Assembly: GCA_002245135.1 (NCBI GenBank)
Contig: NGBS01000293.1
Span: 434,001-498,000 of the forward strand
From: Proteromonas lacertae
Lineage: Eukaryota; Sar; Bigyra; Opalinata; Proteromonadidae
DNA length: 64,000 nt
Direction of reading: 5' to 3'
Below, piece after piece: positions 1 through 64,000 of this stretch. Under the pieces are notes generated by a model. It saw only the letters and a program-made list of their open reading frames with translations. It was not told the origin of the DNA and did not search any database. Both the position numbers and the translations under genes were made by a program. Numbering within the stretch: position 1 is the first letter of the stretch; every line of letters starts with the position of its first letter.

Positions 1-1013
1 CATTGTTAATCAAATGTTTATGTAATGGTAATGTGAATATAATAAGTGGTTTTGAAAAGTGTTTATTTCCATCATTTAATATCATCTTAAGAGATAAAAT
101 AACTGAATTTACACCTTATGTATATCAATTATTAGGTGAATTATTAGAATGTTATGGAAGCAATAATAATAATAATATAAATGATATATATAAAGATTTA
201 TATAATAAAATGATGATTCCCTCTGAATGGGATGATAAAGGCAATAATCCTCCAATGATTAAATATATAATTGCTTATTTAAAAATAGATGTAAATTATA
301 TAATTGCTAATAACTTATTAACAGCTACTTTGGGAATATTTCAAAGATTAATATCTATTAAATCAAGACATTTATATGGATTTGAATTGATTAATTGTAT
401 TATTGAAAGAATACCATATGAAAATATTAAAAGTTATTTGAGTGAAATTATCAAGATATTATTATTTAAAGCTCAAAATAGTAAAAATGATATTCAATTT
501 AGAATGGATGCTATAAGCAGCATATGTTTAATGATTGTAACTTATAAAGATGTGAATATAGTCATTAATGCGATTGAATCTATTCAAAATGGTTTATTTT
601 TGATGGTAATTAGTCAATTGTTTATTCCAATGATTCCTGAATTCTTAAATGAGAAATTAATTAGATGTTTAGTGGTTGGATTATGCTTATTATTCAGTAG
701 TGGCAAAATTGATGATAATACAGTGAAGATAGGAAGTAAAAATATTTTGAATTTGTTATTGAAGAATAATATAAGTGAAATAAAATCGATTGTTGAGAAT
801 GAGATGGAGAATAATGAGTCTATTGAAGAGATGGAATATAATTCAAATTATTCTAAATTGATGTATGCTAAAATAGATGAATCAGTATTATTTCCTGATT
901 TACCTGATACTACAAAGATATTTTCAAATTTCCTGTCTAATTTGGTTATACAAAATAAATATGAAGCTGATAATGAAGTGAAGGAATATTTAACTAAATA
1001 TCCTCCAAATTAA
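1..1013 (+). CDS. CSE1: Exportin-2 / CSE1 (importin-alpha re-exporter), C-terminal part
   Basis: This is the 3' end of a gene that enters from the left edge; the reading frame is open from base 3 to TAA at 1011-1013 (about 336 residues, no intron seen). Exportin-2 returns importin-alpha from nucleus to cytoplasm with RanGTP. The recognisable stretch is around residues 85-150 (IIAYLKIDVNYI, LGIFQRLISIKSRHLYGFEL, INCIIERIP), which matches the conserved HEAT-repeat block of CSE1 family proteins that in animals reads like LLQAYL, GVFQKLIASK and LNSIIEHMP. A later block (QLFIPMIPEFLNEKLIRCLVV) matches the family segment IIIPEIQKVSG. The acidic end with LPDLPDTTKIF also fits. Most of the protein (N-terminal two thirds) lies outside the window. 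Assignment rests on remembered family motifs, not on a search. Confidence 0.85.
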   Translation, partial: LLIKCLCNGNVNIISGFEKCLFPSFNIILRDKITEFTPYVYQLLGELLECYGSNNNNNINDIYKDLYNKMMIPSEWDDKGNNPPMIKYIIAYLKIDVNYIIANNLLTATLGIFQRLISIKSRHLYGFELINCIIERIPYENIKSYLSEIIKILLFKAQNSKNDIQFRMDAISSICLMIVTYKDVNIVINAIESIQNGLFLMVISQLFIPMIPEFLNEKLIRCLVVGLCLLFSSGKIDDNTVKIGSKNILNLLLKNNISEIKSIVENEMENNESIEEMEYNSNYSKLMYAKIDESVLFPDLPDTTKIFSNFLSNLVIQNKYEADNEVKEYLTKYPPN

Positions 1014-1127
1014 AATCATATTTCTGTTATTATATTCTTTTTTCTATTTTTACATTATATTTTTTCTTTACAAACAAACAAATATATATAAAGAATCATT
1101 TTTATAATTAGATATTTTCAGAAATTA

Positions 1128-2886
1128 TCAACTAAAAGCAGCTTTACGATATTCACTACCTTTGATATATCCATCGTAATATCCATTTTTTATATCTTCA
1201 CTATCATTTTCTTCATAAAATACATAAACTATATTATCATAACCATTTAGAAAACCTTCTCCATATCCACGTATATAGTCTTTACTCAATTCAACTTTTT
1301 TATCTTTTACTATTATCTTTTCTATTTTAATCTCTTTTCCAATTTCATTTAATTCTTTTATCTTCTTCTTTAATTCTTCATTTTCATCTTCGCTACATTT
1401 AATACTATCAATTTCCAGCTTTTTAAAACTATTCATCTTTGATATACCATCTATTAACTTTATTATATCTTCATACTTTACAAATTCTCCACGCATATTT
1501 AAATATTCCAAACATTCATATTTTTCGATGTTGTTTATAAAAGCATTTATATCACTTACATTATTACCATTTATATATAATTCTTTTAATTTTGGAACTT
1601 CACATAAACTTTTACATAACTCTTCAAATGCTTTGTCTCATATCTTACATTCATTTAAACTAAGAATCTCTAACTTTGATAAATGTTTTATATTTTTACA
1701 TAATTCATTTATATCCATTACAGCAATTAGATTATGATCAAATCGAAACTCTATTAATTCACTGAATTTATCTAAGTTCTTTATTATTTCATGATTACTT
1801 TTTATATATTGGCCATTATGTCTAAGACTTAATCTCTTTAATTTCATTAATTCACTTCCTCTTTCTGTTAATCTTTCAATTCCATTACTCAATATCTCAT
1901 CTTCATCTTTTATATCAAAATGACAGATTGTGCCTAACTTTAAACATTCGATTTCTATGGGAAGTATATCTATTAAATTAATCATTAAACTATTATTTAT
2001 TTCAATGTAACCGAATTTCAAATTCTTTAAGTTCTTCAATCCACCTATTTCATTTATTAGCTCACTATTTATATTATCATCAGAATCTATCAATTCCAAA
2101 TTTTCTAGATTTTCTTTATTTGGTAATGCACATAGTATTTTCTTTACAGAATCACAACCAAATGGGTTAATTATTAAACTCTTTAGTTTCTTTAATTCAC
2201 ATATCTTATCTTTCAGCTCATTATAAGTATTTGTACTTTTATCATATGTGAAAATATGATGTAATTCTAAATTTATTATATTACATAAATTCACATCTTC
2301 GAATAAAGATTTCATTGACCCATTCTTAAAGTAATAAAAATTGATGGATAGATCTTCAAGATTAGGAGAATTCTTTAATAGACTATTTATAAATTTTATA
2401 GCATTCTCACTTACATGTGGAATACGTACTATTCATTTATAACATTATATTAAAATATATTTATACTGTCTAGTTTCAACTTTTTTAAATTCTTATGCAA
2501 TTCATTCTTGTATTCATTAAAACATTCATCTATACCACATTGATTTGGTAACTCACATCTTATACTTATTTCACTCAAGTCACTTAGATTGGTTGCATAT
2601 TTGAACAAATTACGAATATCATCACTATTTAATTCACCACCACTATCATTTAACCATTTCGCTGCATCACAATACTCTAAAACATAAAAATTACACAAAA
2701 TACTAACATACTCTTTTTTAACTCATCTTCACATTCAGCACTCATCAATCCATTCTCATCGGATTTTCCATCACCTATGTTGTTAAAAATAAACTACTTA
2801 CTAAAACTATCTCTCTTTAACATATCTCTGTTCACTTCATTATAGGAATCTTCTTCAATTAAAGTGAAATCTATTTCAGTTGACAT
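1128..2886 (-). pseudogene. Leucine-rich-repeat (RNI-like) protein gene with one premature TGA
   Basis: I read four exons on the minus strand: ATG at 2886-2884, introns 2775-2801 (27 nt), 2677-2711 (35 nt) and 2429-2466 (38 nt), each GTA...TAG or GTAAG...TAG and all joining in frame. The exons total 1659 nt (553 codons). The product is a string of irregular leucine-rich repeats (motifs such as LENLELIDSD, LKRLSLRHNG, LKELYINGNN), followed by a Lys/Glu-rich tail with tyrosine-rich GYGEGF/GYYDGY repeats. One in-frame TGA at 1638-1640 falls inside a repeat where the neighbouring gene has Gly (pattern IG[D/K]KG). A GGA to TGA change is the simplest explanation. The frame stays open for 170 codons after it, so the loss is recent, or it is a sequence error. 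No signal peptide or TM segment seen. Function unknown; perhaps a protein-binding scaffold. Confidence 0.7.
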
Positions 2887-3113
2887 TATTTCTAACACAC
2901 AATGTAGAAAAAGAAATTAGAAATAGAAGAAAAGAGTATAGTTAATAAATATAATTATAATATTCAAAACATCGTAAAATGTTCAGTTATCTATTTTTTA
3001 AAAACTTAAAATATCTCGATAATCAGCTTCATTTAGCATAAAATTATTTAATAAATATTAACAGAGAATAAATATCAAAATAATAAATCAATAATAATAA
3101 AAAGCATGCTTAT

Positions 3114-4855
3114 TCAATTGTTAACATCTTTTGGATGTTTTTCTTTCATACTTCTTTTAAAATCTTCATAATTTAGCATATCATTTCCTTCTATATTTAA
3201 TTCCTTTAATTTACTACATTTATAAAGACTGTTTATCAGTATTTCTCCTCCATTATCATCTATTCCAATATTTACTAATCTTAACGTATGTAAATTTGGA
3301 ATTCTATCTAAATAGTCACACAGATTACTTACTCCTTTATTACCAATATTATTATCTATTTTTATAATAACACTATAAATACTGGAAATCTTTAAATCAC
3401 CTAAATTTGGAATATCTTTGAAATGTGAAGCTAAATAATGCATGTCAATATCTTCTAATTCACATTCTATTCAAAAAAAAAAAACACATAACAATAATAA
3501 ATAAATAAATATATATATATACCTCCTAATCCAAGTGTAGTTAATTTTGGAATGAAATGTAGATTTTCACAGAATACTCTTAATCCACCTTTACCAATTT
3601 TATTATCACTTAATTCTAATTCTTCCAAATTTGGAAAGAATTTTAAACATTCTGAGAATATATTTAATCCAACTGAAGTTACATTATTCACTGTAAGAAT
3701 ATAATTATCACAGTATATATTATACCACTAATATCAATATAATTTACATTATTCATTAATTTGCAGCATATATACTTCATTCCATCATCTCCCATCTCAA
3801 CTAATTATTATTATTATATTCAATGATTATATTCTTATACAATTACTGAAATATAATCCACTTTCATTTTCTTTTAATTTATCAATTTCACTATCAATAT
3901 GTTTCTCTATTCAAAAATATTATATAAGGTTATACTCTTATCTTCATCAATCTTTAAATCTTCATCAGCAAAAGGAATTACTGGAAGTTCTAGATTATTG
4001 ATTTCTATTCCATTAATATGATTATGTTATATACTTTCCAATTCCTCCAATATTTTATCAAGTTCTAAACGATCTTTCTTTTCTTTAACAAGTATTTTTT
4101 CTAAAAATAAGTTAGATTTATCACTATCTTTACATTCTAATGGCTTATATTCTATGTTTCGAATATTATCAATTGTCTCAGATATGTTTTCACCAATAAA
4201 AGCATATTTACCACTCACAATATAATAGAATATTAAACCAAAACTCCAAATATCACTTGATTTATTTAACTCTTTTCCTAATAATTCATCATAACAAACA
4301 AAACATAAATCCTCTATATTCAAATATCCTCTTATCATTCCTTCTCTTCCTTTGTATAACAGATTATTACAATAATCATTAATTATTACTTCATTTTCAT
4401 CATTCAAAAAGATATTAGGATGGTTTTAAATCACTGTGAATTGTATTATTTTCATGTAAACTCTTTAATACCATTAATATTCCATTTAATATTTCGAATA
4501 CACCACTCTCTTCAAAGTATTTCACAGGATTTATTCTATCTAAATGAGTATCACATTCTCTTATCACTCTATATAAACAATTTCCATCTTTTTCGATATT
4601 TTTATATTCCATCAAACCTATTAATTTCATACCATTTATCCTTTTCATCCTATTTACTACACTATCAACTACTTTTTGATCTAACATGTTAACATCCATT
4701 TCTTTTAATAAATATTTCTTTGATTCATCTTTTTTATCTTTAATTTCGTATATTCCATTGTAATTTTGTGGATTTACTAACTATTACAAAACAATAAATA
4801 GTAACTTATATACTTCATAATTATTTTTATTCAACCATGAATTAAGTGATTCCAT
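3114..4855 (-). CDS. Protein kinase-like domain fused to leucine-rich repeats (one apparent frameshift)
   Basis: ATG at 4855-4853 begins a short exon (MESLNSWLNKNNYE), followed by a GTATA...TAG intron and a kinase-like domain. It contains a candidate ATP-anchoring Lys (YLLKEMDVN), the catalytic loop HSDLKPSN (HRD is HSD, with Asp kept), a degenerate DFG (NDYC) and a clear DxWSxG subdomain IX (SSDIWSFGLIFYYI). A one-base surplus at about 4413, directly after HSDLKPS, breaks the frame; the other frame continues exactly with the expected Asn-Ile. After the kinase come small exons, then RNI-type leucine-rich repeats (NLEELELSDNKIGKGG, KLTTLGLGG, NLHTLRLVN), ending at TAA 3114. Intron junctions at about 4000, 3900, 3830, 3690 and 3530 join in frame. 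Kinase-first, LRR-last is the reverse of plant receptor kinases and there is no TM segment, so it is probably cytosolic. The LRRs resemble those of the gene at 1128-2886. Confidence 0.7.
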
Positions 4856-5008
4856 TATGTCAAATCAATAATAAGCTATGTTAAGTGAGTATTTACTTAA
4901 AAGAAATTCAAGCTTGTAACTAAGCTTGAGAATTTTCTTTTTTTCTTTTTTTCTTTTCTTAACTAATACAGTTAAGTAGTTTTTAAATTCACAAATACAG
5001 TAAATAGA

Positions 5009-5736
5009 ATGTCAAAACCAACAAAAGAAGAAGTAGCAAGTCTTTTTGATAAGTATTCAGAAACTTTTGACGAAAGACCATTTTCAAAAGTCATATCTCA
5101 ACTATTTGTGGATATAATAGACAAGCTTGATTTATTAAAACCAGAATATGAATGTTTAGTATGTTTTTATGATTTTAGTGAAATAATTAGGAATTTGGAG
5201 TTGGAACTGGTAATTTCCCCTTTCATATAATCGACAAAGTAAAACATGTTCATGGAATTGATTCTTCAGAAGGAATGTTAGAAAAATTTAAAGAAAAAAT
5301 CGAAAAATCACATTATGAGGATAAAATGAGTTATGAATGTGTATTTCTAGAAAAAACAAATCAATTGAATAAAACATTTGATTGTGTATATGCTCAACTT
5401 ACTGCTCACCATGTTGAAGATTTGAATAATCTGTTCAACATACTTGTATAATTTATTATAATATAATAATTATAGTCTTCTCATTTAAAACCTGGAGGTT
5501 TATTCTTTTTAAGTGAATTTGAAAAATCAGATATTTCCCATTTATTCCACAGTGATCCTACAACAGTATTTCATCCAGGTATGATTGCTGATGACATTCA
5601 TACGTATATGAAGAACAATGGAATTGAACCATGTGAACCTGTTCGATTTAGAGTTGATAAAGAAAGTACTTTACCAAGTGGAGAGAAGAAGACTATGAAC
5701 CATGGAATGATATTCTTCTATGGTTATAAAAAGTAA
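5009..5736 (+). CDS. Class I SAM-dependent methyltransferase
   Basis: Three exons: 5009-5158, 5191-5445 and 5476-5736, with introns of 32 and 30 nt (GTATG...TTAG and GTATAA...ATAG). Together they encode 221 residues. The first junction restores motif I, EFGVGTGNF (the glycine-rich SAM-binding loop after beta-1), and the next strand ends in the acidic residue of motif II, HGIDSSEGML. DCVYAQLTAHHVED fits motif IV, and LKPGGLFFLSEFEK is the classic strand before motif VI. This is the Methyltransf_11/25-like fold; the substrate (small molecule, lipid or protein) cannot be told. No signal peptide or membrane segment is seen, so it should be cytosolic. Without the introns the track looks like a 73-residue fragment, so the splice model is what makes it a gene. 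Confidence 0.85.
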
Positions 5737-5798
5737 GATAGTTATACTTTTGATTTTATCTTCATTGATTGTGTTGAAAAATGAAAAACAAAAATTTC

Positions 5799-5879
5799 GT
5801 CAGACGCAGGATTCGAACCTACGCGGGCAGAGCCCATCAGATTTCAAGTCTGACTCCTTAACCACTCGGACAGCCTGAC
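5799..5879 (-). tRNA. tRNA-Ser (anticodon UGA)
   Basis: Read on the minus strand, the 81-nt segment has a 7-bp acceptor stem (GTCAGGC with GTCTGAC, one G-T pair), the class II D-arm GTCCGAGTGGTTAAGGAG, and an anticodon stem CAGAC/ATCTG holding loop TTGAAAT with anticodon TGA. A long variable arm (GGGCTCTGCCC) and a T-arm with GGTTCGAATCC follow. The A and B box promoter motifs are intact. No intron is visible. A run of T after gaaattttt on the minus strand gives a Pol III terminator. Confidence 0.97.
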
Positions 5880-5968
5880 ACGGAATTTTTGATTCAAAGT
5901 GTCTGTATGAGTATATTGATAAAAAGAAGAAACGAGTATTTTTTTTGCATTTTTCATTTTAAATTTTA

Positions 5969-6979
5969 ATGCCAACAACCGAAGAATATTTTCAAAGAAT
6001 GTATAGTAGTACAATATTTATGCAATGATAGATGTTCTGATCAGTTGCAATTAAAAGATCTAGTTTCATTTATGGAATTAGTTGTTTCTGATCCAAATGT
6101 AATACCTCTATGTCAGCAGGCATTTGAAACTAATGCAACGGACGTACAATTTAAAGTATTAATCATTATTCTATCGAAAATAGTCTTTAATGATTTGGGG
6201 TAAAGTAATACTACGTAAATGGAACACATTTACACAGAGCAATTTAGAGAATATGTTGAATTATTTCTTTACAACAATATCATTTTTTTGAGAGAAATTA
6301 CAAGATTAACCTTAATCCAATATAATTAATTAATAATCAAAGTTTACAACAAGCGGTAATAGACAAAATATTTCTAAATATAACGACAATATGGAAGAAA
6401 TTATGGTATTCCAATCAAAATTATGTCGATCTTCAATTCAATAACCAAGTTGATTTATTATGTAAAGAGAATAACTATCGAACAATGTTCTTATGTTTAA
6501 AAATGATGAAAACAACTATTGAAACATTTAACAACAATAATGAATATGAATTACATACTTCCAGTGAAAATCAATTGAAATTGTTTAAATATAGTTGTGA
6601 GAATTATTATTATAAGATTATACTAATATCTAAGCAATTCTTTGAATTATTAATCACTCAATTAAAACAGTTAAATTCATTAAAATCATCTGATGCTATT
6701 AATAATATTAACGCATATAATGTGAATGATTTGATGAGAGAAATATTTCGTTTATTTCAAACTATGTTTGAGAATTCAAACCCTCAAATATTAATCAATT
6801 CAAATAATAATAACAGTGATAATAATAATAATAATAATAATGAATATTATATGAAGATATACCCGAGTTGGTCAAATGAGATATTTAGTATAATGAGTTA
6901 TTTAGTTGAAATATATAATGAATTAATAAGAATGAAAGATTTTGATCATATTGAAGCTTTATTTAATTTATTCATTCAA

Positions 6980-7025
<46 letters not shown>

Positions 7026-9767
7026 TTTATATTATTATTATTATTATTTAGCTTGCATCTGCTCAAGGAGAAATATTCAAAAATAATGAATATCCACTTA
7101 AATACTTGCAAACACTAATACAAATATATATAAAAATGATTTCAGTTGAAAATGTTGAAATGGATGGAGACATTGAAATTCAATGTAATTTGTATTTATC
7201 CATCAGCGAATATGTAAATAAAATATCCAATAATTTTACTATCTTTTTATTATCACAAATTCCAGAATATGAAAGTTTCATTAAGTCATTTATTCAGATG
7301 GTTATTACAATGTGGCAGTTAACTTCAAAATCAATTGAAAGTGAGAATCTTACGCAGTTTGAAACATATTCTCAATATAATGCAGAATGTTTTGAATATA
7401 ATATTAATTCATTATCACATTTTCTTATATATGAAGTATATTATATATATATATTAATATATTTTATTTTCTATTATAGAATTCACATAAAGATCCAAAT
7501 ATAGTAAATATTGCCAAGTATTTATTTACTACAATTTGTCAGTCAATGATAGTGATTAAAGTAAATTCAATAGAGTTAGTAAATGAAGAATATTTTCGTG
7601 AAGACATAATTGATGAAAATGTATATTTTATATATTAATATTGTTATGTTTTTAATAGTTAATTTATTTGGGATTAATCGGAAGATTATGTATTGAAGAT
7701 GCATTAGAATATTTAGCAACAATTCATACATCAATAATCAGTCAAATTTCCATATTAACTTCTACAACAATTAGTGAATCAGATACAAACATTTTCTGGG
7801 AGAAATGCTATTGGTTATTTACATTTATAATGTATTTAACAACTGATGAATGTGAAGGTGAAATACCATTAATTCCACATGTATTATTATTATTATTATT
7901 TTAATAGTTGATAAATGAATATAGTTCGAAATACACAAACCTATCTGAAGATAAATTCGTTCAGTTTATGAATATAGTGATTAAAAGTTATTGTGATTTA
8001 TTTCTTACTCCTTACCTTAATTCTAGTGATATTGTAGTTGAACAATATTTTAAATTCTTAGCTCGTTTCTTAAAGACTTATTTTTATTGTGATTTATCAA
8101 ATTATTGTAATTCTGTAAGTCAAAATATTATTCTAAGTTATGGAAGAATTGATGATACAAATATCAATATTGAAGTATTATATTAATATATAAATAATGT
8201 TTATATTTATAGTTTGTTGATTATATAATTACATTCATTTCCAAAAGTCTTATCAATTTTGAAGATGAAGTTATATCAGGAAGAATTATCGATTGTTTAG
8301 ATTATTTTTTACACAATATAAAATCAATAAAAACATCAGTAGTTCAACTACAATCATTTCAACTTTTAACTACTTCATTATTGTTATTATTCCATTCTAA
8401 AACATCACAACTTACACTCAATATTCCAATCCAACATAGTCAATTAAAACTGAAGAATTTGAGTGATGATTCAATATCTAAATTGTGCAAGATTATCATT
8501 CCATTTTATGATGAAACTGTGATAAAACAAATGATAAATCACATTATTGTAGCATTTTTAGAGTTTTATGTGAAAATGGAAACTAATAATCAATATATAG
8601 GTAGAAACAGAGATAAACTGATATTATATTTAACAATTCTATCAAACATGTTTGAAATGAAAGTGAATAATTTTGAATCAGTTGTTTTGCCTTTGATTTT
8701 TCCAATATTTGAGAAGTTTTCAACAATTTTAAATCATTTTCCTTCTGATGAAATTGTTTTGAAAAGATATTGAAAATATATTATTCATTACTTAATAACA
8801 ATGTATAATCATTCATTTTTATTATGTTTAAATAGTTTTATTCAATCACTCCTGAAGAATTAAGAATGATTATCATAATTCTATCCGTTTTATTCGATCA
8901 ATATGTAAAGAATTATCCACCCAATCAAAATATCTCAAAAGATAAAGAATTCGCATTATATAAACGATTAAAATTAATAATAAAAATAGAAAATTGTCTT
9001 TTAGACAATTGTAGAATGGGAATTAATGATATAAATCTATCAAATGAGTTGAAATTATTAATATTAAAAGGATTTCATATTATTCTTTTTTCCACAAATC
9101 AAGGTATATTGTATTATACAAAGTTATATTTACCATTTTATTCCTTGATCAGAGATATTTCTCAAATATTACCAACAGAATTGTTGAATTCATTATCTTT
9201 GGAATTATTTAAGTTGTTAATGGAAAAGATCGAGTTTGGCTTGAATTCTCCATCTTATAAGTTGGTTTATTATTCATTAGAATCCTTTGCATCTATTTTA
9301 TCATCTCATGTAAAGTTGGTACTGGAAAATAAACAGCTTGTTAATCAAAATTCTGTTGGTTTATATACACTTATTCAATCAATTCCAAGTATAATAATAT
9401 AATATTTATTTTACTATTTTTCAATAGATTTTTTCTCTGTTTATTTACTATTTGTGCTTCATTTAATGATTAAAGAAGTTTGGTCTGATAGTATCATTGA
9501 ACCAGCTGCTAATGTCATTTTAATATTAATCATTTGTGATCAAGTATAGATTTATTTATATTGTAATATTTATATAATTAGAATGAATTTAAAAACTTTC
9601 CTGTTAAATTTATAGAAAATGAAAAGCTATTTGCTCATGAAAAAGAGGTTATGGATGAATTTAATAAATTGCTGTTAAATGTGCAACTAAACCTTGACAA
9701 AAACAATCAAGCTATTTTCCAAGAGAATTTAAAACAGTTTGTGTGGAATATAAAGTCATTATTGTAA
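5969..9767 (+). CDS. XPO4: Exportin-4-like importin-beta family receptor, many short introns
   Basis: A gene of at least ten exons starting ATG 5969 (MPTTEEYFQR) and ending TAA 9765-9767. Intron 1 is at about 5994-6026, and intron 2 joins ...ATDVQFK to SLMIWGKVILRKWNTF. The latter resembles the importin-beta N-terminal motif in which CQxxLExS...VQFQAA...REW is typical. Downstream exons (about 6345-6979, 7052-7433, 7661-7884, 7908-8180, 8212-8771, 8836-9390 and on) are all helical HEAT-like sequence. The C-terminal segment LMEKIEFGLNSPSYKLVYYSLESFA resembles the exportin-4 block around SLELGMTSMS...QLCLEAL, and WLFTFIMYLTTDECEGEIPLIP resembles its LADE.EGETPLIP segment. Exportin-4 carries cargoes such as eIF5A and Smad3 in animals. 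The family call rests on recalled motifs; exportin-7 or RanBP17 is the main alternative. One intron consists almost wholly of a (TA)n repeat. Confidence 0.7.
6980..7051 (+). repeat. (TA)n + (ATT)n microsatellite forming a whole intron of the exportin-4-like gene
   Basis: The 5' splice site GT at 6980 is the first step of about 21 TA dinucleotides, which are followed by a short pyrimidine stretch and about five ATT units ending in TTTAG at 7051. The flanking exons read ...LFNLFIQ and LASAQGEIF. Repeat length change would alter intron length but not the coding sequence. Confidence 0.85.
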
Positions 9768-10058
9768 TTGTTATTTGATTTATGTTACTGCTATTCTCTA
9801 ATGGTGTATAAAAAATGTTGTATAAATCATAATGACATTTTTGGGATGTTCATTTAGTTCTACATAATTATTTCCTTCATTTTCAATATAATAGTGGTTA
9901 TTATAGTATATTAAGATATAAATAAAATAATGCTAATGGTGCTGCCATTTGTAATACCATATTATCTATTTTTAATGAAAAAAAATGTTTTAAATAAAAT
10001 AGGCTTGAGAAGAGTTTGGTTTCAAAGTTGTAATTAAAAATTCAATTTTGAAATACTT

Positions 10059-13000
10059 ATGAATGAGCAAGAAATTGAATTAACTGATGTTACAAGTGAT
10101 AAAAACACCCAACTTCCAATAATAGATGTATCACTAAACACTGCGAAAGAAGCTTTAGAACATGGTTATGAATACTATGCTAAACAGATAAAGACAATGT
10201 TACCTGATTTACCTCCAGTAGATATAGCAATGAAAGGTGTTAATGTAACTGCACAACAACCAATTAGTGCAAAACATGGTACAACTAATGTTTTATCAGG
10301 TTTTTACAACCAAATTAGAAGCTTGTTTCCATGCGGATTATATACACCAAAATCAGTTCTCAGAAATATCACATTTAGATTTAAACCTGGTACTTCAACA
10401 TTAGTAATGGGTCCTCCATCATGTGGCAGCTCCACTGTATTGAAAGCACTGGCAGAAATCTTACCCAAAAGTCAAATTAGTGGAAGTATAAAATGCAATG
10501 GCAAGGATTTGAGTGAATTAAACTGGAAAAGATATTCTAGTTTCTGTGGACAATTAGATATTCATTTACCGCTATTAACAGTAAAGGAAACATTCGATTT
10601 CGCAGTTGCATGTTTAAATGGTAAAGGAGAAATGAAAAGTAAAGGTCATTCAATGATAGAAGATGATATTAACTTAAGAACAGATTTATTCCTCACATTA
10701 TTAGGTTTAAAGAATTGTGAAAACACAATCGTTGGAGATGCAGTTCATCGTGGTTGTAGTGGTGGTGAAATGAAGAGAGTGAGTTTGGGAGAGTCATTAT
10801 TAACACCATCAAGGGTGTTGCTCCTTGATAAAATCAGTACTGGTTTAGATAGTGCAGTAACATTTGATATTTGTAAATTCTTAAATCAATGGACAAAAAT
10901 ATTTGAAGGAATCTTAGTATGTCACTTGTTACAACCAGATCCTGAGGTAATTGCATTATTTGATAATATGATAATATTGAGTGAAGGTCAAGTTACTTAT
11001 GCTGGTCCATGTGATGGAATATTACCTTATTTCAATTCAATTGGTTATGAAATGATAGAAGGAAAAGATTTAGGTGCATTTATCTGTGAAGTTGGTAAAG
11101 AAGAAACAAGAATAGTTTATCGAAAAGATGAATCAATTCCATTAACAACTCAATATTTAGTAGAGAAATATGAAATGAGTGATTTGAAGAAGAATAATCT
11201 AGAAAGTGTGAATGAAAAAGTAGAAAAAACAGAAGTTCCAAAGAATGATTATAATGAAACGATGTTCAATAAATCCCATCCAATGCCATTTTGGCATGAA
11301 TTAATGTACTTATTAAGAAGGCAATTAACTATCACTTTACAAGATAAAGGATTTATAATGATAAGATTATTACAACAAGTAATAATGGGTTTAATATATG
11401 GATGGATATTCTTTCAAGTAGATTCAAATGATTATATTGCCAGATGTGGCTCGGTTGTAGCTTGTGTAATGACATTGGTAAATACTGCAATGTCATTAGT
11501 TATTGCAATCTTTAGACAAAAGCCTGTCTTATATAAGCAAGTCCAAAGAGGATATTTCTCAGTTCCTTCGTATGTTCTAAGTGTTGTTGTGAATCAATAT
11601 CCTATGCAATTAATAGAAGTAGTGATATATGGTTCAATTATCTATTTTATGAGTGGATTTAGTTTGACTGAAGGTGGTTCACATTATTTCATATTCATAG
11701 CCTATTTGTTTATAGGATATATCACATTTACCTCATTTCAGTTGATTATGATGTATTTATATGGAAAATTAGCTGTATTATCCGCTTTCTTACCAATTGT
11801 TGGATTCTTTTTAAACTCATTTAATGGCTTCAATATAACTCGTAATACTTTACCCAAATGGTTAATCGAGTTTTATTATTTCAGTCCAATGAGTTATATG
11901 ATTAAAGGAATGGCAATAAATGAATTTACAAGTAGTAAATATAACCGTGAAGATGCAATTCGTTATTTAGAAGCATTTGATTTTCCAACAGATAAGAATG
12001 AACAATGGCAATATTTCTTGATATTAATTTGTGAATGTATTGTGTTTATAATTCTACAAATGATTGTATTACATTATATTGTATATGATCCATTTCCACC
12101 AAGTAAAACCGTTTCAATAAAAGATGTGAAAGCTGTTGATGTAACAAGACAAAGTGAAATGAGTGCAAGATCTTCAGCTTCAGAAGTTAATTTTAACACA
12201 GTTGATTTTTCATTTGAACATATAAAATATACAGTAAAAGTAAAAGATGCATCAAGTAAAAGAAAGATAGATAAAGTATTATTGAATGATGTAAGTGGAT
12301 ATGTTCGAGCTCACAGTATGACAGCATTAATGGGAGCAAGTGGAGCTGGTAAAACAACATTATTAGATGTATTAGCAAACAGAAAAACACAAGGAAAGAT
12401 AGAAGGTAAATTCTTATTGAATGGAAAAGAATATAAAATGAAAGATTTATGTATGATAAGTGGATATGTTGAACAACAAGATACATTACCTGAAACTGAG
12501 ACAGTAATGGATGCATTGATGTTTAGTGCCAGATTAAGATATCCAGGTCATCCTCGAGAATCTACAATCCACAATTATGTAAAACAGGTAATTGAATTAT
12601 TAGAATTAAAAGAATATAAAGATATGATGATAGGTGCTCCAGATAGTGGTTTACCAATGGGTGTTCGAAAATTGGTGATGGTAGGAATCGAATTAGTAGC
12701 TAATCCATCAATATTATTCTTAGATGAACCAACAACTGGATTAGATAGTTCAGCTGCTTTATTAGTATGTCAAGTCTTACAAAGAATCGCAGCAAGTGGC
12801 CGAAGTATAATTTGTACAATCCATCAACCATCATTTGAAATATTCAAGTTATTTAGTGATGTATTACTATTAGAAAGAGGTGGAAAAGTAGTATATTTTG
12901 GTCCACTTGGTGAAAATGGTAGTAAAGTAGTAGAATATATGGAAAAGATTGATGGAGTTAGTGGAATTGGTAAAGATCAAAATCCAGCCAGTTGGATGTT

Positions 13001-14012
13001 AGATGTAACTGGAGCTGGAACAGGAAATACAAAGAATGTGAAATTTGGTGATTATTATTTGACAACAGATTTATATCGTAATATCGAAAACACCTTAGAA
13101 AATATAAAAATTGGAGATAATAAAGCGGTGAGTTTCAAAGAATCTTATGCAGTTTCAATATTCAAACAAATTTATGAATTAATAAAACGTAATTTCCGAA
13201 ACTCATGGAGATTATTAGAATACAATATGGCTAGATTCCGAATCTCCTTATTTATGAGTTTAGCGATGGGTGTGTTATACTATCAAACTCCAATGGATAC
13301 AACAGGTAATCTACAAAGTAGATATGCTTGTTTAGCGACTTTCTCAATGACAATGGCTGTTAACAATATCCTTGGAGTAGTTCCAGTGTTATTAGATCGA
13401 AGAACAGTTTTCTATCGTGAAGATGCGATGAGAACTTATCATCCAATTGCTCAATTAATTGGAGCATTGTGTGCAGAATTTGTATTTACTTTCTTCGTAA
13501 CATGGTGTTATTTATGTTTCTATTATTCAATGGCAGGATTGAAATCAACTGCTGAAGCTGTTTTTCGACATTTCTTTACAATGTATTCGTTTTTAATGTT
13601 TGCTGTAACAGCTGGTCATTTCTTTTCATATTTCTATCCAGTAGTTCAGATGAATGGTATATTTTCATCATGTTTGTTGAATATTTTGTTTACTTCAAGT
13701 GGTTTTACAATTCCTTATCCTTCATTAAAAGCTCCATGGAAACAGATATTTTGGATAAATCCATTAGCTTATATGGTTCAAGCTGCAGCTGGAAATCAAT
13801 TCAAATGTGATAGTTATGAAAGTGATATTGAAAAATGTGATAGTTTTACGTTTGCAGGTGAAAAGATGTATGTTCAAGATTATTTTGCTAGTCGATATAA
13901 TATTCGATATGATTTGTTTTGGAATTTCATTGGCTATATATGGATTGAGTGGTTTGTGATGGTGTTATTGTATTTTTGGGTATTGAAGAAAGTAAGATAT
14001 CTTGATCGTTGA
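10059..14012 (+). CDS. Full-size PDR-type ABC transporter (ABCG), paralogue 1
   Basis: Intronless, 1317 residues, with PDR order NBD1-TMD1-NBD2-TMD2. Such pumps export lipophilic drugs or lipids across the plasma membrane. NBD1 (about 100-320) has an altered Walker A, GPPSCGSST (Ser in place of Lys), an intact signature CSGGEMKRVSLGE and an altered Walker B, LLLDKISTGLDSA (Lys in place of the catalytic Glu). NBD2 (about 715-960) has an intact Walker A, GASGAGKTTLL, intact Walker B, LFLDEPTTGLDSS, and H-switch TIHQPS, but a degenerate signature, LPMGVRKLVMVGIEL. One composite ATP site is therefore degenerate and one canonical, the same asymmetry as fungal Pdr5/Cdr1 though with different substitutions. 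Six hydrophobic segments follow each NBD, and NKS/NYNE-type loops carry possible N-glycosylation sites. It has an inverted paralogue at 24161-28147 with near-identical NBD segments. TGA stop at 14010-14012. Confidence 0.95.
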   Translation: MNEQEIELTDVTSDKNTQLPIIDVSLNTAKEALEHGYEYYAKQIKTMLPDLPPVDIAMKGVNVTAQQPISAKHGTTNVLSGFYNQIRSLFPCGLYTPKSVLRNITFRFKPGTSTLVMGPPSCGSSTVLKALAEILPKSQISGSIKCNGKDLSELNWKRYSSFCGQLDIHLPLLTVKETFDFAVACLNGKGEMKSKGHSMIEDDINLRTDLFLTLLGLKNCENTIVGDAVHRGCSGGEMKRVSLGESLLTPSRVLLLDKISTGLDSAVTFDICKFLNQWTKIFEGILVCHLLQPDPEVIALFDNMIILSEGQVTYAGPCDGILPYFNSIGYEMIEGKDLGAFICEVGKEETRIVYRKDESIPLTTQYLVEKYEMSDLKKNNLESVNEKVEKTEVPKNDYNETMFNKSHPMPFWHELMYLLRRQLTITLQDKGFIMIRLLQQVIMGLIYGWIFFQVDSNDYIARCGSVVACVMTLVNTAMSLVIAIFRQKPVLYKQVQRGYFSVPSYVLSVVVNQYPMQLIEVVIYGSIIYFMSGFSLTEGGSHYFIFIAYLFIGYITFTSFQLIMMYLYGKLAVLSAFLPIVGFFLNSFNGFNITRNTLPKWLIEFYYFSPMSYMIKGMAINEFTSSKYNREDAIRYLEAFDFPTDKNEQWQYFLILICECIVFIILQMIVLHYIVYDPFPPSKTVSIKDVKAVDVTRQSEMSARSSASEVNFNTVDFSFEHIKYTVKVKDASSKRKIDKVLLNDVSGYVRAHSMTALMGASGAGKTTLLDVLANRKTQGKIEGKFLLNGKEYKMKDLCMISGYVEQQDTLPETETVMDALMFSARLRYPGHPRESTIHNYVKQVIELLELKEYKDMMIGAPDSGLPMGVRKLVMVGIELVANPSILFLDEPTTGLDSSAALLVCQVLQRIAASGRSIICTIHQPSFEIFKLFSDVLLLERGGKVVYFGPLGENGSKVVEYMEKIDGVSGIGKDQNPASWMLDVTGAGTGNTKNVKFGDYYLTTDLYRNIENTLENIKIGDNKAVSFKESYAVSIFKQIYELIKRNFRNSWRLLEYNMARFRISLFMSLAMGVLYYQTPMDTTGNLQSRYACLATFSMTMAVNNILGVVPVLLDRRTVFYREDAMRTYHPIAQLIGALCAEFVFTFFVTWCYLCFYYSMAGLKSTAEAVFRHFFTMYSFLMFAVTAGHFFSYFYPVVQMNGIFSSCLLNILFTSSGFTIPYPSLKAPWKQIFWINPLAYMVQAAAGNQFKCDSYESDIEKCDSFTFAGEKMYVQDYFASRYNIRYDLFWNFIGYIWIEWFVMVLLYFWVLKKVRYLDR

Positions 14013-14249
14013 ATGATATTTTCTACATGTTTTGATTAATATTTTTGTTATTTTTATTGTTTATTTTCTCTTTTCCTTTTTTAAATTGAATTGATGTAAG
14101 AGAGTATTTTAACTATAATTCTTGTTTTAAGAATGATTATCTTTGCAATAATGAAAAATAGAATTTTCACACCAATGAAAATGATGTTTTTATAAATAAT
14201 ACATCTTTCAAAACTTCTTCTTCATTATTCTTTTACTATCATAATTACT

Positions 14250-14953
14250 TCTTTCTATATACTGTTTCTACTTCATTAAATAACTCTCATCATTCACACA
14301 TATTACACTACAAGCTAAATCTTGAATTTATCTCACTTATATCTACTACACACATCCAATTCCATAAACAAATATTAAATATCATCTACATCATGTTTAT
14401 ATTACATTTCCACTTATCAATAACATAAACTAACACTAAAACTTAACTATTCATCATTTATATCATCATATCATATGCAATATACATTAATAAATCATAA
14501 TTAAGTGTTATTGTCTTCATCACACCTTCTGCAATTGAAATTAAATCACATTTTAAGTTTTGGGTTATTCAAAATTTTGATAAAATCGAATTTCATTATT
14601 TTTGTTATATATTTACATAAAGATGATAATAAAAGTGAATAAACGCATAAGAGAAGAGGGGTATATTTTGTATTTATTTTTATGATAGATTGTGTCGAAA
14701 ATTGGTTAGAAAGTGGTTTTGGTGATATAGAAGTGAAGATTAGAGATAATCGAATAATGTCAATCAAGTCAATTTTAGTGAATGGAAATGAAACTGTAAA
14801 GAAACTGTTGTTAGATGGTGAGTTTGTAGGAGTTTTGGAGTTATATGAAGAAATCGAAGAAATTGGCTATTATGAGATGGAGAAATACTACAGTGGTGGT
14901 GAACTGATAATGTGTAAAGAGAGTGTGTGTGAAGTGTTGATGTTTTGTTTTAT
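14250..14953 (+). pseudogene. Repeat-family copy 1: 5' flank plus truncated BTB/BACK-type gene
   Basis: From about 14250 to 14953 the DNA is nearly identical to the upstream flank and first ~90 codons of copies 2 (from 20806) and 3 (minus, up to about 39112). The coding match starts at about 14675 (FYDRLC...), and the domain text ESGFGDIEVKI, SIKSILVNGN and GYYEMEKYYSGGEL is shared. Identity stops abruptly in ...EVLMFCF at about 14953, where copies 2 and 3 go on with CYSEKEIINDCYE. In addition, one extra T at about 14706 shifts the frame relative to the other copies. It is a fragment with both 3' truncation and a frameshift, so it is not expected to make protein. It begins about 240 bp after the stop of the ABC gene and ends about 310 bp before the Crinkler/RHS-type gene. 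Confidence 0.85.
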
Positions 14954-15061
14954 AAAAATATCCTATTTAACCTAATAACATAAAATGATAAACTAATCCA
15001 CAAAATATTAAGCTTCATCTGGTTATATATCATGAGAAAATTGAAATGAAATATAATGAAT

Positions 15062-15145
15062 GATTGGTTTTACTTTGAATGATTTAATTGGTTACACTTG
15101 GAACTATTTGATTGGTTATACTTGGAACGATTTGATTGGCTATTT
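15062..15145 (+). repeat. 24-bp minisatellite, about 3.5 units
   Basis: Units begin at 15062, 15086, 15110 and 15134 and follow the pattern gattggttatacttggaacgattt with few changes. It lies about 120 bp upstream of the ATG of the SPRY-Crinkler/RHS gene, in the only stretch between that gene and truncated repeat copy 1. It might hold tandem CAAT-like (ATTGG) boxes, since each unit carries one ATTGG; a role as promoter element is inference. The rest of 14976-15266 shows no gene. Confidence 0.8.
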
Positions 15146-15266
15146 CATAAAAATCAATTTTTGATCATATTTCATCTAATAGTGATCCTAAAGCTATTAT
15201 TATATAAAATTTTGAATTATTGAAATATACAGTATTTTACTAGAATATAAAAATTTGAAGATAAAA

Positions 15267-18200
15267 ATGTCCGAGAAGAGAAAACTACCTGATTATTTTC
15301 AGTCAAGATATTCTAAGAAAAATTGTACTGGTGTAAATGATATTATAGGGGGAAAATTGAAGGATATTGACTTTATTAGCAGTAATTCTGTTTCTTATGG
15401 GGAAGTTCATTACAAATTCATACTGAATGAATTTAATGATGAAGTTTATTGTGGTTATAGTGAAAATTATTATAATATTTCTGAGAATAGTCCTTATATT
15501 AAGATATTAGCAGATCATTGTGAAACATTTGATGGAAAACAAATAACAAGTATCAAAGGAAACGTAGGAATAGCTTATGAAGTGATTTATGATATGATCA
15601 ACAGAAGAATGTATATTAAAGAAACGAATGGCGTTCCAGTGGAAATATGTACAATCGATTCATTAGGAGCAATTTTTCTATTTGTTACAGTGGGTAAGAA
15701 TAGTGAAGTTGAGTTTATAGACCATTGGAAATTACCACTCATAGTAAATAGAAAAAAGATTCATAATAAAAGAATTGATAATAATATTTTTAGTTTTAAA
15801 ACACGTACTGAACAGTTATATAATAATGATAGTGATAATGTTTGTGATAAAATAGAGTATGTTGTTTGTAATGAAGTATTCAAAGATATTGGTAACCACA
15901 ATTTTGATTTTATCTTAAACACAGAAATGAAAAAGAATGATGGATTATATCATTTCTATTATCAATTAATTAGTGATGGTCAAAGTATTAGCTTTGGTTA
16001 TTTTGATACAGAAATACAACTAACGAAAATTCAAGGAAAAGTAGGAGAAATATATGAAGTAATATATGATATGATAAATATGAAAATGTGGATTAAAAAA
16101 GAAAATGGTACAATAAGAGAAACAGCAGAAGCCATACACTTGCCAACACCACCAATACAATTACCAGTAATCTTAATTAAACCGATATATCCATGTGTTA
16201 GTATTGGCAATGCAAAAGGTTTAGTTAAATTAATAGAATATTATAAAGAAAGAGAGAATTATATGTCATATAAGGATATTGCAGTGTATAAGAATACTAG
16301 AATTTATGAAATTGATGATTACAGAGAATATGATAGAATCTATTTAGCAAATGTGATAGATGTGCCAAATACTATTTATGGAATATACAATTATGAAAAG
16401 TATTACTGGATGTATGAATTGTCATTAATAAAGGCTAATGCGCCAAACACTGATCTTAAAACGATAAAAGAGATTATACAAAGAAGATTTGTATTAAATG
16501 TTAAACAAAAAGAATATGTAGATTCAAGTGATATTTTTGATTTAATAGTATTCATGAACTGTTATGCTGATGAAATTTCAGATTCCTTAGATTTGCCAGA
16601 TAGTTTCATTAGAGTGGTTAATAATATGAGTATTATCGAACTGGATAGGTTAGATAAGGAAGGTAAAGTTGTTCAACCTATTGAAAAAAAGAAATATTTA
16701 CATTTTATATCAGCAAAGAATGATGTATTCCAATTTCCTACAAATAACATTTACATTAGAAAAGGTTATTACACAATGTATAGAGATATTGCTAAACTTT
16801 TCAAAAAATATACCAATGTTATAATCACAGGCCATCCAGGTATAGGTAAAACATCTTTTATATATGTTATACTATTCTTTATAAAGAATTTATATAAGAT
16901 GGAAGCATTAACTAAAGAAATATATGGTATTAGAAATAATCTGAATGATTTAGGTTTAGCAAATGTATGTGAATTGAATCCCGATGATAAAATTAACGAA
17001 ATAACAGAAGAAATTACCAGAATAGTAGAAGAAATAAGGGATGAATATAAAAGACTAAAATATATTAAAAGAATAATAAGCTCCAAAGCAGAAACTTTAC
17101 CTCATAGATCGGAGTGTTTACATTATATTGATTATATTGTTAATGGAATGATACGTGTAAATAATTATTATAATTTTAGAATAGATGAAATAGAAGATGA
17201 TAATGAGCTGAAATATAATGATAGTTTATACAATGATATAAATCCTTCGTTGGATATAGTCCATCAATTTTATTTAAGATTAGAGGAAGAAATTAAAAAG
17301 ATTGATAATCTAACTCTCATCAAAAGATTATTCTTTTTATTAAAAGAAAAAATAGATGAATTAAATATCATTAAGGATTATACAAAAATAGATAATTTTT
17401 TAGATGATTCATGGAGAAGAAAAGACGGAAAGTTGAAAGATATTTATATAGTAAAAGGAAAGAGATGGGGAAATTCAAGTGACAAAAAAATATATTTATT
17501 TAGAGATGGTTTTATTTTTAAAATATACATTCCATTGGAAGATATTAATGATTCGATAATCATAGTTGACACTTTAAATGAAGAATTCGGAAGAAATAAC
17601 AAAATAATATCAATTAGTTCACCTGAAAACAAAAACTATGACAGATATGAGACGACATCCATAAAATATAAAGAAATGTATTTTGATTCTTTGGATGATA
17701 TAGAAATTAGGGAATGGTTTAAGTACTGTACTGGTTTTAATGTTAGTGTTGAAGATAATAATTTTAAAGAAATATGTGAAAGATATGGATATATTCCTCG
17801 TCAAATATATTACCATTATTTGTATAAAGAAAATTATGAAAACAGAAATTATTGGAAATATTATAATCAGTTGATAGATGGTGTTATAGGTACTATTGGC
17901 TATCAGAAGTTTAAAAATGCATATCAACATAGAGACTCTTTAAAAGGTTATCCTTTATCCAACATTATATTAAAATATCAGTTTCAATCAAAATGGAGTA
18001 ATGAGTTAGGACATTTTATATTAAAACCGGAAGAAGAATTAATATATATTTCCAATTCAGTTAAGAATTATATTCAGTGTAAATTCTATCCACCTAAAGA
18101 TAATGAAGAATATGGTTTACTCAAAAATACATATAAGTCATTTACTGATATATATGTGAAAAGAATGTCATTAAAACAAGTTATAGCATATGAATTAAGT

Positions 18201-18497
18201 ATTAATAAGATTAACTTTAGAATAGTAAAAACTGATAATAGAAGACATGATGAATATGTAAGTAATCCAAAATTCAAATTAAATACTAATAAAGATGTAT
18301 CTTTTTGTAATAACAATAATACATTGAACCTTGTTTATTTTATATTGGATGATAATAATTTCTTTGATCTAATTATGGATGGAGTATTTATTAAAGTATT
18401 AGATGATGATGAGAAGTTAGATAATAATGAAAGGTTTAATAAGGATAATGTACCACATAATATTAAAGAAAGAATGGAACAATCAATAAAAGTATAA
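15267..18497 (+). CDS. SPRY-like x2 + Crinkler/RHS-type NTPase with remnant nuclease end
   Basis: Single exon; the first ATG is at 15267 (MSEKRKLPDYF), giving 1076 residues. Residues ~45-150 and ~195-320 are two SPRY-like beta domains, each with the strand motif YEVIYDMIN(R/M)(R/K)M(Y/W)IK, close to YEVIVDMNKREFWIS in the neighbouring repeat family. From ~505 there is a P-loop NTPase: ITGHPGIGKTS (Walker A, ~520), IIIVDT (Walker B, ~766), then SISSPENKNYDRY, and GYIPRQIYYH at ~840. That order (sensor SP...NY, then GGIPR-like) is typical of the Crinkler/RHS superfamily, whose members end in a PD-(D/E)xK nuclease. Here the end (YFILDDNNFFDLIMDG, ~1025) looks like the start of such a nuclease, but it lacks the Q-x-T strand and stops soon after, so it is probably inactive. 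Family members act as secreted effectors or in conflict and transposon biology; no signal peptide is seen here. Next gene starts 103 bp downstream, same strand. Confidence 0.75.
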   Translation: MSEKRKLPDYFQSRYSKKNCTGVNDIIGGKLKDIDFISSNSVSYGEVHYKFILNEFNDEVYCGYSENYYNISENSPYIKILADHCETFDGKQITSIKGNVGIAYEVIYDMINRRMYIKETNGVPVEICTIDSLGAIFLFVTVGKNSEVEFIDHWKLPLIVNRKKIHNKRIDNNIFSFKTRTEQLYNNDSDNVCDKIEYVVCNEVFKDIGNHNFDFILNTEMKKNDGLYHFYYQLISDGQSISFGYFDTEIQLTKIQGKVGEIYEVIYDMINMKMWIKKENGTIRETAEAIHLPTPPIQLPVILIKPIYPCVSIGNAKGLVKLIEYYKERENYMSYKDIAVYKNTRIYEIDDYREYDRIYLANVIDVPNTIYGIYNYEKYYWMYELSLIKANAPNTDLKTIKEIIQRRFVLNVKQKEYVDSSDIFDLIVFMNCYADEISDSLDLPDSFIRVVNNMSIIELDRLDKEGKVVQPIEKKKYLHFISAKNDVFQFPTNNIYIRKGYYTMYRDIAKLFKKYTNVIITGHPGIGKTSFIYVILFFIKNLYKMEALTKEIYGIRNNLNDLGLANVCELNPDDKINEITEEITRIVEEIRDEYKRLKYIKRIISSKAETLPHRSECLHYIDYIVNGMIRVNNYYNFRIDEIEDDNELKYNDSLYNDINPSLDIVHQFYLRLEEEIKKIDNLTLIKRLFFLLKEKIDELNIIKDYTKIDNFLDDSWRRKDGKLKDIYIVKGKRWGNSSDKKIYLFRDGFIFKIYIPLEDINDSIIIVDTLNEEFGRNNKIISISSPENKNYDRYETTSIKYKEMYFDSLDDIEIREWFKYCTGFNVSVEDNNFKEICERYGYIPRQIYYHYLYKENYENRNYWKYYNQLIDGVIGTIGYQKFKNAYQHRDSLKGYPLSNIILKYQFQSKWSNELGHFILKPEEELIYISNSVKNYIQCKFYPPKDNEEYGLLKNTYKSFTDIYVKRMSLKQVIAYELSINKINFRIVKTDNRRHDEYVSNPKFKLNTNKDVSFCNNNNTLNLVYFILDDNNFFDLIMDGVFIKVLDDDEKLDNNERFNKDNVPHNIKERMEQSIKV

Positions 18498-18599
18498 TTA
18501 TATATATTTATTATGAAATAGGAATATAGTAAAAATGATGATTTTGTGTATTGTGTAATCATATATCAAACACCACCCAAAATTATATATAATACAGAA

Positions 18600-20189
18600 A
18601 TGACATTTCAACCTCTGCCTCAACCATTATCAGTACCTGTAACCCCATCACTATTACTACTACTACCACCACCACTAGCACCAATATCCTCAACTACAAC
18701 TGAAGAAAATTATGTTTTTGTAGGTGATAAAACATATCTTATGAGAAAATGTTATAAAGATATGTTGAAAATTATTTGTAAAGATGATTTTAATTTTCCA
18801 TATCAAAGAAATTATTTAATATTTGGTAATAGTAAAATTGGTAAAACAGTATTAGGTGATATTCTGAAGGATAAACTTGAAAAAAAGTTATCTGGAAATA
18901 TTCAAGTATTTACAGATTATGGAAGTGAACAACATGAATCAAAGAAAATAAAATATGATAAGAATAAACCATATGTCGTCATTGTTAGAGGAAAAGCTGT
19001 AGGTGAAGATGATTATGCTGATGCAAAAATGGTTATAATGTTAGCTAATCCATCTGATGAAAAGTGTAAAACATTTCAAAGCAAAAGATGTCCATTGGTG
19101 ATGTATATACCTCCATTTACAAAAAAAGAAATAGAAGAAGTAGTAACTATGTTGGGAATAAGTAAAGACTTAGAAGCAGTTGACATACAATCTAATATAC
19201 AATTATATCTTGATAAATATGAATTATATGGAGGTGTTATTGGAAATTATGGTATAAATGAAAGTATATTAGAATTATGTGTAGATAGTAATTTGATGAA
19301 AGAAAAGATGAAAGGTATTAGTAAATCATCTTTGTCAAAATGTGAGTATGAAAAACTACTCATATATGAAACAGATGAAAATGATGTTACTAAGTCTGAT
19401 AATCTTAGATTTCTATCTGATACTATTAGAGAAATTGTATATAAAGTGCTATTTAAAGATGTTCGTGGTTGTAAAAATATGATAGACATGTTTGATGAAT
19501 ATCCAACTGGATCTGGAGCAGGAGAATTATATGAAAGAATTATATTTTATTTGATGAAAAATTCAACTGATTTTAGAAATGATATTGTTAAAAAAATGAA
19601 GGATTTGATGTGGGAAATATTTAAAGATGATGAAGATTCAAATGTTTTAAAAGAATTTCTTAAGAAGAAAGTGTACGTAAGTAATGAAAAAAGTGAAGTG
19701 AAAAGTGAAGCTGATTTGAAAAAGAGAATTACACAATTCTGTAATAATGACGATGAAATGGCATTCATTCCTTTAAATTATTGTCATGATTTCCCTGATA
19801 TTGATGCTTTAGTTGGACCGTTTGGTATTCAAATTACAATTCGTAAACAACATAAATTTGCTCCTGAAATGGCAATGATTCTTCAAAATTTGTATAGAAT
19901 GTATACAGAAGGATATAATGAACAAGCAAAGAATTATATTACCACTGTTGATGAAAAATTTAAATTTGGTTACTTTTTTATAAGTAATCAAAATAATGTT
20001 TATTATGAAAAAGTATTTGACAGAGTTACTGAGTATTATCCAAGTTTTTTTCAAGAATTAACACAAGATTTAGAAGATGATGAAAAAGAAGTATTGTATG
20101 AATTAGCTAAAAAACAGAAAAGAACAATACTTGTTGAAAGTAAAACTCTATATTTATATTGTATGAAGTTGATAGAACAAACAAAATAA
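18600..20189 (+). CDS. Crinkler/RHS-type protein: P-loop NTPase plus PD-(D/E)xK-like nuclease
   Basis: Single exon, ATG at 18600 (MTFQPLPQP), 529 residues. The N-terminus (1-40) is Pro/Leu/Ser/Thr-rich and low complexity. A compact NTPase follows: IFGNSKIGKTVLGDIL (Walker A, ~75) and KPYVVIVRG as the likely Walker B strand without an acidic residue. The region KMVIMLANPSDEKCKTFQ then CPLVMYIPPFTKKEIEEVV corresponds to the SP...MPxW..EL stretch of the superfamily, and ELYGGVIGNYG to the GGIPR element. The C-terminal region keeps a nuclease-like core at ~398-420: FPDIDALVGPFGIQITIRK, matching the D...Q-x-T...K pattern of Crinkler/RHS REase domains, with KRTILVES near the end. NTPase motifs look weaker than in the neighbour while the nuclease core looks better, so the two tandem genes are complementary. 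Role as intracellular effector or host-parasite conflict protein is inferred from family knowledge. Confidence 0.75.
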   Translation: MTFQPLPQPLSVPVTPSLLLLLPPPLAPISSTTTEENYVFVGDKTYLMRKCYKDMLKIICKDDFNFPYQRNYLIFGNSKIGKTVLGDILKDKLEKKLSGNIQVFTDYGSEQHESKKIKYDKNKPYVVIVRGKAVGEDDYADAKMVIMLANPSDEKCKTFQSKRCPLVMYIPPFTKKEIEEVVTMLGISKDLEAVDIQSNIQLYLDKYELYGGVIGNYGINESILELCVDSNLMKEKMKGISKSSLSKCEYEKLLIYETDENDVTKSDNLRFLSDTIREIVYKVLFKDVRGCKNMIDMFDEYPTGSGAGELYERIIFYLMKNSTDFRNDIVKKMKDLMWEIFKDDEDSNVLKEFLKKKVYVSNEKSEVKSEADLKKRITQFCNNDDEMAFIPLNYCHDFPDIDALVGPFGIQITIRKQHKFAPEMAMILQNLYRMYTEGYNEQAKNYITTVDEKFKFGYFFISNQNNVYYEKVFDRVTEYYPSFFQELTQDLEDDEKEVLYELAKKQKRTILVESKTLYLYCMKLIEQTK

Positions 20190-20805
20190 TTAATAATAAT
20201 TGATTAAAATAACTCTTAAGAGTTATCATTATAAGAATTTTCTAATTGATTTTTTTGACTTTAAAACTTCCCTTTACTGCTCTGGCACAGTAAATACATA
20301 TTGAATAAACATATTGTCTTAATTTCCTCCTTTCTGTCCTTTCTTCTCTTGTCTCGCCTGTACGGAAATTGAACATATCCTTTTTCAAGAATGGCTGTAT
20401 ATGTAGGTCCTTTTCTGTCCCTTTTTTCAAAATTAGTTTTTCATAAATACTACATATATTATATCTCCAATTGTTAATAAAATATATTAACCTGTTCAAC
20501 AACAAATATACCTATGTTTATTTCTATTTATCAAAATATTATGTAAATTTTATGTATTAAATCTATCCAAATAACATACTTATAAATGTATTGTTCATTT
20601 ACATGAATAGTATCACTTCATAATAGAAATATGAAACAATTGATATAATCTGAATATTATATAAATTAATAAACTACTCATAACTTATTTGAATATATAC
20701 AGTTAAATAAACTTATTAAAATTAGCTAAATTTTAATATTCATTAATTCACAGTATTTCAAAGAAACAGTACTTAATTTATAGATTTATTTAACTTAGCT
20801 ATTAT
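20190..20805. other. Intergenic stretch with a short unexplained ORF
   Basis: No recognisable gene. On the minus strand 20505-20242 an 87-codon frame contains a very basic run (RTGETREERTERRKLRQ) that ends in ICIYCARAVKGSFKVKK. Its bases 20270-20430 are less AT-rich than the surroundings, which hints at a fragment of foreign or older coding sequence. I do not recognise it, and there is no partner in the window. The remainder is AT-rich spacer up to the repeat-family flank at about 20806. Confidence 0.4.
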
Positions 20806-21183
20806 AACCTTCATCATTCACACGTATTACACTACAAGTTAAATCTTGAATTTATCTCACTTATATCTACTACACACATCCAATTCCATAAACAAATATT
20901 AAATATCATCTACATCATGTTTATATTACATTTCATTATCAATAACATAAACTAACACTAAAACTTAACATTCATCATTTATATCATCATATCATATGCA
21001 ATATACATTAATAAATCATAATTAAGTGTTATTGTCTTCATCACACCTTCTGCAATTGAATTAAATCACATTTTAAGTTTTGGGTTATTCAAAATTTTGA
21101 TAAAAATCGAATTTCATTATTTTTGTTATATATTTACATAAAGATGATAATAAAAGTGAATAAACGCATAAGAGAAGAGGGGT
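20806..21183 (+). repeat. 5' flank of repeat family, copy 2
   Basis: Non-coding sequence almost identical to 14284-14690 (copy 1) and to the reverse complement of about 38712-39070 (copy 3). The last ~115 bp are also shared with copy 4 (57885 onward). It includes the strings attaagtgttattgtcttca and gggttattcaaaattttgat. It probably carries the family promoter, because it is the only conserved DNA before each coding region. Confidence 0.85.
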
Positions 21184-23263
21184 ATATTTTGTATTTATTT
21201 TTATGATAGATTGTGTCGAAAATTGGTAGAAAGTGGTTTTGGTGATATAGAAGTGAAGATTAGAGATAATCGAATAATGTCAATCAAGTCAATTTTAGTG
21301 AATGGAAATGAAACTGTAAAGAAACTGTTGTTAGATCGTGAGTTTGTAGGAGTTTTGGAGTTATATGAAGAAATCGAAGAAATTGGCTATTATGAGATGG
21401 AGAAATACTACAGTGGTGGTGAATTAATAATCTGTAAAGAGAGTGTGTGTGAAGTGTTGATGTTTTGTTTATGTTATAGTGAAAAAGAGATAATAAATGA
21501 TTGTTATGAATTTGTGAAGAATAATATAGATGATGAAGTATTAATGAAATTAATTCATATGTGTAATGTATTTGGTGGATGTTTGAGAGAGATAGAAGAC
21601 TTGAAAAATATGGAAATAGAAAAGCGAGGATATAAATATTTATATAAGAATGAATATTTGTTGAGATTAGAAATGAATAATTTGATAGAGATATTAAACA
21701 CGAAAGATGTGATAATAGTGAATGAGTTATGGTTATTAAATCGATTGTTAGAATGGTATAAATTCCAAAAGAATAAGAAAGATAATAAAGAGATTAAAGC
21801 AGATTTTAAACAATTGATAGAAGAAGATATCGATGGTGAAAAGATAAAAGAGAAAGAGATAGAAAAAGAGAATAAAGAAATGTTGAAAGAAATGAAAATA
21901 GAATTAAAGAAAAATGAATGTAAAAATCATATAGAAATATATTTAATAAAAGATGATAGAATTCAAAATGTAATAATCAATAATTACAATGAAGATAATG
22001 AAGAAGAATTTAATGAAGAAGAAAGAAGAATATTGGATAAAATGAAAGAAGAAGAATTGAATGATGAAATAATGTGTATATTAGAAATGAATAATATAAA
22101 AATAACAGAAATAGTATTGATGATAATGAAATATAAAAATATGAAAATGGAAAGTATAAATACTAAAAATATATTTAAATAGAATATATCTCAAATATCG
22201 AAAAGAGAAATCTATTGGAAAGACTATATATAGAATATAATGAGAATAAAAGAAATCGAACAATGAAATGTTTATGTTTGTTTGTTGATGATAAAAAGAA
22301 TATTTCAATAATAGAAGAAGTATGTGGAAAAGAGATTCTTTTTAGAATATTGAATGAAGATAATTATTTAAATTCCATATCCAAAGAAATATTAATAGAA
22401 TATATAAAAGAGAATAAATTGAGTTTCGAAGAAGAAGAAGAAATGATTGTAATAATGAAAGATAAAGAATTATTGAGTGAATTAAAAACAAAAGAAATCA
22501 CATCATTTTCATATCCTCAATTAGAATATTCATTTGAAATAAATGAAGAAATATCAATAATTCCATCATTTGATGGAAATCGATGTGAATTTTCAATCAA
22601 TCCTTCATTACCTGATGGTTTAATGATAGATAAAGAGAATGGAATAATTAATGGAAAAGTGAATAAAGAAATAGAAAATAGAGAATATGAAATAATATGT
22701 AAGAATATTGTAAATGAAAAGAAATTCAAAATATCATTAGAATGTATGTTAGGAAAATTCACAGAATTAAACAAATGTGATGGAATATCAATATCAAATA
22801 ATGGAAAATTAATAACAAATCCTCAAAATGGTTGGCATCATTGTTATTTGAATTTGAAAATGGAAAATGGAATATATCATATCAAATATAAATTTCATCA
22901 AAATGGAAGTTATAATGATGGTATAATGTTAGGATTATCAAATAATAATACATATTCTGGTGGTGATATTTATTATCAATCAACAACATATAATTATTGG
23001 AATATGATTGTTTAAGTCAAGATATTGCTCAATTTTGTCATATTGGAAGAGTTGTTAATAAAAATCCAAATTTCAATAATCATAGAGATGGTTCAATTTA
23101 TGAAGTGATAGTTGATATGAATAAAAGAGAATTTTGGATAAGTCATAATAATTCATCTCCTGTTTTACTTGTTGAAGATTTACCTTCTCCATTATATCCA
23201 TATGCTGAATTATTTTATAAAAACACATCAATAGAATTGTTATCAGTTTCTCATCAAGATTAA
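21184..23263 (+). pseudogene. Repeat-family copy 2: BTB/BACK - acidic linker - putative Ig - SPRY-like gene
   Basis: Compared with intact copy 3, all domains are present: an N-terminal BTB-like region (GFGDIEVKI...SIKSILVNGN), a BACK-like helical region (CYEFVKNNIDDEVLMKLIHM ... ELWLLNRLLEWYKFQ), a Glu/Lys-rich linker, a putative Ig (He_PIG-like) segment (FSINPSLPDGLMIDKENGII) and a SPRY-like end (GSIYEVIVDMNKREFWIS). The break after NTKNIFK is only apparent: a 29-nt intron (22154-22182, GTATAAAT...AAATAG) restores the frame. Two true defects are seen. There is no in-frame ATG at the place used by copies 3 and 4 (copy 2 reads AGG/ATA there), and one base is missing at about 23000 in the SPRY-like domain, where copies 3 and 4 agree. 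It could be a very young pseudogene or contain sequence errors. BTB/BACK proteins often serve as cullin-3 adaptors; that role is only inferred here. Confidence 0.8.
22154..22182 (+). other. Conserved 29-nt intron of the repeat family (copy 2)
   Basis: GTATAAATACTAAAAATATATTTAAATAG splits a Lys codon (A|AA) and joins ...KMEK to YISNIEKRNLLE. The same 29 bases occur in copy 3 (37698-37726, minus) and nearly so in copy 4 (about 58977-59005). The internal ACTAAAAAT could serve as branch site. Confidence 0.85.
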
Positions 23264-23544
23264 ATATAATTTTTAATAATAACATTACTATTTTTTATTT
23301 GTTAGTATGTCATCACTGTGTATCTACTAGATTAATAGCAAAATGTACATATATATGCTGTATATTGAGTTTTATTATAATAAAAATATATTCGTTACAT
23401 ATTTTTGTTTTTTTTCTTTAAATGCAGAAATATAACATAGAATTCGATTCTGATATAGAATAGAAGCAATATTGATAAATATATTCAAGTTGAAACCATT
23501 TATCTCCTCCAATATTATATTAATTACCTTTTTCTCTAGTTAAT

Positions 23545-23970
23545 GAAAGAAATAAATATAAAATATCAGATTTGCCATATTTGATAAAATCAAAGAAAGA
23601 TCTAAATATATTCAAATTTGATGATTTAATGCCTCATATATATGATGAAGATGAATTAAAATCATGTAATATTAGTTCAAATATGCCAATAAACAATGAT
23701 AAAGTGATTCAAAGATAATTAGAATCATATGAAGGAGTGAAAGAAGTAATTAATGATAAGATATTATCAGAACCAAATACTGTTTACAGAATTAGTTCAA
23801 ATCGAATTGAAATGTTTGTTGTTTATCAAACTCTTAATGACAATCCAAAAAGAGAAGAACTTAATTATTATGGGAATAGATGTGTTATAACTCCACCATT
23901 TAAAACGAAAAACAATGAAGAAATATATAGTTGGTTGATTTTGTTAAATTTAACTAAATTTATTATTTGA
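23545..23970 (+). pseudogene. Unidentified coding remnant with one in-frame stop
   Basis: One frame reads KYKISDLPYLIKSKKDLNIF through DKVIQR, a TAA at about 23716, then LESYEGVKEVINDKILSEPN to a TGA stop at 23970. Codon use looks like real coding (Lys/Glu/Asn-rich, few rare residues) and the frame is open on either side of the single stop, so I read it as a decayed exon or gene fragment. It has no domain I recognise. It sits between repeat copy 2 and the 3' end of the inverted ABC gene. The bases 23264-23544 before it show nothing but AT-rich spacer. Confidence 0.4.
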
Positions 23971-24160
23971 TTTGTAATTATTTAGCCAATAAAATTAAAT
24001 AAATAATTTCTGCTTTAATTTCCTCTTGTTACACATGAATAAGAGAAAATTATGAATTAATTACATAAATATGATATATAAAAATGTTACATAATAAATA
24101 AACACAAAATAACAATAAAGAAATACAATAATAATGAATATAATAATGAAATAATAGTAT

Positions 24161-27100
24161 TTATCTGTCAAGAAATCTCACTTTCTTTAATGAGAAATAC
24201 AAGAATATAATAATAATAACAATTTCTATCCATAAATATCCAATATTATTCCAATATTGACTGTATCTTATATCATACATATTACTAAAAAACTCATGAA
24301 CAGTTGCTATACTTCCATCAGCATTTGTAAATGATGGACAATTCGTTATATTTATAACAGATTTTTCACAATCAAATTGATTAGCTGCTGAAGCTTGAAT
24401 TCCAAATGTAAAAGGGTTAATCCAATAAATCCATTTCCAAGGTGCTTTCATTGAAGGGTAACGAAGTTGAAAACCACTACAAGAAAATAAAATACTTGTC
24501 AAACATCCCATAACAACACTAGCTACTTGCATAACAGGGAATAAATAGGAGAACCAATAACCACACATAGTAGCTAACATCATCACTGAATAGTTTACTA
24601 TATATTCTTTAAATACAGCTGCTACTGTGCTTTTCAAACCCATCATTCCATAAGAGAAACACATGAAACACCAAGCTACAAAGAATATGAATATTATTTC
24701 CACTAAAACATAACCAATTAATTGAGCAATTGGATGATAAGTTCTCATCGCATCTTCACGATAAAACACCATTCTTCTGTCTAATAACACTGGAACTACT
24801 CCCATTAAGTTATTCATTGCCATGGCATTTATTGCTAATGCTAATGAAGAGTATCTACTTAACACATTACCAGATGTTTCCATTGGTTGTTGGAAGTATA
24901 ATATTCCTATGAATAAAGATAATATCAATAGATTTCTTATTTTTGATAAGTTATAATCTAATAATCTCCAATCAAATCGGAAATTTCTTTTACTTACTTC
25001 CCATATTTGTTTTGTTATTGAAACTGCATAATCTTCTTTGAAATTTATTGCTGGAGAATTGGCAGATTTTATATTCTCAAGAGTAATTTCTACATTACGA
25101 TATAAATCTGTTGTCAAATAATAATCACCAAATTTCACATTCTTTGTATTTCCTGTTCCAGCTCCAGTTACATCTAACATCCAACTGGCTGGATTTTGAT
25201 CTTTACCAATTCCACTAACTCCATCAATCTTTTCCATATATTCTACTACTTTACTACCATTTTCACCAAGTGGACCAAAATATACTACTTTTCCACCTCT
25301 TTCTAATAGTAATACATCACTAAATAACTTGAATATTTCAAATGATGGTTGATGGATTGTACAAATTATACTTCGGCCACTTGCTGCGATTCTTTGTAAG
25401 ACTTGACATACTAATAAAGCAGCTGAACTATCTAATCCAGTTGTTGGTTCATCTAAGAATAATATTGATGGATTAGCTACTAATTCGATTCCTACCATCA
25501 CCAATTTTCGAACACCCATTGGTAAACCATCCTCTTTTTTGCCTATCATCATATCTTTATATTCTTTTAATTCTAATAATTCTATCACTTCTTTTATATG
25601 ATTGTGGATTGTTGCTTCACTTGGATGACCTGGATATCTTAATCTGGCACTAAACATCAATGCTTCCATTACTGTCTCAGTTTCAGGTAATGTATCTTGT
25701 TGTTCAACATATCCACTTATCATACATAAATCTTTCATTTTATATTCTTTTCCATTCAATAAGAATTTACCTTCTATCTTTCCTTGTGTTTTTCTGTTTG
25801 CTAATACATCTAATAATGTTGTTTTACCAGCTCCACTTGCTCCCATTAATGCTGTCATACTGTGAGCTCGAACATATCCACTTACATCATTCAATAATAC
25901 TTTATCAACTTTCTTTTTAGTATCTCCATCTTTTACTTTTACTGTATATTTTATATGTTCAAATGAAAAATCAACTGTGTTAAAATTAACTTCTGAAGCA
26001 GAAGATCTTGCACTCATTTCACTTTGTCTTGTTACTTCAACAGCTTTCACATCTTTTATTGAAACGGTTTTACTTGGTGGAAATGGATCATATACAATAT
26101 AATGTAATACAATCATTTGTAACAATACAAATACAATATGCTCACAAATTAATATCAAGAAATATTGCCATTGTTCATTCTTATCTGTTGGGAAATCATA
26201 TTGTTTTAAGTAAATAATACCTTCTGGACCATAATCACTTGAAGTAAATTCATTTACTGCTAAACCTTTAATCATATAACTTAATGGAGTAAAATAATAA
26301 AATTCAATTAACCAATCAGGAATTGTTTTACGAGTAATACCAAATCCATTAAATGCATTCAATAAAAAACCAAATATTGGTAAAAATGCTGCTAAAATTG
26401 AGACATTTCTGAATAAATACAGTAAAACCAATTGAAGTGATGTATAAGTGACATAACCAACGAATAAGTAAGCCATACAAATCCAATAATGAACTCCACT
26501 ATCAGAAAGAGTTAATCCACTCATAAAATAGATTATACTACCAAACAGTAATGTTTCTATTAATTGAATAGGATATTGGTTTATTGTAACACTTGCAACA
26601 TAAGATGGAACTGAAAATAATCCACTTTGGACTTGCTTATACATCACTGGCTTTTGAAAAAATAATCCAATAACTACAGAATGTGATGTATTGATTAAAG
26701 TCATAACATAAGTAGAAATTAAACCACATTTTGAAGTATAATCGTCCTTTTTCAAATTGAAGAATATCCATCCATATACTAATCCCATTATTATTTGTTG
26801 AACAATTCTTGCTATCAAAAAACCTTTATCCATGAATGTGCATTTTCCTTGTCTTTTGATTAAGTACATTAATTCATGCCAAAATGGCATTGGATGGGAT
26901 TTATTGAACATCGTTTCATTATAATCATTCTTTGGAACTTCTGTTTTTTCTACTTTTTCATTCACACTTTCTAGATTCTTCTTCTTCAAATCACTCATTT
27001 CATATTTCTCTACTAAATATTGAGTTGTTAATGGAATTGATTCATCTTTTCGATAAACTATTCTTGTTTCTTCTTTACCAACTTCACAGATAAATGCACC

Positions 27101-28147
27101 TAAATCTTTTCCTTCTATCATTTCATAACCAATTGAATTGAAATAAGGTAATATTCCATCACATGGACCAGCATAAGTAACTTGACCTTCACTCAATATT
27201 ATCATATTATCAAATAATGCAATTACCTCAGGATCTGGTTGTAATAAGTGACATACTAAGATTCCTTCAAATATTTTTGTCCATTGGTTTAAGAATTTAC
27301 AAATATCAAATGTTACTGCACTATCTAAACCAGTACTGATTTTATCTAATAATAATACTCGACTTGGACCTAATAAAGATTCACCTAAACTCACTCTCTT
27401 CATTTCACCACCACTACAACCACGATTTACTTCATCTCCAACGATTGTATCTTTACAGATTGTCAATCCCAATAATTTCAAGAACAAATCACTTCGAATA
27501 TTTATATCATCTTCTATCATTGAATGGCCTTTACTTTTCATTTCACCTTTACCATTTAAGCAACCTACTGCGAAATCAAATGTATCCTTTACTGTTAATA
27601 AAGGTAAATGAATATCTAATTGTCCACAGAAACTTGCATAATGTGACCAATTCAATTCTTTCAATTCTTTACCATTACATGTAATTGAACCTGCTATTTG
27701 GCTTTTAGGCAATGTATTTGCTAATAATTTTAGCACTGTAGAACTACCACATGATGGAGGACCCATTACTAATGTTGAAGTACCAGGTTTAAATCTAAAT
27801 GTGATATTCTTCACTACTGGACGATCTTCATACAAACCACAAGGGAATAAACTTCTGATTTGGTTGTAGAATCCACTAATTATGTTAATCACACCATGCT
27901 TCTCACTCTTTGGTTGTTTGGCTGTATAACTTACTCCTTTCATAGCAATATCAACAGGTGGCAAATCTGGTAAAAAGGATTTCACTTGCTTAGCATAATA
28001 CTCATATCCATTTTCTAATGCTTTATTAGCTGAGGATAAACCAACCAGTTTTACTGGTAATTCTTCTTTTTGACTTTCATCACTCACTTTTGGCAATTCA
28101 ATTATGCAATTATTCATTAATGATTCAATTGGAGTTACAGAACACAT
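24161..28147 (-). CDS. Full-size PDR-type ABC transporter (ABCG), paralogue 2, inverted
   Basis: Intronless, 1328 residues, same domain order and motif states as paralogue 1: NBD1 Walker A GPPSCGSST without Lys, Walker B LLLDKISTGLDSA with Lys for Glu, intact NBD1 signature; NBD2 intact Walker A GASGAGKTTLL and Walker B LFLDEPTTGLDSS, degenerate signature LPMGVRKLVMVGIEL. Segments from NBD1 Walker B to the start of TMD1, and from the end of TMD1 through NBD2, are almost identical in DNA to paralogue 1, including third codon positions. Both TMDs (for example KRQGKCTFMDKGFLIARIVQ against RRQLTITLQDKGFIMIRLLQ) and the C-terminal extracellular loop differ strongly. The two genes converge on the 14-24 kb accessory block. 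Different substrates are likely because substrate contacts lie in the TMDs (inference). Confidence 0.95.
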   Translation of the reverse strand: MCSVTPIESLMNNCIIELPKVSDESQKEELPVKLVGLSSANKALENGYEYYAKQVKSFLPDLPPVDIAMKGVSYTAKQPKSEKHGVINIISGFYNQIRSLFPCGLYEDRPVVKNITFRFKPGTSTLVMGPPSCGSSTVLKLLANTLPKSQIAGSITCNGKELKELNWSHYASFCGQLDIHLPLLTVKDTFDFAVGCLNGKGEMKSKGHSMIEDDINIRSDLFLKLLGLTICKDTIVGDEVNRGCSGGEMKRVSLGESLLGPSRVLLLDKISTGLDSAVTFDICKFLNQWTKIFEGILVCHLLQPDPEVIALFDNMIILSEGQVTYAGPCDGILPYFNSIGYEMIEGKDLGAFICEVGKEETRIVYRKDESIPLTTQYLVEKYEMSDLKKKNLESVNEKVEKTEVPKNDYNETMFNKSHPMPFWHELMYLIKRQGKCTFMDKGFLIARIVQQIIMGLVYGWIFFNLKKDDYTSKCGLISTYVMTLINTSHSVVIGLFFQKPVMYKQVQSGLFSVPSYVASVTINQYPIQLIETLLFGSIIYFMSGLTLSDSGVHYWICMAYLFVGYVTYTSLQLVLLYLFRNVSILAAFLPIFGFLLNAFNGFGITRKTIPDWLIEFYYFTPLSYMIKGLAVNEFTSSDYGPEGIIYLKQYDFPTDKNEQWQYFLILICEHIVFVLLQMIVLHYIVYDPFPPSKTVSIKDVKAVEVTRQSEMSARSSASEVNFNTVDFSFEHIKYTVKVKDGDTKKKVDKVLLNDVSGYVRAHSMTALMGASGAGKTTLLDVLANRKTQGKIEGKFLLNGKEYKMKDLCMISGYVEQQDTLPETETVMEALMFSARLRYPGHPSEATIHNHIKEVIELLELKEYKDMMIGKKEDGLPMGVRKLVMVGIELVANPSILFLDEPTTGLDSSAALLVCQVLQRIAASGRSIICTIHQPSFEIFKLFSDVLLLERGGKVVYFGPLGENGSKVVEYMEKIDGVSGIGKDQNPASWMLDVTGAGTGNTKNVKFGDYYLTTDLYRNVEITLENIKSANSPAINFKEDYAVSITKQIWEVSKRNFRFDWRLLDYNLSKIRNLLILSLFIGILYFQQPMETSGNVLSRYSSLALAINAMAMNNLMGVVPVLLDRRMVFYREDAMRTYHPIAQLIGYVLVEIIFIFFVAWCFMCFSYGMMGLKSTVAAVFKEYIVNYSVMMLATMCGYWFSYLFPVMQVASVVMGCLTSILFSCSGFQLRYPSMKAPWKWIYWINPFTFGIQASAANQFDCEKSVINITNCPSFTNADGSIATVHEFFSNMYDIRYSQYWNNIGYLWIEIVIIIIFLYFSLKKVRFLDR

Positions 28148-28695
28148 TCAAAACATACAAAAAACACACTATCCGTTTTAGTAACTGTGGTTTTGTTTTT
28201 CTTATTTTATCACTTGCAGAGAATATATCACTTTTAAAACATTATAAATGAATAATGTTGGTTATATGCATTGTCATGGAACTGTAAAATCAAATTCAAC
28301 AATATCTCCTAATTTACTGACAATTTTATAAACCTAAAATATATATCACTAAAATTCTCTGTAATTACTGTTTTGAATGAAGAATAATCGCATACTTTAA
28401 AATCTACGTAATAAAAATGTTTTAGCCTTATTATTTTGTATAAATTGATATATGCATATATTTTATATTATATTTTTATAGTATTCACACATAAAATAGG
28501 TTGAACATCTATAAAAATGACATTTAAATTGTGTGGGTTTGTGAAAATATTTTTGTTAAATGCACCACTTTTAGATTTTGTTTATTTAACAAATAATAGA
28601 GATATTGAATTATAAACTCAGATTAACGAAAATAATCTACAAAATACTTCATAATCATTAATATTCTATTATTACTAAATACACACATACGCATA
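28148..28695. other. Intergenic region, no gene seen
   Basis: AT-rich spacer between the starts of the ABC gene (minus) and the 3' end of the membrane protein gene (minus). It must hold the ABC paralogue 2 promoter. No ORF, RNA gene or repeat could be supported. Confidence 0.5.
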
Positions 28696-29541
28696 TCAAT
28701 CGTGTTGTAAAAGCAATGGAGTGGTTAGAGTTGATGATGAATAATCTACACAATCATTCACATCCATATTCTCATTCTCATCTATTACTTTTATTCTAAT
28801 CATATATTCTCTTTTGAATTTTGCTTCTCGTAATATTCTTTTTAATCTTTTTGTTGATCTAAGATATAACCCACAACTAAATATTTCACCAATATTATAC
28901 ATTAAATTACGAATATCATTTTTCAAATATTCTTTCATTTGATTTACTGTTATATATCCATTAATTTCTTCAAAGAAACTATATCTATCAAATGTAATGA
29001 TATCCCAAGGAATATAAACTATTAAAAAACATAATAGTGTTAATATATCCATAAAACAAGGCAAATGATATTTTTCATTAAAATGATAAAATGTTAAAAT
29101 ATCTATCAACTTAACAACAGAAAAAAAACTTAAAACAAATGCAATGAATATATAAAATACGAAAAATGGTGTATGTACTATTAAAGATTGAACTACAGTG
29201 ATTGAATTTATATTCCACTGATCAAACTGTTTGCAACAAAATAAGAAGTTAAAATATCGGAAAAGTGATCTATACCAATTCATCATATAAAAATTAATAT
29301 CTCTATAGTTATATAATATAAATATTATGAAATACTTTAAATTATTGAGTCTATTATCATAAACACTTGATGAATAGTTCATTAAACATATTTCACATCC
29401 AGATATACATTTTATTAACCTACACGAAAGGTATATGATATAATTGAGTAATTGAAATAATAAAAATAGCACTGATATTATAAAAAACACAAGCCAAAAT
29501 GGTACACACACAATATCTTTAATTAGAATGTAAAAGAACAT
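28696..29541 (-). CDS. Unidentified multi-pass membrane protein
   Basis: Single exon with ATG at 29541-29539, 281 residues, TGA stop. I see four hydrophobic stretches: residues ~3-42 (PFWLVFFIISVLFLLFQLLN, long enough for one or two helices), ~66-78, ~118-145 (HTPFFVFYIFIAFVLSFFSV) and ~160-178 (DILTLLCFLIVYIPW). The last ~100 residues are hydrophilic and basic (RSTKRLKRILREAKFKREY), then end in an acidic, Ser/Thr-rich tail, probably cytosolic. There is a small Cys cluster (CRLIKCISGCEICLMNYC-like) after the first helix. I do not recognise the family; no active-site motif is seen. It lies alone between two non-coding stretches. Confidence 0.65.
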   Translation of the reverse strand: MFFYILIKDIVCVPFWLVFFIISVLFLLFQLLNYIIYLSCRLIKCISGCEICLMNYSSSVYDNRLNNLKYFIIFILYNYRDINFYMMNWYRSLFRYFNFLFCCKQFDQWNINSITVVQSLIVHTPFFVFYIFIAFVLSFFSVVKLIDILTFYHFNEKYHLPCFMDILTLLCFLIVYIPWDIITFDRYSFFEEINGYITVNQMKEYLKNDIRNLMYNIGEIFSCGLYLRSTKRLKRILREAKFKREYMIRIKVIDENENMDVNDCVDYSSSTLTTPLLLQHD

Positions 29542-30305
29542 AATAAAACTAAAATGTAATATATTGGTAAATTACGTAATAAAAATAAAATAGCCGTTTC
29601 ATCTATTTCAAATTTTATTTTATTCACATACTGAGATGATAAACTAGATATATAAACCGGAATTTGTGATATTTCAAATAATAATATCTACCATATTCAT
29701 ATAATCCAATTGATGTAAATGAATTTGAATGAATCAAAGACATAGTCATGATCAGAATTATACAAATATTCGAATCTTATGAAAGAAGAACAATAAATAA
29801 ATACATATGGTTAATAAGATGATAATATAAATATAGATAGATAAACGGTTAATTAAAAAAAAATATCATTTTAATCCCCAACAATATTAAAAACTGTTAT
29901 ATGGGAATATTTTCAGATATTTATATATGAAAACATCACCATCAATTACAAATTTATTTATACTTTTTACTTATACTCATCTGAGCAATACATATATCAT
30001 GCATTCGCAAAGCAATTATCAATATCACTCGGTATTTCTCATTTCACGACATATTATATCAAAATTACATTTTCATCAGTAAAACACCCATCTATAATAA
30101 TATAAATTAAAGAATATAAAAGAAAAATAGAGTATATAAAAAAGAATCATCAATTCTTAAAGATCAGCTGAAGATAAATCTTCGTCATTAGACTCAGATA
30201 ATGAGATTCGTTCAACCATCACTTCCTTATAGCTCAAATAATAACAAAGAGTGAATTAGTTGTATATATACTTCATAAATAACAACTGCATTTTAAAAAT
30301 GATAA
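29542..30305. other. Intergenic region, no certain gene
   Basis: Mostly AT-rich spacer. On the minus strand at about 30225-30163 a short frame reads MVERISLSESNDEDLSSADL and ends in TAA; it could be a last exon or chance. No upstream exon joins it in frame that I could find. Confidence 0.35.
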
Positions 30306-33300
30306 ATGAAACGGACAAATATTGAATATGGTCTATCAAAAAATCGAAACAAATCCCCATATTATTTAAAATTGTTATATGAGTGTATTTAGGAAGGCCA
30401 AAAGATAAAATTCCAGTTGAATTAAAGACAAGTTGGAATGAAATTGCTCCTGAGTTAGTTAATTTAAACCAGAAGAGTTATTATAGTAAGTTTGCTTAAT
30501 TTTATTTATTAGAAGTACCTAAAAAGCCAGATATTCAGAAGACGAAAATGGCAGAAGATAACAATAAACTTATCGAAAAAACTAATGAAGTTGAAGAATC
30601 AAGTACAGACTCTATTCCTATAGAAATTGAAACTCAAAAACTTGATATATCAAGTGAGACAAAAGTAAAGGAGGAAGGTAGATAATCCAATGAAAGATGT
30701 TTTCATAGATGAAAGTGAAATTTTGATAAAAGAACTGCTAACTGAGTTACAAACTCCCATTCCAGAATGTAATGAAAGTATATAGATTATATAGTTAATA
30801 TAACGCTTAGAAAATATTGATCAATATTGTAAAGAAATATACACAAGATACATAGCTATCGCAAAATTAACTCGTTTCTTAGCGCTTGATAGAACTTTTC
30901 AAGAGATTGTAATCAATAACATTGATTATAGTATATTAATAGGAATATATAAAGATATGAATCACTTTTTAAAATCAGTATATTATATATAAAATAATAT
31001 AATATAGATGAGAGTAATTTCATTTATGTTTTTAACATTATTTTGTAGAAATAATGGTAGAAGTCAAGTAATGATAATTAATATATTAAACCATTGTGTT
31101 ACTATTCAAGGGATATTAATTTTTTTTCATGTATTATTATTATTATGTTAAAATATAGAGGTGTATTAGTTTAGATGAAAGTAATGATAATTTAAGAATG
31201 AAAAATGTATTTAAACTGAGAAAGAAATATATATTTGAAATTCCAAATGCTATTCAATTAGATAAACGATTAGAATCACATTCTGTAAGTATTAATAGTG
31301 AATATGATTATTGTTATATGGATAAAAATGGAATAGAATGTAAAGAGTTTCCAATTGATCCTAGAAACTACTTGTTACTCTTACCTATAAAAGTTGATAG
31401 AGTTTATTCAATATTAAATTCTCCAGATGGAAATAATAATAATAAAAGGCTTGATATAGACTCAAGTTTATTATTGAAACTATATAATGAGTATAATAAA
31501 ATAAGTAAAATATGTAAAGGAAAAGTGTATTGCAAAGATTTAATAAAGAATAAAGTTATGAAAGAGAATATAAGTGATATAGAAAACTTGTTAAGTTATT
31601 ATGAAGATGTTCCTGTTTCATTTTATGATTTGCTATTGTTTGATTCATTCAGAGTATATTTTATATTATATATATATATCATAATAATAACAAAAATAGA
31701 AATATGAAAATAAAATGAAAAAGCAAGAAAAATTCATAGAATCAGTTGAACAAATTCAAATATACCAAAATAATAAGATCAAGATAGAGAATATAACAAT
31801 GTCAATAACAATAATGGCAAATTTAAAAGATGAATGTTTAGAGGTTGGATGTGAGAGAGTGAAAACTAATGAATTGTATTCGTTAGTTATCCCAATGTAT
31901 TTTTTATTTATTTATTTTTTCTTTAATTAGTGATATTTTACATATTAAAGATCCAAATCCATTTAGTCTTTGTACATTGTCTTCTACATCAATAAATAAA
32001 ATTATATCAAAACTACATTTGACTGGTGAAAATGATGGTTTTTTATTGAAATTAATTGTGAATGAAGAAGAGGAAGAGAATGAAGTAGTAATATCTCCAG
32101 TATAATACTAAATATACTATTATCTATTAAAAATAAATAGATTGATGAATGTAGAAAATCAATTTATAGAGCTTTAATAGATGTTCAAAATAACATAATA
32201 GAATATTATAAAAGTAAAAACATGGAAAATGAATTATTATGTTCTTCACCTTATACATCTGATAATGAAGAAGAAACCAAAATATATAAAGAAAAGGATG
32301 AAATTGTTGATTGGAATGAAATAGTGATAAATATTGAATTTGATAATATTAAAAATAATAATGAATTAATAGAATCATTATATTCAATGTTGAATAGAAC
32401 AATTATTGGAAATAGTACCGTTTTGTTTTCACATCCCTTATTTAAATATGTAATTCTATTAGATTTAGCCAAAAGTCGTTTAGCGAAAATAAGTAATCAT
32501 AAAGTAGAAATGATGGAATATTTATGGGATGTTTTATTAGATTATTTACATGATACAATTAAAGATTTGCCTGAAAAATATTATTACTTAAAGGAAATAC
32601 AAAAAGAAGAAACTATCAAATTATATAGAACAATTCTAGCGAAATATCGAGTAATAGCCAAAGAAAAGAAAGAAAAAGCAAATTTAGAAGAAATTGAAAG
32701 ATTAGAAAAGAAATTTGAAAATGATATGACAAAATATAAAGAAATGAAAGAAAATAGTGAAAAGGAACATTATTTAGTAGTTTATAATTCATACCAAGAA
32801 AGTTGGAAAAAGGCTGTAGAAAAAGAAGAAAAAGAATATAAAGAATTCTTAAAGACAAAACCTCCAGAAGTTGATTATAAAGAAATGATTAAATATGAAA
32901 TGGGTAAAAGAATTCATGAAAGTCGACAAGCTTGGGAAAGAAGAAAAGAAGAAATAAAAGAAGAAAATGATTATATAAATGAATGGAATAAAGGTGATAG
33001 AAAGAAAAGAAAAGAGATTTATCACAATAGAATGAAAGCTTTAGCAGCTGAGAGAGAAGAAAGAAAAAGGTTTGAGAAAGCTTGTGATAGAATATTACCT
33101 TTGAATGAAGTGTTTCAATATTATAAAATTCCTGAAGTATTTTTATTTATTTATGTTTCTTATTTAGAGTGAAATATCAGAGATTAATATGAACAATATA
33201 ATGAAGAAATTATATAATTTCAATCATCCTTATAAGATTAAACCAAAACCCGAAAAAGTGTCAAAAATACCAATTTCACAGCTAGATGAATTTAGAGATT

Positions 33301-33589
33301 TATTACAGCTGTATATTTATAGAAAACCGCAGACAGTAGATAGTCCTCGTTTAGTTCCTGTTGTTGTATTTTTAATATGTTTTTTACTATTATTATTTTA
33401 TAGGAAGATGGAATGTTGAGAAGTTATAATTCAATTGATCAGTTATTGTCTTTGTTAAGTGAAGATGAATATGACTCGTCATTATCAGCTGTATATATAT
33501 TTATACTTCTCACTGTATGTAATTAATAGGATTCTGTTAATTATGAAGAGTTTAAGAGAGAATTAGAAAGAATAAATGAAAAGTATTAA
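30306..33589 (+). CDS. Large multi-exon Lys/Glu-rich coiled-coil protein, unidentified
   Basis: I connect at least eleven exons from ATG 30306 (MKRTNIEY) to TAA 33587-33589 (EELERINEKY-type end). GTA...TAG introns that join in frame include about 30506-30532, 30779-30811, 30981-31010, 31130-31157, 31653-31697, 31897-31930, 32101-32141, 33139-33169, 33365-33403 and 33493-33531. The N-terminal third has acidic linker and a helical block (YCKEIYTRYIAIAKLTRFLA, RVISFMFLTLFCRNNGRSQ) that could be ARM-like. The middle has predicted coiled coil (residues around KYRVIAKEKKEKANLEEIE and on, rich in heptad-like Lys/Glu), and the C-terminus is again helical. A one-base shift near 30680 (GAAGGTAGAT) is needed to keep the frame, or a tiny extra intron exists there. 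I do not recognise the family; a cytoskeletal or basal-body-like protein is a guess. Confidence 0.55.
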
Positions 33590-33761
33590 CATGTTTATAA
33601 TAACATAAATATAACTAAATTATTGTTAATTTTCATGTTTTTCAAAATAGTAAGAAAATTCTCAATGAAAAGAACAATAATATGCAATCCCTACATATAC
33701 AATCATTAATAACATAAATATATTAATCTATTTCTCTGTATTATCATTAATTACACATTTT

Positions 33762-34674
33762 TTAATATGTATCATCATGTTTTTTAGATTTCTCAATAAA
33801 CGATTCTGGTAAATATTGAAAATACTCTGGCGGTAAAATAGATTTTAATTTCTCATACGAGATAGAAGTAAATCCTAAATTTTTCAAAATTGTTGTATCT
33901 ACCACAATCTCAAACGGTCCAGGGAATTTAATCGCCACATCATGTCCAGAAGGATCCATATCAATCGAAGGAAACTCAATCGTATGTCCATCACCATAAT
34001 TAAACACCATAAACGGACATTCAAGTGAATCTGAGGGATCTTTTGGAGTATTTTGAGTTTTATTTCTATTTATTAAATTATTCAAAGAAATGTATTGATA
34101 TATTAATTCTTGAAAATCCCTTTGTTTTTCTTCCAATTTCTCTTTTTTCCTTTGAATTTCTGCTTTTAAAGTTTCTGATGATTGATGCTCATCCATTCCT
34201 CTCCATATTATCTTCTTTTTGTCTTTTTTGATTAATCCTAAAGCTTCAAACACATTGAGTGCATCATATACTCTTCTTCGTATATTTTTCTATTTTTTTA
34301 GATTAATGATATAGTCAATACTCTTTCTGCTTCACTGTGTGTGCATTTACCTACTAGATCGTTGGCTACTTCTTCATATGTTGTGATTTTCTTTTCTTGG
34401 ACTTTATCTCTCACACTGGCACTGAAATGTTTTAAACCTTTCTTTGCTCTCTCACTATCTGGATCTTCTAATTCCATCTTTCGTTTAGTTCCTCTCATTC
34501 TACTATAACGCATTTATAAATAAATATAATATAAATACTTTGGTGTTTTATCAACTCTTTCATATATTTCCATAGTGGTAGGCTTTAGTGCTGTCATAGC
34601 TTCTACTAAATATAAATATAACAAATACCAGCCGCATCAGCCATATAACTAAGAGCTTCAAGCTGTGGATCCAT
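33762..34674 (-). CDS. TFDP: DP-type transcription factor (E2F dimerisation partner)
   Basis: Four exons on the minus strand: 34629-34674, 34539-34605, 34322-34502 and 33762-34289, with introns of 23, 36 and 32 nt. Together 822 nt, 273 residues. The winged-helix DNA-binding domain is clear: KKGLKHFSASVRDKVQ, TTYEEVANDLV, then after the 32-nt intron KNIRRRVYDALNVFEALGLI and KKKIIWRG. The RRRVYD-ALNV signature with IxW(R/x)G is that of DP proteins. A leucine-rich dimerisation coiled coil follows (KLEEKQRDFQELIYQYISLN with LINRN, as in animal DP LILQQIAFKNLVQRN), then the DP C-terminal marked box (CPFMVFNYGDGHTIEF, FEIVVDTTILKNLG). It should pair with an E2F to control cell-cycle genes; no E2F is in the window. 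Its start is 303 bp from the divergent Hsp70-like gene. Confidence 0.93.
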
Positions 34675-34976
34675 TTTTAATTCAAAAAAGAATATTTATC
34701 AAGCATTAGCTTGAAGTTAAAATTTAGATTATTTAAAGATATGGCTCTAATGTGAATAAAATAAATGTAAAAATATGATTATCATAAATATCTCAACAAA
34801 TGAAGAATTGTTTATATTACATAAATGGTAATCTAAAATGACAAAACGTAGTTCTATGTTATACAATCATTTTTATGTTATTCATCTTCAGTGGTGTAAT
34901 GTAATTGTAAAAAGTCTACTGTAAATTCTTCTTTTATTGTTTGACATATAAATGACATTTTGACCATAGAATTTAC

Positions 34977-36496
34977 ATGAATATTATAAATATAGGAATA
35001 GATATAGGTACAAACTATTGCCTTTCAGCTTTTTTCAACGGATCATATGTTGAGTTAATACCCTTTAATAATCAAGAAAAGTTTCTTCGATCCAATATTA
35101 CCTTCTCCGAGTCTACTGAAGATGTTTTAGTAGGTACATTAAATAACCCAAATAAAAATACAGTTTATGATATAAAGAGATTAGTTAGCAGGGAGTTTAA
35201 TGATTTGTCATTCCAAAAAGATATGTGTAACTGGACTTTCACAGTGTTAAAGGGTGAAAATGGCCCATTAGTTAATATAAATCGAAATAATAAAGACGTC
35301 TACTACACAGATGAACAATTACTTACAATTCTCTTCAGTCACATAAAGAAAGTCTCAGACAAATACATGCATCAAGATGAGTCATATACAACAGGTGCAA
35401 TAATCGCAATTCCTTCCCATTTCACAACCGAACAAACAAAAATCTTCAGAAAAGCAGCAGAAGAAGCAAATCTTAAAGTTCATTCCATAATCCGAGAGCC
35501 AGTAGCTGCCTGTATAGGATATCAATCAATATTAATGAGAGATTCTCAATTAGAAACAAATGAATTGTATAATTTAATATTTGATTTAAATGCAAAATCT
35601 CTCAATCTTTCCATTGTAGTTTTTGACAAAGTTAAGAATATAATGATAGAGAAATTTTGGAGTACAAGTTACGATATATGTGGTGATAAATTAACAAAGA
35701 ATTTGATGGATTATTTCATTAGATTATATCAAATAAAAACTAGAAATTATTTTACTAACTTTCAAAAGAATACAAAAAATCAAATAAGAATAGCTTGTGA
35801 AAAAATGAAATGTATATTAAGTGAAAATGATAAAGCAATATTAGAATGTCCATTCTTAAGAGAGAGTGGCATTGATTTAGAATTAACAAGAAAAGAATAT
35901 AATGAGATAAACCAAATCATTATTCAAGAAACTATACAATTTGTTAATTCATTCTTAGATGATAATAATATACCTCCTTCTTTAGTTAGTTTTATTATAT
36001 TAATAGGTGGATCATGTAAAATGCCAATATTTTAAAGATGTATTGACAGTCCAATATCCATTCGCTAAAGTATTAACTGAGAGAAACCCAGAAACTGTCA
36101 TTGTTACAGGTTTAACTTTAATTTCTGGACGATTAGAATATAAACCTAAATTATTGAAATATTCTTTATCTACCGATGTTGGTGATAATTCTGTAGTATA
36201 GAATATTAAAAAAAGGATCTGTTTTACCTTGTAGTAATAGTGCAACATTTTGTACATGTGATGATAATCAAAATCATATGGATTTAGATGTGTATAAAGG
36301 TGAATCAACATTTAAATCGGAGTGTGAGTTATTAATGAAATTTGTTTACAAAGGAATCAAACCTGCTGCTGCTAAACAGAAAAAGATAATTGTTACTTAT
36401 GATGTTGATATTAATGAAAATTTGACTGTTAGTGCTAAAGATTTAGGAAATTTAGATCCAAAAGCGATGGTTGTGTCGAAGATAAAGTTAAAATAG
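34977..36496 (+). CDS. Divergent Hsp70-family protein lacking the lid, two apparent frameshifts
   Basis: ATG 34977. The ATPase domain is clear: phosphate-1 loop IGIDIGTNYCLSAFF, the linker helix REPVAACIGYQ, and the adenosine motif ILIGGSCKMP, followed after a shift by FKDVLTVQYPFAK and NPETVIVTGL. The substrate-binding beta domain follows (VYKGESTF, KPAAAKQKKIIVTYDVDINE, LTVSAKDLG). Family members normally have another ~100-150 residues of alpha-helical lid; here TAG comes directly after SKIKLK at 36494-36496, so the lid is absent. The frame is broken twice: at about 36030 in a TTTT run, and at about 36200-36215, where an in-frame TAG is followed by an A7 run. Both breaks lie at homopolymers, and protein conservation continues on the far side. 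It may be a recent pseudogene, or sequence errors in a real short Hsp70 homologue. No signal peptide; cytosolic if made. Confidence 0.8.
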
Positions 36497-36615
36497 TATA
36501 TTATTTAAGATATGTTGATTTTTTTCTTTTGATTTTAACTTTTTACATATTAACAACTATGTAGAAATAATACAACAATACATAATGATTTAATATAACT
36601 ATGCTTTTAAAAGAT

Positions 36616-38708
36616 TTAATCTTGATGAGAAACTGATAATAGTTCAATTGAAGTGTTTTCACCATATAATGCAGCATAAGGATATAATGGAGAAGGTAAA
36701 TCTTTAACAAGTAAAACAGGAGATGAATTATTATGACTTATCCAAAATTCTCTTTTATTCATATCAACTATCACTTCATAAATTGAACCATCTCTATGAT
36801 TATTGAAATTTGGATTTTTATTAACAACTCTTCCAATATGACAAAATCTATTAATATCTATACTTTTACCATTATATGCAACATATATACATACTGTTGA
36901 TTGATAATAAATATTATTACCAGAATATGTATTATTAGTTGATAATCCTAACATTAAATCATCACTATCTTCATATCCATTTTGATAATATTTATAATTG
37001 ATATGATAAACTCCATTTTCCATTTTCAAATTCAAATAACAATGATAATAACCATAACGTGTATTTGTTATTATTTTTCCATTATTTGATATTGATATTC
37101 CATAACTTTTGTTTAATTTTGTGAATTTAATCTGAAATTCTAATGATATCTTGAATTTCTTTTCGCTTTGATTATTCTTACATATTATTTCATATTCTCT
37201 CTTTTCGATTACTCTATTCACTTTTCCATGAATTATTCCATTTTCTTTATCTATCATTATTCCATCAGGTAAGGAAGGATTGATTGAAAATTCACATCGA
37301 TTTCCATCAAATAAAGGGATTATTGATATTTCTTCATAAATAGCAAATGAATATTCTGATTGAGGATATGAAAATGATGTGATTTCTTTTGTTTTTAATT
37401 CACTCAATAATTCTTTATCTTTCATTATTTCTATCATTTCTTCTTCTTCTTCTAAACTCAGTTTATTCTCTTTTATATATTCTATTAATAATTCTTTAGA
37501 TTTGGAGTTTAAATAATTATCTTCATTCAATATTCTAAAAAGAATCTCTTTTCCACATACTTCTTCTATTATTGAAATATTCTTTTTATCATCAACAAAC
37601 AAACATAAACATTTCATTGTTCGATTTCTTTTATTCTCATTATATTCCATACATAATCTATCCAATAGATTTCTCTTTTCTATATTTGAGATATATTCTA
37701 TTTAAATATATTTTTAGTATTTATACTTTCCATTTTCATATTTTTATATTTCATTATCATCAATACTATTTCTGTTATTTTTATATTATTCATTTCTAAT
37801 ATACACATTATTTCATCATTCAATTCTTCTTCTTTCATTCTATCCAATATTCCTCTTTCTTCTTCTTTAAAGTCTTCTTCTTTATTATCTTCATTGTAAT
37901 TGTTGATTATTACATTTTGAATTCTATCATCTTTTATTAAATATATTTCTATATGATTTTTACATTCATTTTTCTTTAATTCTATTTTCATTTCTTTCAA
38001 CATTTCTTTATTCTCTTTTTCTATCTCTTTCTCTTTTATCTTTTCTACATCGATATCTTCTTCTATCAATTGCTTGAAATCATCTTCTATCTCTTTATTA
38101 TTATCTTTCTTATTCTTTTGGAATTTGTACCATTCCAATAAACGATTTAATAACCATAACTCATTCACGATTATCACATCTCTCATATTTAATATCTCTC
38201 TCAAATTATTCATTTCTAATCTCAACAAATATTCATTCTTATATAAATATTTATATCCTCGCTTTTCTATTTCCATATTTTTCAAGTCTTCTATCTCTCT
38301 CAAACATCCACCAAATACATTACACATATGAATTAATTTCATTAATACTTCATCATCTATATTATTCTTCATAAATTCATAACAATCATTTATTATCTCT
38401 TTTTCACTATAACATAAACAAAACATCAACACTTCACACACACTCTCTTTACAGATTATTAATTCACCACCACTGTAGTATTTCTCCATCTCATAATAAC
38501 CAATTTCTTCGATTTCTTCATATAACTCCAAAACTCCAACAAACTCACGATCTAATAACAGTTTCTTTACAGTTTCATTTCCATTCACTAAAATTGACTT
38601 GATTGACATTATTCGATTATCTCTAATCTTCACTTCTATATCACCAAAACCACTTTCTACCAATTTTCGACATAATCTATCATAAAAATAAATACAAAAT
38701 ATACCCAT
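36616..38708 (-). CDS. Repeat-family copy 3 (intact): BTB/BACK - acidic linker - putative Ig - SPRY-like
   Basis: Two exons, 37727-38708 and 36616-37697, separated by the 29-nt intron 37698-37726, giving 687 residues without interruption; this is the reference copy. Start ATG at 38708 (MGIFCIYFYDRLCRKL). Order: BTB-like (residues ~13-115, GFGDIEVKI, SIKSILVNGN), BACK-like (~120-215, CYEFMKNNIDDEVLMKLIHM, ELWLLNRLLEWYKFQ), strongly charged linker (~215-345), a helical part before and after the intron, putative Ig/He_PIG-like (~430-490, FSINPSLPDGIMIDKENGII) and SPRY-like (~520-687, YHCYLNLKMENGVYHINYKY, GSIYEVIVDMNKREFWIS). BTB-BACK proteins typically bind cullin-3 and use a C-terminal domain for substrates; the SPRY end would fit that job (inference). 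No signal peptide. The 5' flank repeat follows at 38709-39112. Confidence 0.85.
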
Positions 38709-39112
38709 CTTCTCTTATGCTTTTATTCACTTTTATTATCATCTTTATGTAAATATACAACAAAAATAACGAAATTTGATTTTTATCAAAATTTTGAATA
38801 ACCCAAAACTTAAAATGTGATTTAATTCAATTGCAGAAGGTGTGATAAAGACAATAATATTATATTCTGATTTATTTATGCATAGTGCATATGATATGAT
38901 GATATAAATGATGAATGTTAAGTTTTAGTGTTAGTTTATGTTATTGATAATGAAATGTAATATAAACATGATATTAATGATATTTAATATTTGTTTATGG
39001 AATTGGATGTGTGTAGTAGATATAAGTGAGTAAAATTCAACAATTAGCTTGTAGTACAATATGTGTGAATGATGAGAATTATTAAATGAAGTAGAAGCAA
39101 TGTATAGAAGCA
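38709..39112 (-). repeat. 5' flank of repeat family, copy 3
   Basis: Reverse-complement match to 14250-14690 and 20806-21183, about 400 bp, ending near 39112 where similarity to copy 1 fades (both have an AAATAATTCTCATCATTCACA-like stretch). No coding potential of its own. Confidence 0.8.
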
Positions 39113-39395
39113 ATTATATGAAAGTCTATTGTGAATGGTATTTTGATTTTTTTCTATAATCTTAAATTGTAATAATTTAAAGGATGTTATTCTATGTACA
39201 ATATGTATTACAAATAAATGGGATATTTAATTGATTAATAATTATTTCTTTAAATTAAATACTAAATACTTATCATTTATCAGCATTGAAGTGATAAATC
39301 AAAGACTATTCTTTTTATTTAATCAATCAAAAGCACATATTATCATTCATAATAAAAAAAACATTATATTAATATAATAATAGTATAACACTTAA

Positions 39396-40975
39396 TTAAT
39401 TATTATCACCACAAGCTTCTTCACTAGGTAATTCCCATTGAGTTTTATTCGTATATAAATTTAAATAATACTTATCACCTTGATCAGTATAACATCTTCT
39501 CCAACCAATTGGCACTATTTCATTACTATACAATTTATCCAAATATAAACCAGCTTGAGGATGAATCAAACTTACTTGTTTTGTTATTACATTCACATAA
39601 TGATAAGAACTTCCATTTGAACTAACTTCATATTTCCAACAACTAGGTATTTTATTTGGATCAATCAATAAAACTGGATTACTTATAGTTAATGATTTAT
39701 CTTTTGAATTTTTACTACAGTCATTACATATAACTATACTTATCGTTTTATCTTTTGTTTGAATTGATAAATTGCATGAACAGTTTTTACATATAGTTTT
39801 ACTACATAAGTGACAGATTCTTTTATCTTCTTTTGATTCTAATACTCGATTTGAACATACTGAATTCATACAGTGATCATTCATTATTATATTCACTTTA
39901 TCTTGAACTTCTAGAGAATAAGTAATACGATCATCGATTGCTTTTTGAACTAAATCCATCCATTGTAGTTTTTGAGATACATCCTTACACTGTAATAAGA
40001 TATTCTTTGTTGGAGTGTAAATAGAGAATGTGAATGAAATATAGGTGTCAGGAATATCTTTAATACAAGTATGTTCTATTACAATTTAAAAATATTAATA
40101 TAATAAAAGTTTATTTATTTATACTTAAATCATATGAATATAAATAACTCAATTTGGATGGCTCAACTTTATCATTCACTACATCTGCTAACATAAATAC
40201 ATCGTTAAATAATATTAGGGTTATTGGTTTGGTTGAATGTCTTGTCACTTCATTCAAGTCTATTACATCGATAAATTTTCGAGATGCTTTATTAGTAACA
40301 CGAGCGTCATTATCAAATCTTTCATACATTTCCATTAATTTTACTCTCTCAGACATATTCTCGACAGAATCATTACACTTTTTAGCTAATTCACATACTA
40401 TCACTAATGCATCTTCTAATTGTTTTAGAATATCTTTATCTTTTTCTGGATCTTTATATTGTTTTTTCAATTCTTGTAATAATAATCGATAACGAGGAAT
40501 TCTTTGAACTGGCATGATTAATAAACTTTCTAAATTATATCCACCACATTCTTTGTTTTCAGCTGCTGTATTGAAAATGTTTTTAATTCTCTTTCTGCTA
40601 GACTTTGTAACACTTTTAACGAAGTTGAGAAGTTTTGAAGGTAAGGTTGGTATAATTTGAATAGTTGTACATGTTTCATCAGCGCATTTATTATACGATC
40701 TTGCTTCACTTTCAAATCTTCATCACCATTTCCTGCTTCCATCTCAGCAAGCATTTTATCGTGAATACCTAATATCGACTCAAATGAATGTAGAAATGAA
40801 AGAGTATCTTTATTGATATTTTGAATCTTCGTTATATACTTTTGAAGTAACGGAATTACATAAACTTCATGAACAACTCTATAGTATAAAAATGTATACC
40901 ATACTTTAAAAATTTACAGTATGTCCTTTCAGTAGTAAGAATTTCATCAACAACATAGTTTTCTTTGCCAGGCAT
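39396..40975 (-). CDS. RhoGEF: DH - PH - FYVE-like - WW - WW protein
   Basis: ATG 40975-40973 (MPGKENYVVDEILTTERTY). An intron follows TTERTY and rejoins as FVHEVYVIPLLQKYI, restoring the first DH helix (CR1). CR3 is unmistakable: LESLLIMPVQRIPRYRLLLQ. The PH domain follows (KFIDVIDLNEV, TLILFNDVFMLADV), interrupted by a 49-nt intron at about 40085-40133 and ending in VSQKLQWMDLVQKAI. Next is a Cys-rich FYVE-like finger (CMNSVC, ICHLCSKTICKNC, VICNDC) without the usual RHHCR basic patch. Last come two WW domains: the first lacks its second Trp (WKYEVSS...VSLIHP), the second is complete (GWRRCYTDQ...TQWELP). A one-base deficit in an A5 run at about 40590 breaks the DH domain; on the other side the DH sequence continues as NKECGGYNLESLL. 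It would activate a Rho-family GTPase at membranes; the target is unknown. Confidence 0.85.
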
Positions 40976-41113
40976 TTTCACTTTTTAAATTGAAGTTAGA
41001 TTTTTTCTCAAGCCTGATCAACAAACACTAATCAAGCCAAATCGAAACTTTTAAAGTTATTTTTGATTAGATTAACATAAAAATAAGAAATTAATTCAAC
41101 AAAAATTGTATAG

Positions 41114-42245
41114 ATGAATAAAAGAGGACATAATTTGAGAGAAATAACAGATGAAAAGAAAGAAAGAATGAATACTTCTCAATAAGTGTATATTTATGTT
41201 TATATTAGTATATATATATATAGAAAACAGCTAGTTATATGAAAAATTTGATATATGATTTGGATGATATTCACTGTAGAGGAGTAATTCACAAAAGTAT
41301 AACTCTAGAGAATATAATAGAAAAAGAAGAAATATTAAAAATAAAAGTATTAGAAGAATCAGATAATAATAATGATAAAATAAATAGTAATGAACATTGT
41401 TGTGAATGTAGTGATATATTTGACTTAGGTTGTATCTTATATGAAATATACACATTGAAACGATTATTTGATGATGATGATAGAGACAGAATAGTTAATG
41501 ATGATTATAAGAAGATATTTAAAATGGATGATTTCAATAGATTTGGTGGTATAGAATGTTTATTAGAAAGAATGCTTGAAAAGAGAATTGATATAGAAGG
41601 GATTAAATATGCAATTGCAGCAATTGAAGAAGGTATTAAGAGTTTATCATTTCGAGTTCAAGGTACATATAACTGTAAACCATATCAATATGGCAAAGAG
41701 GAGGAAAACATCGAGAACCGATTTGGTTAACTAAAATTAATATTCCTAATCGTCCTCCTGAAGTTAATAAGTTGTATTATGAATGCCCAAATGAAGGAAA
41801 TCGTTTATTGTCAGTGAATATGCGCCCAACGTATATGAATTATACAGGAGTAATAGAAATGCCTGAATATATAAATAGTATAGATGAAGAATTTGTAAAA
41901 GAATGTGAAAATGGAAATTGGTGGTGGGATAAGAAGAAAGGATATGAATATGTTCCTGTTTATCAATTAGATGGAAATTGTTCTTCCCGATTTGTATTTC
42001 GAATATGTGTTCCAATTGAAGATACTTATAAAAGTATAATAAAGAATCTATATTATGATCGAAGCGAAGAAGGTGGTATATTATTTTCGATAAATGTTGA
42101 ACTATCACTCACAGAAATAATAGAAATCAAAAATGAATTAATGAAAATAGATAGTGAAGAATGTAAAGATAAAATAAGAATAGCAGATGGTAATGAAGGA
42201 AAAGATATAAAAGAAATCAATGAAGATTATTTAAATAAAATATGA
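41114..42245 (+). pseudogene. Pseudokinase-like protein, frame broken
   Basis: A possible first exon (ATG 41114, MNKRGHNLREITDEKKERMN) is followed by AT-rich, intron-like sequence to about 41221. The next frame, from 41239, has a kinase C-lobe: DIHCRGVIHKSITLENII (catalytic HRD is HKS, so no catalytic Asp), no DFG where expected, and a clear subdomain IX SDIFDLGCILYEIYT. It is therefore a pseudokinase even if intact. The frame ends at about 41730 but a shift of one base at about 41690-41700 leads into EPIWLTKINIPNRPPEVNK and an unidentified C-terminal domain (LYYECPNEGNRLLS ... YLNKI, stop TGA 42243-42245). The kinase N-lobe is not visible. Relation to the kinase-LRR gene at 3114-4855 is possible (both keep a D-x-W/F-S/D-x-G block) but is not shown. 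Confidence 0.55.
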
Positions 42246-42435
42246 AAGTATGGTTGGTGGTTAGAATAAATAATTGTTTTGTCTGTTCTTTATAAATATT
42301 ATGATTTTGTTATTGTTTTTGATAATTGTTGAAGTATGAATGTCCTTAAAAAGTAGATATGAAAGTTTAATAAAGATTTTTTTGAATATTGTTCAAGCCA
42401 AAACTTGAACCATAAATTTGAATTTACTTCGAGTA

Positions 42436-45400
42436 TGAATCCAATGGAATGTATTAGAATGATTGAAACATCTGAACTGAATGTTGAAAATACAACAAAA
42501 CTGTCAAATCAAATGAAAGTCTCCATTCGATCCCTTTTTTCGACTCCATTTAGAATTGAGAGTTTTAATGAAGTAATTCGATTTAACAAAATCGATATAT
42601 TGCTTATATCCTTTTTTAATGAATAATAATGTAAAGAAATTTCGAAAGACTTAATTTAAAACCGATGTATAATGATATATATTGAAAAAGATAATGACGA
42701 AGAACTAATGTCCTATTTGCCAAACATATATATATTATTTCGTCTTGGATCTATGAAAGAGAAGATCTTAGAATTTTCTCCTAATATAAGAGAATCCTTT
42801 CTTCATATATCTGAAATCTTAGAATACTTTACACTGTCTCTCCGTTTTATATCCTATTTAGATTCAGATATTCTATTACACCATCCAACAGACTATGAAT
42901 TAACAATAATAACCAATTGTTTAGATTTTATAGTAAATCGTGAAATAACTGCAGAATCTGAAATAGTTTTACACTATTTGAGTAATGTGATTCAAGGTAA
43001 TGCAGCATACAGTTTACATATCAAAAGAACAAATAAACTATACCGAAAATTCATAAAGAAACTAACAACGTTATTAAATAATATAGAATATGCAGGTGTA
43101 ATTTATTGTATATCAATTTTATTGAGATTGACATTTAATGATGATTTTGGAAAGATTTTATTTACTGATACGAATATAATTCAATGTATTATATTATCAT
43201 TTAATATTCTTCTACAAAGAAGCCAATATGTTGATATTGATAGTTATAGTATGAGTGATATTGGAAAAGAATGTTTATCAATATTTCAATATTTGATCGA
43301 ATATAGTAAAGTTGATTATATATTGACAAAAAAGATTGATTTTTTGAGTTATTGTAACATACTGAATGGGTTATTGAATGATAACACAATAGATATAAAT
43401 ATAACCATCAATTTAATTAATTTTATAAGATTATTTTGGGAAATGAATGAAAAATATCAAACAATATTAATATCTCATTTTATACACAAGAATGGAATGA
43501 ATAGTTTAATGAATTTGATATATAATTCTAACATAATAATAAGTTCAGAAACAACGAGATTGTTATTATTAATGATAAGTAGTAATAATGATATATATAA
43601 TTCAGTAGTTAATAAATATTTTCGTATATTATCATATTTTATTATATATATATGTTATTATTATACTTGTATAGAATCCACATCTTCATTTGTTTCTTCT
43701 TCTACTTCATCAGTAACACTACCACCACCACCACAACAACAATCATCTTTAATATTGAATAAACTGGTAGAAATACTACAAACAGTATAATTATGATAAT
43801 TCTGTATATATAATAATTGTAGTGTCAATATAATAAACAAGATGCTAGTGAGATAAATATTGAATATATAAGTTCATATATCGAGTTATATACATTTTTA
43901 ATAAAGAAGAAATTACCTTCTATTCGAGAGATATTAACAGATACATTAATACATTATATAGAAACTAAATCTGTTCAACTAAAACACAATGTAATAACAA
44001 ATAATTATACATATAATTTACTCTATAAAGTATTATTAAATATTATCAAATTGTTATGTTATTTGGATGATATTTCAGGTAGTAAAAGAGTATGGTATTT
44101 ATTTGATTATAAGTCAATTGTTGATATATTGACAATGTGTTATTCACAATGTAAAAATGAAGAAATAATTCAACAGTTTATGGAGATAATCATATTATTA
44201 AATAACAGACCAGATATAAAGTCAAAATTTAATATATGCAATTTAATAGTTGAGAATAATAAGAAAGTGATGGAAATGGAAGAATATAAGAAGAAATATT
44301 TAGATGAAATGAAAGTTAAAGATCAAGAAATTTTAGTATATATTAAAAATAATAATAATTATTATTATTTTATCAATTAGAATTTACGAAATGAATATGA
44401 ACAACAAAAGACAAATATTCTATCAGAAATTCCAAATATGAATATGCAATATGAATCAAAAATAAATGAACTAAACACACAAATTCACAACTTAACAATT
44501 CAACACAATGAGGAGATAAATAAATATATTGGAATATGTGAATCTAAAGATTTAGAATTGCAATACAGTAGAAAATCAGTATAAATATAATATATATATA
44601 TTGTTTATATTATTTAATGATGATGATTAGATTGATGAATTAAATGGAAAAATCCAAAAATTTCAAGTAAAAATCCAAGCTTTAAATCAAGATGTTTTTT
44701 CCATTAAAAGTGAGAATAACAAATTAGCTCAACAAATATCAATAGAAAAATCAAAATCAAAAGATTATACTCAGAAAGATAGTGAATATAATCAAGTTAT
44801 AATGAATTTAAATAGAACAATTAATCAACAAATAATGGAGATTGAAACACTACAAAAGCAGTGTAGACAATATGAAAATGATATTGGAATATTGAAAAAT
44901 GATTTAGAAATACATGTATTTATATTGTATTATATAATGTAAATAGAATAATATGATCAATGAAGTTCAATTACACTATAACCAAATACAAAATGAAAAG
45001 AATGATATTACATCCAAATTGATTCTTGTATGTAAATCATACAAAATAATTGAATCTGAAAAAAATGAAAAAGAAAATGAAATTTCTGTTTTGTCTTCTG
45101 AGTTGAAAGATGTAAGAAATAAAATCGATGAATGTCAATCAACGATAGATCACTTGGAAAATTCAATTAAACAATATAATCAATCACAAGAACAGGTTCA
45201 AAATGAGATAAATAATTACAAATCAGAGATTGTTGAAAAGGAGAATCAAATAACTGAAATAGCTTATAAATATCAGGAATTATCCAAACAATATTCTACT
45301 CAAGTTAGTAATAACCAATACTTAAAAAATGATAATGACTTATTGAAACAGAAAATAAATGAATTAGCTCAACAAGTTGAAATTAAAGCAAATGAGATGA

Positions 45401-45450
45401 AAAAGTATAAAAGTATTGTTGATTCTATTCGTGAGATTAGTTCTAAATGA
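42436..45450 (+). CDS. CIP2A-like protein: ARM repeats followed by long coiled coil
   Basis: First ATG in frame at 42436 (MNPMECIRMIETSEL). The link from exon 1 to the frame at 42672 is unclear; a T6 run at about 42608 or an intron must be involved. Then ARM/HEAT-like helices with YRKFIKKLTTLLNN, ISILLRLTFNDDFGKILF and TNIIQCIILSFNILLQ, which line up with the animal CIP2A stretch (YRTLITLLAH, ILSSLTLNEEVGEKLF, NIHQTFQLIFNILI). A 51-nt intron at about 43626-43676 stays in frame and hides in the ORF. Further short introns lie at about 43787-43840, 44330-44380, 44580-44632 and 44913-44948. From ~44260 the protein is coiled coil and it ends EMKKYKSIVDSIREISSK, as CIP2A ends in a short helix with ...IHSLSGGK. 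CIP2A inhibits PP2A-B56 and tethers broken chromosomes in mitosis in animals; whether those roles hold here is unknown. Confidence 0.7.
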
Positions 45451-45571
45451 AATAATTATGATTATTGATTTTATATTTTGTATTGTGTTTTTGTTAAATG
45501 AAAAAATAATAAAAAAGAAAAATTTACACAAGCCTGAAAGTTTGATATTCTATTTTGAATTTTTTCTTTTA

Positions 45572-46329
45572 ATGTCAGAAAGACGGGAAGAAAGTGATAA
45601 TTCTCAAGTTGAAGAGGAGTATTTGAATATATATGTGTTTATATATTTTTTTATCATAGACGTTTGTTACTTCCATCTGATTTTACCATTGAAAGCCATG
45701 AAGAAGAATCTAACGAAGTATCATCTTTATTTATTTAACATTAGGAACATTTTATATATTTGAATGAAATACCAACATCGCCTGTGATTGATTTACCCAA
45801 ATCATCTCCTGAATATTGGGATGAATATTCAGATGCTCTAAATGATGATACATTTGGAGTGCCATCACTATCAGACTTTAATGATGGGCAATTCTTAGAT
45901 TTGAAATTTGATGAAATCAATTATGATTTACCAACTGTGGAATCACCCTATATAGAATCTCCATTGTCATACACAATAAGAGAAGAGGAAGAAAACTCTG
46001 ATATTCTATTACCATTACTACAAGATGATTTTCCTTTACCATACTTAAGTTATGTTGAAGATAATGATAATAATATAAATGGATTAGAATATATTGATTA
46101 TTATGAAGGTGCTTATGAAGATTTAGAGCCTGTATCACCTGAATGTAATAACGAAAATGATGATAACAATGATGTTGATGATTTAAACGATTTTTTATAT
46201 AGAATGAGCATATCATCAAATCATAATCAGAATGAAAGTGACAGTGATAATGATAGTGATAATGAAAATGGATTAATGGATTCTTCAGAATTAGATAATG
46301 TGAATTTTGATGATTATGCAGAAAATTAA
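45572..46329 (+). CDS. Small acidic protein of unknown function
   Basis: Three exons: 45572-45618, 45660-45717 and 45745-46329, with introns of 41 and 27 nt. Joined they read MSERREESDNSQVEEE, RLLLPSDFTIESHEEESNEE, then EHFIYLNEIPTSPVIDLP and on, about 229 residues. The whole protein is very acidic, with Asp/Glu/Ser/Asn-rich runs in the last 60 residues (NESDSDNDSDNENG) and short hydrophobic motifs in between (SPEYWDEYSDALND, FDDYAEN end). No folded domain is recognisable. It could be a transcriptional activator or histone-binding-type acidic protein, but that is only a guess from composition. TAA stop at 46327-46329. Confidence 0.7.
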
Positions 46330-46450
46330 TTTAAATTTTTATATAATTCATTACGTTTAACATATATACTATATCATTTCTTTATAACATAACAAAAAAC
46401 ATTAATAATAAAAGAAATTATTAATTAAGAGACTATATTTAATGATTAAA

Positions 46451-47721
46451 TTAGAAATGACCACGACTATTAGCAGGTGGTAGTTTTAATGATCTATTTC
46501 CAGGAGTTCCATTGGCTGTCTGTGTTCTACTTTTAGCTGCGACCAAATATTCATATACATCCTTACCTACTAACTGTTGTAATTGATTATCTTCACCATC
46601 ATCATCATCTACACCAGCTGTTGATGGTTTAGAGTTAGCAGTTGTATTATTTACATATTTACCACATAGTTCATCATAAATCAAACCTACAACCAAATCA
46701 TTGGACAAAAATTTATTAATTATATTTTGACTCTCATTTATTCCATTAGTACTATCGTCAAATGTTGGTGATGAAACTGATGAATCAGCACTAGAAGGTG
46801 GGGGTAAAGTACTTCTTACATCATTCACACATTCCATAAATAACATACCTAACTGTGAAGGTGGAGCTGGTGGAGGTGGTACTTGTGATTGAATATTATT
46901 ATGTGGAGGCATTGGTGATATTTCTGGCATTCTATATTTCGAATCTGGTGATCCTAAAAACTTTTTCGATACCCCATAATGATGACCTGGTGGAGCAGTC
47001 ATTCGTCCATTCCTATCACTAATTGAATGTGCTACAGCATAGACAGGTGAACCAACGGCATGCTTGTTGCTAATTGGTGAATAATCTCCTGAACTATCGC
47101 CTAAAGTGGATGAATTACGTGTACGTTCATAATCACCTTCTTCTTCATTCAATCCATCTGGTAATTTAGCTCCTTTACCTAATTTTAACTCTAATTCGGC
47201 TCTTAATAGTTTATTGTTCTTCTTTGATAATTTCAATTGCTTTTCTAACCAATTTCTATCTTCTTCTATACTATCTAATTTGTCTTGTAAATATTTTAAT
47301 TTCTTCCTCATTCCTTGTGATATTTTATCTAAACGCAATGCTTCACTTCTAAACCAATCTCTTGCTTCTTCTAATTTTCTTATTTTGTGATTCTTTTTTA
47401 ATTCTAATTCGTTTGCTTTCACTTTGTCTCTTAGCTGTTGTAGTTCTTTCTGTACATTGAACATATGAGCACGATAAGCTTGTAAGAAATCATGCTCTTG
47501 TTTATTAAGAACAACTGCTATTTTCTCTGATAATTCTGCTACAACACCGGTAAGTTGACCATATAAATTTAGTACATTTCTAACACTTGAAGGTATTTGA
47601 GCATTTTGGCTTTGATCATTTTCTCTCAAAGCAGTGACAAAAGTATCCTCTCTATATAGATCAAGATCATTAACCTATTTCAGAATAGATAAATATAATT
47701 TAATACGGAAGATGGCTCCAT
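46451..47721 (-). CDS. Coiled-coil protein with conserved 'RDWFR-EALRLD' type segment
   Basis: Main exon on the minus strand, stop TAA at 46451-46453. Residues ~20-170 are a continuous coiled coil with EEARDWFRSEALRLDKIS and DRNWLEKQLKLSKKNNKLLR, a pattern I recall in uncharacterised coiled-coil proteins of many protists. After it come Pro/Ser-rich low-complexity sequence (PPPHNNIQSQVPPPPAPPS) and a short helical end (LVGKDVYEYLVAAKSRTQ). The 5' end is unsure: either ATG at 47671-47669 within this exon, or a 15-nt first exon at 47707-47721 (MEPSS) plus a 31-nt intron, followed by VNDLDLYREDTFVTALRE. The second reads better as protein but needs one base fewer in a T5 run at about 47641. Divergent from SEC61G, whose ATG lies 100 bp away. 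Confidence 0.7.
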
Positions 47722-47821
47722 TAACGTCAATAAATTAAAAAATTAAAAAAATAAAACGATCTTACTCAAGTCAAGTCGAGTCAAACAAAAACAAATTTTT
47801 TGCATTTTTCTCAAATCCAGA

Positions 47822-48049
47822 ATGCCAGAGATTGAAACCAACCCAGTGTCTGAATTTATGTCAGATAGTATCAGATTCATTAGAAAATGCTCTAAGCCAG
47901 ATTATAAAGGTATAGCTTTACTAGTTTTACTTCTAGAATTTATGAAGATTGGAACTGCTACAGCTGTTGGATTTTTAGTAATGGGATTTATTGGATTTTT
48001 CATTAAACTAATTCACATCCCAATAAATAATATCTTGCTTGGACATTAA
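47822..48049 (+). CDS. SEC61G: Sec61 gamma subunit of the ER translocon
   Basis: Single exon, 75 residues, typical length for Sec61 gamma/Sss1. The N-terminal cytosolic helix ([20 protein letters not shown]) precedes one tail-anchor TM segment. The C-terminal motif [20 protein letters not shown] then PINNILLG is the family hallmark ([19 protein letters not shown] in animals). It clamps the Sec61 alpha channel in the ER membrane for co-translational import. ATG at 47822 is preceded by A-rich sequence (tccagaATG). The gene shares a 100-bp divergent promoter with the coiled-coil gene on the other strand. Confidence 0.97.
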
Positions 48050-48131
48050 TTTCTTTCCAAATTTTATGCTATTTTAGTTATTGTATTGGGATAAACAGTC
48101 AAAATACAACCAAAACAGTCAAAATACACAA

Positions 48132-48600
48132 CTATACACTGAAAATTTTACTTTTTATAGATTGAGGTACTTGCAACACTGATTCACCTACTACAGCCTT
48201 TTCTCCATTCTATATATACGAAATAACTACTAGATAATCATATACACAAACTATTTGTGTTTCACAAAAAACAAAACGTCTTGGAGCTAATCTCTTTACA
48301 GTAATGGTTGATATTAAACTGTCATTGGCATGAACTGATTTTATATACTTTGCTTTTTGACTTGCATAAACACAACCAGGAATCTATATAGAAAAACAAT
48401 AAACACAAAAATTGTACTCTATTTGTGAAAATTGTAGGGAAAATAGATGATAGCAGAATTGCTGGAACTATAGAACTATCTGTTCTATGTAAGAGATTTA
48501 CATCTCCCGTTATTTTACAAAATTCATTTATATCGTCTTGTGAATAGGAATGCTTAGCTATAATATTATCTCCAAGTTTCAATAAATATGGTATTCCTTC
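48132..48600 (-). CDS. MaoC-like hot-dog domain protein (hydratase/thioesterase type), N-terminal end uncertain
   Basis: Exons on the minus strand 48418-~48600, 48246-48383 and 48132-48209, with introns of 34 and 36 nt that join in frame. The first gives LGDNIIAKHSYSQDDINEFC then KITGDVNLLHRTDSS, which is the MaoC hydratase motif F...(S/T)GD.NPLH with Asp and His conserved. The second gives IPGCVYASQKAKYIKSVHAN and TVKRLAPRRFVFCETQIVC, the third NGEKAVVGESVLQVPQSIKS. These are the long beta strands of a hot-dog fold. About 135-150 residues fit a single-domain MaoC-like enoyl-CoA hydratase or hydroxyacyl-ACP dehydratase, possibly mitochondrial type II fatty acid synthesis. No ATG is found in frame directly upstream; a small first exon beyond 48600 is expected (GTAAATT...TTGAAG at about 48600-48628 may be its intron). 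Confidence 0.7.
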
Positions 48601-48746
48601 AATATACTATAAAACGTTAATTTACGATTTGAATACTTTTGGAAAAGATCCACTAATGTCAAATGAGTAAAATCGTTTTGTTATTACAATGACATGCTTT
48701 GTCAATCGAGAGAAATTGCAGTTTATCATATTTATTGTCAAGCCAT

Positions 48747-49998
48747 ATGTTTGTTCATAATAGAATGACATCTAAACCATATTTTTCATACAAAGTAGAA
48801 GGAAGTGATAAAAACACATTTAAAGGATTTAGTATAACAATTGGTCCAAATGCTACTGTTAAAATTGCTCATGAAAAGATAGCTGATAGATTAGGTGTTG
48901 CTTATGATGATTTTGAAATAATAATAGGTAATATATATATATAAGTTTATATGATTATAGATAACCAAATAGCTGTTGACAATTCTTATTTAACAGAGAT
49001 TAATCCAAAAAAGAGTAAATTAATAGTACATTTTGAAGATGATAAAATTATTTCTGAGGATGAGAAAATGTTTTCAATAGTTATTGTAGAATTACAAATA
49101 CCAAAGGATAAAAGTGAATCAGATTTGAAAGATGTACTTAATGAAGCATTTAGTCAGTTTGGAAAGATACAAAAAATGATATTACAAAAGAATGGTGATG
49201 ATGAATATGATGCAGTAGTAGTTTATGATAATTATCTATCTGTTGAAAAAGCTCGATTATATCCATATAATATTTTAGATAAAGAAGTTGTTATATTAAG
49301 AGCAAGTGATATAGACACAACTAGTGTAGTAAAAGAAGATAGTAATTTAGCTGTTGATGCTATGTGTTTAGGAATTGAGGCATGTTCAACAATTAAAAAA
49401 TATGATGGAAGTATATATTATATGTTATTTATTTGTATAGAATATTTTAATCTAATAAGTAAGGCTGGTTGTGTATTAGAAAAAGTTGGAGATGTTGGTA
49501 TGAAAGCAGGTAACGCAGTATCAACTTGGACAATATCAAATACCGTAATTAATTCAAAACCAGTTAAAGCAATAAATGATATCTTTTCAACACCAGTTAA
49601 AGTTATTAATACTGCTTTATCTGCTATAGGGGTATGCTGATTATTGTTATTATTATTATTTATAGGATGTAACAATGAATACTTATGAAAAAGCAGCAAA
49701 TAAATATGAAAAACAACAGAAAATGAAAGAAGAAAAACAGATTAAGAAAGAATTAGATGAAAAGTACGAAAGTAATAATAATACGATTGAAGAAGTGAAA
49801 GAAATAACGAGTGATTATAAGAATGAAGATAAAGTACAGATAAAGAAAGAAGATGACAGTAAAATCGAAGAATCGAAAGAAATAGTCAGAGATTCTGGTA
49901 AACAAGAACAAAACAGAGAAACTGAAGCAGTTGAAGTTAGGCAAGAGTCAAAGACTGAAATGAAATATGATCATGAAGAAGAAAAGAAGGAAGGATAA
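48747..49998 (+). CDS. Ubiquitin-like plus RRM-like protein with amphipathic C-terminus
   Basis: Four exons: 48747-48927, 48961-49410, 49441-49631 and 49666-49998; introns 33, 30 and 34 nt, all GTA...TAG. The second intron is a multiple of three without stops, so a naive ORF reads through it. The first ~85 residues look like a ubiquitin-like fold (FKGFSITIGPNATVKIAHEK, DRLGVAYDDFEIII|DNQIA). Next is an RRM-like domain (FSIVIVELQIP, EAFSQFGKIQKMILQK, DEYDAVVVYDNYLSVEKARL). Then comes a helical region with repeats (NSKPVKAINDIFSTPVKVIN) that may form amphipathic helices, and a highly charged Lys/Glu tail. I do not know this combination. Start ATG 48747 is the first in the frame with a plausible N-terminus (MFVHNRMTSK); an upstream exon is possible. 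Confidence 0.65.
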
Positions 49999-50262
49999 TA
50001 TAATAATTATGCATATATAATAGATTACATAATTTAAGACATTTTATTTTGATTGTTAATGGATTAGAAAGAATTATCACACTAAATAGAATTTGTTTCA
50101 ATTTATAATACATCTCAAATCATTAACATTTACAATTTGCATGGCTATTCTAGGAGATTGAAAAAAGTAATTATAAATTTTTTCATTCTTTCATAAAATT
50201 AGTATACTTATCCTATTTAATTCTGCCTCACATTTCATTTTTTGAATTGTGTTTCATTTTTT

Positions 50263-53200
50263 ATGAGTATGAAAGTTCTCATAATCATTGGTATAATTTG
50301 ATTTTATATATCGTAGCTATGAGCATGCTCATTGCTACTGCTCAAAATACTTTCAGTTACATGAATCAAAGACCAAATTACATCGTTGGCAAAGAAATTG
50401 AAGAGAATCTACCTACAGTCACTATAGAAGGAGCAACATTTTCGATAGAACCTTCCTTCAGCAGAGGTCTCTCTTTTGATGCAAAAGATGGTAAGATTAG
50501 TGGAGTACCAAGAGAAGAATATCAAGCGATATTTACAGTGACATTAACAATGGTAAATGGAAGTATTATGACCTCTGAAATAGATATAAAAGGTATAATT
50601 CGTTAATTTTTATATAATAGTTTGGGATATTCCTACTTATTTAACATGTGGCTTTTCTGAATTAGCTCATTTCAAAATAATCACAGATAGAATTGCGTGT
50701 AAGAGCAATAGAAGAGTGAGTAATTGGACATTAGACTTTGAACCAGCTGGAACATATCCAATTAGTATTAATAGCGATGGGTATTTAGAATTTACTGAAT
50801 ATGATCCATTGGCTCTATTAACGTATATATTTTTCCTGATTTTATGCAATTAGTGTTATCATAAAGGCAAGCAACCCAGCAGGAGAGTCAGTAAATAATG
50901 CTCGAATTTTAGTCAAAAAATTACCATTCCAATATGTAAGTGGTTTGAATATAGAAGCTCATCAACTTAGTTACTTTACCTGTGGTATTGATGATCAATA
51001 TGCAACAATTTTACATAGTACAGAAAAAGTATTAGATAATTTTGTTGGTTTAGATGATTATAAAAACGCATTTGATAATTGGAATTATAAATTAGATGGG
51101 TTTCTAAAATTAGATGGTGTTAAAGCATACAACTGGGGTTATACAATGGAAGCATACATCGATGTTGCAACAACTGGAAAATATACTTTTCAAATAAGAT
51201 CTGATTCAGGCAAATTTGATGTATACATTGATAATAGAAAGTCATTTTCACACCAAGAATATTATCAACCTACAAATCCAATGACATATTCAAGTAAATG
51301 TTCATTCTATGAATATATGGAACAAAATGAATATGTGACTCTTACACAAGGAAAACATACATTTAAGATAATAGGTTTATTTAGCAGAGAATATAACAGG
51401 TGTTATAGCTATAGAGGAGGACCTACAGATTGTAGTGGTAGTATGCCTGCTCAATATCCTTCAAGATTTTCATTTAAATGGAGAACTCCCAAAGGAAAGA
51501 CTGAACAAGTTCCATTTTATCAAGTTAAAGATCCATACTCTTTCGTTCATTTCTTATCATTTGAAAGTGATTATTATACTTTCCCAGTTGGTAAAAAAAT
51601 TGAAATTCCTTTTAAATTTGAAAGAGGTAAAGCAAGAGAATGTAGTGGTATTGATCCATCATTTACACTTGATTTAATGAAGAAAGTAATCACAGCAACA
51701 ATAAAAGAAGAAAAGAGTGTAGAAATGACAATTTCTTGTAAAACAGTAACCTCAAAAACAAATGAAGTGCATATAATGGTTGATGTTGTCAGTGATTATG
51801 TTAAAGGTATAGTTGCTTATTATATGAAATCTGATAATTTTGACGATACTTGTTTAACTCCCTATACAACAACCACTGAAGGAGTAACAACTGAAATTAT
51901 CAAATTTGAAAGTGATATAAATGTAGAGTTTAACCCCTTACCAGCTATTTGGGATGGTTTAACTCCCAATTTTGTAAATGAATTTGGTGTAAATTGGGAA
52001 GGATATTTGAAAATTGATAGAAATACCAATTATACATTCAAATTATCATCTTATCATGGCTCTTGGTTATCTATTGATGATAAAGAAGTAATAAACAATG
52101 GAGGAACTCATGACTGGTTATCAATTGAAAATTCAGTTAAATTGAGCACTGGATATCACTTTATTAGAGTAAATTACATGAAAAGCATTGGAGGAAGTGG
52201 TATTGAATTGAAAATGAAACAAACTTTGAAGGCTGGTGATGATTTTGAAGACATTTCAAGTTATTTATATTTTGTACCAAGGAGTTCATTTGAATATATA
52301 ACAAGTTATGCTGTTTATATTAAAGATATAAAGATTGATGATAATATAGCTTATATACATGGAAATGGTTTTTCTGTAAGTAATTGTGAATCAAATCCCA
52401 CATTACCACCTGGTTTAGAATTAACTGAAACTTGTACAATAACTGGAACACCTATCAATCCACAAGCTAAAGAAACTTATGTAATTACTGGAACTTTAAA
52501 GAATGGAGTTGTATCTAATGCTACAATTCAAATAAGTGTAATTGAAGATTTGAAACCACAAAATTTGCATGTTATTGATTTAGATAATGGAAGTGGTGGT
52601 GTAACTGTTAAAGAATTGAATTTATTGTTAGGAAATGAAAGTCATTATTTAATAGCTGTTGAAAGTGGAAATATCTTATATTATGATTTACCAGTTATAC
52701 CAAAAGGATTTACATTCAATAAACTGACAGGAAGTTTAACTGTTTTCCCAACTGAATATTTTTACAATCTGAGTTTGGAAATTCGAGCTTATTATAAAAA
52801 TGATTTATATATTTCAAAGATAATAACTGCCAATGTAACTAGTGGATGTGGTGATGGTAGTGCAGAAAGAGTCCATTTCATCAAATTAGAAAATGATTTT
52901 AGTGTAAAAAAAGATACTCTGAAAATTCAATTAAAAGATATTAATACTAATGAAATAGTATATGATTATCATTTCCAGCCAGGTAAAACTCCAATGTATT
53001 CTAAAGCTGTATGCCTTATTCCAGGTGATTTCAATTGTTATATTAAAGATAACAATGAATCTGAAGGTATTGGAAATAACTATATCTATTTTATGAATGA
53101 TGCAAAATTAGCTGATGAAATATTTATTGAAAATGATCAAATTGTTGAAACGAACTATAAATACAATTCCAAAAGCACCAATTCTAGAATATTCTGAGAA

Positions 53201-56200
53201 TGAGAAAGAAGAATATTTCTATGATGAAAGTGTATTAATTAAACCAAAATCATTTAGAGTAGTTAAAAGATGTGATATATCACCTGAATTACCATCTTGT
53301 TTATATTTTAATACTACAAACTGTATAATTAGTGGTAAAGTGGATGAAGATTCACCTATTACTAAATATAAAGTTACTGCTTATAATGATAATGGAATAA
53401 CTGAAAAATATGTTAATATTGGCTTATACAACTACACTGTGGATTATTTATGTAATAAGCTTGACAAAAGCTTGATCAAAGTGGGTGTTAATACTGAAGG
53501 AAATAAAGGATTATTTATAACCTTTTATCTATATAGAAGTAGTGATTATGATAATGATGAAGTTAAACAACCAATTATCACTTTAACTGCCTCAAATGAG
53601 GGATGGGAAGAAAATAAAGAATATATTTACACTTATTGCTTATCTGAATCTAATTTTACTGCTGTTTTTAAAAGTATATCTCCAGAAGGTGGATATGGAA
53701 ATGGTTATGTAAATATCTCCATTAATAACATCCCAATAACCAAAATATCATTAGAAAACAATATAAAAGAAGAAATCGAAAGAATTAATTCAATCACTGA
53801 TTTTAATTATACTAGTGAATGGGAATATTCAAATGATTATGAAGATGGATGGGATGAAATAAAAAAAGCCGTTTCAACAACATGGAAAACATCAAAATTG
53901 CATGAATTAAAGGATAAATTTGATGTTAATAAGAATAGTGTATATATAAGAAAAATCAATATATACAAAGATACTGAATATTATTCAGCATTTAGTATAA
54001 AAGTGAGTTATAGAAGTGGAATTATCATTAAAATGAACGATAAAGAATTATTCAGGAATAACTTACCTGACAATATAGAAATTACTCCAGACACATTAGC
54101 TACTAGTATTTATGATGAATTAGTAAATGAAGTGTTTATATTACCAATTCCATGGTTAGAAATAGAAGAAGAAGAAGAAGAAGAAAGAACAATAATTTCT
54201 ATCGAATTACATAAACATAAAGATGAAGAAAATTTCCCAGAAATTGAAGCTTCATTATTAAGAATAATAGGAAGTGAAAAAGATTGTTTAATTATCAATA
54301 AATATTCTGATCCAATCACTGAGACTAACACTGAAGTAACTGGTGATAAGAAAGTAGCTAATGGATTTGATAATAATCCAAATACTGAATGGTCCTATGA
54401 TTCTACACCACCAATATGGGCTATAATGCCATTTAATACACATTATCATACATATTTCACTCAATTTGGAGTTATCACTAATCCATATTTTAAACTAAAC
54501 AGTTTTACAATGGAAGTACTATATAATAATAATGAATGGATTAAATTAGGAGATTTTGAGAATGTTGATTATAATTATAATAAAGTATATTTTACTAATT
54601 ATAACACTACAAACAGTTATAAAGCAATTAGATTCAGTACAAATGAAAAAATGGCAAGTTTAATGGATTTGAATTTGAATTTATGTCCAGTAAGATATTG
54701 TAAAGCAATTGAAGGTTTACTCCCCAAAACAATCATTGGAAATGAAGTAACAATAGATTGTGGAGATATTTCCATTCCTGGAAATAGAACTTTCTACTGT
54801 AAAAACGATAAACAATGGGAAGAAAAGAGTAATGATTGTCAAGTCAAGCCTACAGTTGTTTATCAAGAAAGTAAATATAGTTTTAAAGCTGGTGGTTATT
54901 ATGATGATATTGAATTATTTGTAGTTTCAGGACCAAATTTGACATATTCAATGAATCCTATAATTGGGGGTTTGAGAATTGATGAATTTTCTGGAAAAAT
55001 CTCAGGCCAACCTTACAAAGAAGAGAGTGAACAAATAATTCATTTTAAAGTGATAAATTCTTATTTACCGGAAGGAATAATCATTGATATTCCAATAACA
55101 GTATTACCTTCAAATGAACCAATCATTATTTGGACAAATAATTCAATTTCATTAGAAGCTGGAAATGAATATAATGATTTAAGATTATTCTATCTTACAG
55201 GACTAAACATCACTTACAGTGTTAAAAAATTACCAAATGGTTTAAGAATAGATTCTAAAAGTGGTTTAATTAGTGGAATTCCAACTGAAGAAACAACCAA
55301 CATGAATTGTCTATTTAAAGCTGAAAATTCATATTTAACTTCTTTACCTCCACAAGAGTTTTATATAATGATGAATATTACATTACCATCAATTCCTAAA
55401 ACTATTACGTATGAACCAGAAATGGATTTGATATTCTTTATGCAATATGAAGTGTTAAGACCATATAAATGTGTAGCTAAAACAATAAAATATTCAGTAG
55501 AACCTAGATTACCTGACGGATTAGAAATTGATGAAAATAGTGGAAAGATAAGTGGAAAAGTGAATGTAGAGCCATCTGAAGATAAAATTTATACATTTAA
55601 ATGTTATAATGAAAATGGAGAACTATCAAATCCAATCAAAATTCATATAGGATACTCAATCAAACCAATTATCATCACTAATATTAATCAATTAACAATT
55701 GAAGGAGGAAAAGAATATAAAGATATAAATATTAGCAGAGTAACAGGTAATAGTTTAATATATCAAATCACTCCAGAATTAAGACCAGAAACATTAAAGT
55801 TTAACACACAAAGTGGTACAATAAGTGGATATATAACCAAGAAACATGAAGATATAAATGAAACTGTTACAATTAGTGGAAGTGGTGAACAAGTGTCTTT
55901 TACATTTTTACTATCTTATGAAGTGCCAAATGAGCCTGTGATTATTCCATCCACTAAAAAAGAGAATGTAACTTTAGATTTTAATAATGAAATTAAATCC
56001 TTCCCTCTTTTTGTTCCTGTAGGTGATAATATTCATATTACAGTCCAACCTGATTTACCAAAAGGAATAAAATTAGATGAAAAAACTGCCTCCATATCTG
56101 GTTATCCATTAGAATATACTCAAGAAAGAATATATATCTTCACAGTGAAGAACCCACCATCTGACAAAGAAGAGATTATTGAAATAAAAATTGGATTTAA

Positions 56201-56570
56201 AGCTATATTTTGTGAAGCAGATTCTGGTTTTCCAAAAACACCAGCAGAAGTTGGCGGAAGAATAGTTTCAATAAAATGTGGAAGTGGTAAAAGTGGAATG
56301 AAAATAAGGCAATGTTTATTAACAGATGAGAATAAAGGTGTATGGTCCATAATCGATGATAGCCAATGTAAAATGAGTGATGGTGTAATTGCTGGAATTG
56401 CGTCTGGTTCTGTTGCTATTGGACTTTTGATTGTTTTCTTAATTATATGCTTATTTGTTAGAACTGGAATGCATAGAAGAAGAGCAAGATCAAGATCAAA
56501 ATCAACTACATTAGATAAATATCAGAAAAATATATCACAGAAACAGTCAGCTGAAGGAGTGAGAATTTAA
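50263..56570 (+). CDS. Giant type I membrane protein with PA14 and putative-Ig modules (adhesin-like), one frameshift
   Basis: ATG 50263; a 26-nt intron (50291-50316) splits the signal peptide, MSMKVLIII|AMSMLIATA, cleavage likely before QNTFSY. Further introns: 50593-50620 and 50823-50853. The ~2000-residue ectodomain holds putative Ig (He_PIG-like) units with the motif PSxxxGLxxDxxxGxIxGxP (e.g. PSFSRGLSFDAKDGKISGVP), two PA14-like modules (about 51060-51480 and 51960-52260, e.g. GYTMEAYIDVATTGKYTFQI, NWEGYLKIDRNTNYTFKLSS), more Ig-like repeats, and two Cys-rich units (CKAIEGLLPKT...C...C; CEADSGFPKTPAEVGG...C...W...C). One TM helix at about 56385-56460 (IAGIASGSVAIGLLIVFLII) and a basic, Ser/Arg-rich cytoplasmic tail follow. 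One base is gained or lost at about 53155; Ig-like sequence resumes at once in the new frame. PA14 often binds glycans, so a cell-surface adhesin is likely (inference). Confidence 0.85.
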
Positions 56571-56668
56571 ATATTAAGATTTATATTGTTATGTTTAATA
56601 ACATGTTTATACTTAATACCAATTTTACAACAACAAAAGAAGGTTATAATATTTTACTAATCAGATAA

Positions 56669-57818
56669 TTAACTCAAAAATTTCTTGTTTAATAAGCTAT
56701 TACTTACGAATTTCATCACGATATCTCTGTATATCTGTTCAGCATTTGGAACATCAATTTTTAACTCTTTCATCACATTCTCAGTCTAATTAAAGTAAAT
56801 AATAATAATATATATATTATACAGCTACACGAGCAATACCCATTTCAAATTGATCTTGAGATATAACACAGCTGTGTAATAACGATGTAATTAATTTTAC
56901 CATTTCTTCTCTATCTTTCTCTTTAAAATCCATAGACTGTGTAACAAATCTTTTAACCACCTCATGATGGTATAATGGACATTCTAAATTCTTTATTGCC
57001 TCAGTTGCCTGTTTAATGTCATAACTGTGAAAAAAATCACGAATTATTCCATCTAATGCACATTTTACATCAGCAATACTTGAAGGACCCCAAATTGTCT
57101 CTAATCGAACAATTCCCATTTTCATTGACAATAATATTTTGGCATGACGAATTGCTGGTGAATTTTGAAACTCTGGGTGTGCGAAAAATCTGGGTGGTAA
57201 AATATCATCTGCTGCTGCTCTACCCATAAAATTACCTAACTTTTCTGATACATCTGGTACATCAATCTTTAAATCGTTTTCTTCTTTTAAAAGGCAGTAG
57301 AAACCTATTTCTATATCTCTCATAGTTACAACTTTACCATATAAAAGGGATAATAATCTTGAAACTAATTCTTTACCTTGATTAGGTAGATCTAAACCAA
57401 TTGATACGACTTTTTTAACTATTTGATAACGGTAGTTACTACGTTCAATTTCACTGACTGATCGCATGAATTCTACTCCATCTCCTGAAGATAAGAATTC
57501 CTCAACTATTTCGAGTAAATGTTTCTTGAAATTCTTAAAATCTGCATTGTCTGGATCTATTAAATATTCTTCAAACTCTGCAATTGTTATTTCTACAGGT
57601 TTTACTACTTCATATTCCACATATAAATCATCATCCTATTTAAACAGTATTAGTTAATTAATTTCATATACCTCATCAACATAATTTGGATCACCAGGTT
57701 GATCTTTAGGGATATTGAGTTCATCACCTGGTTTACCAAAAGTGAACTTACCTCCTGCTCCTCCTTTCTTTACACCTTTCATGACGCTTTTGCTTCCCAT
57801 TTTAACACTTAATGACAT
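56669..57818 (-). CDS. PDCD4: PDCD4 homologue (two MA3 domains)
   Basis: Three exons on the minus strand: 57672-57818, 56823-57635 and 56669-56785; introns 36 and 37 nt. 1077 nt, 358 residues, frame clean. The N-terminal segment KKGGAGGKFTFGKPGD then DPNYVDED matches the conserved PDCD4 stretch KKGGAGGKGVWGTPGQ ... DPNYDDD. Two MA3 domains follow: residues ~65-180 (LEIVEEFLSSGD, ending ADDILPPRF) and ~220-358 (IRDFFHSYDIKQATEAIKNL, ECPLYHHEVVKRFV). The latter matches the family motif CLRELEVPHFHHELV. PDCD4 binds eIF4A through the MA3 domains and represses its helicase activity in translation; plant and animal homologues exist. Shorter than animal PDCD4 (about 470) because the basic N-terminal region is short. 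Confidence 0.95.
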
Positions 57819-57884
57819 TCTATAAACAAAGATATATAATAAGGCTTGAATTATGTTTGAAACATGTTTGGGCTTGATAACTTC

Positions 57885-60095
57885 AAGTTTTGGGGTTATT
57901 CAAAATTTTGATAAAAATTGAATTTCGTTATTTTTGTTATATATTTACATAAAGATGATAATAAAAGTGAATAAAAGAATAAGAGAAGAGGGGTATGTTT
58001 TATATTTATTTTTATGATAGATTATGTCGAAAATTGGCTGAAAGTGGTTTTGGTGATATAGAAGTGAAGATTGGAAATAATCGAATAATGTCAATCAAGT
58101 CAATTTTAGTGAATGGAAATGAAACTGCTAAAGAAACTGTTAGTTAGATCGTGAGTTTGTCGGAGTTTTGGAGTTATATGAAGAAATCGAAGAAATTGGC
58201 TATTATGAGATGGAGAAATACTACAGTGGTGGTGAACTGATAATCTGTAAAGAGAGTGTATGTGAAGTGTTGATGTTTTGTTTATGTTATAGTGAAAAAG
58301 AGATAATAAATGATTGTTATGAATTTAGTGAAGAATAATATAGATGATGAAGTATTAATGAAATTAATTCATATATGTAATGTATTTGGTGGATGTTTGA
58401 GAGAGATAGAAGACTTGAAAAATATGGAAATAGAAAAGCGAGGATATAAATATTTATATAAGAATGAATATTTGCTGAGATTAGAAATGAATAATTTGAT
58501 TGAGATATTAAATATGAAAGATGTGATAATTCGAAGTGAATGAGTTATGGTTATTAAATCGGTTATTGGAATGGTATAAATTCCAAAAGAATAAGAAAGA
58601 TAATGAAAGAGATAGAAGATGATTTTAAACATTTGATAGAAGAAGATATCGATTGTGAAAAGATAAAAGAGAAAGAGATAGAAAAAGAGAATAAAGAAAT
58701 GTTGAAAGAAATGAAAATAGAATTAAAGAAAAATGAATGTAAAAATCATATAGAAATATATTTAATAAAAGATGAGATAATTCAAAATGTAATAATCAAC
58801 AATTACAATGAAGATAATAAAGAAGAAGACTTTAATGAAGAAGAAAGAGGAATATTGGATAGAATGAAAGAAGAAGAATTGAATGATGAAATAATGATGT
58901 ATATTAGAAATGAATAATATAAAAATGATGGAAATAGTATTGATGATAATGAAATATAAAAATATGAAAATGGAAAGTATAAATACTAAAAATATAATTA
59001 AATAGAATATATCTCAAATATCGGAAAAGAGAAATCTATGTTTGATAGATTATGTATGGAATATAATGAGAATAAAAGAAATCGAACAATGAAATGTTTA
59101 TGTTTGATTTGTTGATGATAAAAAGAATATTTCAATAATAGAAGAAGTATGTGGAAAAGAAATTCTTTTTAGAATATTGAATGAAGATAATTATTTAAAC
59201 TCCAAATCCAAAGAATTATTAATGGAGTATATAAAAGAGAATAAACTGAGTTTCGAAGAAGAAGAAGAAATGATAGAAATAATAAAAGATAAAGAATTAT
59301 TGAGTGAATTAAAAACCAAAGAAATCACATCATTTTCATATCCTCAATCAGAACATTCATTTATATTAAATGAAGAAATCTCTATAATTCCTTCATTAGA
59401 TGGAAATCGATGTGAATTTTCAATCAATCCTTCCATTGCCTAGATGGAATGATGATAGATAAAGAAAATGGAATAATTCATGGAAAAATGAATAAAGAAA
59501 TCGAAAAGAGAGAATATGAAATAATCTGTAAGAATATTGCTAAATGAAAAGAAAATCAAAATATCATTAGAATGTGATGATAGGAAAATTTACAGAATTA
59601 AATAAGAATTCCAATATTACAATATCTAATGATGGTAAAGTAATGAGAAGTACAAATGCATGTTGGAATTCATTACCATTGTTACTTGAATGTTGAAGAT
59701 AGGAAAATGGAGTTTATCATATCAAATATAAATTTCATAAAGGGAATTATGATTATATTTGTTAGGACTATCAACTAGATAATACATATACAGGAATTAA
59801 TATTTATAATCAATCAACAACATGTAATTATGTCGCATCTTATGGTAATAGTAAAGAGATTACTAAATATTGTCATATTGGAAGAGCTATTAATAAAAAT
59901 CCTCATTTCAATAATCATGGAGATGGCTCAATTTATGAAGTGATTGTTGATATGAATAAAAGAGAATTTTGGATAAGTCATAATAATTCATCTCCTGCAT
60001 TGCTTGTTGAAGATTTACCTTCTCCATTATATTCATATGCGGTGTTAGGTGGATATATTTCAATTGAATTATTATCAGTTTATCATCAAGATTAA
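57885..60095 (+). pseudogene. Repeat-family copy 4: decayed BTB/BACK - putative Ig - SPRY-like gene
   Basis: Homologous to copies 2 and 3 over the whole gene plus about 115 bp of 5' flank. It keeps the ancestral-looking start ATG at about 57993 (MFYIYFYDRLCRKLAESGFG) but has many frameshifts: for example in LLLD at about 58128-58146, CYEF at 58325, DVIIVNELW at 58530, KKDNKEIE at about 58603, LCLFVDDKK at 59106, PSLPDG at 59433, NEKK at about 59543 and several in the SPRY-like part. The small intron is still recognisable near 58977-59005. Several of the defects are single extra bases of mixed type, not just homopolymer changes, so this copy is a real pseudogene. It lies between the PDCD4 gene and the PPEF gene. 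Confidence 0.9.
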
Positions 60096-60584
60096 ATATC
60101 ACTTTTAATATTAACATCACTATTTTACATAAATTTTTGTATTTATTATGACTATAATTTATAAACCGCAATATGTTTATAAATAGGCTAACATTTTGCT
60201 AAATTTTATTCACCACATGATTTACCAAATATAAATTCACTTGGTGATCCTATCTTCTTCACATCTCTCATAATCCCCTATTGTATCCTTTCTAACACTT
60301 CTAATTACGGCAAAAAATGAAATATAAAAAGTGGCATAAAAAGAAATGAGACGAATATTGGCTTGACATCTAAAAATTCATTTTATCAATTTCTCTTCAC
60401 TGAAGTTTTATTTACTTAGTCAAATACATATAATGAGTATGTTTCTGTTGGGCTTTCTTTTGACTACCTTAAAAATAAATAGAATTCACTTTATAAGAAT
60501 ATATCCACATTTTGGCATTTCTATGTTTGATTTGATAAGACATTTTATAAATTTGTGTTTTTTTAAACTAAGAACATTATACTA
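60096..60584. other. Intergenic region, no gene seen
   Basis: AT-rich spacer between decayed repeat copy 4 and the PPEF gene. It should carry the PPEF promoter. I see no ORF, RNA gene or notable repeat. Confidence 0.5.
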
Positions 60585-63280
60585 ATGCAAAAAAGCAAGT
60601 CAAAATCACAAAGACATAAAGATGATGTTGCTCCTGAACCGCCAGCTCAAAAGAAGCTGGAAATCCCAATATTACCAGTTCCTAGTAAAAGAAGACTTCC
60701 ACCTTTGGTAGTGAACAAAGCTGATGAAGAATTGAAGAAAGATCCAGCACTGCTCAATACTTTGAAGAAATGTGTAAATAGCATTATATCCAAAAGAAAG
60801 ATGAGTGTTAGAAATTATATAAGAACATGGAACATACTTGATACAAAGTTAGAGAGTGTATATGAATTTTAAAATTGATAATTTATTGAAAATTATAGGA
60901 AATAATAGAGTCTGAGCATAGCACAAAGAAGATATCATTTAAGCAAGCTGCTTTAGCTACATTTTTTACAATAAAATCAAAGAAATCAAATCAATTCTTT
61001 GTATCTTATAAACCAATACCAGTCCCAAGTGATTATGATGGAGTGACAGTCTCATTTCCATTAGAAATAGCCAATATAATGAAAGTAATGGAATCTTTGA
61101 AAAAAGGAGGTATATTTCTCTTTATATTTCAAAAATAGATATAATTCATAGTAATTTTATAATGAAAATAATACATGACGTAGGAAGGTATTATTTACAT
61201 CAAGCAAATGTTCAATATATTCATACTGAAGAGAATCATAAAATAACAATCGTTGGTGATTTACATGGTCAATTACAAGATTTATTTACCATATTTCAAT
61301 TGAATGGTTTGCCATCTCCAAATAATATTTACGTATTTAATGGAGATTTTGTAGATCGAGGCGAAAATGGTGTAGAAGTGTTTTTTATATTATGTTGTTT
61401 CAAATTATTATATGAAAATAGTGTATATTTAAATCGTGGAAATCATGAAAGTATGAATATGAATCTTCACTTTGGATTTCGAGATGAAGTATATATGAAA
61501 TATCCTGAATGTAAAGAAGTGATGTATCGATTATTCAATGATGTATTTAACACCTTACCATTAGTAACATTGATAAATGAAAGAGTATTTATAGTTCATG
61601 GTGGAATAGGTGGTTTAAAAGATATAAATCTAAATCAAATAAATGAGATAAATGTATATTTATTATTGCTGTTATTATTACTATAGAGATTCCGTGAAGT
61701 TCCATTAGATCGAGCATCTTTAGAAAATGAAATATTTGAATGCTTATTATGGAGTGATCCAAGACCAAGTAATGATCATCCAGATATTGTATAATAATAA
61801 TAATAATTATTATTATTAATTAGATGAATGAATATTTCAAGCCAAGCAGTAGAGGTGCTGGATATGAATGGAGTTATCATTTATCTTCATTATTTTGCTT
61901 GTCAAATTGCTTAAATTATATTGTTCGATCTCATGAATGTGTTGATGAAGGTTATGAGATATTACATCAGAATTTAGTTATTACTATATTTTCAGCTTCA
62001 TTTTATTGTAATACTAATAACAATAAAGGTTCATTTATGAAGATAGATGATAGTTTAAGTCCTCAGATTCAACAATATTATAGTGATTCAATAGATAGAA
62101 CAGATATATCTCATAAAATGAAAAGTCAAGTTGAGAATCTAAAGAAAGATGTTTTAGAAAAATTGAAAGAAATAATTGTAACATATAAAGCTGATTTATA
62201 TGAATGGTATCAACAAGTAGATAAGACAAGATCTGGTTATATAACAAAATATGAATGGGCTTATAGTTTATATACCACAACTAAACTTGAAATTCCTTTT
62301 ATATCATATGCTAAAGAGTTAGTGAAAATTGAAGAAAATGGTAAAATCAAATATAATGATTTCTTAGATCGTTATATATTAGATGTGAAAGGATTAGATA
62401 AAAATTGGTATGAAAATATTTTAATGAAAATATGTAAGAAATTGTTATTAACATGTTCATCTTTAACAAAAGCATTTGAGAAATTTGATAAAAATGGAGA
62501 TGGAATAATTGATTATAATGAATTTGTTTCAGTAATAAAATCAATAAATCTTGATTTATCTAAAAGACAAATATATGAATTAATGAGATATTTAGATAGT
62601 AAAAGAGATAATAAGATAAATTATCGAGAATTTGCTGAAAAAGTAAAAATCACCTTTTCTTCATTAAAAACTTCTAATAGAAATGATCCTTGGATTCAAT
62701 CATCATTCTCAAAAGTATTTTATATTTATATATTTCTCTAATATTATATATTAATAATAATTAGATTGGTGAGAAACTATTCAGTAGCAAAACTCCACTT
62801 AAAGAAATATTTGATGAATTTGATGAGAATAAAGATAATCAATTGAATGAAGAAGAGTTTATAAAATCAATAAAGAAATTAAATTTAGATTTTAGTGATG
62901 ATGATTTAATAAAAATCTACAATGCAGTTGATGTAGATTCTTCTGGTTCATTAAACTATGAAGAATTCACAAATGCATTTCAAATCTCTTTAAATGATTT
63001 AATTTATGGTTATAGAATTCCAGAGAATTTAGTGTTAGAATTATATAAGAATCGAAGACAGTTACAATCTTTATTCAAATATGCTGATAGAAATAATGAA
63101 CATAAATTAAAGAACGATATATTCTTTCAAGTAATTCAAACATTTGCTGGATTACATGAATTACCATTTTCTACTGATAATATAAATGATATAATTAATT
63201 ATATGGATCAAGATAAAGATGGATTTGTAGATTATTATGAATTCTGCATAGCTTTTCAGGTGATTGATATGGACGCTTAG
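60585..63280 (+). CDS. PPEF/RdgC-type Ser/Thr phosphatase with expanded EF-hand region
   Basis: ATG 60585; introns at about 60857-60897, 61110-61138, 61651-61686, 61790-61823 and 62716-62764. The catalytic PPP core is complete: GDLHGQ (GDxHG), GDFVDRGENG (GDxVDRG), LNRGNHES (RGNHE), then VHGGIGG (HGG), LLWSDPRP (SDP) and the loop FKPSSRGAGYEWS. The order and FNGDFVDRG spelling are those of PPEF/RdgC. The C-terminus has about six EF-hand-like units: a weak pair (DKTRSGYITKYEW; EENGKIKYNDF), good loops DKNGDGIIDYNE, DENKDNQLNEEE, DVDSSGSLNYEE and DQDKDGFVDYYE, plus two degenerate ones. Animal PPEF has fewer. The 5' exons lack a clear IQ motif. It should be a Ca2+-responsive cytosolic phosphatase. 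TAG stop at 63278-63280. Confidence 0.92.
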
Positions 63281-63400
63281 AATTATTGTAATACCGTTAA
63301 AATATTTTCTATTATGATATGTTAAATTGTTTTGTTTTTTAAATTTCATTAAATAAGTTTGATTGCTGTTTGAGACACATTTTTTGGTATTTCACAAAAA

Positions 63401-64000
63401 TGGAGCAGACTTTTGATTTGTTTATTTCTATATTGAACAATCTAAACAAAGGAAACATAATCGATAGTTTAGACAAATCAAATGAGGTATTTGACGAAAT
63501 ATGTAAGAAGAATCAAACATCGAAAGAATTTTTAAAGATAGAAGAGGTAAATACATTATTATCGCTATTATCAAGAAATGATGATGTTAAAGGGATTGTT
63601 TTTAATTGTTTAGATAAATTATCAAAACTGTCAACAGAGCAAATATCTTTTTTTAAAGTTATTATTTTTGTATGATCTTTAATGATTGTATTTTGAAATA
63701 CTTACTGACTCAAAGATGGTTAGTGTTTTTGAGAAGATCATGTTTGATTCTGATGAGAAATATATAAACAGAATTCTTGAGATATATAAAACTCTTTTTA
63801 GCTTCAATCCTCCTTCTCCAATTAAAGAAGGTACATTAATAAGAGATTTTGATTATTATGATTATATCATGTATAAGAACAGTGAAGATTCAGATAAAAT
63901 AAAAGCAAAATTATCAAGATTGATTTTGCCAATCATTAAAAATCTGTTGAGTGATGATGGTAATGCAATATTACAAAACCGAGGTTGTTTATTATTTCAG
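63401..64000 (+). CDS. Start of an ARM/HEAT-like gene running off the right edge
   Basis: ATG 63401 (MEQTFDLFISILNNLN). The first exon codes helical sequence (VFDEICKKNQTSKEFLKIEE, LLSLLSRNDDVKGIVFNCL) to about 63656, where GTTATT...AAAG can serve as an intron to 63714. The next frame reads MVSVFEKIMFDSDEKYINRI, LSRLILPIIKNLLSDDGNAI and is open to the window end. Leu/Ile-rich paired helices suggest an ARM or HEAT repeat protein. Family not recognised; the gene is cut by the window. Confidence 0.55.

Follow-up and report, generated by a model that had tools for sequence, protein, structure and literature searches.

A two-exon gene family of Proteromonas lacertae that joins SPRY-like headers to twin P-loop NTPases

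Closest described systems

Passages of PMC5289972 describe the Crinkler-RHS-type (CR) proteins, among them the Crinklers of oomycetes and fungi and the retrotransposon hot spot proteins of trypanosomes, as modular families that occur in parasites as well as in free-living eukaryotes, and in which a variable header is followed by a P-loop NTPase, an HTH and a predicted C-terminal nuclease that the NTPase is thought to regulate. PMC8195603, in its passages on SPRY domains, names their coupling with STAND NTPases of the NACHT type and states that in TRIM proteins they recognise viral molecules.

We analyzed a forward-strand gene within a 64,000-nucleotide stretch of Proteromonas lacertae DNA (the window), and compared its predicted protein with these systems. 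Like CR proteins, the family to which it belongs is modular and combines a variable header with a P-loop NTPase and a predicted C-terminal nuclease. In contrast to them, its header consists of tandem SPRY-like repeats instead of the Ubl/LFLAK type, its NTPase is duplicated, NTPase 1 carries a variable insert that separates Walker A from Walker B, and the Pfam RHSP and Crinkler models, used without a positive control, had no match to the family. As in STAND NTPases with sensors (e.g. NACHT-SPRY), a putative sensor domain is joined to a STAND-like P-loop switch, and nSTAND3 is the family's best-scoring Pfam neighbour; unlike in NACHT-SPRY STAND proteins, the sensor is N-terminal, there are two NTPases, Walker B reads VDT, and the effector is a predicted nuclease and not a death-fold adaptor. 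The resemblance to SPRY/B30.2 proteins (RanBP9/10, RyR, HERC1, TRIM) consists of their ranking in fold searches and of a profile-profile comparison in which the C-terminal half matched, whereas the repeats differ from these proteins in lying beyond the reach of the Pfam model and in forming a tandem pair that serves as a header.

Among the matches listed in the literature on SPRY, B30.2, STAND and Crinkler/CR proteins, no CR protein had a SPRY header. The NTPase-nuclease theme is already known, and we count the family as a new variation on it because none of those matches showed tandem SPRY-like repeats as a header, a twin NTPase or the apparent exchange of headers on a common backbone. Our best guess, held at slightly less than even confidence, is that the gene encodes a sensor-switch-effector protein, namely a polymorphic, probably nuclear, sensor-switch-nuclease.

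Gene model and domain anatomy

The initial annotation had placed the gene at 15267-18497, which is indeed an unbroken ATG-to-stop frame of 1076 codons on the forward strand, but an incomplete one. We compared paralogs from the same genome in an exon-1 alignment of 21 paralogs chosen for length (A1), an exon-2 alignment of 12 copies (A2), and 35 paralogous stretches around the end of the frame. A GTAT..AG intron was found at the same codon in 27 of these stretches (29 rows, some places having been fetched twice) and the remaining 8 were intronless, so that all 35 are accounted for. Counted once each, the introns comprise 20 distinct variants of 26-43 nt, with 8, 5 and 7 of them having lengths of 0, 1 and 2 modulo 3. 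The restored reading frame is partly a result of the filter, because only downstream frames opening as xYS-like sequence were accepted. Seven intronless copies (L015, L018, L019, L020, L021, L023 and L024) run SIK/SIR directly into NYS/EYS, and L042 was judged intronless from its translation; the eight are not all independent, since L019 and L020 read alike. In L015 and L020 a single frame spans both exon parts, with 1767 and 1543 codons from stop to stop.

Given 20 distinct introns in all three length classes and eight intronless stretches, we place exon 1 at 15267-18491, a 30-nt intron (GTAT...TAG) at 18492-18521, and exon 2 at 18522-20189, all on the forward strand. Thus, the original frame is, as the paralogs support well, real but only exon 1 of a larger gene, and splicing at 18492-18521 is likewise well supported by paralog comparison. 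The DNA at the junction reads ...TCA ATA AAA, then GTATAATTATATATATTTATTATGAAATAG, then GAA TAT AGT..., and the codon preceding the stop of the 1076-codon frame (V) falls within the intron. The coding part of exon 1 (1075 codons), delimited by the ORF, the 21-paralog alignment and the intron boundary, encodes a basic N-terminus, two SPRY-like repeats, a linker, NTPase 1 with its variable insert and a conserved exon-1 C-terminal region, while exon 2 (555 codons plus stop) encodes NTPase 2 and a conserved C-terminal domain. The spliced protein would therefore have 1075 + 555 residues, or ~1,630 aa, in the order SPRY-like repeats, NTPase 1, NTPase 2 and C-terminal domain. The intron comparison ruled out that the focal ORF and its downstream neighbour (ORF 18546-20189) are two separate genes; introns of ~30 nt in this lineage can break genes into false separate ORFs, which matters for annotation. 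The window is AT-rich, with 22-31% G+C per 2 kb.

The protein begins with a bipartite-NLS-like stretch, KRK-x(10)-KK (residues 4-18; 15276-15320, forward strand), a basic pattern from which localization is predicted. Such a pattern was present in 10 of 22 N-termini, near-copies included, compared to 2.2 expected from shuffles, and no hydrophobic N-terminal segment was found in any of the 22, the maximum 15-residue hydropathy ranging from -0.5 to 0.9. Action in the cell's own nucleus is favoured because of these basic N-termini and the lack of a hydrophobic leader. The same N-termini speak against a secreted or delivered effector, a Crinkler-like toxin sent into a host, prey or competitor with the SPRY-like header used for delivery or target binding, although unconventional export would still be compatible with them. 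Passages of PMC5289972 describe CR proteins as modular (header, NTPase, nuclease) and many of them as effectors, and the present family is large and recombining, as a delivered repertoire might be; we nevertheless regard delivery as unlikely.

The two repeats of the header, repeat 1 at residues 28-168 (15348-15770, forward strand) and repeat 2 at residues 180-336 (15804-16274, forward strand), are homologs of one another (hhalign 99.8%, E 2e-27). Their likeness to SPRY is carried mainly by repeat 2, which matched SPRY domains of the same genome at 51-81% in hhalign and is backed, weakly, by the Foldseek and VIA-align lists, whereas repeat 1 alone matched bona fide SPRY weakly (3-5%). A SPRY profile compared with the pooled repeats scored 34.6 with a probability of 69%, whereas the best of 200 column shuffles reached 18.6, and in the opposite direction the probability was 30%; the shuffle control rules out chance resemblance. 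Furthermore, the ranking of fold matches (Foldseek, VIA-align) for a low-confidence structure model of the header weakly favours SPRY. Pfam SPRY (PF00622) had no match among the best 25 of 40 families in the 21 members at E<=1, and its 38 matches in the genome all fall outside the 42 family loci described below. These comparisons support repeats that are SPRY-like and too diverged for the Pfam model, in agreement with the initial annotation. Its further observation that a SPRY-like strand motif is shared with the neighbouring BTB/BACK-SPRY proteins of the window also stands: the BACK/He_PIG-SPRY proteins next door are related to them (hhalign 96-97%) and themselves match bona fide SPRY weakly (3-7%, hhalign, single sequence). 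That family, however, has no NTPase and a different architecture, and does not appear to be a local source of the header.

The motifs of NTPase 1 that had been named at the outset are present and conserved in the 21 paralogs. Walker A, TGHPGIGKTS (residues 521-530; 16827-16856), has G522, G525, G527, K528 and T529 invariant in 21/21, and is separated by the variable insert from a Walker B-like IIIVDT (residues 764-769; 17556-17573), in which I766, V767, D768 and T769 are invariant in 21/21. An SSP motif (residues 784-786; 17616-17624), invariant in 21/21, opens the SSP..NY stretch of residues 784-791, S785 and P786 being invariant among the 21 paralogs, and is followed by GYIPR (residues 841-845; 17787-17801), with G841 and P844 invariant in the 21 paralogs and R845 conserved in at least 90%; all four motifs lie on the forward strand. 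The order of the motifs is presumably that of Crinkler-RHS NTPases. The assignment to a Crinkler/RHS-type NTPase is partly supported: the motif order named at the outset is present, but library matches were weak. In the focal member the sole Pfam match was nSTAND3 at Walker A (residues 505-537), with 21.7 bits, below the cut-off of 27.2, and E 0.00018. Across the family nSTAND3 matched weakly, at best with E 4e-6, in 12/21 members; generic AAA models were just as frequent, AAA_16 occurring in 13/21. The Pfam RHSP and Crinkler models had no match in the genome and were equally silent in the controls, so that a positive control is lacking, and the Ubl/LFLAK header model PF20147 matched neither this genome nor the control genomes. 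A phmmer search of the PDB with the focal protein returned nothing up to E 5, the A1 profile gave nothing significant there (best E 0.075), and PADLOC gave weak matches, chiefly mad8 in 10/21 members.

Exon 2 carries a second Walker A, FGNSKIGKT (18822-18848), and a Walker B-like PYVVIVRG (18969-18992), both on the forward strand and recognised in A2. The Walker B aspartate is D in 10/12 aligned copies and is replaced by R in the window copy. NTPase 1 and NTPase 2 are homologous by hhalign when the insert columns are removed (92.8-93.5%, score 52.5 over 149 columns, where 200 shuffles reached at most 30.4); when the insert is kept, the probability is 89.8%, but the match shrinks to 45 columns about Walker A. 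The C-terminal domain has a strongly conserved core in A2, FPDIDAL..GPFGIQIT, which in the window copy is FPDIDALVGPFGIQIT (19791-19838, forward strand), with F424, P425, D426, I427, G432, P433, Q437 and T439 of exon 2 invariant in 12/12. We tentatively liken this core to the PD-(D/E)xK nuclease of Crinkler-RHS proteins. Because the domain had no library or PDB match, the term nuclease rests on this motif likeness and is putative; the A2 profile gave nothing significant against the PDB (best E 0.24), with no match beyond the P-loop, and a single-sequence structure model of exon 2 was uninformative (pLDDT 34). Altogether, the anatomy of two SPRY-like repeats, twin P-loop NTPases, a conserved C-terminus, two exons and membership of a family is well supported by sequence comparison. 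The initial annotation included neither the intron, NTPase 2 and the C-terminal domain nor the family and its shuffled headers.

The gene family and the exchange of headers

In the 50.2-Mb genome (1181 contigs), 78 stretches matched exon 1 and were grouped into 42 loci, the focal locus included, and 114 stretches in 78 clusters matched exon 2. These are lower bounds (at least 42 exon-1 loci and at least 78 exon-2 clusters), and the near-identical pairs L007/L008 and L026/L027 may be alleles. With 42 family loci in the genome, the focal frame is no chance ORF. At least 34 of the 42 exon-1 loci are followed on their own strand, no more than 1.5 kb away, by an exon-2 match, a lower bound to which L027 (C493) adds a further exon-2 match. 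Some paralogs share a contig, as on C634 and C969. Header sequence (residues 28-336) is present by reading in 38/42 loci, 37 from the first survey plus one on C229. Therefore the fusion is not local to the window, and local domain capture, which the initial annotation had suggested, is ruled out as its origin in favour of exchange between family members. By eye, the NTPase 1 exon upstream of exon 2 contains a single SPRY-like repeat at the exon-2 loci L045 and L046 and none at L047, and thus the number of header repeats ranges from 0 to 2.

We also compared constraint across the protein. Mean pairwise identity was 0.33 in the NTPase insert, 0.37 in SPRY1, 0.47 in the linker, 0.51 in SPRY2, 0.54 in the C-terminus and 0.61 in the NTPase core. 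Ka/Ks was calculated for seven close pairs, of which L007/L008, L016/L017, L013/L014 and L002/L003 have Ks <0.12 and are little informative: SPRY2 Ka/Ks was 2-3 in two of these four, from very few changes, and the NTPase of L002/L003 gave 1.03 at very low Ks. The pair L008/L012 is a near-copy of L007/L012. For L010/L011 (Ks 0.02-0.19), Ka/Ks was 1.15 in SPRY1, 0.96 in SPRY2, 0.61 in the NTPase and 0.24 in the C-terminus, and for L007/L012 (Ks 0.33-0.59) it was 0.86 in SPRY2 and 0.33 in the NTPase. In these two informative pairs Ka/Ks was thus 0.9-1.2 in the SPRY repeats versus 0.2-0.6 in the NTPase core and C-terminus. Fast header evolution could reflect relaxed constraint, because the insert between Walker A and Walker B is equally variable, and these data cannot distinguish relaxed constraint from diversifying selection.

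The same survey bears on a selfish or domesticated mobile element, a transposon-derived or drive-like NTPase-nuclease whose copy number would reflect its own spread and not a cell function. Parts of PMC5289972 and PMC8195603 hold that the Crinkler-RHS core stems from mobile elements, and the copies here are many and some are broken (L023 in pieces, L018 split). Against this, each of the 21 sequences in A1 forms one open frame (840-1749 aa), though they were picked for length, the two-exon structure is conserved, and Ka/Ks of the NTPase core is below 1 in both informative pairs, the value for L002/L003 being the exception. Such an origin of the present copies seems distinctly improbable.

The histories of header and NTPase were compared by Mantel tests on identity matrices of 14 of the 21 A1 genes, five near-copies, L012 and L022 being left out. 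SPRY1 agreed with SPRY2 plus linker (r 0.77, p 0.0005) and the NTPase agreed modestly with the exon-1 C-terminus (r 0.34, p 0.006), and there was no agreement between header and NTPase (r 0.04, p 0.40). For seven genes, r was 0.67 between exon 2 and NTPase 1 and -0.26 between exon 2 and header. An example is visible in the DNA: L016 and L010 are 88-97% identical over residues 148-447, compared to 54-72% before residue 148 and 64-79% past residue 447, with 70% in the next two blocks and 48-50% in the insert. In trees of 15 genes, the header clade L010+L016+L028 (95/95) was rejected by the NTPase data (p-AU 0.0002), and the NTPase clade L016+L020 (100/100) was rejected by the header data (p-AU 4e-5). 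Among less firm groups, L013+L015+L020 of the header tree (64/83, unstarred) was rejected by the NTPase data, L009+L028 of the NTPase tree (unstarred) gave a weak result with the header data (p 0.04), and the larger group L006+L009+L010+L016+L028 remained compatible with the header tree (p 0.10). The AU p values are optimistic because the groups were picked post hoc, after identities were known. Since header and NTPase histories disagree, we conclude that headers were exchanged between family members: the SPRY-bearing N-terminal half appears to have been swapped as a module between NTPase-effector backbones.

This sharp decoupling of header and backbone argues against an ordinary family of intracellular ATPases that use SPRY adaptors, resemble chaperones or remodellers and play no role in conflict, in which header mixing would be plain gene conversion. 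SPRY domains are found in many housekeeping proteins, which would suit such a family, as would the paralogs on a shared contig. We consider it an improbable account, also because no relative was found in a protein catalogue that does contain eukaryotes, as a PDR control (52 proteins at E<=1e-50, the closest with 44% identity, on metagenome contigs) demonstrated. That catalogue of 5.8 billion proteins returned no relative to a single-sequence query at E<=0.01, by a word-based search that misses distant relatives, or to the exon-2 alignment at E<=1, by a search that needs shared words or patterns. Viral contigs queried with A2 and prokaryote genomes queried with A1 likewise returned no relative, in searches blind to distant ones.

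A possible sensor-switch-nuclease

The function that we infer follows the order of the domains, to which sensor, switch, regulator and nuclease roles may be assigned by analogy with CR and SPRY-NACHT proteins. The SPRY-like header would bind a protein or peptide ligand, and binding would alter the nucleotide state or oligomerization of NTPase 1, the switch, with NTPase 2 acting as its partner or regulator. The C-terminal domain, as a putative nuclease, would then cut DNA, probably in the nucleus. Counting against a sensor-switch-nuclease are the missing Pfam SPRY match among the best 25 of 40 families, a C-terminus without library or PDB match, the lost Walker B aspartate of NTPase 2 in the window copy, and the failure to find homologs outside this genome.

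That headers are exchanged while the NTPase-effector backbone stays coherent suggests that a large number of recognition specificities is selected for, as happens with immune receptors inside cells or with polymorphic toxin/effector repertoires. A more specific and doubtful version of the sensor-switch-nuclease is a repertoire resembling innate immunity, in which a twin CR NTPase-nuclease backbone would bear interchangeable tandem SPRY sensors, diversified by header recombination, and would destroy DNA upon ligand recognition.

If the sensor-switch-nuclease reading is right, the Crinkler-RHS theme would gain a sensor-type SPRY header and a duplicated NTPase, and the exchange of headers on a coherent backbone would be what one expects of a repertoire for recognition. 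One could then test whether recombining sensor-nuclease proteins serve single-celled eukaryotes in defending themselves or in attacking others, or act as selfish elements.

Transporters and duplicated units flanking the focal gene

The focal gene, which encodes SPRY-like repeats and two NTPases, sits between two mutually inverted genes for full-size PDR-type ABC transporters (10150-14073, + strand; 24100-28023, − strand). The pair shares 81% DNA identity, and the top protein-catalogue relatives of the second copy, at 44%, come from metagenome contigs. The neighbouring BACK / He_PIG-SPRY-like unit is present as recent duplicates with 91-98% DNA identity, at 20811-23265 (+), 36614-39075 (−) and 57882-60126 (+), together with a truncated copy at 14235-14950. 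The first two are each split into two ORFs by a 32-nt gap, within which no GT..AG intron was seen, and the reading of the third contains stops at 59586-60092.

PA14 and He_PIG reading frames

Two overlapping ORFs at 50945-56570 encode PA14 and He_PIG (putative Ig) domains and likely represent a surface receptor whose coding sequence an intron or frame change interrupts. By eye, a possible transmembrane segment was noted at the end of the pair.

Variant and intronless paralogs of the focal family

The PADLOC model mad8 weakly matched 10 of the 21 aligned exon-1 paralogs (best E 0.0003), in the window member at residues 498-606, the Walker A region; these matches probably reflect P-loop likeness alone. 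The exon-2 copy at L043 (170-1300) carries a long low-complexity insert of (Q)QPQL type between the intron and NTPase 2.

L015 and L020 are two paralogous loci that lack the intron. These were grouped in the tree of the SPRY-bearing header (97/98) and separated in the NTPase tree, where L015 groups with L007/L012 and L020 with L016. Intron loss, conversion and retro-copying are candidate explanations for these two copies.
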